This document shows, piece after piece, positions 1-45,428 of a stretch of DNA of 45,428 nt. The stretch spans positions 1 to 45,428 of the forward strand of contig JADCES010000007.1 in assembly GCA_020250005.1 (NCBI GenBank), written 5' to 3'. Origin of the DNA: Roseomonas sp. Its GTDB lineage: Bacteria; Pseudomonadota; Alphaproteobacteria; Acetobacterales; Acetobacteraceae. Position 1 is the stretch's first letter. Every line of letters begins with the position of its first letter. The notes under the pieces are model-generated. The model was given only the letters and a program-made list of their open reading frames with translations, was not told the DNA's origin and searched no databases. The position numbers were made by a program, and so were the translations under genes.

Positions 1-5
1 AGGAA

Positions 6-218
6 GTGGTGCTGGCGATGCTCCGCCGCCCTGAGGGCGCGACGGTGGCGCAAATCGCGGAGGCCACTGGCTGGGCGCAGCATACGGTGCGCGGGTTTTT
101 CGCAGGGCTGAAAAAGCGCCAAGGAATCACGGTGGAGATCGCCGAGCGCATTCGCCAAGTCGGCCCCAACAAGCAGGGCGCCAAGGGGTCCTACACGGTC
201 TACCGCGTAGCGGAATGA
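6..218 (+). CDS. DUF3489-like winged-helix protein, possibly truncated at the window edge
   Basis: ORF with motif LRRPEGATVAQIAEATGWAQHTVRGFFAGLKKRQG typical of DUF3489 proteins; the true start may lie upstream of the window. Confidence 0.6.
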   Translation: MVLAMLRRPEGATVAQIAEATGWAQHTVRGFFAGLKKRQGITVEIAERIRQVGPNKQGAKGSYTVYRVAE

Positions 219-345
219 AGCTGCGCAGCCACAGCGGCATGAATGATTGCCAAGCCCAGGGATCATCGCGATCCCTGGCGCTTTATTGCCTTGGCTCGCG
301 CGAACCACAGCGCGAAGCGTCCGTCACGCAAGACGGAGACTGACG

Positions 346-633
346 ATGCAGGCAGAAACTGAAACCCGATGGATCGTGCTGGGCGCCGATGGGCGGCACG
401 TTTCCCTCGGCCGCGCCGAGCCAAGCGAGGCGGAAGTGAAGGCCGCCAGCGACGCCCTTGTCGCGCAGGGGCTTTCCGGATGGCTGGCACGCATGCAAGG
501 CGAATACTACAGCCAACGCAACCTAACGCTGGAACCGCTGCGCACAATAGGCACAACGCCCGAGGCTGATTGGCAAGCCGCACTGACCGCCTTCCACGCT
601 ATGCGCCGCGACGCCATAGGCAGGAAACCGTAG
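346..633 (+). CDS. Hypothetical protein
   Basis: ORF 247..633; internal ATG at 346 (MQAETETRWIVLGADGRHVSLG) is a more plausible start. Confidence 0.5.
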   Translation: MQAETETRWIVLGADGRHVSLGRAEPSEAEVKAASDALVAQGLSGWLARMQGEYYSQRNLTLEPLRTIGTTPEADWQAALTAFHAMRRDAIGRKP

Positions 634-811
634 GAGACCAAGGCATTTAGTGATAGTCTCAGGTTCGTCTGACACACTGATTTTTCAACGCCTTCTCGGA
701 ACCACCTCCAACCACGCCATATTCGCCTTCTTAAAACTATCATAAATCAGAAACACCACTGCCATTCTTCCTCTGCAAGGGAAAGATCCCGTTCTTTCAG
801 GAATTCTCGGC

Positions 812-1954
812 GTGCAGGGCCTCTCCATCAAATCCATATCGCGTCATTTTGGGGCAGTAAGAGCGCTTGATAATGTCTCCCTTGATGTGGCCGCAGGTGA
901 GTTCGTCGCCCTTGTTGGCCCTTCCGGCTGCGGAAAATCGACCCTTATGCGGATTGTGGCCGGTATTGAAACCGCTGATGCGGGTTCACTCTCCATCGGC
1001 TCAAGGGACGTCACAGCTTTGCGCGCCGCTGAGCGGAATGTCGCGATGGTATTTCAGAATTATGCGCTCTACCCGCATCTGACCGTGAGCGAGAATATCG
1101 CCGTTCCTCTCGCTATGCGGCGGCTTTCAGCCGTTGAGCGCCTTCCCGTTTTTGGTCGCTTGATGCCTGGCTTTGCACAAAAGCGGGCGGCTATAGCCAT
1201 CGATGTTCTCAAGGCTGCTCAATCGCTCGGCCTGGACGCCCTATTGGATCGAAAGCCAGGGCAGCTTTCTGGCGGGCAAAGGCAACGCGTAGCATTGGCC
1301 CGGGCCATTGTTCGCCATCCTGACGCGTTTCTGATGGATGAGCCGCTGTCCAACCTGGATGCGGCGCTTCGCGTGCAAACACGGCGTGAGATTGTTGAGA
1401 TTCATCGCCGCGTCGGTGCCGCGACACTTTACGTGACTCATGATCAGTCTGAGGCCCTGACCATGGCGGACCGTGTGGCCGTCATGCAAGCCGGCCAAAT
1501 ACTGCAGGTTTCGTCGCCCGAGGCGATCTACCACGATCCGCAGGATATCCGCGTAGCGACCTTCATCGGCAGCCCGCAGATCAATATAATTTCCGCTCAG
1601 GCGGATGCCGCAGGCCATATCCATATCGCGGGAAAGCCGAGCGGGCTTCACGCTGCGCCTGGACCAGTGACCATTGCCATTCGTCCGGAAAACCTGCGGC
1701 TTGCAGGCAACGGTCTTCCCTGTGTGGCAGAAGGTTTCGAATTTCTGGGCGAAGGCTTGCTGCTCCATGCGCGCCATGCAGCCAGTAATGAAGCCTTGGT
1801 CGTCCGGCTTCCGCCCGAAATACCTCGGCCGCATGCTGGAGAGACGATTCACCTAACCTTTGAAGCCAAGCACGCCCTGCTGTTTGACCGGAATGGCAAG
1901 CGCGTGGCGCTGCGCGATCATCCTGCTCACAGCGAGGAATTCACCCTTGCCTGA
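812..1954 (+). CDS. ugpC: ABC transporter ATP-binding protein, UgpC/MalK type
   Basis: Walker A GPSGCGKST, signature [14 protein letters not shown], Walker B DAFLMDEPLSNLDA, C-terminal TOBE-like region; followed by two MalF/MalG-type permeases and an SBP. Confidence 0.85.
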   Translation: MQGLSIKSISRHFGAVRALDNVSLDVAAGEFVALVGPSGCGKSTLMRIVAGIETADAGSLSIGSRDVTALRAAERNVAMVFQNYALYPHLTVSENIAVPLAMRRLSAVERLPVFGRLMPGFAQKRAAIAIDVLKAAQSLGLDALLDRKPGQLSGGQRQRVALARAIVRHPDAFLMDEPLSNLDAALRVQTRREIVEIHRRVGAATLYVTHDQSEALTMADRVAVMQAGQILQVSSPEAIYHDPQDIRVATFIGSPQINIISAQADAAGHIHIAGKPSGLHAAPGPVTIAIRPENLRLAGNGLPCVAEGFEFLGEGLLLHARHAASNEALVVRLPPEIPRPHAGETIHLTFEAKHALLFDRNGKRVALRDHPAHSEEFTLA

Positions 1955-2882
1955 AGCCTTATCCGCAGCGCTGCCTGCATCATTTCAGGGAAGATCGCGC
2001 CGCTTGGTGCGGGGCGAAGCCCTGGTCGGCCTTATGCTGAACATTCCGGCAGGCATCGCTTATTTTCTGATGCTCCTATTGCCCAGCTTGGCCACGATCC
2101 TTTTGGCCTTCACAGATTACGAGTTGGGCGCACTGGAATGGGGCTGGATTGGTACCGCGAATTTTGAAGAAATGCTGGAAGATCGTGGCTTTGCCATCGC
2201 CCTTCGCAATACGGTCATCTATGTCGGGCTCGTCACACCGCTTTCCATCTTGCTCGGCCTGGGGGCGGCGCTTTTGATCGAGGCGGGCATACGCGGGCGC
2301 GCCCTATTTCGCGCTGTCTTCTTCTTGCCGGTTGTTTCACTGACGGTCGCCATGGCAGCTGCTTGGCAATACCTGCTGCATCCGACGATTGGGCCTTTGA
2401 ATGCCTTGTTGCGCCTTCTTGGCGTTACCTCCCCACCCTTCTGGCTTTCATCTTCGGATTGGGTACTTCTCAGTCTCGGGGCAATCGGCGTTTGGGAGAA
2501 TGTCGGCTACAATATGGTGCTTTTCCTGGCGGGCCTCAGCGCCATTCCGCGGGAACTCTATCAAGCCGCCGAAGTTGACGGGACGAAAACCTGGATTGAT
2601 CGGTTTCGCCTTGTCACTTGGCCGATGCTTGGTCCGACAACACTCTTCGTGCTGACCATTACGATGATCCGAAGCATTCGGGTCTTTGATACGGTTACTG
2701 TATTAACCCAGGGTGGTCCGAATAAGGCGAGTGAAGTCCTACTGCACACCATGTACAAGGAAGGCTTCACCTTCTTGCGTCTTGGCTATTCGGCAGCGAT
2801 CACCCTGGTTTTCCTGCTGATGGTTCTGGGCTTGGTCTGGCTGCAAACCAAGGCTTTGGATAAGCGGGTGCATTATGGCTGA
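1947..2882 (+). CDS. ugpA: Sugar/glycerol-phosphate ABC transporter permease, UgpA type
   Basis: ORF 1860..2882; TTG at 1947 overlaps the upstream stop (TTGCCTGA); EAA-like loop LYQAAEVDGTKTWIDRFRLVTWPML. Confidence 0.8.
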   Translation: MPEALSAALPASFQGRSRRLVRGEALVGLMLNIPAGIAYFLMLLLPSLATILLAFTDYELGALEWGWIGTANFEEMLEDRGFAIALRNTVIYVGLVTPLSILLGLGAALLIEAGIRGRALFRAVFFLPVVSLTVAMAAAWQYLLHPTIGPLNALLRLLGVTSPPFWLSSSDWVLLSLGAIGVWENVGYNMVLFLAGLSAIPRELYQAAEVDGTKTWIDRFRLVTWPMLGPTTLFVLTITMIRSIRVFDTVTVLTQGGPNKASEVLLHTMYKEGFTFLRLGYSAAITLVFLLMVLGLVWLQTKALDKRVHYG

Positions 2883-3717
2883 GCGCCGCTCCAAATCGCT
2901 TTGGGCGGATGCGCCTCGCCTGCTGGTGCTTGGCTTCCTCGCGCTATTGCTGCTGATGCCTTACATCTGGATGGTTTCAGCAAGCGTAAAGCCGCTGGAT
3001 GAGTTGTTTCGTGCAAGCCTTAATCTTTGGCCAGAACGCTTTCACGGCATTGAGAATTACGGGAAGGTGTTTTCGCAGATTCCTGTATTTGGCTATCTCT
3101 GGAATGGTCTTGTTGTTTGCGCTGGCATTCTTTTTTTTCAATTACTGTTCGCCGTTCCGGCCGCTTATGCGCTCGCAAAGCTTCGCTTTCCTGGTCGGGA
3201 TATGGTGCTTGGCCTGGTTATGCTTGGCCTTCTTGTGCCGCCCCATGTGCCGGCGCTCCCCCTTTACATGGCCTTCAGCAAAATGGGGCTTTTGAATACC
3301 TATGCCGCGCTGATCCTGCCCTTCACCATTTCAGTCTTTGCGATCTTTTTGTTCCGCCAGTTCTTCAAGGCGCTGCCCGATGAACTGGTTCATGCGGCAC
3401 GCCTGGATGGCATCGGTGAGTTTGAAATCGTGTGGCGCGTGATCCTGCCGAATGCCTGGCCGGCGGCCACGGCCTTTGCGATCTTCTCTGTCGTCGTGCA
3501 TTGGAATGATCTTTTTTGGCCACTAATTGTGGTTGAAGGTCAGGCGCGCGCTACGCCGGCACTTGGCGTTTTGTATTTCCGTTCAGACGAGGCCGGCGAT
3601 GATTTTGCCGCATTGATGGCGGCTGCGGTCATCATGACGTTGCCGCTTGTGCTCGCATTCCTTTTTGCACAACGGCGCTTTGTTGAAGGTATCGCTACAA
3701 CCGGGCTGAAGGGCTGA
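2875..3717 (+). CDS. ugpE: Sugar/glycerol-phosphate ABC transporter permease, UgpE type
   Basis: Overlaps ugpA; EAA-like loop LVHAARLDGIGEFEIVWRVILPNAWPA; six-TM MalG-like protein. Confidence 0.8.
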   Translation: MAERRSKSLWADAPRLLVLGFLALLLLMPYIWMVSASVKPLDELFRASLNLWPERFHGIENYGKVFSQIPVFGYLWNGLVVCAGILFFQLLFAVPAAYALAKLRFPGRDMVLGLVMLGLLVPPHVPALPLYMAFSKMGLLNTYAALILPFTISVFAIFLFRQFFKALPDELVHAARLDGIGEFEIVWRVILPNAWPAATAFAIFSVVVHWNDLFWPLIVVEGQARATPALGVLYFRSDEAGDDFAALMAAAVIMTLPLVLAFLFAQRRFVEGIATTGLKG

Positions 3718-3789
3718 CCATGCGCCGCATGATCGCGCACCCGTCACCAGGCGTTTTCCGATTTTCCCAAAACCGAAAGGAACTGGACC

Positions 3790-5070
3790 ATGAAGGCATT
3801 TACCCGTCGTACGGCCTTGGGCGTCACGGCCAGCATGCTCGCCGCACCGCAACTGCGCGCTCAGGCCAATGTGGAAATCACGGTGCATTACGCCCAACCG
3901 CAAGTCTTCAAGGAAAGCTATGACGCGATTGCGGCGGAATTCGCCAAGCGTGAACCCAATATCACAGTCCGCTTCATCACCACGCCGAATTATGAGGAAG
4001 GCAATCAGCTTATCCTCCGCCAGGCCGCCGCCAATCAATTACCCGATCTTTCCTATCAGGGCTTCAATCGCCTGCGGGTATTCGCCGAACGCGGCATTGC
4101 GCAGGACCTGGCGCCCTTGCTTGCGCGTGAGGGTGATCCAGCGGCCCATGGCTATACCGCCGGTATCCTTGCCCTTGGCCATTTTGGCGGTATGCAATCG
4201 GGGCTGGCCTATGCCGCATCCAATGCGATTTCCTATTACAATACTGAACTCCTGCGCCGCGTTGGTGCAAACCCAGACCCTGAAGCCTTCCCAAAAACCT
4301 GGGATGAGGTGATTGCGCTTTCCGCGCGCATCAGGGCGCTTGGCGATGGTACTGAAGGCATGTGGTTCCAATGGCCGGGCGATGATTGGATGTTTTCCGC
4401 GCTGCTCTTCAGCCATGGTGCGCGCATGCTGACGCCGGATGAACGCGATGTTGGCTTTGCGGGCACGGAAGGCCTCGCTAGCCTGCGCTTGCTCCGCCGC
4501 ATGGTGACCGAAGGGGGCATGCCGCAGCTCAACGCCACCACCGCGTTGCAGGCCTTTGCTGCCGGCAAGCTTGGCATGCGCTTTGGTTCAACCGCCTTCC
4601 TGCGCAATATGATCACCAGCGTGGGACGTAATTTCGAAATGCAAACCGCGCTATTGCCTGTGATTGACCCTGTAAATGGCCGCCTGCCCACCGGTGGTGC
4701 CGCCGGGATGCTGATCGCGCGCGATCCCGCGAAGCGCGAAGCCGCCTGGAAGTTCCTGCGCTTTTCGACAAGTGCTGAAGGAACGGCGCTGATGGTCAAA
4801 AATACCGGCTATGTGCCGACAAACCAGCTTGCCATTGATGATCCGCGCTATCTTGCGGAATTCTACCGCGAGAATCCCCTGTTCAAAACTGCAACAATAC
4901 AGGTGGGGCGTATGGTGCCCTGGTATGCGTTCCCCGGCACCAATAGCGTTCGTGTGACCGAAGTGATGGTGAATAATATGGCCCGCGTTGTCGAAGGGAA
5001 TGCGACCCCCGAAGTGGCTTTGGCCGATATGGCGAGTGAAGTTCGCCGTCTGCTGCCGCGCCGGGGCTGA
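3790..5070 (+). CDS. ugpB: Extracellular solute-binding protein family 1, UgpB-like
   Basis: Signal peptide MKAFTRRTALGVTASMLAAPQLRAQA; VEITVHYAQPQVFKESYDAIAAEFAKREPNITV; in a ugp-type operon. Confidence 0.8.
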   Translation: MKAFTRRTALGVTASMLAAPQLRAQANVEITVHYAQPQVFKESYDAIAAEFAKREPNITVRFITTPNYEEGNQLILRQAAANQLPDLSYQGFNRLRVFAERGIAQDLAPLLAREGDPAAHGYTAGILALGHFGGMQSGLAYAASNAISYYNTELLRRVGANPDPEAFPKTWDEVIALSARIRALGDGTEGMWFQWPGDDWMFSALLFSHGARMLTPDERDVGFAGTEGLASLRLLRRMVTEGGMPQLNATTALQAFAAGKLGMRFGSTAFLRNMITSVGRNFEMQTALLPVIDPVNGRLPTGGAAGMLIARDPAKREAAWKFLRFSTSAEGTALMVKNTGYVPTNQLAIDDPRYLAEFYRENPLFKTATIQVGRMVPWYAFPGTNSVRVTEVMVNNMARVVEGNATPEVALADMASEVRRLLPRRG

Positions 5071-5073
5071 TAC

Positions 5074-5901
5074 ATGCAAACGATCCTTCAGATTACTGAT
5101 GCGCATCTGTCGGCGCGGAATGAATTGTTCCGCGGCAATGTTGCTTTGATTCACGCCCTGGCCTCGTTAACCCCGCCTGATCTTACTGTTGCCAGCGGTG
5201 ATCTTTCGCTGGATGGCGCGGATCATGAGGCGGATATGGCGTTCGCCGCTGAAGAATTGAGCCGCTTCCCCGGCCCAATTCTGGCGCTGCCCGGAAATCA
5301 TGATACGGGCAGCCACCCGCATACCATGCCCCGTCAGCCCTTTGATGCCACCCGGCTGACTAGGTTCCAGCAATATTTGGGTGCGGGCTATGGCCTACAT
5401 GACCTGCCGGGCTGGCGCGTCATTGGCCTCAATTCCGAGGTCATGGGCACGGGACACCCGGAAGAAGACGCCCAAGCACGCTTCATCATCGAAGCGCTTG
5501 AAAGCGCGGAGGCTCGGCGGTTGGCAGTCTTTCTGCATAAGCCAATCTTCATAACGCATCCCGACGATCCGGTTTTTGATTATTGGTCTGTCCCTCCGCA
5601 TGCGCGGAACACCTTGATGCCGTTACTGGAGCATCCAGGGCTTCGGTTGGTGGCCTCTGGTCATTTGCACCTGCATCATGAATTCAAGCGTGACGCAGTA
5701 TCTTTCGTCTGGGCGCCACCGCTTTCCTTTGTTGTAGAGGAGGATGAGCAGCAAGGCCTGCCCGGGGCGCGGCGTTGCGGTGCCTTACTGCATCATTTGC
5801 ATGAGGATCACGTGGAGACGGTTCTGCTGGAACCTGATGGTATGGAAGTGCCTTATCTTGGCCCTATCCGCCATCTGACCTATCCGCGCGCCGCGTCTTG
5901 A
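5074..5901 (+). CDS. Class III metallophosphoesterase (CpdA/GpdQ-like phosphodiesterase)
   Basis: Motifs TDAHLS, ASGDLSLDG, LPGNHD, SGHLHLHHE; starts 4 nt after ugpB. Confidence 0.85.
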   Translation: MQTILQITDAHLSARNELFRGNVALIHALASLTPPDLTVASGDLSLDGADHEADMAFAAEELSRFPGPILALPGNHDTGSHPHTMPRQPFDATRLTRFQQYLGAGYGLHDLPGWRVIGLNSEVMGTGHPEEDAQARFIIEALESAEARRLAVFLHKPIFITHPDDPVFDYWSVPPHARNTLMPLLEHPGLRLVASGHLHLHHEFKRDAVSFVWAPPLSFVVEEDEQQGLPGARRCGALLHHLHEDHVETVLLEPDGMEVPYLGPIRHLTYPRAAS

Positions 5902-6019
5902 AGCGCTGTTGTGGCGCTTCTTGGCGCATCAAAACACGGCGAATATCGTGAAACTGGCATATGCGTGCTGAGCAGTTTGGCTTCCTACCTCACGCGCCGC
6001 TGACGTTTGGGAGAATGAC

Positions 6020-7441
6020 ATGACAAGCGTAATTATGGTCGCCCTGGATGGGCTGCGCCCCGATATGGTGGACCCTGTGGCAACCCCTCACTTGCATGCG
6101 CTTGGTATGGCTGGCGCGCGCTTTTCGCGGGCAAGGAGCGTGTTCCCCTCTGAAACGCGGGTGGCGACGCCATCGCTCATCACAGGCTGCCGCCCTGGGG
6201 GTCATGGCCTGGTCGCCAATACGCTATTCGACGCATCGGTGGCGCTGGATCGTTTGATCCGGACCAAGCTGGTTGAGGATGTTCTTACCCTCGCCGCCGG
6301 TGCGGAATCGCCTTTGCAGCGCGCCAGCTTGGCGGAGCGCCTTGTACCGCATGGAATGAGTTTCGCCCTCGTCAGCGCCGGTACAGCGGGGGCGGCGCGG
6401 CTGCTTCACCCGGCGGCAGAGCGGCTTGGCGCCTTTCGTTGGAATGTCGAGGATACTGAGGGTGAGACAGCGCAGCGCGTGGCTGAAGCACTGGGTAAGA
6501 CTCCGCCCGCTGCCGTGCCGAATATCGCGCGGGTTGAATTTGCCGGACGCGTTCTGCTTGAGCATGTGCTGCCGCAAATTAAACCGGATGTGGCGCTACT
6601 TTGGCTGTCAGAACCCGATGTTTCCTTCCATTGGGGTGGCTTGCGGGCTGAACATACGCAACGCGCGCTTAAATCGGCGGATGCAGTGCTCGGGCAAATC
6701 ATGACCTGGCGTGATGCGCAGCCGGATGCGAAGAATATCGCCATCATCGTTCTCTCAGACCATGGCCATGTTACCGGGCGGGGCAAGAAGTGCCTGCGGA
6801 GCGAATTGCAGCGCGCCGGCTTCCGCGCTGGCACTGGCATGGCGTCGGATGTGGATATTGTGGTGGCGCCAGCAGCTGCGCCTGGTCTTTGGCTGAGGGA
6901 TCCATCCCTTGCCTCTCAGGTGGCGGATTTCCTGGCCACACAAAATTGGGCTGGTCCTTTATTGGCGCGTGATCCTGCCATCCTCTCTCCAGGGCGGGCG
7001 GTGCCGCTCGCGCTATTGGGTTCCGCCCATGCGCGCAGCGCCGATCTGGTCGCGACATTTGCGGGCGAAGAAGGCTTGGATGAATGGGGCCTGCCAGGCA
7101 CGGCCCCCTTCGATGCCCCCGATGTACCGGAAGGCGGCGGTATGCATGGCGGCCTGCATCGGGCGGAGCTTGCGACCGTGCTGGTGATGCAGGGCGGCCC
7201 CTTCCGTCAGGGTTCGGTGATCCAAGAACCTGCTGATTTGACCGATATTGTGCCCACCATTCTGCATGTGCTGGGGGTTGACCCTTCGGGCATGGAGGGG
7301 CGGCCATTGCGTGGCGCTTTGGATGCCGCGGCAGACCTTCCGCCCAGCGAAGAAATTCACGATCTGCCTGGCGATTTCGTCCTTGAAGCCATGCGGGCAG
7401 AAAATGGGCGGCTTTACCCGACTGCGATGCGCCGGCGCTAA
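6020..7441 (+). CDS. Alkaline phosphatase superfamily / nucleotide pyrophosphatase-phosphodiesterase (NPP)-like protein
   Basis: VALDGLRPDMVD (metal Asp), FPSETRVATPSLITG (Thr nucleophile region), SEPDVSFHWGG, VLSDHGH, GMHGG metal motifs. Confidence 0.8.
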   Translation: MTSVIMVALDGLRPDMVDPVATPHLHALGMAGARFSRARSVFPSETRVATPSLITGCRPGGHGLVANTLFDASVALDRLIRTKLVEDVLTLAAGAESPLQRASLAERLVPHGMSFALVSAGTAGAARLLHPAAERLGAFRWNVEDTEGETAQRVAEALGKTPPAAVPNIARVEFAGRVLLEHVLPQIKPDVALLWLSEPDVSFHWGGLRAEHTQRALKSADAVLGQIMTWRDAQPDAKNIAIIVLSDHGHVTGRGKKCLRSELQRAGFRAGTGMASDVDIVVAPAAAPGLWLRDPSLASQVADFLATQNWAGPLLARDPAILSPGRAVPLALLGSAHARSADLVATFAGEEGLDEWGLPGTAPFDAPDVPEGGGMHGGLHRAELATVLVMQGGPFRQGSVIQEPADLTDIVPTILHVLGVDPSGMEGRPLRGALDAAADLPPSEEIHDLPGDFVLEAMRAENGRLYPTAMRRR

Positions 7442-7462
7442 TACTCGCGCTCCGCACTAAAG

Positions 7463-7488
7463 GCTGCGGTGAATTCCCTCACCGCAGC
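7463..7488. terminator. Candidate bidirectional terminator hairpin between convergent genes
   Basis: Perfect 10-bp inverted repeat GCTGCGGTGA-ATTCCC-TCACCGCAGC; overlaps the stop of the 7479 gene; no clear T-tract. Confidence 0.45.
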
Positions 7489-8357
7489 GTCGGGTCCAGC
7501 CCATCGCGCAGCCAATCGCCAATCAGCGAAACTGAGAGAGTGGTCAGCACAATCGTGCTGGCGGGTGCCAGTAGAATCCAGGGCGCCCGCGTCAAATATT
7601 CCCGCCCATAGCCGACCATTGAACCAAGCGATGTCTCTGGTGGCTGCACGCCCAGGCCCAGGAAGGAAAGTCCGGATTCAAGCAGGATCACTTCCGGAAA
7701 GGCGAGCGTCATGGAAACAATGAGTGTCGAGGCGATATTGGGCAATACATGCCGCCCATAGATGCGCCATGGAGACGCCCCAAGCCCTCGCACCGCGGCC
7801 GCATAGCCTTGCGTACCGGCGGCAAGCGCAAGTCCGCGCGCAATACGCGCATATCTTTCCCAGGCATGCAGCCCCAGAAGACAAACCAGCAGCAGCAGGG
7901 AATTGCCGAAAAACGCCAGTACCGCCAAAGCCAAGATCAGGAAGGGGAGCGAGGCGGAGAAATCCACCAGCGCCAGCACCGCCTGTTCGATAAACCCTCT
8001 GAAATGCGCCGCCAGGAAGCCAAGGGACGTACCGACAGCCGCCCCGATGATGGTGGCGCCGAAGGCGATCAATAGGCTTGTGCGGATGGAATAGATAAGC
8101 CGCGATAGCACATCCCGCCCAAGCTCATCAGTGCCGAGCGGATGAAGCCAATTACCGCCAAGCAGGATGGGTGGGGAAAGGCGATTGCGAAGATCAAGCG
8201 CTGTATAGGCGTAAGGCGCCAAGATATCCGCGAGCAGCGCAACGACAAGCATCAGCATCAGCCAGCCAATGCCGAAAACCACCAAGGCCGGCGGGGCTTT
8301 CCGCCGCGTTTTGGCGGGTGCCGTTGGGGCGGTGATTACAAGAGGAGCTTCAGGCAT
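7479..8357 (-). CDS. Peptide-type (DppC/OppC family) ABC transporter permease
   Basis: HPLGTDELGRDVLSRLIYSIRTSL motif diagnostic of DppC; start MPEAPLVITAP at 8357. Confidence 0.9.
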   Translation of the reverse strand: MPEAPLVITAPTAPAKTRRKAPPALVVFGIGWLMLMLVVALLADILAPYAYTALDLRNRLSPPILLGGNWLHPLGTDELGRDVLSRLIYSIRTSLLIAFGATIIGAAVGTSLGFLAAHFRGFIEQAVLALVDFSASLPFLILALAVLAFFGNSLLLLVCLLGLHAWERYARIARGLALAAGTQGYAAAVRGLGASPWRIYGRHVLPNIASTLIVSMTLAFPEVILLESGLSFLGLGVQPPETSLGSMVGYGREYLTRAPWILLAPASTIVLTTLSVSLIGDWLRDGLDPTLR

Positions 8358-8358
8358 A

Positions 8359-9291
8359 TCAGGCGGCCTTTCGCGGCGCGGCGCGCAAGCGCGGGTCAAG
8401 CAAGCCGTAGAGCAAATCAACAATCAGATTGGCGCAAACCATGGTGATGGCGACCAGCAGCAAGATGCATTGCACCACCGCCAAATCCCGATTGGCGACG
8501 GCGACCACCAGTAATCGCCCCACCCCTGGCCAGGAGAATACACTTTCAACCACCACCGCCCCCGCGATCAAGGTGCCCACCATGAAGCCGATGATGGTGA
8601 CGGTAGGAATGGCGGCATTCGGTAAGGCATGGCCGGTGACAACTGCACGCCAGGGTACGCCTTTTGCGCTGGCGGTGCGGATATAGGGCTGGCCCAGAAC
8701 CTCAAGCATGGCGCTGCGCGTAAAGCGCGCCAAAACCGCTGCACCGCCAAGGCCCAAGGTAATCACTGGCAGAATGCCATGGCGCCAGCTTTCCTGCCCA
8801 CCTGAAGGTAGCCATCCAAGCTGTACGGCAAACACCAGCACAAGCAGCAGCCCCAAGACAAAGGACGGCACGGTAAAGCCTGCCACCGCGATGATCATCA
8901 CCACTCGATCCGCCAAAGAATTGCGATGCAAGGCAGCATAAATGCCAGCGGGAATGCCGAGACAAATCTTGATCGCAAGCGCAGGGAGCGTGAGCGCCAG
9001 CGTGGCCGGAATACGTTCCGTAACCAGCACAATCGCATCCCGCCCATCGCGCATGGACCGCCCAAGGTCACCCTGCAGGATGGCCCAAAAATAGGAGAGA
9101 TACTGCACCCAAATCGGCTCATCCAATCCCCATGCCGCGCGGAATGCCTCCACCGCTTCCGGTGGTGCATCTGCCCCCATGATGATTTGCGCGGGATCAC
9201 CCGAAAGGCGCAGCACCACAAAGGCAAAGGTAACGACCATGGCGATGGTCAAGGCAGCCCGCGCCAGGCGTGTGGCCAGAAAACGAAGCAT
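8359..9291 (-). CDS. Peptide-type (DppB/OppB family) ABC transporter permease
   Basis: MLRFLATRLARAALTIAMVVTFAFVVLRLSGDPA N-terminus; VESVFSWPGVGRLLVVAVANRDLAVVQ DppB C-terminal motif. Confidence 0.9.
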   Translation of the reverse strand: MLRFLATRLARAALTIAMVVTFAFVVLRLSGDPAQIIMGADAPPEAVEAFRAAWGLDEPIWVQYLSYFWAILQGDLGRSMRDGRDAIVLVTERIPATLALTLPALAIKICLGIPAGIYAALHRNSLADRVVMIIAVAGFTVPSFVLGLLLVLVFAVQLGWLPSGGQESWRHGILPVITLGLGGAAVLARFTRSAMLEVLGQPYIRTASAKGVPWRAVVTGHALPNAAIPTVTIIGFMVGTLIAGAVVVESVFSWPGVGRLLVVAVANRDLAVVQCILLLVAITMVCANLIVDLLYGLLDPRLRAAPRKAA

Positions 9292-10301
9292 CAGGCGGCC
9301 TCCTGCCCTATGTATCCTTGGCCCGCGCTCATTTCCCCATGCGCGACATGGCAGGCAACAAGCCGGCCATCTGGGCGCGCCTTCAGTGCGGGCGTTTCAC
9401 GCGCGCAAAGGCTGGTTGCCATCGGGCAGCGTGGATGAAAGGCGCAGCCCGAAGGCCGATCCGCCGGGTTGGGCGGGTCACCTTGCAAGACAATGCGCTG
9501 GCCCGCACGGCCAGGATGCGGAATGGCAGAGACAAGGGCGCGGGAATAAGGATGGGCCGGTTCATGCAGAACGCCATCCGGTTCTCCTTCTTCCACAATG
9601 CGGCCGAGATACATCACGGCGACACGGTGGCTCACTTGCCGAACTGCCCTGAGGTCATGGCTCACGAAAAGCATGGCGGTGCCGAATTGCTCCTGCAAAT
9701 CCACCAGCAAATTCATGACCTGCGCCTGAATCGAGACATCCAACGCGCTGATCGGTTCGTCACAAACCAGCAGCGCAGGATCGGTTGCCAAGGCACGCGC
9801 CAAAACCGCGCGTTGGCGCTGACCGCCGGAAAGCTCATGCGGATAGCGGGCACCCTGGTCAGGTCGCAACCCAACCGCGCGCAACAAGGTCTCAATCCGC
9901 GCGGCCCTTTCGGAACGGGCGCCGATGCCGTGGATCTCAAGCGGTTCACCCACTTGGGTCGCAATGGGCAGGCGACGATCAAGCGCGCCCAAAGGATCCT
10001 GAAATACCATTTGCATGCGCGCCCGCATGGCGCGCCAGACAGCACTGCCGGGTTGCGGCATCACCGCGCCGTCAAAACTGACATGCCCCGCATCCGGGGT
10101 TTCCATGCCGAGCACGAGCCGGCCTGTGGTTGACTTGCCGCAACCGGATTCGCCCACCAAGCCAAGCGTGCGCCCACGTTCCAATTTCAGCGAAACGCCA
10201 TCAACGGCCCGCACTTCCACCGCGCGGCCAAGCAAGCCCCGCCGCATGGCATAACGCCGTACCAGCCCATCAGCTTCAAGCAATGTTCCGCCGGCCTTCA
10301 T
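9291..10301 (-). CDS. Oligopeptide-type ABC transporter ATP-binding protein (OppF/DppF family)
   Basis: Walker [39 protein letters not shown]-terminal CAFHPRCP. Confidence 0.9.
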   Translation of the reverse strand: MKAGGTLLEADGLVRRYAMRRGLLGRAVEVRAVDGVSLKLERGRTLGLVGESGCGKSTTGRLVLGMETPDAGHVSFDGAVMPQPGSAVWRAMRARMQMVFQDPLGALDRRLPIATQVGEPLEIHGIGARSERAARIETLLRAVGLRPDQGARYPHELSGGQRQRAVLARALATDPALLVCDEPISALDVSIQAQVMNLLVDLQEQFGTAMLFVSHDLRAVRQVSHRVAVMYLGRIVEEGEPDGVLHEPAHPYSRALVSAIPHPGRAGQRIVLQGDPPNPADRPSGCAFHPRCPMATSLCARETPALKARPDGRLVACHVAHGEMSAGQGYIGQEAA

Positions 10302-11278
10302 GCAGGTATCCTTTCCAGCGGCAGCGCAGCAGGCGCCACGCGAATGCAGGCCGCGCGATGCTGACCAGAAAGGCCCATCAGGCCAGGTATTGCGGCATCA
10401 CAGGGGGCAGAACGAAATTGGCAGCGCGGCGCAAAGCCACAGCCAGGCGGCATGGCCCAGGGTTCCGGCACGCCACCCGGAATGGCAGCAAGGCGCCGGC
10501 GCGGCCCATCCATGGGCGGCAAGGCGCCGATCAAGCCTTGCGTGTAGGGATGTGCCGCCGCGTCAAAAAGCTGTGCTACCGGTGCCTCTTCCACGATGCG
10601 GCCGGCATACATGACCGCTACGCGTTCACAGGCTTCGGCAATCACACCAAGATCATGGCTGATCAGCACCAGCGCCATGCCCATCTGGCGGCGTATGGAT
10701 TGCAGCAATTCCAAAATCTGCGCCTGGATGGTCACATCCAAGGCGGTCGTGGGTTCGTCAGCCACCAGCAATTCAGGCTGACCGGCAAGCGCGATGGCAA
10801 TCATCACGCGCTGATTCTGCCCGCCTGATAATTCATGCGGATAGGCATCAAGCCTTCTGGCCGCGTCAGGGATGCCGACAAGATCAAGCAAGCGTTTTGC
10901 CTCGGCGCGCGCATTGCTGCCTGTCATGCCCCGGTGCAGACCGAGCGCTTCGATGATCTGCTTGCCGATACGATGAACAGGATTGAGGCTACTGGAGGGA
11001 TCCTGAAAAATCATCGCAATACGGCCACCGCGTACCTGCTCCAGAACAGGTGCCGGGGCGCCAATCAATTCCTGCCTATCCAGCATGACGCTGCCGGTGA
11101 TGCGGGCCTTGGGCGGCAGCAGGCCAAGCGCCGCAAGCCACGTGACGGATTTGCCGCAGCCGCTTTCGCCGACAAGCCCAACCGCCTCACCCTTGGCGAT
11201 TGAAAGATCTATGCCGCGCAGCGCTGGCGCGCCGTCAAAAGCGACCGACAGCCCAGTCAGGCGGACCAGCGGCTTCAT
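10298..11278 (-). CDS. Oligopeptide-type ABC transporter ATP-binding protein (OppD/DppD family)
   Basis: [39 protein letters not shown]-terminal GCGFAPRCQ; 4-bp overlap with both neighbours. Confidence 0.9.
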
Positions 11279-12891
11279 GCACCAACCCGTAAATTACCGG
11301 GGCCAAACATCATCGCCCAGCCAGAGGAGGCGCGCCATTCGATATTGCGCCTTTTAGCGGTGAACGCAGCCGCGTGGTGCAGGGTGATATAGCCGGGGTC
11401 CTCTCGTTCCACGATGGTCATGATACGGCGGAAAAGCTCGCGCCGGCGATTCATGTCAGTTTCGGCCTCAAGCGCGGTGGATGCCCGGTTGAATTCCTCA
11501 TTCGCCCATTCACCATTGCGCTCAGCCTCGGTACCCGGGCCAAAGCTGCGGAGCAGCCCTGCCACCGGATCGCCAAAGACGGAAGTGTTGGACCAATCGC
11601 GCACGCCGCGGCCAGGTGTGCGTTCCGTCACCTGCGCGAAGTTTTCTTTCATTTCGATCACGACGTTGATGCCAACCGTGCGCCACATCTCCACCATGAT
11701 CTGCGCATTGGCCACTTGGTTGGTGTAGTAATTGTTCAATAGCCGATATGGGATAGGCTGTCCGCGATAATTCGCCTCACGCAGCAGGCGCCGCGCCTCG
11801 GCGGGATCAAAACGGGGATTTTCCCAATCGGCCAGGAACATCTGGCCATAGCTTTCCATTTGCATACCGCGCGGGATTTTGGTGCGACCCGCCCAAAGCG
11901 CATCCACCAGCACCTGCCGATCAATGGCATGCGTCATGGCGCGCCGAATGCGGGCATCTGCCAGAACGGGGTGCGTCTTATCGAAAGCAAGCTTGCGGAT
12001 ATTGTTGATTGGGCTGCCCAGAACCTCAAACCGCGAATTGCGTTCAACAACCGTGATTTGATCCGGCGGAATATCGCAGGCGAAATCATACTCCCCAGAA
12101 AAGAGGCCATTCAAGCGGCCTGAAACCTCGGGCACCTCAACAAACCGTATGCGTCGCGCGGGTGGCCTGCCGCCCCAGTATTCATCATGCGCCTCTAGCA
12201 CCAGCAGGGTATCGGGACGAAACTCAGCGATGCGATAGGGGCCGGTACCGATCGGCGCGCGCCCCCAGCCGAGCCAGCTATCCGAACGCGCAAAGGCCGC
12301 ACGGGAGAATATGGCGCCAACACTTTGCGCTATGCGGCCTTCCAGCGTGACATCCGGCATGCGATTGACGAAGCGCACGGTTTGAGCATCAAGCACTTCC
12401 ACACGCTCAAGCCCCGGATAGGTGCGGCGCCCGACAGCAATCACTTCCGCCGGCGGTTCTTTGGTAGCTGTCCCGGCAAGCACCGTGGTGCGGCCAGCGC
12501 CAGTAGCACCTTGTGTACCAAACAGGCGATCCGCGAAGGAGAAGGCAATATCCTCGGCAGTAAGGACGCTGCCATCATGGAATTTCACGCCTTGCCGCAG
12601 CGTCAGATCAAGGGTGCGCGCATCAACGCGCCGCCAGGAAGTGGCAAGCCCGGGCGTCAGCGCGGCATTACCCAGCCAATCGGTTGCGATCAATTGTTCG
12701 GCGTAAAGACCGTGAATGCGGAAGCCCACGTTGGATTGTTCACGCGGCGGTTCAAAGGTATTTGAATTGGAAAGCCGCTGAACCGCGATGGTAAGTGTTG
12801 GGCGCGTATCAGCTTGCGCTAAGGCGGGCGTGGCAAGTGGCGCCCCCAACAGGGCGGCGGGAGTGGCGAGAAAACTACGACGACGCAACAT
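11275..12891 (-). CDS. Peptide-type ABC transporter solute-binding protein (SBP_bac_5), copy 2
   Basis: ORF 13158..11275; start with signal peptide MLRRRSFLATPAALLGAPLATPALAQA at 12891; DARIRRAMTHAIDRQVLVDALWAG typical of the family. Confidence 0.9.
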   Translation of the reverse strand: MLRRRSFLATPAALLGAPLATPALAQADTRPTLTIAVQRLSNSNTFEPPREQSNVGFRIHGLYAEQLIATDWLGNAALTPGLATSWRRVDARTLDLTLRQGVKFHDGSVLTAEDIAFSFADRLFGTQGATGAGRTTVLAGTATKEPPAEVIAVGRRTYPGLERVEVLDAQTVRFVNRMPDVTLEGRIAQSVGAIFSRAAFARSDSWLGWGRAPIGTGPYRIAEFRPDTLLVLEAHDEYWGGRPPARRIRFVEVPEVSGRLNGLFSGEYDFACDIPPDQITVVERNSRFEVLGSPINNIRKLAFDKTHPVLADARIRRAMTHAIDRQVLVDALWAGRTKIPRGMQMESYGQMFLADWENPRFDPAEARRLLREANYRGQPIPYRLLNNYYTNQVANAQIMVEMWRTVGINVVIEMKENFAQVTERTPGRGVRDWSNTSVFGDPVAGLLRSFGPGTEAERNGEWANEEFNRASTALEAETDMNRRRELFRRIMTIVEREDPGYITLHHAAAFTAKRRNIEWRASSGWAMMFGPGNLRVGA

Positions 12892-12895
12892 CACC

Positions 12896-14515
12896 TTAAC
12901 CCCCCCAATTGCCAGCCCGGAAATCCATGGCGAAGGCCGGGCTTGCCTTCCAGCGCGTATCGCGCCGCTTGGCGGTGAAGGTCGCGTTCTGATGCAGCAC
13001 GGTGAAGGCAGGGTCTTCGCGTTCCGCAATCTCCAGCATCCGGCGGAACGCGGCACGGCGGCGCGGACGATCCGTACTGGTTTCAAGTTCAGCGGATAGA
13101 CGGTTGAATTCCTCGTTCGTCCATTCGCCGACCTGCTGCTGCTGACCGCTTGGACCATGTTGGTTCACGATGGAGGAGACAGGATCGTTAAAGGGCGCGC
13201 TATTGGACCAATCCCGCACCGCACGCGGGGTTTCGCGGGAGAATATCTGCGCCCAATTCTCACGCATTTCGATCTGCACATTGATCCCAGCCTGGCGCCA
13301 CATTTCAACCAGCACTTGGGCCGTGGCGTTCTGGTTGGTGTAGTAGTTGTTCAGCAGGCGATAGGGGATCGGATCACCGCGATAATTCGCCTCACGCAAC
13401 AGGCGCCGCGCCTCATTCAAATTGAAGGCGGGCACCGCCCAATCCGCATGGAACATATCGCCATAATATTCCCACTGCAGACCCTTCGGCACCACGGTGC
13501 GGCCAGCCCAAAGACTGTCAACAATCGCCTGGCGATCAATGGCATGGGTCATGGCGCGCCTTATCCGCGCATCACGAAGCTGGGGGTGGTTCTTGTCAAA
13601 CACCGTAAGGCGATGATTCAGAATAGTCCCACCCTGTACTTCAAAGGCGCGATTGCGCTCGATCCCGGCAATTTGGTCAGGCGGCATGTCGCAGGCGAAT
13701 TGATATTCGCCCGACAGTAAGCCATTCAGGCGTGACGCAACTTCCGGCACTTCAACAAAGCGGATTTGCCGCAAGGGTGGGCGTCCGCCCCAATATTGAT
13801 CATGCGCGACCAGCGTCAGCGAGACATCAGGGCGGAATTCCGCCACCATATAAGGGCCTGTCGTGATAGGCTTACGCGCCCAATCAAGCCAGCTTGCAGC
13901 TTCATTAAAGCCACGACGTGAACAGATGTCGCTGCCATACCGGGCAAGCCGCCCTTCCATGGTTACATCCGGCGTCCGGTTCACGAAGCGCACGGTGTAA
14001 CGATCAACCACTTCAACCTTCTCAAGGGCCGGCCAGATACGCCGGGAAACGGCCACAACTTCGGGGGGAAGCTCCTTGCCTTGCGGCCCTTGACCAGGAA
14101 TGCGCGTGAAAAGTGTACCGCCGGCAGTGGTACCAGGCGTGCCGATCCCGAACATTCGTTCCGGCCCAAAGGAGAATGCCACATCCTCAGCCGTCATCTC
14201 ATCGCCATTGTGGAACATCACGCCCCGGCGTAGGGAAAGTTCAACCGTGCGATCATCAATACGGCGCCATTCCGTGGCGAGCCCCGGCATTGTTTCCAGA
14301 TTGCCGAGCCAATTCCGCCCCAGCAGCCCTTCCCAAAGTGAGGTGAAGAAGATGCGCTCACCTACGTTGGACTGTTCGCGCAATACCTCTAAGGTATTGC
14401 TATTGACGATTTTCTGCACAGCGATCGTGATCGAAGGGCGCTGATCCGATTGGGCAATTGCAAAACTAGGCAATAAGGCCAAGCCCGGAAGGGCAAGAAG
14501 TTCACGGCGCAGCAT
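12896..14515 (-). CDS. Peptide-type ABC transporter solute-binding protein (SBP_bac_5), copy 1
   Basis: Start MLRRELLALPGLALLPSFAIAQ at 14515; strongly similar in sequence to the downstream SBP (shared RFVEVPEV..RLNGL.SGEY.FACD.PPDQI and IPYRLLNNYYTNQ blocks). Confidence 0.9.
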   Translation of the reverse strand: MLRRELLALPGLALLPSFAIAQSDQRPSITIAVQKIVNSNTLEVLREQSNVGERIFFTSLWEGLLGRNWLGNLETMPGLATEWRRIDDRTVELSLRRGVMFHNGDEMTAEDVAFSFGPERMFGIGTPGTTAGGTLFTRIPGQGPQGKELPPEVVAVSRRIWPALEKVEVVDRYTVRFVNRTPDVTMEGRLARYGSDICSRRGFNEAASWLDWARKPITTGPYMVAEFRPDVSLTLVAHDQYWGGRPPLRQIRFVEVPEVASRLNGLLSGEYQFACDMPPDQIAGIERNRAFEVQGGTILNHRLTVFDKNHPQLRDARIRRAMTHAIDRQAIVDSLWAGRTVVPKGLQWEYYGDMFHADWAVPAFNLNEARRLLREANYRGDPIPYRLLNNYYTNQNATAQVLVEMWRQAGINVQIEMRENWAQIFSRETPRAVRDWSNSAPFNDPVSSIVNQHGPSGQQQQVGEWTNEEFNRLSAELETSTDRPRRRAAFRRMLEIAEREDPAFTVLHQNATFTAKRRDTRWKASPAFAMDFRAGNWGG

Positions 14516-14558
14516 AGGGGCTCTCCTGCGATGATGATTAATGGGCGTGACGGGTGGG

Positions 14559-16097
14559 TCAGACCGGGGGCTTGCGTTCTTCAAGGCCAAGCGGTGTGGC
14601 GCGATAATGCGTCAGCGTGCGTTCGGCATGGCGCATACGCTTTGACAAAGCCTTTTGCGCATAGGCCTTCACGAGATCCGCATGATCCGGATCATCCGCG
14701 AGGTTCGTGAATTGGTGGGGATCGCGGTTCAGGTCGAAGAAAAGAGGCGGCAGCGCGGCAAAATGGACATATTTGTATTGCGCGTCTTGCACCACGCACA
14801 ACGAAGACTCATCCATGGAAAGGCCGAGGGCGCTTTCCGGGTTTGAGTAGTGTACATCCCTAAAGTCATACTCATAAAACAGTACATCGCGCCAAGCTTT
14901 ACTCGGCAGATGCTCCAGCAACGGAAGCAATGAATGCCCGTCGCTGGAACGCGGCGCTGCACCACCAAGCGCTTCAAGGATCGTGGGCATCACATCCACG
15001 CTTTCGGTGAAGGCTTCTTCAATGGCACCCGCGCGGGTATTCCGCCCTGCATCCTTGATCACCAGTGGGATGCGGAAGCTTTCATCAAAATAACCGACCT
15101 TGCCGAGCAACCAATGATCGCCCAGCTGCTCACCATGATCTGAGGTGAAAATGATCATGGTGTTTTCCCATTGCCCATTCTCCTCCAACCAGGTGAAGAC
15201 ACGGCCAAGGCAATCATCAATTTCGGTAATCAGCCCGGCATAGGTCGCGCGCATTTGGCGGATGGAAGCCTCATCCAGCGTGCTCGCCGTGCCGCCGGCA
15301 CCATGGAAGAAGGAACCCTGTTTGATGTCGCGCAGATAGTGCCGGAGCAGCGGGTGCTGAGTCGTCTCCTCCTCCCAATGCGGCTTGCGCACGGGGGCCG
15401 GCATATCCTCTGGGCGGTACATCTTGTGATAGGGCGCCGGCGCGATGAAGGGCGGGTGCGGGCGATAATACCCAAGATGCAGGAACCAAGGCTTACCATT
15501 GCAGCCCTTGAGGTACGTCAGCGCCCGTTCGGTGAAATAGGTGCTGTCAGACAATTCAGCCGGGATACGGCAGGGCCGATCTGTGACGCCGGGGACAGCA
15601 TCCTCACCTTCGGGCAGCCAAATATCCTCCCGACGCGGCGGAAGCTTATATCCTTGATGCGCGAGCCAGCCGAAATAGCCATCCATGCTGGGTTCAAAAG
15701 CGCCAACGCTGCGGAAACCATCCATCAAATCGCCAAGCGTTGTGAAACGCGGATCGCGCGGGCCGGAAGTGCGCGGGTCTGGCGTGGAAGTCGTGTAGCC
15801 GATCAGGGCCGGGTCATAACCAAGCAACCGCAATTGCTTGGCAAGGTTAGTGTGGCGCGCATCAAGCGGTACTGTATTCTGCACCGCACGATGGTTCATC
15901 AAATAGAGCCCTGTGAGCAGGCTTGCCCGCGCTGGCCCACAAGGGACTGCATTCGTTACGTGATTGCGAAAGGTAACCCCTTCCCGGCATAGACGATCAA
16001 GATTCGGTGTACGCAGAAAATCTGCGCCAAGATGCGGAACAAAATCCGCGCGCCATTGATCAACAACAATGAGCAGGACGTTTTTTGGGGGAGCCAT
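14559..16097 (-). CDS. pehA: Phosphonate monoester hydrolase / sulfatase-fold phosphodiesterase (PMH, PehA-like)
   Basis: KNVLLIVVDQWRADFVPH, formylglycine site VPCGPARASLLTG, TNLAKQLRLLGYDPALIGYTTSTPDPRTSGPRDPRF, SDHGEQLGDHWLLGKVGYFDESFRIPLVIKDAG; closely resembles rhizobial PMH as I recall it. Confidence 0.9.
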   Translation of the reverse strand: MAPPKNVLLIVVDQWRADFVPHLGADFLRTPNLDRLCREGVTFRNHVTNAVPCGPARASLLTGLYLMNHRAVQNTVPLDARHTNLAKQLRLLGYDPALIGYTTSTPDPRTSGPRDPRFTTLGDLMDGFRSVGAFEPSMDGYFGWLAHQGYKLPPRREDIWLPEGEDAVPGVTDRPCRIPAELSDSTYFTERALTYLKGCNGKPWFLHLGYYRPHPPFIAPAPYHKMYRPEDMPAPVRKPHWEEETTQHPLLRHYLRDIKQGSFFHGAGGTASTLDEASIRQMRATYAGLITEIDDCLGRVFTWLEENGQWENTMIIFTSDHGEQLGDHWLLGKVGYFDESFRIPLVIKDAGRNTRAGAIEEAFTESVDVMPTILEALGGAAPRSSDGHSLLPLLEHLPSKAWRDVLFYEYDFRDVHYSNPESALGLSMDESSLCVVQDAQYKYVHFAALPPLFFDLNRDPHQFTNLADDPDHADLVKAYAQKALSKRMRHAERTLTHYRATPLGLEERKPPV

Positions 16098-16131
16098 CGG
16101 ATCACCTTGAATTCAAGTTCGATGATCCGAT
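16096..16131 (-). promoter_or_regulatory. Nested inverted repeat over the PMH start codon and ribosome-binding region
   Basis: ATCGGATCA (16096-16104) / TGATCCGAT (16123-16131), perfect 9-bp arms, with internal palindrome CTTGAATTCAAG (16106-16117). Confidence 0.55.
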
Positions 16132-16330
16132 AACGGCTGAGATTTTCAGCGGCATGACGGTTATGCGTAATATTGATGACGTCTTAACCTGACACGCTAG
16201 AGACTATTGCCAAATGTTCACATAAGCCGGACGTAGGGCGGCATGGTCCTTAGGCGCATGGCTTCACATGGCCATGGTCGAAGAAGGGCATCCGCGCGCA
16301 TTCGGCACGACAGCTCGGTTTGCAATCGCT

Positions 16331-17296
16331 CTAAGCCGTGGCTGAACTTAATTCCCGCACTGACACACCGAGGCCGGCAAGAATATTAAAAGCCGCTTCG
16401 GCCTCAATTGCCTGACGCGCGGCGAGCGTAGCTGAACCAAGATGCGGTGTGAATAAGCTCCGCGGATGATCAAGCAGTGCGCGGGGTATGGCGCGGGGGC
16501 GGTCAGGCAAGGCCCAATCCTCCATGGCAAAGACATCCGCTGCATAGCCGCCCAATTGCCCCGTTTGCAGCGCTTCAGCTACGGCCATTTCATCCACGGT
16601 GGAACCGCGGCCAATATTCACCAAAAGCGCGCCCTTGGGCAGCAAGGCAATGGCTGAAGCGCCAACGAGGTTTCGTGTCTCTGCTGTGAGCGGCAGGGCA
16701 GCGATGACCAAATCTGCCCCTTGTAGGGCCTGTTCCAGCGGCATGCGCTCAACACCAGGAACATCATTCACAGGGTCAACCCCGCGTAGATGGCAGCCAA
16801 AGGGCATCAACCGCATGGCAATGGCGCGCCCGAGCCGCCCAAGCCCAAGGATCGTCACCTTTGCGCCGTCCAAGCCGAGCCCATAGAATTTCGGCCGCCA
16901 GCCGTGAAAATCTGCACGTACCGCTGCGTCCCCACCACGGATATGCCTCGCCAGGCCAATCGCAAGACCAATGGCGAGTTCGGCGGTGGGGGAAGTAAGC
17001 AAATCAGGCACGATGGAAACCGCGATACCGCGCGCTTCACAGGCCGCGATATCAATATTATCGGCCCCCTTCAGCGCGCAGGCCAGAACCCGCAGCTTGG
17101 GCGCAGCCGTCAAAAGCTCAGCATCCACACGGTCCGTCATGAAGGCCATCATGGCCTCTGCTTCGGCCAGAGCGCCACGCAGCGTGGCATTGTCCCAAGG
17201 TTCATCATCCGTGGGATGGGCGACCGGGCCAGCGCGTTCCAGCAGGGCACGCGTCGCGGGGAAAATCCGCGCTGTGGCAATGATTCGGGCAGTCAT
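16331..17296 (-). CDS. ptxD: NAD-dependent phosphite dehydrogenase (phosphonate dehydrogenase)
   Basis: MMAFMTDRVDAELL, CALKGADN, VPDLLTSPTAELAIGLAIGLARH, GLGRLG, NIGRGSTVDE, QLGGYAADVFAMEDWALPDRPRAI, LFTPHLGSA match PtxD motifs; directly follows a phnC-D-E-type transporter. Confidence 0.92.
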   Translation of the reverse strand: MTARIIATARIFPATRALLERAGPVAHPTDDEPWDNATLRGALAEAEAMMAFMTDRVDAELLTAAPKLRVLACALKGADNIDIAACEARGIAVSIVPDLLTSPTAELAIGLAIGLARHIRGGDAAVRADFHGWRPKFYGLGLDGAKVTILGLGRLGRAIAMRLMPFGCHLRGVDPVNDVPGVERMPLEQALQGADLVIAALPLTAETRNLVGASAIALLPKGALLVNIGRGSTVDEMAVAEALQTGQLGGYAADVFAMEDWALPDRPRAIPRALLDHPRSLFTPHLGSATLAARQAIEAEAAFNILAGLGVSVRELSSATA

Positions 17297-18090
17297 TTCA
17301 ATCTCCGTCTCAGCGCCGCACCCACGGCATCCACCACCAATACGCAGGCCAGAATAGCCAGCAAAATGGCCGAAACCTGCGCGTAGTCTAGCAGGCGCAA
17401 CGCCGCGATAAGCTGAAAGCCAATGCCGCCCGCGCCAACAATGCCCAGCACGGTGGAAGCGCGGAAGTGGTATTCCCAACGGTAAATCGTCACGTCAGCA
17501 AGCTGCGGGAGAACCTGCGGCAGCACTGCATGGGTGATGACCTGCAATGGGGAGGCACCGGCGGCCCGTGCCGCTTCGATTGGCCTCGGGTCCGCATGCT
17601 CAATCGCCTCAGCGTAAAACTTGCCAACCATGCCCACCGAGTGAAGGCCAAGTGCCAAAACACCCGGCAAGGCGCCGAAACCAACTGCGGCTACGAAAAG
17701 AATGCCCATGATCAATTCAGGCACGGAACGCAAAAAGGCCAATAATGTACGGGCGGCAAGTAAGATAACAGGATGGGGCGAGATATTGGGCGCCGCCAGC
17801 AAACCAAGCGGCAGAGAAATCACTACCGCCAAAGCCGTGCCTGCAATGGACATGGCGAGCGTATCCAGCAGCGGATTGAGCCAATCGCGCCAGCGGGAAA
17901 AATCCGGCGGCATCATTTCGGAGAAAAGCTGGCCGAGCGCAGGCATGCCTTCCGCGAAGCGCTGCAGATCAAAGAAGCCGGTCAGCGCAAGTGCGCCACA
18001 GGCAATGATCAGGATTACCCCAACCAAGCCGGTGCGGCTGACCAATGCGGCCCGATCAGCCTGAAGAATGCTATCCTGCGAGGGGTTCAT
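17293..18090 (-). CDS. ptxC: Phosphite/phosphonate ABC transporter permease (PhnE/PtxC)
   Basis: PhnE family: VPELIMGILFVAAVGFGALPGVLALGLHSVGMVGKFYAEAIEHADPRPIEAARAAGAS, STVLGIVGAGGIGFQLI. Confidence 0.9.
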   Translation of the reverse strand: MNPSQDSILQADRAALVSRTGLVGVILIIACGALALTGFFDLQRFAEGMPALGQLFSEMMPPDFSRWRDWLNPLLDTLAMSIAGTALAVVISLPLGLLAAPNISPHPVILLAARTLLAFLRSVPELIMGILFVAAVGFGALPGVLALGLHSVGMVGKFYAEAIEHADPRPIEAARAAGASPLQVITHAVLPQVLPQLADVTIYRWEYHFRASTVLGIVGAGGIGFQLIAALRLLDYAQVSAILLAILACVLVVDAVGAALRRRLK

Positions 18091-18947
18091 CCGCGCATCT
18101 GCGACAAATCGAGTTCAAGCAGGCGCGCTGTCTCACGTAGTACATTATAGGCTTCGTCATTTGTCGGCGCGAAGCCTTCAACACGGAAGCTGCGCAAGAC
18201 CTCAGCATCACGCAGGTCAATGAAAGCGGCACGGATGGCGACCTTCAAAGGCTCCGCCAGATTGCCTTGCAGGACCATCGGGTAATTCGGAATGGGTTCG
18301 GAAAGCCCAATTTCAACGATACGCGCCGCGTCTATGGTGCCGCGCCGGATCAGTGTATCCAAAATGGGCTTAGAGAGCGCGCCGGCGGGTATCTGCCCGC
18401 CTTGGACCGCACGCGCCACAGCATCATGGGTACCGAGATGAACAACTCGATAATCCCGCCCCCCAACAAGGCTTGCGCGTTGCAGGATTGTGGCCCGCGG
18501 CACCAGGTGTGAGGAGGTAGAAGCCTGATCCCCAAACCCGAAGGGCCGCCCGCGAATATCCGCCAATTCGCGCACCGGGCCGCCTGCCTGCCCAATCATC
18601 ACGCTCTGATAGGTGGGGGAGCCGCGTTCAACGCCAACGGCGAAGGGCTCAATCGCTGGGGCGCGCGACTTGGCCAGCACATAGGAAAACGGGCCAAAAT
18701 AGGCCACCTCAATGCGGCCAAAGCGCATGGCTTCGATCATGGAGGAGTAATCTGTGGTGACCACGATCTCCACTTGCCGTGCCAGTGCGCGTTCCAGATG
18801 CGCGCGCAGCGGCTGCGCATTCTGAATTATGGTGCTGGCATTTTCATCCGGTAGCAGGGCAACGCGCAAACGCTGCGGATCGCGGGGTTGGGCATGTGCC
18901 ATGACAGGAAGGGTGGCCAGACCGGCGATCAGGCTGCGGCGTTTCAT
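18087..18947 (-). CDS. ptxB: Phosphite/phosphonate ABC transporter solute-binding protein (PhnD/PtxB)
   Basis: [19 protein letters not shown] signal; LRVALLPDENASTIIQNAQPLRAHLERAL, VAYFGPFSYVLA, FGDQASTSSHLVPR; overlaps neighbours. Confidence 0.9.
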   Translation of the reverse strand: MKRRSLIAGLATLPVMAHAQPRDPQRLRVALLPDENASTIIQNAQPLRAHLERALARQVEIVVTTDYSSMIEAMRFGRIEVAYFGPFSYVLAKSRAPAIEPFAVGVERGSPTYQSVMIGQAGGPVRELADIRGRPFGFGDQASTSSHLVPRATILQRASLVGGRDYRVVHLGTHDAVARAVQGGQIPAGALSKPILDTLIRRGTIDAARIVEIGLSEPIPNYPMVLQGNLAEPLKVAIRAAFIDLRDAEVLRSFRVEGFAPTNDEAYNVLRETARLLELDLSQMRG

Positions 18948-19729
18948 GCGAATACCTCCTCACGGATAGGATTGCCCAGCGTCGGGGCGCCATAGAGACG
19001 GGCCGCGGCTGCATCATCAAGCCGGTCTGGCGGCCCATCGAACACAATCCGCCCGGCGGCTAAACCAATGATTCGCTCACCGAAGCGGCGCGCGAAATCG
19101 AGCTGATGGAGCGAAACCACGGCAGTCAGCCCATCCGCACGACAAATGCCATGCAGCAGGGTAAGCACGCGTTCCGACGTTGCTGGATCAAGGCTCGCCA
19201 CCGGCTCATCAGCCAAGATTAGCTTTGGCTTCTGCACTAAAGCACGGGCAATCCCGACTCGCTGTTGTTGGCCACCGGAAAGCTGATCCGCGCGTGCAAG
19301 AGCCTTATCCAAAAGGCCAACGCGTTCCAGAGCCTCAAGCGCCAGGCGCTTCTCCTGTGCAGTGAAGGGTAAAAGCGTACGCATGGCGGTATGGTAGCCA
19401 AGCCGGCCCATGAGCACATTGCCGAGGACCGAGACCCGTCCAATAAGCTGATGCTGCTGAAAGATCATGCCGGTTTCGCGTCGGTGGCGCCGCAAAGTGC
19501 GAGCTTCGGCGATATCCTCACCAAGGCTATCGAAGACACGGCCTTCAGTTGGACGAACGAGTCCATTTAGGGAACGGAGCAGGGTTGATTTACCAGCACC
19601 CGACGCGCCCAGTAGCACAGTGAAAGAGCTAGGCGTTATGGTAAGATCCACTGGCGCCAGAGCCACCGCACCATTTGGGTAGGTTACACTGAGCGATTGA
19701 GTTTGGATGGCAGGCTTCGAAGGAAACAT
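18944..19729 (-). CDS. ptxA: Phosphite/phosphonate ABC transporter ATP-binding protein (PhnC/PtxA)
   Basis: ORF 19882..18944; start MFPSKPAIQ at 19729; [44 protein letters not shown] typical of PhnC. Confidence 0.9.
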
Positions 19730-19762
19730 GACGATCGCGTAGGCGCTCGCCATGATGGTCGT

Positions 19763-19791
19763 ATGACAGAAAAATGAAGGTTTGATGTCAC
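19763..19791 (-). promoter_or_regulatory. Candidate Pho box upstream of ptxABCD
   Basis: Minus strand CCTTCAT-TTTT-CTGTCAT (5/7 and 7/7 to CTGTCAT) plus a further 11-bp-phased unit (plus strand ATGTCAC at 19785-19791); 34 nt from the ptxA start. Confidence 0.65.
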
Positions 19792-20064
19792 TTGATGCGC
19801 GGGCCCATCTAAGATGGTGCGAGTTCATGGTGTTTGGCGGGACACCGTCTCTGGTTTGAAAGCTTGAGGTGCGCGCATTCAATTTTAATTGATCTCTTAT
19901 TTCTTGAGACGTGTGAAAAGCAGCGACAAGTGATGCCTAAGCGCTGCTAAAGCCTCACCCTTTACACTGAATGGCGTCAGCACTTTCAGGCCATATTTGG
20001 TTGGGAAAAACCCTCCGCGGCCACTTGTACCTTATTGTTAGCATTTCAAATAGGTTACACGATT

Positions 20065-20082
20065 TCGTCATTCGAACGTCAC
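20065..20082 (+). promoter_or_regulatory. Candidate Pho box upstream of the pmtA-like gene
   Basis: TCGTCAT-TCGA-ACGTCAC, 7-4-7 direct repeat with GTCA cores 11 bp apart. Confidence 0.5.
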
Positions 20083-20163
20083 ATATTCATGACAATGCGG
20101 CATCGTAATCTGATCTGATCGGGCTTCAGCGTCTATCGTCTTTCTGATCAGAGACATTCAATT

Positions 20164-20775
20164 TTGGAGTCGGCCGTGTCGCAAGTCCATCTTACCGTCA
20201 GCGGAAAAGACAAACAATCACGCGACATAACTTTGTTCCTTCGACGCTGGCTTGCTAATCCTTTGCAAATGGGCTCCATCATTCCTTCATCGCCTAGGCT
20301 TGGAGAACTCATTGCCCGGCAGATAGACAGACAGTCCAATTCATTCGTGCTGGAACTAGGTGCTGGCACCGGTGCAATCACCAGAAGCCTGATAAATTCT
20401 GGTATTTCGCCGGGGCGCATCGCAGTTGTGGAAATCGTGCCGGAGATGGCCGATCATCTGCAAACAAAATTTCCTCAAACGACGGTGCTACAGGCAGACG
20501 CCTTCAATTTGCCTATCGAGCTATTGAAAGATACTACGACGGAAATAGGCACTGTTATTTGTGGCATTCCACTCGTTCTGCTCAGCGAATCCAGGCAGCG
20601 GCAATTCATTCAGCAGGTCGAGTTGGTGGCACCAGGGCGCGGCTTTCTTCTCTATACTGATTGTATCACATCACCGCTGCCATACCGCACCCTTGGGCTT
20701 GAGGCACGAAGGCTGGCCTGGACGCCTCTGAATTTTCCGCCGGCCAGTGTTTGGCACTACCGCCCCAAGAAATGA
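20164..20775 (+). CDS. pmtA: Phospholipid N-methyltransferase-like SAM methyltransferase (PmtA family)
   Basis: FLRRWLANPLQMGSIIPSSPRLGELIAR then SAM motif VLELGAGTGAITRSLI; FNLPIELLKDTTTEIGTVICGIPL; start may be GTG at 20176. Confidence 0.7.
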   Translation: MESAVSQVHLTVSGKDKQSRDITLFLRRWLANPLQMGSIIPSSPRLGELIARQIDRQSNSFVLELGAGTGAITRSLINSGISPGRIAVVEIVPEMADHLQTKFPQTTVLQADAFNLPIELLKDTTTEIGTVICGIPLVLLSESRQRQFIQQVELVAPGRGFLLYTDCITSPLPYRTLGLEARRLAWTPLNFPPASVWHYRPKK

Positions 20776-20779
20776 GGAT

Positions 20780-21658
20780 CTAGGGCACTACGACCCTGAG
20801 CGGTTGGGTGAATGGCACTATATGAATTGGCAGGCAGCCGGCGTCATCACCATCTGCCTGCACTGGTAAATCAGCGCCGAATACCTGAATGTCATGGCCG
20901 CGCTGCAGAGAGATGCTGGAAAGATAGGGAAGCTGGCCAAGACCCAGGGCGACGGCGTGCTTTAAAGCATCCATAAAATGATTTTGCTGGAGGGAAACTA
21001 CGTGAAAATAGGAATCACGCGGGTCTGCTTGCGGCGCAATCTGAAAGCGCCCTGCGTAATAGCGCCCCTTGGTGACAACCAGTCCGGAGGCTTCCAGTTC
21101 ATTCCCATCAATCTGTACCCGAAAAGAACGAAAGGGGTAGCAGGTCAAATCCCGCAAGGTTTGTAAAACATAGGCGCCCTTTCCGAAGACTCGCTTAAGG
21201 CCAAGCGGCAAATGATGGACTACAACTGAATCCAATCCAACCCCCACCATTTGAATGAAAAGACGATCCTTCAGGGAGCCCCGCTTCAAAATACCTGGAT
21301 AAACGCAAGTACTCCGGCCCATCAGAAGCGCCCGCGCAGCTTCGGGCGGATTAAGCGGTACCGACATTTCCAAGGCAAAGACATTTGCGGTCCCAAGAGG
21401 TAAGATACCCAGCATCGCCTGGGTCCCAACAAGGCCGGCGGCCACTTCCGCTATTGTGACATCCCCGCCTGCAGCGACAACAATGCCATTTTCCTCAGCG
21501 GCCAAACGCGCAAATTTTTCTGCATCACCACGCGCCCTGGTTTCCATAAGCTGAAATTGTACCCCCAGCCCATAAAGTAGATCGAGCGCAGTATGTAGCC
21601 TGGCACGCCGCCGCGTACCGGCTGAGGGATTGAAAATAACGACGAGATTCTTTGGCAT
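20780..21658 (-). CDS. Diacylglycerol kinase catalytic-domain protein (YegS/DgkB-like lipid kinase family)
   Basis: NLVVIFNPSAGTRRRARLHTALDLL, VVAAGGDVTIAEVAAGL, LGILPLGTANVFALEM. Confidence 0.8.
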   Translation of the reverse strand: MPKNLVVIFNPSAGTRRRARLHTALDLLYGLGVQFQLMETRARGDAEKFARLAAEENGIVVAAGGDVTIAEVAAGLVGTQAMLGILPLGTANVFALEMSVPLNPPEAARALLMGRSTCVYPGILKRGSLKDRLFIQMVGVGLDSVVVHHLPLGLKRVFGKGAYVLQTLRDLTCYPFRSFRVQIDGNELEASGLVVTKGRYYAGRFQIAPQADPRDSYFHVVSLQQNHFMDALKHAVALGLGQLPYLSSISLQRGHDIQVFGADLPVQADGDDAGCLPIHIVPFTQPLRVVVP

Positions 21659-21739
21659 AGCCCCAAAGGAAACCCGAGAAAAATTGCATATTCGTGATGA
21701 TCTGGCGAATTTTCAATTAAATCATCCAATCAACCACAT

Positions 21740-21757
21740 TTGTCATTGAAGATTCAT
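21740..21757 (+). promoter_or_regulatory. Candidate Pho box upstream of the plcP-like gene
   Basis: TTGTCAT-TGAA-GATTCAT, 7-4-7 repeat (6/7 and 4/7 to CTGTCAT). Confidence 0.45.
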
Positions 21758-21857
21758 GCCACGATGCACAAGGGTGGGGTAGCGCCGCTTCGAATGTAAC
21801 AGGAAAGGTGGTGGCCGATTCGTATCGGCGCCGGCTTCCGTAACAGGAGCGTAGATC

Positions 21858-22685
21858 ATGACCCTCGCTTCAGCACCGCGATGCTATCGCACCATCTTCC
21901 TCTCAGATATCCATCTTGGCCTTCGCAGTTGTCGCAGTGACTCCCTAGTAGATTTCCTGCGTAACGTTCAATGCGAAAAACTCTATCTCGTCGGTGATAT
22001 CATTGATGGCTGGCGCCTTCGGCGATCCTGGTACTGGGATGCCTATCATGACGAAGTCATCCGCCTGATCCTCCGAATGGCACGCCACGGAACAGAGGTG
22101 ACCTATGTTCCCGGCAATCACGATGAAATCTTCCGCGACTGGCTTGGGCTTGAAGTGGCGGGGGTAAAATTATCGCGTGAAGCCGAGCATATTGCGGCGG
22201 ATGGTCGTCGGTTTCTCGTCATCCATGGTGATGAGTTTGATGGTGTTATTCGTTATGCCAAATTCCTCGCCCATATGGGCGATTGGGCCTATGATTTGGC
22301 CCTATTGATCAATCGCTGGTTCAATTTCCTTCGGCGCCGCTTGGGCTATCCGTATTGGTCCCTATCACAATGGCTGAAGCGTCAAGTGAAGGAAGCGGTC
22401 AAAGCCATAGACCGCTTTGAGACAGCTCTCGCACAAGAAGCGCGCTCCCGCGGCATGGATGGCGTGATTTGTGGCCATATTCATCACGCGGAAATGCGGA
22501 TGATTCACGGTATTCTATATATGAATGATGGCGATTGGGTGGAAAGCTGTACGGCCTTGGTTGAACATCAAGATGGCCGCTTTGAATTGCTCGATTGGTC
22601 ACACCGCGAGACTCTCGTGATGGGGAAACCGGTGCCCATGCCGGCACCCGATCTGATGGCAGAAGTTTTGCGCGGTGTTCGATAA
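21858..22685 (+). CDS. plcP: PlcP-like metallophosphoesterase (phospholipase C involved in lipid remodelling; often annotated UDP-2,3-diacylglucosamine diphosphatase)
   Basis: YRTIFLSDIHLGLRSCRSD, YLVGDIIDGWRLRRSWYW, VPGNHDEIFRDW, VIHGDEFDGVIRYAKFLAHMGDWAYDLAL, DGVICGHIHHAEMR; next to a GT4 glycosyltransferase as in known plcP-agt loci. Confidence 0.75.
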   Translation: MTLASAPRCYRTIFLSDIHLGLRSCRSDSLVDFLRNVQCEKLYLVGDIIDGWRLRRSWYWDAYHDEVIRLILRMARHGTEVTYVPGNHDEIFRDWLGLEVAGVKLSREAEHIAADGRRFLVIHGDEFDGVIRYAKFLAHMGDWAYDLALLINRWFNFLRRRLGYPYWSLSQWLKRQVKEAVKAIDRFETALAQEARSRGMDGVICGHIHHAEMRMIHGILYMNDGDWVESCTALVEHQDGRFELLDWSHRETLVMGKPVPMPAPDLMAEVLRGVR

Positions 22686-22689
22686 CGCC

Positions 22690-23691
22690 ATGCGCATTCT
22701 AATCGTCAGTGATGCCTGGTTTCCGCAAGTGAATGGTGTTGTGCGCACATTGTCGGTTGTCGCAGACAAACTGAGAGCCATGGGCGATACGGTCGAAGTG
22801 ATAGGTCCCGACCGCTTCCGCAGCATGCCCACGCCAGGCTATGCGGAAATCCGGCTTGCCATCGCACCCAAGCGCAAACTGGCGCGTCTTGTCGCGGAAT
22901 TCAGGCCGGAGATTATTCATATCGCGACAGAGGGACCACTTGGTTGGGCCATGCGGAGCCTTTGCCGGCGCAACCACTGGCCCTTCACAACAGCCTTTCA
23001 CACGCGTTTCCCGGAATACCTCGAGGCTAGAACTGGGATTCCTGCCGATTGGTCCTGGCGCGTCATGCGCCACTTCCATGAAGCGGGTGATGGTACCTTC
23101 GCCGCCACAGCCTCCTTAAGGCAGGAACTGACAAGACGCGGCTTCACCAAGCTCCGTCCCTGGACCAGGGGGGTAGACCTTGAAAAATTTCGTCCAGGCG
23201 AGGGTGATTCCTGGGCGGGTCTGCCGCGGCCTATCTTTCTCTACGCAGGTCGCGTAGCGATTGAGAAGAATATTGAGGCCTTCCTCGCTCTCGATCTACC
23301 TGGCAGCAAAGTGGTTGTCGGTGGTGGTCCAGCCCTGGAAGGCCTGAAACAGAAGTTTCCGCAGGTCACCTTCACAGGTTATCGCGAAAATGGCGCGCTT
23401 GCCCGTTCCTTTGCTGGGGCAGATGTTTTTGTTTTTCCATCCCGGACAGATACCTTCGGGTTAGTCCTTCTTGAAGCACTGGCCTCGGGGACGCCTGTTG
23501 CGGCCTTTCCGGTCACTGGCCCCATTGACGTGGTGACCGATTCACGCGTTGGCGCTTTGGATGAGGATCTTCGGGCTGCCTGCCTCAAGGCCCTGGAATG
23601 TGACCGCGCTGCTTGCCGTACCCATGCGGAGGCATGGTCCTGGGATGCCTGTGTGGCGCAGTTCAGGGCAGCGCTCGTGCCAATCAAATAA
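22690..23691 (+). CDS. agt: GT4-family glycosyltransferase, candidate diacylglycerol glycosyltransferase (Agt)
   Basis: MRILIVSDAWFPQVNGVVRTLSVVADKLRAMGDTVEVIGPDRF, FPSRTDTFGLVLLEALASGTPVAAFPVTGP; begins 5 nt after the plcP stop. Confidence 0.75.
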   Translation: MRILIVSDAWFPQVNGVVRTLSVVADKLRAMGDTVEVIGPDRFRSMPTPGYAEIRLAIAPKRKLARLVAEFRPEIIHIATEGPLGWAMRSLCRRNHWPFTTAFHTRFPEYLEARTGIPADWSWRVMRHFHEAGDGTFAATASLRQELTRRGFTKLRPWTRGVDLEKFRPGEGDSWAGLPRPIFLYAGRVAIEKNIEAFLALDLPGSKVVVGGGPALEGLKQKFPQVTFTGYRENGALARSFAGADVFVFPSRTDTFGLVLLEALASGTPVAAFPVTGPIDVVTDSRVGALDEDLRAACLKALECDRAACRTHAEAWSWDACVAQFRAALVPIK

Positions 23692-23702
23692 CACGAGGCG
23701 CG

Positions 23703-23731
23703 CTGTCATCATTCTTTAATCCTATCGTCAC
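23703..23731 (+). promoter_or_regulatory. Candidate Pho box upstream of phnDEE
   Basis: CTGTCAT-CATT-CTTTAAT-CCTA-TCGTCAC: three units in 11-bp phase, first unit 7/7. Confidence 0.6.
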
Positions 23732-23786
23732 GCGCTCATCATTCAACTCGGCCAAACGATCTTCAGTCCGACCATGGAGGATTATT

Positions 23787-24698
23787 ATGCTTGCTCGCCG
23801 TGCTACCCTCATGCTGCCCGGCTTGGCTCTCATGCCGCGTCTAGCGGGCGCGCAAGAAGATTGGCGCCAGCAAATTCGCGAAGTGCGCTTTGGCATGATC
23901 TCAGTCGAAAATGAGCGTGATGCCATTGCGCGCCTACAGGGCTTGCAAGCCTATATGTCGCGTGAACTGCGGACCACCTTCCGTGTCTTTCGCGGTTCGG
24001 ATTATGCTGCGGTTGTTGAAGCGATGCGCGCAGGCCATTCCGAACTCGGCTACCTTGGCCCGGCCTCCTATGGCTTGGCGCGGCGGGTCATGGGTGAACG
24101 TATCGCCCCCATCTTCCGCTACATAGATAATGAGGGCCTTGAGGGCTATCACAGCGTAATGCTCGTGAAGGCAGATAGTCCCTTCCAACAAGTGCAAGAC
24201 CTGCGCGGCAAGACGCTTGGCTTTAGCGATCCCAACAGCACTTCCGGCTTTCAGGTGCCAGGCTGGTTTCTTCGCCGGCAGGGTATGGACCCCGCAAGTT
24301 TCTTCGCGCGCACAGGGTTCACCGGCAGCCATGAACAGGGTGTCATGGCAGTCATCAACGGCACCTTTGACGCAGCGGTAGTTGCCTATTCAAATGAGCG
24401 TCGCAATACATTCCAACGTATGGCCGAAAAAGGGATGATCCCAAGTGGTGCGGTTCGTGTTGTTTGGAAATCACCGCTCATTCCGAATTCCCCGATTGTC
24501 ATACGCAAAGACCTTCCCGCCGCGCTGCAACGCGAAGTTATAGCCGCCTTGGCCGCATTTCCTGAACGCGACCCACAAGCCTTCCGCGATATGTCATCCG
24601 ATGCCCGTGGGTTAGCGGTCGCCAAGCACGAGGATTATCTTGATATCGTTGCTATCCTTGAAGAAAATGCCGCACGGCGGCGGGAACGGCGCTCCTGA
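23787..24698 (+). CDS. phnD: Phosphonate ABC transporter solute-binding protein (PhnD family)
   Basis: Start MLARRATLMLPGLALMPRLAGAQ at 23787; VRFGMISVENERDAIARLQGLQAYMSREL, LGYLGPASYGLA, GFSDPNSTSGFQVP. Confidence 0.88.
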   Translation: MLARRATLMLPGLALMPRLAGAQEDWRQQIREVRFGMISVENERDAIARLQGLQAYMSRELRTTFRVFRGSDYAAVVEAMRAGHSELGYLGPASYGLARRVMGERIAPIFRYIDNEGLEGYHSVMLVKADSPFQQVQDLRGKTLGFSDPNSTSGFQVPGWFLRRQGMDPASFFARTGFTGSHEQGVMAVINGTFDAAVVAYSNERRNTFQRMAEKGMIPSGAVRVVWKSPLIPNSPIVIRKDLPAALQREVIAALAAFPERDPQAFRDMSSDARGLAVAKHEDYLDIVAILEENAARRRERRS

Positions 24699-24721
24699 CC
24701 GCTTCCCCTTCTGTTCTTGCA

Positions 24722-25555
24722 GCGGAGTCGCGCTGGCAGGAGGCGAAGGCCCTTCGTCAGCGCAATTGGTTTCTCAGTGCTGCATTGCTTTCCTTGGCCA
24801 TCGCGCTATCCGCCTTGGTGGGAGAGGTCAGCATCACGCGGCTGGTCCAGGGCCTTCCATTGGCCGGCGCTTACATAGCGGGCACCCTACCACGCCTCCG
24901 CTTAGACCATCTCTCGGCTGATCTTGCCCATTGGATGTGGGGATTTACGGATTGGCTGGAACTTCTGGCTGATACGATTTTGATTGCCTATGTTGGAACG
25001 GTTCTGGGCGGCTTGGTCGCACTATTGATTTCCTTTCCAGCGGCGGCGACCCTGGCACCAGCTTGGATTGTCATGCCGGTGCGGCGCTTTCTGGAATTGC
25101 TGCGCACCACACCAACCCTCGTTCTCGCCCTCATCTTCGTTTACGCTTTTGGCCTTGGAGCCTTTGCAGGCATGCTGGCCATTGCCGTGCATACTGCGGG
25201 CGCATTGGGCAAGCTTTTTGCGGAAGAACATGAGAATGCATCACTGGCACAGATGGAAGCCGTCCGCGCTGCCGGCGGCACTTGGGCGGCACAGATGCGC
25301 TATGGTATTTTTCCGCAATCCCTGCCTGGTGTCTTGAGCTACGGCCTACTGCGTTTTGAAATCAATGTCCGAGAAGCGAGCGTGCTTGGCATTGTCGGTG
25401 CTGGCGGGATTGGCGAGGAGCTTTATTTGGCCGTGCGTCAATTTGAGTATCAGGATATCTCGGCCATTCTGCTGCTGATTCTGGCGACGGTCGCCGCGAT
25501 TGACCTGCTATGTGGTCGCCTGCGCCATATCGTCTTGGGGAAGGCGGGCGCATGA
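24722..25555 (+). CDS. phnE: Phosphonate ABC transporter permease (PhnE family), first copy
   Basis: PhnE motifs TPTLVLALIFVYAFGLGAFAGMLAIAVHTAGALGKLFAEEHENA, ASVLGIVGAGGIGEELY; the frame is open upstream of the TTG at 24785 (AESRWQEAKALRQRNWFLSAA) so the start is approximate. Confidence 0.85.
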   Translation, partial: AESRWQEAKALRQRNWFLSAALLSLAIALSALVGEVSITRLVQGLPLAGAYIAGTLPRLRLDHLSADLAHWMWGFTDWLELLADTILIAYVGTVLGGLVALLISFPAAATLAPAWIVMPVRRFLELLRTTPTLVLALIFVYAFGLGAFAGMLAIAVHTAGALGKLFAEEHENASLAQMEAVRAAGGTWAAQMRYGIFPQSLPGVLSYGLLRFEINVREASVLGIVGAGGIGEELYLAVRQFEYQDISAILLLILATVAAIDLLCGRLRHIVLGKAGA

Positions 25556-26325
25556 GAGTTCCGTTCATGACGCCGGTAATTTTCATCCTGGGCGCACTGC
25601 TGTTGGTTGCAGGCCTTTGGCGCATGGATGCTTCACCTGAACGCATCTGGCTTGGCCTGACCAAATTGGGCTGGCTGGTAGCCTTGATGTGGCCCCCTTC
25701 TGCCGGTGGCGTCTTCTGGGAATTGCTGAAAAGCCTTTTGGAAAGCCTTGCCATGGCCTTCCTTGGCACGCTGCTGGCGGCAGTAATTGCGGTGCCACTC
25801 GCATTGCTCGGCGCTGGCAATGTCATCGGCAATGTCATGCTGCGCTTTTCCGCCCGCCGCTTCTATGATGGACTGCGCGGCATTGATACGCTGATCTGGG
25901 CTTTGATCTTTGTTGCAGCGGTTGGCATGGGGCCCTTCGCGGGTATTCTTGCCCTGGCCGTGCCGGATATTGGCGTATTGGCGAAGCTGTTCAGTGAGGC
26001 TTTGGAAGGCGCCGATCGCCGGCAGGTGGAAGCGGTGCGCGCGGCTGGCGCCAACCGCGTCCTTGCCGTGAGGATTGGCTTGATGCCTCAGGTATCGCCG
26101 GTGATGCTTTCCCAAGTGCTGTATACTTTGGAATCCAATGCGCGATCTTCAACGGTGCTCGGGATTGTGGGGGCTGGTGGGATTGGTTTAGCGCTGTCCG
26201 ATCGAATTCGGATCAATAACTGGGATGAGGTTGCCTTCATCATTCTCCTGATCCTTGGTATGGTGGCCTGCATTGACTGGACCAGCCGAAAGCTGCGCTT
26301 GAAGCTGATTAGGCCGACGGCATAA
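25552..26325 (+). CDS. phnE: Phosphonate ABC transporter permease (PhnE family), second copy
   Basis: ATG at 25552 overlaps the previous stop (ATGA); DTLIWALIFVAAVGMGPFAGILALAVPDIGVLAKLFSEALEGADRRQVEAVRAAGA, STVLGIVGAGGIGLALSDRI. Confidence 0.88.
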   Translation: MRVPFMTPVIFILGALLLVAGLWRMDASPERIWLGLTKLGWLVALMWPPSAGGVFWELLKSLLESLAMAFLGTLLAAVIAVPLALLGAGNVIGNVMLRFSARRFYDGLRGIDTLIWALIFVAAVGMGPFAGILALAVPDIGVLAKLFSEALEGADRRQVEAVRAAGANRVLAVRIGLMPQVSPVMLSQVLYTLESNARSSTVLGIVGAGGIGLALSDRIRINNWDEVAFIILLILGMVACIDWTSRKLRLKLIRPTA

Positions 26326-26334
26326 CCCGTACGC

Positions 26335-28032
26335 TTAACGACGCCAGGCTGAAGTAAAGCTGCCCAGCACGCCATTCACAGAAAGTTGCAACAATTTCGC
26401 ACCGAGCGAAATGGCAAGAATGACGCAAGCCATGGCCGCGGCAGCGCTTGCCTGGCCGGCTTCATCCATATGCACCACCGCCACGGAAGCCGGCTTTGTG
26501 TCCGGCCCATAGAGGAAAATCACCGCGCTGACTGTAGTCATGGCGCTGACGAAAAGGAATACCGCTATTTCAAGTATGGCCGGCAAACAGATAGGTAGGG
26601 TTACACGGCAGAACGTGCGCCAAATGGGTACATGAAGGCTCGCGCTGACCGCCTCAAATTCCGGGTCCAATTGCCGGATGGCGGTAACCGCTGTTAGATG
26701 GCACACGGTATAGAAATGCACCACGGAATTGAGCACCAGGATGGCTAAGGTGCCATAGATGATTCCGAGCGGATTGCCTGGGGCATTGAAGAAAACGATA
26801 TAGGCAAGGCCAAGGACAAGGCCGGGCACCGCCAACGGAATGGCCGCCAGAAACCGCAGCGGGGCCACGAATAGCCCATGCCGGGGGCCACGTTCCAGGC
26901 TATATGCCAGCATAAAGATAAGCGCCGTGCCGATGATGGCAGCGAGAAGACTGAGCTTGATTGAAAGCCAGACGGTTTGCCAACCGGCAGCATCAAAGCG
27001 CGCGAAATCATAATTATCGAGCGTGAGGGTAAGATTATAGGGCCAGAACCGGATCAAGGATCCCCAGACCGCCACAGCAACGATACCGGTGAGGGCAAGC
27101 GCTATCGCGAGACACAGCAGAAAAATAGGCCGATCGCGCGTCGCCCGAGGTTTCGGTCGATAAGGCACGGCGCGCCCGGAAAGCGTTGCGCTTTTCTTGC
27201 CCAGCGCCCAACGATCCAGCAGGAAGGCGAGTATCGCCGGGATAAGCAGAACCAAGCCCACCACCGCGCCCATATTCAAATCCTGCCTGCCAACAACCTG
27301 TTTATAGACATCGGTGGCCAGGACGTTGAACTGCCCCCCAATGACTTTTGGAATACCGAAATCGGTGACCACAAGGGTAAAGACCACAACACCCGCGGAA
27401 ACCAAACCATACATGGCGCCGGGCAAGGTGACAGTAAGGAAGATCCTGAAGCGGGACGCCCTCAATGCTTCGGCAGCCTCGTACAACCTTCCATCGGCGT
27501 TGGAGAGTGCGACAGACAAGATAATGGTGGCCGCAGGGAAGCAATAGAAAATCTGCGCGCCAATAATGCCCCAGGGCCCATAAATGCTGCCACCATCCAT
27601 CATCCAGCGGAGCATCCCCTGATTGCCAAAGAGGTAGATCAAGGAAAGGGCTGGTAGCAATGAAGGTGCAAAAATCGGCAGCAACATCACCGCTCGGAAG
27701 AACCACTTGCCTCGCATGCAGGACCGGGTAAGCCCATAAGCGTAAGCAAAGGCCAGCGGCACCACCACCAGCGTTGTAAGCGCTGCGGTCCAGATGGAAT
27801 TCCAGGCTGAGCGTATCAGGCTTGGCGTGGTGACATAAATGGCGAAATTTCGGAGGCCAACAAAACCACCATGCTGATCTTCAAAGGCCCGTAACAAAAG
27901 GCTGCCTAAGGGTAACGCTAAGGCCAAAACGAGAAACAGGAAGCCAAGAAGATGCATGGCGCGCAACGCCGTTTCATCCGCTGACGCCTTGGCCCGAACG
28001 GCATCCTGAAACGGCAAAGCGAATTTAGCCAT
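26335..28032 (-). CDS. phnU: 2-aminoethylphosphonate-type ABC transporter permease, fused two-domain (PhnU-like)
   Basis: 565-aa two-domain Fe3+/AEP-type permease in operon with ATPase, SBP and PhnX. Confidence 0.8.
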
Positions 28033-29152
28033 TTGCGCGATAAATCATCACCCGTTCCGGGCGAAACCGCGCTAGAAGCCGCGCGCCGGGCACTGCCCCA
28101 AGCGCGGCTACCAGGCCGGGGGCCACATCTGCCTCGAACCGCAAACCATTGGCTTCCAGGGAAATTCGACAGACCGGCCCCAGAAACTCAACGCCAGTGA
28201 TCTTTGCCTCAAAGCATCCGCCAGTTGGGTTATCGAGAGGATAGAGTTCAACATCTTCGGGGCGCACAAAAACATCAACTTCCTCGCCATAAAGCAGCGG
28301 GCCCGCCGCCGAGGCAGCCAGTACAAGGCCATACGCAGTAATTTGCCCCGCGGGTGTGTGGACCTTGGCCGTGAAATGCGCCGAACGTCCGACAAAGCCG
28401 GCCACAAAGGGAGATGCGGGCGCGCTATAAATTTCCTCAGGTGTACCAATTTGTTCAATGCGACCCTGAGACATCACCACGATCCGGTCCGAAACACTCA
28501 GCGCTTCTTCCTGATCATGTGTCACCATAATAGTGGTTACGCCCAGTCTTTGCTGAAGCGCGCGGATTTCCTGCCGCAAATGCAGCCTTACAATGGCATC
28601 CAGCGCTGAAAGCGGTTCATCCAGCAGCAGCAATCCTGGCTCAGCCGCCAAGGCCCGAGCCAAGGCCACGCGCTGCTGCTGGCCGCCGGAAAGCTGCGCA
28701 GGGTATTTCGTGATCTGATCGGCAAGGCCTACCAGATGCAGCAATTCTACTATGCGTTGCTGCTTGCGTACCTTCGGCCAATCACTGCCGCGCAGCCCAT
28801 AACCGATATTCTCTGCGACTGTGAGGTTGGGGAATAGCGCATAGGATTGAAACACAATGCCGAAATCGCGTTCCGCCGGCGGCAGCGCCGTAATGTCTCT
28901 GCCAGCCTGAATGATGCGGCCCACAGTCGGCGGATCAAGCCCAGCAATAGCGCGTAGCAAGGTCGTCTTGCCGCAGCCCGATGGCCCCAGGAATGAGATA
29001 AATTCGCCGGATGCAATGTTCAGGCTGACCCTTTCCAGGGCGACAAATTTACCGAATTGCTTACCAACATCACGAATAGCCAAAAAGGCACCGCCGACGC
29101 CAGAAAACTCCCTGGCATCGGCGCCCAAACCACGATCAAGGGCAGCGCCCAT
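28025..29152 (-). CDS. phnT: 2-aminoethylphosphonate-type ABC transporter ATP-binding protein (PhnT-like)
   Basis: [51 protein letters not shown]-terminal TOBE-like region. Confidence 0.82.
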
Positions 29153-29157
29153 GGCCT

Positions 29158-30195
29158 TCAGCGTGGCGCTGACTTGCCATCATAGCGTCGCTGCCATTCC
29201 GCGAGCAGCCTTTCGCGCGATGCCGCAATGTCGGTGAAATTCGCATTCACCAGGCGCTGCGCGAATTCTGCCGGATAGCCGCGCACAGTCGGCTCAATCC
29301 CCGGCATGGCCAGCATCGCATAGAAACGACCATAGAGTTCAGCAGCAGTACGCGAGACCGTGAAATCCGCCAGACGCTTCGCTGCTTCCAGGTTGCGCGT
29401 ACCGCGCATGATGGCGGTGGCTTCCAAGTCAAAGCCCACACCATCGGTCGGTACGATGATATCAATCGGTGCGCCCTGATTTTTCAGCGTGACCGAACGC
29501 ATATCGAAGGAAAGCCCAACGCCAAATTCCCCGCGCGCAGCGTTGTTGCAGGGAGCGCTGCCGGAATGGGTATATTGCTGAATATTCTCATGCAGCTTGT
29601 CCATGAAGGACCAAGCGCCTTGCTCACCCTGATTGGCTATCCAGCCGGCAATCGTCAGGAAGCCCGTGCCCGATGAATTTGGGTTCGGCATCACGATCTG
29701 CCCGCGGAAGCGCGGATCCAGCAAATCCTGCCAGGTGCTGGGGCGCGGCAGGTTGCGTTGCTGCGCCACCACCGTGTTGAAGCAAATGGCGGAAACAAAC
29801 GCGTCCATCCCCGTCCAGGTCATGGGGCTGCGGGCGCTGCGCATATTCGGGCGAAGGGCCTCAGCACCTTGTGGCGTGTAGGGTTCAAGCATGTCCTGCG
29901 CTTCCATTTGCAGCAGGGAGAACACCGAAAGTCCCCACACCAGATCAGCGCGCGGATTGGCCTTTTCGGCGATCAGGCGCGCAGTGATTACGCCGGTGGA
30001 ATCACGCACCCACGCGATTTCAATATCGCGGAGCGCAGCTTCAGCGGCCTGCTTGAACGGCGCCAGCTGCTCATTTTCAAGGGCCGTATAAACCGTCAGC
30101 CGCGTCCGCTGCTGCGCTTCGGCCATGGGGGCGAGGCCAAGAAAGGCCAGGGCAAGAAGAATAAGACGCACGGATGGATCTCCCGTTAAAAGCAC
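29158..30195 (-). CDS. phnS: 2-aminoethylphosphonate-type ABC transporter solute-binding protein (PhnS-like)
   Basis: Signal peptide; [62 protein letters not shown] typical of the AEP/Fe3+ SBP family. Confidence 0.82.
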
Positions 30196-30226
30196 TTTCC
30201 GCTATCTCGGGAACCGCGACGTCTGC

Positions 30227-30244
30227 GTGACGAACCCATGACAC
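30227..30244 (-). promoter_or_regulatory. Candidate Pho box upstream of phnS
   Basis: Minus strand GTGTCAT-GGGT-TCGTCAC, 7-4-7 repeat (6/7 and 4/7), 32 nt from the phnS start. Confidence 0.45.
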
Positions 30245-30251
30245 TTTTGTG

Positions 30252-31076
30252 TCAATTAACCTCAATGAGTCCTGGCTTTTCGCCCGCCGTCAGACGGGCC
30301 TCGATATGGTCAATCAGGGCCGGAAGATCGGCAATGGTCTCAATGACCAGATGCGCGCCAGCCCGCAAAAGTGGCTCACTGGCTGAACGCCGCAGGGCCT
30401 CGCGCTCCGCAGGCGCCAATGCCGCCAGCTCTTCCGCCGATAGGCCAGGATTATTTCCGGTCAGCGCAACCCCCACCGCCCAGCAGCCGGCAGCGCGTGC
30501 CTCACCAATGCCGGGCGGTGTATCATCCAGCTTAATCACGCTACTCGCCGGCCAAATGCCCATTTGCGCCAAAGCGGACCAGATTTGCAGCGGCGCCGGG
30601 CGCCCGGCTGCCAGATCGCCGGCGCAGATTGTCACCTCTGGCACAAAGCCCTGCACAGCCGCGAGTGGCATCAGCCTTTCCATGATCGGACGTGTGTAGC
30701 CGGTGGTCGAACCAATCCGAATGCCGCGCGCCTTGCACCAATCAAGGGCATCGCGCGCACCGGGGATGAGTGCTGAATAAGCCTCAACAGCGGCGATGTT
30801 CATCGGTTCGAAAACCTCAAAAATCGCATCAATTGCGGCATCATCGAAATCGCGCCCATGCTTGGCCCGCCAAGCCGCAGCCACGGGAGGGGAAGAGCCT
30901 ACCATGCGGATATGGTCGCGCTTGGCCATGCCCATCGGGCCGCGCGCATCGGCAATGGAAATCGTAACACCAAACTGCGCAAAGGCTTTCACAAAGGCCC
31001 CCATCGGCGCGCGGCTGCCATGGTCCACCACGGTGCCTGCCCAATCTAGAATAATGGCTTTGATTTTCTGCGTCAT
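30252..31076 (-). CDS. phnX: Phosphonoacetaldehyde hydrolase
   Basis: KAIILDWAGTVVDHGSRAPMGAFVKAFAQFGV, ARGPMGMAKRDHIRMV (Schiff-base Lys), GIRIGSTTGYTRPIMERL, VIKLDDTPPGIGEARAAG. Confidence 0.95.
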   Translation of the reverse strand: MTQKIKAIILDWAGTVVDHGSRAPMGAFVKAFAQFGVTISIADARGPMGMAKRDHIRMVGSSPPVAAAWRAKHGRDFDDAAIDAIFEVFEPMNIAAVEAYSALIPGARDALDWCKARGIRIGSTTGYTRPIMERLMPLAAVQGFVPEVTICAGDLAAGRPAPLQIWSALAQMGIWPASSVIKLDDTPPGIGEARAAGCWAVGVALTGNNPGLSAEELAALAPAEREALRRSASEPLLRAGAHLVIETIADLPALIDHIEARLTAGEKPGLIEVN

Positions 31077-32188
31077 GGGTTTGCTTCCAGATCGGCCAAT
31101 ACTTCTTCGGCAAGGCCAAAGCCCGTGCTCGCTCCTGTGCCGGAGGTGACGGAAACCAGCCTAACGCCCGGCAAGGGTGCTTCGAAGAATGCGTCATCGG
31201 GACCAGAAGGATAAAGTCCGGTCCACCTTTCGATCACCTTCGGCGTAGGCAGATCAAGCACAAGCTGCGCTTCCCGCAGGATCAGCGCGTCCACCTCTTC
31301 AGGTTGGAAAGGATCAGGCGTTGCGCCGTAATGGTGGCTGTCACCCACCACAAGCGACCCATCGGCGCTTTGCACCAGTATCAGGTGAACGCCATTGTCG
31401 AGCTCGTCCTTTTGTTCACGCTGCAAGCGCTGGCGCAGCAGCGGCAGAGATGGGCAATCCGCATATCCGCGATAGCGGTGCAGCCCAAGATCACTCATGA
31501 TCGCCGCTGGCAAGCGCCAGCCGGGATCAGCTAGGCGGAGCATATGCAGCTTGCAGAGTGTTACCTGCCGGCGCGCAAAGATATCGGGGAATAGGGTTGA
31601 GATATCCGGCCCGGGGCAAACCACTATGCGGGGGGCTCTAAAGACACCTTGAGTCGAGGCAACCTCGCCCGAGGCAATGCCATGCACGGCGGTACGCCAG
31701 AAGAAACTGACGCCGAGACTTTGTTCAAGCCACTGCGCGAGGCGTGGAATCGCCTCCCGGCTTTCAACCCTAAGCTCATGCGGGCTATGCAGCGCGGCCA
31801 GAAGATCATGGCTGCGCAGAGGCGCGGGAATATCAGCACCTTGCAGCAGGCGACAGCCTTCACCCATCGGGCTCGCCAGAAATTCCTGCAGAACACTGAC
31901 CGCCTCGGTCCGCCTGACCGCCATCAGCAAGCCGCGATGATGAATGGGAATGCCGGCAAGCGGCGCGATTTCTGCCCAGACATCACGGGCGCGACGCGCG
32001 CGACGCCACGTGTGATGTTCCGCTTGGCCGGTTACGGTAACAAAGCCGAAATTGCGAATACTGGCACCATTGGCCTGGGCGTCCCTGTCCAGCACTGCAA
32101 CCTTGAGGCCGCGACGCGTGGCGTGAAAGGCATGGGCAAGCCCAATGATACCCGCGCCGATGACCACGAGATCGAAGTTCTGCTTCAT
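31073..32188 (-). CDS. FAD-dependent oxidoreductase of the TIGR03364 type found in phosphonate clusters
   Basis: DLVVIGAGIIGLAHAFHATRRGLKVAVLDRD N-terminal FAD motif; DAO-like fold; 4-bp overlap with phnX. Confidence 0.85.
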   Translation of the reverse strand: MKQNFDLVVIGAGIIGLAHAFHATRRGLKVAVLDRDAQANGASIRNFGFVTVTGQAEHHTWRRARRARDVWAEIAPLAGIPIHHRGLLMAVRRTEAVSVLQEFLASPMGEGCRLLQGADIPAPLRSHDLLAALHSPHELRVESREAIPRLAQWLEQSLGVSFFWRTAVHGIASGEVASTQGVFRAPRIVVCPGPDISTLFPDIFARRQVTLCKLHMLRLADPGWRLPAAIMSDLGLHRYRGYADCPSLPLLRQRLQREQKDELDNGVHLILVQSADGSLVVGDSHHYGATPDPFQPEEVDALILREAQLVLDLPTPKVIERWTGLYPSGPDDAFFEAPLPGVRLVSVTSGTGASTGFGLAEEVLADLEANP

Positions 32189-32273
32189 GAGTTAATTCCC
32201 AAGGCAAGCACGCATAATCATAAAAGCCGTAGGCCGAAAATCCACCCGCGCCATGTCCATAATTCTCATGGGT

Positions 32274-32293
32274 CCTGGGTCCCCTTACCCAGG
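32274..32293. terminator. Candidate terminator hairpin
   Basis: CCTGGGT-CCCCTT-ACCCAGG, extendable by GGT/GCC; lies between the RHH-like gene and the FAD oxidoreductase gene. Confidence 0.4.
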
Positions 32294-32336
32294 GCCACAA
32301 TGGCTCGGTCGGCACTTTGGGATTGCTATGTGACCA

Positions 32337-32831
32337 TCAAGCTTTTGCTTCGGCGGGCGCTGGGTTTCTCTCTTGCCAACGCGCAAGCAGAATTTGCAAG
32401 AAATCAGCTTTCTTATGACCCGCCTCTTTGGCTGCCTTCTTGAATCTCTTTCGAAACTCGGGCGTCACTAAAAAACTAAATTCTTCCTTGCGTATTTTCG
32501 GAGGCTTGATAGCCTTTTCGCGGTGTGAAGAATTTTTTTTCGGTTTTTCGAGGCTTTGGGCCGCCTTGCCTGCTTTTGCGGTATTGCTCTTGGCGATACC
32601 CTTGCTGACAACCGATGCCTCAATCCTGCGTTTTGACAAAGACTCCCGAGCCTTTCTATCAAGATTCCTGTTCGATTTGGCTTTGGTTTTCAATCCTTGG
32701 GTCTCCCATACGTTATCAGGAGAGCACCCGCTCTCATCGAATTGTTCAAGTGCGCAGGGTTGAATTTTTTGTGAATTTTTTGTGACAAGACCGGGAGATT
32801 GCCCTTTCTCCCGGCCATCTAGTCCATACAC
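32337..32831 (-). CDS. Small Lys/Arg-rich protein with C-terminal ribbon-helix-helix-like segment
   Basis: C-terminus RKEEFSFLVTPEFRKRFKKAAKEAGHKKADFLQILLARWQERN resembles RHH; start uncertain (possibly TTG near 32693). Confidence 0.45.
   Translation of the reverse strand: MYGLDGREKGQSPGLVTKNSQKIQPCALEQFDESGCSPDNVWETQGLKTKAKSNRNLDRKARESLSKRRIEASVVSKGIAKSNTAKAGKAAQSLEKPKKNSSHREKAIKPPKIRKEEFSFLVTPEFRKRFKKAAKEAGHKKADFLQILLARWQERNPAPAEAKA
32791..32814 (-). terminator. Candidate terminator hairpin downstream of the phytase-like gene
   Basis: CCGGGAGA-TTGCCCTT-TCTCCCGG, perfect 8-bp stem beginning about 25 nt past the stop. Confidence 0.45.
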
Positions 32832-32839
32832 TACGAAAG

Positions 32840-34234
32840 TTACCTGGCGCGCAAAAGTTCCGGCACACGCAGCAGGATGAACTCGTTCGCGTCAGCCTGG
32901 AAGAATTGGCGGCCCGCACTGAAGGGCAGATTATTGTCATTGCCCACAATGATGTGGTCGCCGTCAACTGCCGCAACATTCTCGATCGTGAAGAAGGGGA
33001 AGGTGAAGCGATCACGCGGTGCATTGGCCGGGAGGTCTCCCTTGATCCGCGCACGCCCATCGGGATCGCGGATCGCCATTAAATCAATATGGCCAATCTT
33101 GCGAACAAAACCCTCGGCATCAGCCTGGGCAAGGTCAACAAGATAGATGCGCTTGAAGCGTGCGGGCAGCGGGAAGCAGGGCTGCTGCGGTGTGGGGCGA
33201 ACACCCTGCGCGCAAGCCAAGCCGGGATCGCCTTCGCCATTGTCACGTTCGATGACCAGGGCGCGGGTCGCGTCAACGAAGTTGAAGTCACCAATGGCCG
33301 TCGCGCCGGCTTCGAGCCGATAGCGCAAGGTGCGACCAGTCCATTCCATGCGCGGCACGCTGAATTCCAGAATGCGCAAGAACTGGCCTTCAGGCTGATC
33401 AGAATTGGCCGCGAAAAGCGGCTGTTCCAGCAGGGCCCACAATGTCTGACTATCTGGCGTCAGCGCCATACCTTCATAACCCCCCGAACGCCGCACACGG
33501 AACGGTACGCCCGCTGTCGGGCTCGCGGCTACTTGCAGCGCCGGATGGTCAGGGGACATCAGCACCTGCCCATCCATGCGCGTTTCAATCACCCGCTGCA
33601 CAATCCCGTTTGCCGAGACATGGATCAGGAAGGGCCCGAATTCATCGCCGATCATGAAAGAACCATCCGCAAGCGGCTGAATGCTTTCCAGATCAAAATC
33701 CGCGCCTGTCAGATAGCGTTGTTCCGTGCCCTCATAGGCAATGCGAAAGGGGATTCGGCGCAGGGGATCGCGCAGAAAGGTTGTTTGCAGCAGGCTCACT
33801 TGCCCAGTCGCGAAGTCAGGCTTCACCTTATGGAACATCAGCAAGGCATCAGGGCTGTTGCGGCGATTACCAAACCCGTTATCGGTGAGCACCCAATAAT
33901 GGCCAGGCTCATTCGCCACCGGCTTTATGCCCGAAAAGCCTTGGACAGGTTGACCAATGAAGGGGAAGGCAATGCCGGTCTGCCGATTGCCGTGCATCGC
34001 GCCCGTATCGCCCATGACGCTACCGGGCGCATCTACACGGATATTGCCCGGGCCTGCGAACTTACCGGAAACCAGCGCATCGCGCGGTGCATCCGCCGGT
34101 GGCACAACCATTGTGAAGGCAGGCAGTATTGCATGCCCCGCCAGCGTCGCCTCAAAGCGCTGATCCGCCCATGCGGGTGCGGAGAGACAAACGGCGGTAG
34201 AGAGGAAAAGATCGCGCAGCTTAATCATGTTCAA
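32840..34234 (-). CDS. Secreted esterase-like activity of phytase family protein (PF13449-like)
   Basis: Signal peptide MNMIKLRDLFLSTAVCLSAPAWA; SGIKPVANEPGHYWVLTDNGFGNR, DGSFMIGDEFGPFLIHVSANG, GGYEGMALTPDSQTLWALLEQ. Confidence 0.8.
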   Translation of the reverse strand: MNMIKLRDLFLSTAVCLSAPAWADQRFEATLAGHAILPAFTMVVPPADAPRDALVSGKFAGPGNIRVDAPGSVMGDTGAMHGNRQTGIAFPFIGQPVQGFSGIKPVANEPGHYWVLTDNGFGNRRNSPDALLMFHKVKPDFATGQVSLLQTTFLRDPLRRIPFRIAYEGTEQRYLTGADFDLESIQPLADGSFMIGDEFGPFLIHVSANGIVQRVIETRMDGQVLMSPDHPALQVAASPTAGVPFRVRRSGGYEGMALTPDSQTLWALLEQPLFAANSDQPEGQFLRILEFSVPRMEWTGRTLRYRLEAGATAIGDFNFVDATRALVIERDNGEGDPGLACAQGVRPTPQQPCFPLPARFKRIYLVDLAQADAEGFVRKIGHIDLMAIRDPDGRARIKGDLPANAPRDRFTFPFFTIENVAAVDGDHIIVGNDNNLPFSAGRQFFQADANEFILLRVPELLRAR

Positions 34235-34272
34235 ACCCCATGAGAGAATATCGGGGGCGTTATCAATGCAGC

Positions 34273-34290
34273 ATGACAGGGCAACGACTG
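34273..34290 (-). promoter_or_regulatory. Candidate Pho box upstream of the phytase-like gene
   Basis: Minus strand CAGTCGT-TGCC-CTGTCAT (5/7 and 7/7), 39 nt from the start codon. Confidence 0.55.
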
Positions 34291-34482
34291 AATGATTGCA
34301 AAGTGATTAAAAAGTATGATTTTTCGGCGTATTAGAAAGGCATTCCCCATAAAGTATGGAGGTTGTCTTCGGGCAGATGCGCCCCGAATAAAGGGGGTGG
34401 AAGTCGGATAACTTCGTCTTTTTCAGAAATGGCGGAGGCGATCCGTTGTGCCTGCGCCTATTCCCTTGAAGCAGGTACTGGT

Positions 34483-35427
34483 TTAGCGGCGAACGGGGCT
34501 GGATTGGCCAGTAACTGCCCAAATCAGGCCGACAATGACCGCGAACAGCCCAGCGAGTTCCGCAGGACCAGGCATATGGGCCAACACCGGCCAAGCGAGC
34601 AGCGTCGCAAGACCCGGGGCCAGGGCGGGGAAAATTGCGGCGCGCGCTGGCCCAAGAATCCCCACCATGCTCGCATAAGTAAAAAGCGTACCCACGCCGG
34701 CGATTACGCCCTGCACCAGGATTTCCACCAGCAGCACACGCATATCAAGGGCGAACAGCCCGCCCCCACCCGAGAACGACAGATAAACCGGCACAAAGGT
34801 GACGAGCGCGGAGAAGGCGATCACGGCGGTGGCAAGAACGGGATCAAGGCGGTGTTTGCGGAGCAGAACGCCGAACCCAGCCCACAATGTGCCGGCCAGC
34901 ACGAACATGGCGTCACCAAGCAGACCGCTTGCCGTGAAACTATCCGCGCGGATGCCCGAGATCAGCACCAGGCCGCCAACCACAATGCCTATGCCGCTCA
35001 CGCGCCGAAGGGTTAGCCGGTCGCCTAGCGTGATTGCTGCAATCACCATGCCCATCACGCTCATGGCCGCGAAGGGGAATATCGCCGCGTGGCTGGCGGG
35101 GGCGAGTTGCAGTGCACCGAACATCAGCAGCCCGAAAGGTGTGCCGGCCAATAAGCCGACAAGTAGCCAAATCCGCCACTGCCCCGTTAGCACGGCCGGC
35201 GCTCGCCGCCATTGCAGTACCAGAATCGGTAATAGGATCAGGCCCGAGACGCCAAAGCGAAGCGCCGTCAGGTCCATGGGAGACGCACCGTGCTGCAAGC
35301 CCCAACGCGCGAACACAACGTAGAGCGCGCCGATGGAGGCAGCCAGCAGACCAACCCCGATGCCGCGCAGCAGCCTGCGCGTTTCCCCCGAAGCGAAGCT
35401 AGGTGTGGATGTGTCGGCGATGGCCAT
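34483..35427 (-). CDS. DMT superfamily (EamA) transporter
   Basis: Ten-TM EamA-like protein; likely start MAIADTSTPSFASGETRRLLRGIGVGLLAA at 35427. Confidence 0.8.
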   Translation of the reverse strand: MAIADTSTPSFASGETRRLLRGIGVGLLAASIGALYVVFARWGLQHGASPMDLTALRFGVSGLILLPILVLQWRRAPAVLTGQWRIWLLVGLLAGTPFGLLMFGALQLAPASHAAIFPFAAMSVMGMVIAAITLGDRLTLRRVSGIGIVVGGLVLISGIRADSFTASGLLGDAMFVLAGTLWAGFGVLLRKHRLDPVLATAVIAFSALVTFVPVYLSFSGGGGLFALDMRVLLVEILVQGVIAGVGTLFTYASMVGILGPARAAIFPALAPGLATLLAWPVLAHMPGPAELAGLFAVIVGLIWAVTGQSSPVRR

Positions 35428-35633
35428 GGTGGCCTCCTGTGGCGCTGGGTGCCTTGGAACGGACAATGTCGCAGCCCCCGTCGCCGCGTTCTGTGGCGCC
35501 GCCGATGAGGCGATCAGAAGGGCACTTTTTTGAACGCGGCCAGACGGCCAGCTTCGACGATGAAAGCATGCGTCTTATGAGAAATGTTCGGAACTGGCCT
35601 TGTTTGCCTGACATTTATACGTAATGTGTATGA

Positions 35634-36581
35634 ATGGCTGATCTTCTCGCCCTTTACCGGACATTCACGCGCTGCGTCGAAGCGGGTTCTTTCAGCGCAG
35701 TTGCGGCCGAGCTTAACACCTCTCAGCCTACCATTTCGCGTCAGGTGGCGGCGCTGGAGGATCACCTCGGCTGCTTATTGTTCCAGCGCACCACAAGGGC
35801 ATTGTCGCTGACAGATGACGGGCGAAGCTTCTATGATTTGGCTCTAGCCGCTCTCGACGCGGCCGAGCAGGCCGAGGCAGCGGTTGGACGCCGACGCGGG
35901 CAGGTGACTGGGCGGCTAAGGCTTGCCTGCGCCGGCGTTTTTGGGCGGTTGCATGTCATCCCGCGGCTCGCCGCCTTTATGGAACGCCATCCGGGGCTCG
36001 ACATTGACCTGGTGATGCAGGACAGCACGACGGATCTGATAGAGGAGGGCGTAGACCTCGCACTGCGGGTGGGCGAAAGCCGCGACGCGGGGCTGATGGC
36101 GAGGCGCATTGGGCTGTCACGCCGGGTGCTGGTGGCAACGCCTGGCTATCTTGCGGCGCATGGCACACCGTTGCATCCGCGCGAACTCTCCCAGCATCGT
36201 TGCATCCTCTATTTCGGCCTCGCCGACGGGCCAAATTGGCGATTTACCGCGCCGGAAGGGCCTATTCAGGTACCGATCGCAGGGCGGTTTCGTGTGGACA
36301 ATACTGAAGGCGTGCGTGCCGCAGCACTTGGCGGTCTCGGCATAGCCTATGTGCCGGTCTGGCATTTCGTAGACGATGAAATTGAAAGCGGGCAGCTACG
36401 GGTGATCCTGCGTGATTTTGAGTCCAGGCCAGCGCCGATCTCAGCCGTCTGGCCATCACGGAGGTACCTCGCCCCGAAGGTGCGGGCGGCGATCGAGTTC
36501 TTTGCCGCCGAGTGCCAACGAGATCCGAAGCTGAGCGGCGCAGCGCCAGATCCGGGAGTAAGTGGTGGCCATGGGGAGTAG
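35634..36581 (+). CDS. LysR-family transcriptional regulator
   Basis: HTH FSAVAAELNTSQPTISRQVAALEDHLGCLLFQRTTRALSLTDDG; LysR substrate-binding domain. Confidence 0.92.
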   Translation: MADLLALYRTFTRCVEAGSFSAVAAELNTSQPTISRQVAALEDHLGCLLFQRTTRALSLTDDGRSFYDLALAALDAAEQAEAAVGRRRGQVTGRLRLACAGVFGRLHVIPRLAAFMERHPGLDIDLVMQDSTTDLIEEGVDLALRVGESRDAGLMARRIGLSRRVLVATPGYLAAHGTPLHPRELSQHRCILYFGLADGPNWRFTAPEGPIQVPIAGRFRVDNTEGVRAAALGGLGIAYVPVWHFVDDEIESGQLRVILRDFESRPAPISAVWPSRRYLAPKVRAAIEFFAAECQRDPKLSGAAPDPGVSGGHGE

Positions 36582-36629
36582 TGGGGAAGCGCCGACGCTT
36601 GAAAATTGATTCCCTATTTAGATTTTGGT

Positions 36630-36874
36630 TCAGGCCGCGAATAGCTCCAAGGGCTTCAGCATAGGGATACCGACGTCGGCGGCGTTGCTTGTTGCCAGTA
36701 CCAAGCCATTGCCACTCGCGGACGAAGCTAGAAGCGCGTCCACCACGGGCACGGACCGGATGACTGAGGTCCGTCCCCAGCTTTTCACCACCGCAGTGGC
36801 AAAAGCCAGCGTGCGGGGCTTGAACGCCCGCCCAGTGGCTTGTAGCCGTGCGTCAAGCGCGTATGCCGTATCCT
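36630..36874 (-). pseudogene. VapC-type PIN-domain toxin remnant (C-terminal part only)
   Basis: Minus-strand translation ...RAFKPRTLAFATAVVKSWGRTSVIRSVPVVDALLASSASGNGLVLATSNAADVGIPMLKPLELFAA*; PIN C-terminal motif PVVDALLA..GL.LAT.N; in-frame TAG immediately upstream and no N-terminal half. Confidence 0.65.
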
Positions 36875-36881
36875 AAGGGGT

Positions 36882-37718
36882 CTATCGCCCTGTCTTGTCT
36901 TGCCAGCGGCGCCGGATGCGCCCGGAAATCCAGTCAATCGCGGCCACCGTGATGATCATCAAGATGATGATGAAGGCCACCTCATCCCAATGGCGCACGC
37001 GGATGCGTTCGGCGATTTGCAGCCCGATCCCGCCCGCGCCCACCACGCCCAAGATGGAAGCGGACCGCGTATTACTCTCAAAGAAATAGAGCGCCTGGGC
37101 CAGCATGACGGGTGCGACCTGCGGCAAAAGCCCGAAGCGAATGCCAAGCAAGCGCCCGCCGCCTGCAGCGGTGACGCCTTCGGCCTGGCGCTTTTCGGCA
37201 TTCTCGATTGCCTCGGCATAAAGCTTCGACAGCACCGCGATGTCTGAAACGAAAATCGCCAAAACGCCGGCTAGCGGCCCAAGCCCGACCGCGCGCACAA
37301 AGGCCAAGGCCCAGATCAATTGATCCACGCCCCGCATGCCGTCAAAAACGCGCCGTAGCGAAAAGCGCAAAAGCGTAGTGGTGACCACATTGCGCGCGCC
37401 CATGAAGCCCAAAGGCACCGCCACAATCGCGGCCATGAAAGTGCCGAGGAAGGCCATGGCAACACTTTCGGCCAGGCCTTTCAGGATCTCCACCCAAAGT
37501 TCCCCCGGTGAGGGCGGGATCATCAGCACCAGAATTTTGCCAAGCCCGCTCAACCCATTCCAAAGCCGTGTGGGCGAGAAATCAAAATACCAAAGCGTGC
37601 CGAAAAGCCAGACGATGAAGAGCGTGATGCCAAGACCGCGCAGCACAAGCCGGACGGGGCCGGGGCCGAAAGCCGCCGGCATGCGCGCGCGCCATTGGAC
37701 GACGCTGCTCTCACTCAT
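36882..37718 (-). CDS. phnE: Phosphonate ABC transporter permease (PhnE family), second copy of phnCDEE
   Basis: VDQLIWALAFVRAVGLGPLAGVLAIFVSDIAVLSKLYAEAIENAEKRQAEGVTAAGG; SASILGVVGAGGIGLQIAERI. Confidence 0.9.
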   Translation of the reverse strand: MSESSVVQWRARMPAAFGPGPVRLVLRGLGITLFIVWLFGTLWYFDFSPTRLWNGLSGLGKILVLMIPPSPGELWVEILKGLAESVAMAFLGTFMAAIVAVPLGFMGARNVVTTTLLRFSLRRVFDGMRGVDQLIWALAFVRAVGLGPLAGVLAIFVSDIAVLSKLYAEAIENAEKRQAEGVTAAGGGRLLGIRFGLLPQVAPVMLAQALYFFESNTRSASILGVVGAGGIGLQIAERIRVRHWDEVAFIIILMIITVAAIDWISGRIRRRWQDKTGR

Positions 37719-38617
37719 CGTGCGGCCTCCAACCGGCCAATCGCGGCGTGGCGCAGGCGCTCCGATAGCAGGTCAACACAGGCGACCGTCAGGATGATCA
37801 GCAGGATGATGGCGCTGATTTCCTCATAATAGTTGAAGGAGATCACCTTATAGAGCTCCTCACCTATGCCGCCCGCCCCCACAAAGCCGATGACGCTGGC
37901 GGAGCGGATATTCACTTCGAAGCGCAGCAGCAGATAGGACAGGATATTGGGCAGCACTTGCGGCAGGATGGCGAAGCGGCAAGCAGCGAACCAGCTTCCC
38001 CCGGCAGCGGTCACGCCATCCCAGGGTTTCATATCGGCATTCTCAATCGCCTCGGCGAAAAGCTTGCCGTTGGCGCCCGCGCTATGGAGTGCAATCGCCA
38101 GAATGCCGGCTAACGCGCCCACACCAAAGGCCCAGACAAAGATCAACGCATAGACGATTTCCGGAATGGTGCGGAGCGCTTCCAGAAAGCGCCGGGTGAA
38201 CTGATAGATTAGGCTCGATGGCGCGATATTGCGCGCCGCAGGAAAAGCCAAAAGCAGCGACAAGGCGGACCCCATCAGGGTCGCGAGCGCCGCCATATTC
38301 GCCGTTTCCAGAACAAGCAATGCCCATTCTGGCAAGCGATAGAACCAGAAGGCGATGGAGCCTTCCGTCTCCGCATTCGCGAAAAGCGCGGCCCAGCGCA
38401 AATCCGGCAGAATGCGGGTGAAATATTCAAAAATGCGCGGCAGCCCGGCCCAGAGCGTTGCAGGATGCGCTTCGCTCACCCAGGCGGCGACAAGAAGGCA
38501 GGCCAATACCACCGCAGCGCCCAAAAGCGCCGCCTGGCGCCTTTGTTTGCGTACTGCCTGAAAGGCTTCCTCCCCGCGAATAACCGCGGGAAGGCTGGTG
38601 GCATAGGCTTCCTGCAT
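37715..38617 (-). CDS. phnE: Phosphonate ABC transporter permease (PhnE family), first copy of phnCDEE
   Basis: ORF 38830..37715; start MQEAYATSLPAVIRGEEAFQ at 38617; IPEIVYALIFVWAFGVGALAGILAIALHSAGANGKLFAEAIENADMKPWDGVTAAGGS. Confidence 0.9.
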   Translation of the reverse strand: MQEAYATSLPAVIRGEEAFQAVRKQRRQAALLGAAVVLACLLVAAWVSEAHPATLWAGLPRIFEYFTRILPDLRWAALFANAETEGSIAFWFYRLPEWALLVLETANMAALATLMGSALSLLLAFPAARNIAPSSLIYQFTRRFLEALRTIPEIVYALIFVWAFGVGALAGILAIALHSAGANGKLFAEAIENADMKPWDGVTAAGGSWFAACRFAILPQVLPNILSYLLLRFEVNIRSASVIGFVGAGGIGEELYKVISFNYYEEISAIILLIILTVACVDLLSERLRHAAIGRLEAAR

Positions 38618-38618
38618 C

Positions 38619-39617
38619 TTAGGAACGGCGACGACGCGCCGCGGCTTCCTCACGCCGGAGTTCGACGAAAAGCTCGAAATCCTGATGGCGCACTTCACGA
38701 TAGCCCGTGCCGCCACCGCGTTCGATTTGCTTGTAAATATCCGGATGCGTCTTCGGCAGTGCCAGATGGAAGCGCTTGATGTCTTCCTTGAAGGCTGCGG
38801 GAAGATCGGTGCGCGTGCCCATGGGTCCATTTAGGATGGGTTCAGACCGCCAGATGATGCGCAAATCGCGCATATTCAGTAGGCCCTTTTGCACCATCGC
38901 GGTCAGATTGCCACGGCTGAAGCCTTGCGCTTCATCGCCCTGGCCGGAAGTCCAGGTGACGGCGGCATCATACTGGCGCTGTAGCACCGCAACCACTGCC
39001 TGTTCATGCCCACCACCAAAGCCAGTGCGAGAGAAATACTGCCCCGGCTCCACGCCAATGCCGGCGCGGCGGAGCGAAAAGCGCGGAATAAGGTAGCCGG
39101 AAGCGGAATTCGCATCCGCCCACGCAAGTGCCTTGCCGCGCATTTGTTCCAGATTCGTGATACCGCTGTCGGCGCGTACCACCATGACGGAAAGATAATG
39201 AATGGAGCCATCCGCTTCTTCCGCGACAAAAAGGGGTTCCACCCCGCCATTAGTATCAAGCCAAGCGCCGGCATAAGCGGAAGCGCCGAGTGCGGCGATT
39301 TCAATCTGCTTCGCGCTGAAGGCTTGCAGCACACCGGCATAATCAGAAGCGGGAAAAAGCCGGGTCGGGACGCCAAAGGTCCGTTCCAGTAAGTCGCGAT
39401 AGGCGCCGAAGCGACCGAGACGATCGGCTTCATTCTCTCCACCCATCAGCCCCACGCGAATCTGCGGCACCTGCTCCGCCCAGGGGCGGCGTCCGGCCGT
39501 CGGGAAGGCTTCGGCGAAGCCTTCGGTGCGGCGTGGGGTCCAGGCTTGCGCCTTGGCAAGGCTTGGCAGCAGGGCAGCGCCAGCGGCAAGCCCGGCCAGC
39601 GAACGACGGGTGATCAT
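38619..39617 (-). CDS. phnD: Phosphonate ABC transporter solute-binding protein (PhnD family)
   Basis: Start MITRRSLAGLAAGAALLPSLAKAQA at 39617; IRVGLMGGENEADRLGRFGAYRDLLERTFGV, IEIAALGASAYA, WADANSASGYLIPR. Confidence 0.9.
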   Translation of the reverse strand: MITRRSLAGLAAGAALLPSLAKAQAWTPRRTEGFAEAFPTAGRRPWAEQVPQIRVGLMGGENEADRLGRFGAYRDLLERTFGVPTRLFPASDYAGVLQAFSAKQIEIAALGASAYAGAWLDTNGGVEPLFVAEEADGSIHYLSVMVVRADSGITNLEQMRGKALAWADANSASGYLIPRFSLRRAGIGVEPGQYFSRTGFGGGHEQAVVAVLQRQYDAAVTWTSGQGDEAQGFSRGNLTAMVQKGLLNMRDLRIIWRSEPILNGPMGTRTDLPAAFKEDIKRFHLALPKTHPDIYKQIERGGGTGYREVRHQDFELFVELRREEAAARRRRS

Positions 39618-39645
39618 CTCGCAATCTCCTGTTGGGGGATAGGGT

Positions 39646-40443
39646 TCAGGCCACCGCAAGCTGCTGCGGTGTGGCGCCGACAGCAGCTGCAGCTTCTTCG
39701 GCGAATTCTTCCTCGCTCACGCCATAGACTTCGCGGATGCGCGCAGCGGTGAGCTCTGCGGGTGGGCCGTCAAACACCACCCGCCCGGCATTCAGCGCGA
39801 CAATGCGGTCGCAATAGGAACGCGCCGTGGTCAGGTCATGCAGATTGACCAGAACGGTCAGGCCATCGCGATTCACATCGCGGAGAGCATCCATGACGAT
39901 CTTGGAATTGCGCGGATCGAGCGAGGCAATGGGTTCATCGGCCAGGATCAGGCGCGGGTTCTGCATCAGCGCGCGGGCAATCGCGACTCGCTGCTGCTGC
40001 CCACCGGAAAGTGTATCCGCACGCTGCAAGGCGGCCTCGGCCAGATCAAACCGATCAAGCGCTGTCAGCGCCATCGCGCGCTCTTCTGGCGTAAACATCT
40101 TGAACATGGATGTCAGCATGGGGCGCTGATTGAGGCGCCCGACCAGCACATTGGTAAGCACATCAAGGCGCTGCACCAGGTTGAATTGCTGGAAGATCAT
40201 GGCGGAACGCATGCGCCAATCACGCAAAGCCCGGCCCTTCAATTGCGTCACATCCTGACCAACGAAGATGATACGACCTTCGCTGGGCTCCGTGAGGCGA
40301 TTGATCATGCGAAGCAGGGTGGATTTCCCCGCCCCTGAACGGCCAATTACGCCCACCATCTGCCCCGCCGGGATGCGTAAGCTCACGCCATCCACCGCCG
40401 TCTTGGCACCGAAGCGCCTGGTGAGCCGATCAATTTCCAGCAT
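39646..40443 (-). CDS. phnC: Phosphonate ABC transporter ATP-binding protein (PhnC family)
   Basis: [73 protein letters not shown]; start 40443 or 40461. Confidence 0.92.
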
Positions 40444-40483
40444 GGTGACCCCGTTTTTCATGATCGCGGCCTAGCAATGCTGC

Positions 40484-40501
40484 ATGACAGATAAATGACA
40501 G
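40484..40501 (-). promoter_or_regulatory. Pho box upstream of phnCDEE, perfect repeat
   Basis: Minus strand CTGTCAT-TTAT-CTGTCAT, 7/7 and 7/7 with 4-bp spacer, 22-40 nt from the phnC start. Confidence 0.85.
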
Positions 40502-40820
40502 TCCCATGAAGGATCGGAGTCCTTGCTGAGCTGGTCCATGCCTATGGGTTGAAGTCATTGACAACGAACTCAGAAAGAAGTCCCGATGTTGGTTTATGGG
40601 GTGACGTCTCGTAGGCAGCCTTGTGAGTCTAGGAAATTGACTTGGACCTTTCGTAGAGCGTCTATCGTATTCAATGAGAGTGAGGTCGGTAAGTAAGTCA
40701 TTCGACCAAGCAGGCACCCGCTAGAAGCAATGTTCGGTGGTGGCGCGCGCTACTACTAGCGTGAGGCGGGTGTTAGAAGGCATTATTTTCCTCCTGACGT
40801 GCTCCCCTGGTTGTATCCAC

Positions 40821-41711
40821 TCAGACGGCGAGTCCTCTGCTTTGATGGCTGATGGTTGAGGTTATGGCAACGGGGATGGGGGCATGCCCCCATCCCCGTT
40901 TACCGGCGATCTCGGCGGGGGTGAGGCCGCCCAGTTTCGAGTGCGGCCGGACGGTATTGTAATCCTGCCGCCAAATGGCCAGCACGGCCCGTGCCTGCGC
41001 CATGGAGGTAAAAAGCGTCTCATTCAGGCACTCATCGCGCAGCCGGCCGTTGAAGCTTTCGACGAACGCATTCTGGGTCGGTTTGCCCGGCGCGATGTAA
41101 TGCCATTCCACCTGCCGCTCCTGCGACCAGCGTAGGATTGAGGCCGATGTCAGCTCCGTGCCGTTGTCGCTGACCACCGCCAGCGGCTTGCCACGGACCG
41201 CCGCGATCATATCGAGCTCACGTGCCACCCTGGCGCCAGACAGCGACGTATCAGGCACCAGCGCGAGGCATTCGCGCGTGAAATCGTCCACCACGCACAG
41301 AATGCGGAAACGCCGACCACAGCCAAAGGCATCAGAGACAAAGTCCAACGACCAGCGCTGGTTGGGCCCCTGCGGCAGCGCCATTGGCGCCCTGATCCCA
41401 AGCGCCCGTTTCCGGCCGCCGCGGCGACGGACCTTCAGCCCCTCCTCACGATAGAGCCTCAGCAGCTTCTTATGGTTCGGCTTCAGCCCTTCCCGCGCCA
41501 GCAAATAACCGAGCCGCCGATAGCCAAACCGCCGCCGCACGGCCGCCAGCTCACGCAACCGCTGCCGCAGGTCAGTATCGTCCGGACGGCTCGGCTGATA
41601 CCGCGCGACCCGCCTGGCAATTCCGATCAGATGACACGCCCGGCGCTCGCTCAACCCGTAACAGTTCCGGGCATGGGCAACCGCATCACGCTTCGCGCCG
41701 GGCGTCACCAT
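40821..41711 (-). CDS. IS3-family transposase OrfB (rve/DDE integrase domain)
   Basis: [79 protein letters not shown]. Confidence 0.93.
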
Positions 41712-41971
41712 TTTTTTGAGGAGATGTCTTTCAAGACCGCAATGTCCAGCATCGCCTCGGCTAAAAGCTTCTTCAGCTTGCCGTTCTCCTCCTCCAGTGT
41801 ACGAAGCCGCTTGGCCTCCGACACCTCAAGGCCGCCAAACTTCGCCTTCCACTTGTAGAACGTCGCCTCGCTGATCCCATGACGGCGGCAAACATCCGCC
41901 GTCACAGCTCCCGATTCCTGTTCCTTCAAAATCCCGATGATCTGCTCATCGCTGAACCTGCTGCGTTTCAT
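41705..41971 (-). CDS. IS3-family transposase OrfA (HTH)
   Basis: [83 protein letters not shown]. Confidence 0.93.
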
Positions 41972-42567
41972 TCGTCCGTCCCCTGGAGAAACAGACTCTA
42001 CCGAAAAATGGGAACATTTCAGGGGGGCACGTCACTCCTGGTTGATCGATTAGATACAAAATATTTTACACGCAACACGAGGTATGTGGCTTAACTGTTC
42101 CCAAAAGAGGGGTGTAGCTGAGGGCAGCGCAGATTAAATGCAGAATGCAGTCCTGGCCTTTAGGATGAAGCGGCGCAGTTAGCTTCCCTCACGGCGATGC
42201 CCTACTGGAGCGTTCCTGAATTCCGCTCTCTACGCGACGCCGTGCTGTAAACGAGCGTGGCCGCCATCACCCAGGGCCGGTCCTTGCGCGAGGTGACGGC
42301 TATTATGCGCGATGGGCTGAACTTCGGCAGTCCGTATAATGCTCTGTTCGTTGACGCGCTTGAAGCGATTTTAGCCACGATTAACATCCAGGCAGATCGC
42401 TCGCTTCAATAATTTGATAAGATTTGTCGTGACACAGCAAGAATGATGCTGCGGAAAGCAGCAACTTGGCTAAATTATCGGTAAATTTTCTGTCTTCCGC
42501 CGATTTGTGAAACCTTTTTTCAACGCATTTCCACGAATGTTCCTCATCATTTGCTGGAGGAACCTCA

Positions 42568-44868
42568 GTGAACAGCTTCACACATCGTTTTTCGGGGCTG
42601 CGGCCCCGCTTGCTCATGCTGGCGCTTTTACCAGCAATTTTCGCCGGACTGCTCGCTGCCGGTGGTGCCTTCTGGGCAGTCAAGAATGACCATGAGGCGC
42701 AGATGGGCCAGGCGCTGACCCGCGCGGTTGGTCTTGCGGAGCGGGATTTGCAGGATGCAGCTCAGCGCATGGCGGGCTACGCAGCCGGCTTTGCGCAACG
42801 GCCCGACCTGATCGCGGCACTCGCCGCAGGGGAAGCCACCAAGCTACGCGATGTTCTCGTGCCAAGCTTCAGGGCCATGCGTGCCGTGGACCCCACGGTT
42901 TCGGTGTTGGAAGTCACCGATACCACCGGACGCGTCATCATGCGCGGCCATGACCCAAATCGCGTGGGCGATGACAAATCCCGCCTACCTGACGTGGCTT
43001 CCGCGCTCACAGGCACTGCGAAATTGGGCAGCGAGGTTTCGCCTTCTTCCGGCCAATTCGCCACTGGCGCGGCGCTGCCCGTGAAGGATCAATCAGGCAA
43101 GATCATTGGGACGCTCAAGGTCGCCACCCGCCTGACTCCTGCTGTCGTGGCCGATCTCGGCAAGGTGGTTGGCGGTGAAGCGGCGCTTTTCGGCGCGGGG
43201 CGGCTGGTGACCTCCACCGTTGAAGGACTGACCGTGGAAGCCATTCCTGAGGCGATCATCACAGCGCAACGTGATGGCCAGGCGATCAGCGGTGTGGAAC
43301 TCGGCGTACCTGGTCGCGGCGCCCATGTGGTAGCGGTGCAGCCGTTGCGTGATCTCAGCGGCAATGCTTCCGCCGCCATGATGATTGCTCTGCCGCGCGC
43401 CGCGTTTGATGCGGCGATGGACAAGGTGCTGACCATCATCAGCTTTGCCGCGCTGGCGGTGCTTGGCATCACCATCCCGGTATCGCTGATTGCGGCGCGG
43501 CGCATCGCCAATCCCTTGAGCGATATGGCCGGCGCCATGGGGCGGCTTGCCCAGGGTGATACCACGCTCGAAATCCCGGGTCGTGGCCGCGCGGATGAAG
43601 TTGGCACCATGGCCGAAGCGCTGGAGAAATTCCGCGAACAGGCTGCGGCCAATGCAGCCTTCGAAGCCGCCGCCGCGACGGAACGCGCCGCGCGGGAACG
43701 CCGCCAGGCCTTGGTGGAAAGCCTGACGCGAGATTTTGGCGGCAATGTCGCCAACATCATGGATCGGCTGCGCGAATCGGCAGGCGGCATGCGTGATGCC
43801 TCTATCTCCATGGCATCAGCCACGGAACAAACCCGCAATCGCGTAGCCGATACGGCGGAAGGTGCGCAGGAAAGCTCCAGCAACCTGTCCGCAGTTGCAG
43901 CCGCGACCGAGGAAATGACCTCCTCGGTCACGGAAATCTCCCGTCAGGTGGCGGAAGCGGCGCGGGCGGCGCAGGATGCGGTGGAGCGTGCCAATGCCAC
44001 CGGCGCCACCGTGCGCGGCTTGGCCGAAGCGGCGGATCAGATTGGCGATGTGGTGCGGTTGATCACGGACATCGCGGGCCAGACCAATCTGCTGGCGCTA
44101 AATGCCACCATTGAAGCCGCGCGCGCCGGTGAAGCTGGCAAGGGTTTCGCCGTGGTGGCTTCCGAAGTGAAATCTTTGGCAGCGCAAACCGCCCGTGCGA
44201 CGGAACAGATCAGCGCGCAGATCAGCGGCATCCAGGCCGCGACCAGCGATGCGGTGGGGGCGGTTGAAGAAGTGGCCAATGCCATTCAGCGCGTGAATGG
44301 TGTGGCGAGTGCAATCGCCGCCGCCGTCGAAGAACAGGATGCGGTGACGCGCGATATTTCCGCCAGCGTGCAATCTGTTGCGAAGCAGAATGATGATGCG
44401 GCGCGCGCCATGCGGGAAGTTTCCGATGTCGCCGAAGGCGCGCGCACATCAAGCGGCACGGTGAAGCAGGCGGCGGAAACCGTTGCCGATGTCACCGCAC
44501 GGCTGGGTGAGCAGGTGGATGGCTTCCTGACCGGCATGCGCACCGATTGGGAAAGGGTGGATGGTCAAGGCACCATCATGCTGATTGCCGAAAAGGGCGG
44601 CACTGCCAAGGAAGCCGCGCTGATCGAAATCGCCCGCGATGGCGCAAGCCTGAAGGGTGAAATCAGCTTCGCCCCAGGCGCTGAGGTTGAACTTGCCCTG
44701 GCCGGCGCCGGCGCCACCCTTTTGGCGCGCGTGATTCTGGCCGAAGGCGGGCGCATCGGGCTTGCCTTTGGACAGGATTCAGAAGGTTTCGCTGCAGTCG
44801 ATCGGCTAATTTCTGCGGTGCTTACGGTGACTGGCCAAAAGGGAGGTCAGGCGCAGCTTGCTGCGTGA
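42568..44868 (+). CDS. Methyl-accepting chemotaxis protein with cache-like sensor, HAMP, MCP signalling domain and C-terminal PilZ-like extension
   Basis: GTG start with TGGAGG upstream; TM segments, MCP hairpin [51 protein letters not shown]; tail [30 protein letters not shown]. Confidence 0.9.
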
Positions 44869-45351
44869 AGCTGGTTGTACGCTTGGCTGTGATCCGCTTG
44901 GGCGGGTCGCAGCCGTGGCGACTTTAGCGTATTCAGTGCGTTGAAGGTTCAGACGAGAGCACGCGCTTAGATGGCCAAAATAGCGGTCAGCATCTCTGCG
45001 AATATTTTGTCCTGGCTCAAATGTAATGCTGCATCATGCAGAGAGTTTCGCCTTTCCAGTTCCTACTGCTGCTCCAGTCGCCAAATAGCCGAACCGGGTT
45101 AGCGCCCCAGGCAACCCCGTAACCCCCCTTGAAAACAAAGCTTTTTCTGGCGACCTTGAGGGTGCTCAAGCGGAACGTACCGGCGTTTTCTCTCTGAATC
45201 CGCGAATTCTCTCCAAAGCTTGAGGGTAGGCCGATTTTTCCAACAAGGTTTAACGCGTTGATCTGAAATGGTTTTGGCTACGGTGCGGTGCAGCGTGGTT
45301 GGGAAATGGACTGGTGGGGCGGTGGGGGTTGAAAGCAGAAAGTTGATCGGG

Positions 45352-45428
45352 TGTTGAATGCCGCTGAGAAGTGACCCGGTTTGGGGTGAAGTTGCTGCTG
45401 AGATTTGACCCATGTTCGGACGCTAGCC
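45352..45428. mobile_element. Possible terminus of an IS21-type element running out of the window
   Basis: TGTTGAATGCCGCTGAGAAGTGACCCGG followed by GCTGAGATTTGACCC: repeated GCTGAGA(A/T).TGACCC units resemble IS21-family end repeats; no transposase visible. Confidence 0.4.

Follow-up and report, generated by a model that had tools for sequence, protein, structure and literature searches.

An intact ptxABCD-type phosphite operon within a Pho-box-bearing phosphorus-scavenging island of a Roseomonas genome

The 45,428-nucleotide stretch of Roseomonas DNA analysed here (hereafter the window) carries an intact ptxABCD operon, which is very probably a functional assimilatory phosphite operon that would most likely be switched by PhoB and use no PtxE encoded beside it. 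The operon is embedded among phosphorus-scavenging genes that form a cluster of 40 kb, and has a Pho box just upstream of ptxA, two features that go beyond an earlier reading of the same DNA made from the letters alone (the sequence-only reading), which had proposed a complete ptxABCD-type operon for phosphite uptake and oxidation. The operon itself is a new but ordinary representative of a known pathway and its notable part is the genomic and regulatory setting.

In the proposed pathway, periplasmic PtxB would bind phosphite, PtxC and PtxA would import it with ATP and cytoplasmic PtxD would oxidise it to phosphate with NAD+ as the acceptor, so that phosphite could serve as a phosphorus source. 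When phosphate runs short, PhoB is expected to switch the operon on by way of the tandem Pho box that precedes ptxA, and the neighbours induced together with it may include the operons recovering glycerol-phosphate, phosphodiester, phosphonate and lipid phosphorus. We infer from the sequence the catalysis, the specificity of transport and the control by PhoB.

The four genes lie collinearly in the order ptxA-ptxB-ptxC-ptxD on the minus strand (16331-19729), all of them are intact and neighbouring genes share 4-bp ATGA overlaps (n=3). An ATPase, a substrate-binding protein (SBP), a permease and a dehydrogenase, by which ptxABCD is defined, are thus present in one operon. PtxB scores 215 bits against the phosphate/phosphite/phosphonate SBP model TIGR01098 (cutoff 112) and stays under the cutoff of the phosphonate-specific PhnD equivalog (191 vs 261). 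The coordinates, the strand and the gene order ATPase-SBP-permease-dehydrogenase given by the sequence-only reading agree with the ORF positions and the curated profile models; its term "complete" is true of ptxABCD, the four genes being intact and ptxE being missing here but also from several other intact loci, and its remark that no ptxE-type LysR gene adjoins the operon is borne out, as pehA comes after ptxD. Judging by the PtxD clade, the active-site and pocket residues and the purifying selection described below, it is almost certainly an assimilatory phosphite operon.

Table 1. Features of the phosphorus-scavenging island in the window (names marked "inferred" are putative).
Feature	Position	Strand	Remarks
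Pho box before ugp	737-765	+	
ugp-type ABC transporter	812-5070	+	
Metallophosphoesterase	5074-5901	+	after ugp
Phosphodiesterase	6020-7441	+	
Dpp/Nik-type ABC transporter	7479-14590	-	two family-5 binding proteins; overlaps pehA
SBP-type ORFs of Dpp/Nik transporter	11275-13158, 12896-14590	-	Pfam basis from 12896-14590
pehA, phosphoric/sulfuric ester hydrolase	14559-16097	-	next gene downstream of ptxD; NF045661 962 bits, cutoff 900
ptxD, predicted NAD-dependent phosphite dehydrogenase	16331-17296	-	321 aa; PDB matches, PtxD clade, residues
ptxC, permease (PhnE family)	17293-18090	-	TIGR01097 295 bits, cutoff 217
ptxB, predicted phosphite-binding protein	18087-18947	-	best match PtxB 5o2j, E 1.9e-80; pocket residues kept
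ptxA, ABC ATPase (PhnC family)	18944-19729	-	TIGR02315 302 bits, cutoff 266; ATG at 19729
Tandem Pho box upstream of ptxA	19752-19791	-	GTGACAT-CAAA-CCTTCAT-TTTT-CTGTCAT-ACGA-CCATCAT, 11-bp period
Second Pho-like box, same intergenic region	20065-20082	+	faces pmtA-like gene; TCGTCATTCGAACGTCAC; conserved in G034
PmtA/OlsG-family methyltransferase	20164	+	putative lipid remodelling; inferred; divergent from ptxA
Lipid kinase	20780	-	putative lipid remodelling; inferred
PlcP-like metallophosphoesterase	21858	+	putative lipid remodelling; inferred
Agt-like glycosyltransferase	22675	+	putative lipid remodelling; inferred
Pho box before phnDEE	23703-23731	+	
phnD-phnE-phnE	23703-26325	+	including Pho box
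2-Aminoethylphosphonate (2-AEP) transport phnS2, T2, U2 with phnX and TIGR03364 FAD oxidoreductase	26335-32188	-	
Pho box before 2-AEP genes	30227-30255	-	
Phytase-like esterase	32840-34234	-	own tandem Pho box
Pho box before phytase-like esterase	34262-34301	-	
phnC-phnD-phnE-phnE	36882-40461	-	
Pho box before phnCDEE	40473-40512	-	

Tandem PhoB-type repeats were found upstream of ptxA by sequence match. The best triple of this box has 4 mismatches, a value reached in 0/1000 shuffles of the intergenic region, and about 22 bp separate the box from the ATG. Aligned with the two nearest relatives (G024 and G034), the box stands out as a conserved block, while the rest of the intergenic region mostly differs in G024. 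The tandem consensus used for the search (CTGTCAY three times, 11-bp period, at most 5 mismatches), which reflects general enterobacterial and alphaproteobacterial boxes and may not match the host PhoB sites, has 9 matches in the window as compared to 0.25 on average, and never more than 1, over 60 shuffles. These 9 matches make up six sites, each of them just upstream of an operon and oriented in the sense direction. The control, besides the shuffles, was 126 kb from seven further contigs of the host genome, with 1 match. The pattern GTCAY-N6-GTCAY, tried before it, returned the box that faces the divergent pmtA-like gene but not that of ptxA; better sites were picked up by the tandem 11-bp consensus. 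The genome also encodes a PhoB that scores above the curated cutoff.

Control of the operon by a PtxE-like LysR protein encoded elsewhere in the genome, rather than by PhoB, is the best surviving alternative, though an unlikely one. In its favour, several relatives have ptxE immediately after ptxD, some of them of the same family and some plasmid-borne, with proteins 39-53% identical to reference PtxEs; these include the Roseomonas CECT 9278, Roseicella, Rubritepida and Elioraea loci. Against it, no ptxE adjoins ptx in the window, G024, G034, G029, L016, L017 and L021, nor in L024, L025 and L027, and the tandem Pho box upstream of ptxA is kept. The sole LysR gene of the window (35634-36581) is a weak match to ptxE (27.6%), and the window does not carry ptxABCDE as defined by a ptxE LysR gene after ptxD. 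Since ptxE is missing from other intact ptx loci, it is considered optional and not needed for ptxABCD membership, and its absence here and in several relatives makes PhoB control of the ptx operon probable. The idea that Pho boxes are confined to loci without ptxE was examined and is unsupported, weak or good ptxA boxes being found in several ptxE-bearing loci; PtxE and Pho boxes are thus not mutually exclusive.

The dehydrogenase is closely related to known phosphite dehydrogenases. In a search of solved structures, its 14 best matches are all phosphite dehydrogenases (E 5e-87 to 4e-78) and the best structure of another kind is a glyoxylate reductase (E 4e-44), the lowest-scoring PtxD structure exceeding it by more than 110 bits. 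A maximum-likelihood tree was inferred with the PtxDs of the ptx loci and two reference rows, one identical to PDB 6ih2 (Rs-PtxD) and one almost the same in sequence as the P. stutzeri structures (Ps-type PtxD); E. coli GhrB and host paralogues served as 2-hydroxyacid dehydrogenase outgroups. The window protein lies well inside the PtxD clade (29 rows, support 100/100, stem 0.98), which leaves out E. coli GhrB and the host paralogues, and within it groups with Acetobacteraceae and other alphaproteobacteria in a subclade of 12 rows (support 100/99). It is 49.5% identical to the Ps-type protein, 44.9% to Rs-PtxD and 30% to GhrB.

Equivalents of the catalytic residues Lys76, Arg237, Glu266 and His292 are present as K76, R230, E259 and H285, accompanied by M53, W133, Y138, S288 and R294 (corresponding to Met53, Trp134, Tyr139, Ser295 and Arg301) and by the equivalents of Leu75 and Leu100. 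His292 is essential in PtxD, and Arg301 has been reported as conserved among PtxDs (PMC3909101, PMC6303947). Arg301 and Ser295 are shared with some outgroups of our alignment (L035, E. coli GhrB and L006) and are less exclusive to PtxD than published. Every PtxD row examined has K76 and M53, which are absent from E. coli GhrB and the tested host paralogues; the cleanest PtxD marker is K76. The sequence-only reading fares well on these points: comparison with other D-2-hydroxyacid dehydrogenases, which it had proposed as a check, yields matches specific to PtxD (E 5e-87 vs 4e-44); a position outside the PtxD clade had been set beforehand as a refuting outcome and the protein falls inside; the catalytic residues that it quoted in motifs are correct in alignment with the reference PtxDs; and the acidic residue that it noted in GVDPV, D174, aligns with Glu175 of the Ps-type enzyme and Asp175 of Rs-PtxD.

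An ordinary D-2-hydroxyacid dehydrogenase, for example of the GhrB or phosphoglycerate type, standing beside a generic phosphonate transporter is a very improbable explanation of the locus. PtxD does belong to the same superfamily, and a survey nests PTXD within the GHRB subfamily (PMC6303947). Nevertheless, the gap of more than 110 bits, the fully supported clade without E. coli GhrB and the tested host paralogues, and the distribution of K76 and M53 all stand against it, as does a PtxB with the phosphite-specific cap; on the tree and the residues, we reject a generic identity for the enzyme. The window enzyme is thus supported as a PtxD, for which NAD-dependent phosphite oxidation is predicted. 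Its cofactor position, D174-P175 (Val-Asp-Pro), resembles Asp175-Pro176 (Cys-Asp-Pro) of Rs-PtxD, and a preference for NAD is predicted on account of this resemblance. After the cofactor Asp, the loop lacks 6 residues present in Ps- and Rs-PtxD, and a similar shortening is seen in related alphaproteobacterial PtxDs (G029, L021, L018 and L014). The fold is considered safe owing to the approximately 50% identity to solved PtxD structures; the kinetics or cofactor use may differ, given the identities of 49.5% and 44.9% and the 6 missing residues. The subclade would offer an NAD-type enzyme whose cofactor loop is shorter, of potential use for NADH regeneration.

PtxB of the window is, among solved structures, most similar to solved PtxBs. 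The phosphite pocket of PtxB consists of a Ser-Thr-Ser-His oxygen-binding set, Tyr49 and Tyr94, a capping Tyr and a latch Asp (PMC5700983), and it is complete in the window protein (latch D34, Y67, Y113, S143-T144-S145, H174 and capping Y222). The other two PhnD-type binding proteins of the window keep most of the Ser/His core and lack the latch Asp and the capping Tyr, which supports phosphite specificity of PtxB. The other PhnCDE transporters of the island could also carry phosphite weakly.

The genes around the operon (Table 1) include a putative lipid-remodelling set spanning 20164-23691. Import and oxidation of phosphite mainly for detoxification or energy rather than phosphorus supply is the least likely explanation, hardly to be entertained: PtxD chemistry gives NADH and dissimilatory phosphite oxidisers exist (PMC4046663), but the neighbours are phosphorus-scavenging genes, Pho boxes stand at the promoter and no ptd-type genes were seen among the identified proteins of the window.

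Within the island, the phnX-type phosphonatase gene overlaps that of the TIGR03364 FAD oxidoreductase (30252-32188), beside the 2-AEP transport genes, and no phnW transaminase gene was recognised beside the two; the pair suggests use of (N-methyl)aminoethylphosphonate by oxidative entry. An IS3-like transposase gene (integrase core, 40821-41711) separates the island from a chemotaxis receptor gene (42568-44868). A second phnC-phnD pair is found in the same genome (G000, contig C225; L100 2500-3977), its PhnD being closely similar to that of the window phnCDEE, and this locus has a box of the same type.

Comparison with known systems places the operon close to the Pseudomonas stutzeri WM88-type ptxABCDE (P. 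aeruginosa pF061_1, L092), with which it shares the ptxABCD order, a single permease and the functional residues of PtxD and PtxB. It differs in PtxD sequence (identity as above), in the absence of ptxE, in having Asp-Pro instead of Glu-Ala at positions 175-176 and a cofactor loop 6 residues shorter, and in the Pho box directly upstream of ptxA and the surrounding phosphorus-scavenging island. Rs-PtxD, an identical protein being encoded on a Cupriavidus metallidurans plasmid (L090), shares Asp175-Pro176, the catalytic set and the ptxABCD order; it differs in sequence (44.9% identity), and on the Cupriavidus plasmid ptxD is followed by ptxE. Loci of other Acetobacteraceae and Rhodospirillales, namely Roseomonas CECT 9278 (L018), Roseicella (L019) and Elioraea (L022), fall in the same PtxD subclade and have PtxABC proteins 66-77% identical to those of the window. 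In L018-L020 and L022 ptxD is divergent from ptxABC and followed by ptxE, whereas the window, like G024, G029 and L021, has collinear ptxABCD without ptxE. Type 2 Pho-regulated lipid-remodelling clusters have plcP followed by agt (PMC4796936); the window shares a plcP-like gene directly before an agt-like glycosyltransferase gene in a Pho-box context, and differs in that this pair, whose enzyme names are putative, has a phosphite operon about 2 kb away. A literature search gave no paper combining the words phosphite, Roseomonas and ptxD.

These comparisons add an intact, conserved phosphite pathway in Roseomonas-like bacteria, and the link between phosphite use and a Pho-box island makes the view of phosphite as a routine phosphate substitute testable in isolate relatives. 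A wider proposal, about as likely as not, is that in this Acetobacteraceae lineage phosphite use may have been wired into one PhoB-controlled island along with membrane-lipid, phosphodiester, phosphonate and phytate-like ester recovery, direct Pho-box control having taken the place of a lost PtxE and PtxD forming a subclade with a shortened cofactor loop. If true, such wiring would imply that the organism regularly draws on phosphite for phosphorus in its habitat.

The operon is conserved in the nearest relatives. The ugp-to-2-AEP gene content is found in the same order in G024, at 76-83% nucleotide identity, and is kept in G034 with one inversion; PtxC is 96-99% identical in the two. Values of dN/dS across the four ptx genes are 0.02-0.12 for the window against both relatives (0.07-0.11 for ptxD), with dS of about 1.0-1.3 against G024, and the operon is therefore under purifying selection. 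In G034 (C111, L037/L038), the closest relative, the equivalent of 640-19270, from upstream of ugpC to mid-ptxA, is inverted and ptxA is split in two; this is either a real inversion or a MAG assembly error, and G024 agrees with the window.

The distribution of ptxD is patchy. It was found in 7/59 sampled genomes, all of one genus, and in 13/299 sampled genomes of the order, the genome of the window being included in both counts; no PtxD relative was found in viral contigs. Recent transfer of the operon into the host genome was considered and is not supported, the island being syntenic in two relatives and the GC content of the contig (58.7%) being close to, and slightly under, the 60.5-64.2% of seven other contigs of the genome. 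Elsewhere, a segment of at least 16.3 kb with ptxABC, ptxD and ptxE is 99.97% identical among Roseomonas sp. CECT 9278 (L018 4612-20888), Roseicella frigidaeris (L019 3976-20251) and a Rubritepida MAG (L020 853-17112), reflecting either a ptx-bearing element that was transferred recently or contamination. The PtxD of the closest named relative, a Roseomonas sp. MAG (L015), is 96% identical to that of the window, and a family relative (G218) has two PtxD genes (C21:30808-31737 and C37:14499-15344), 70-72% identical to it.
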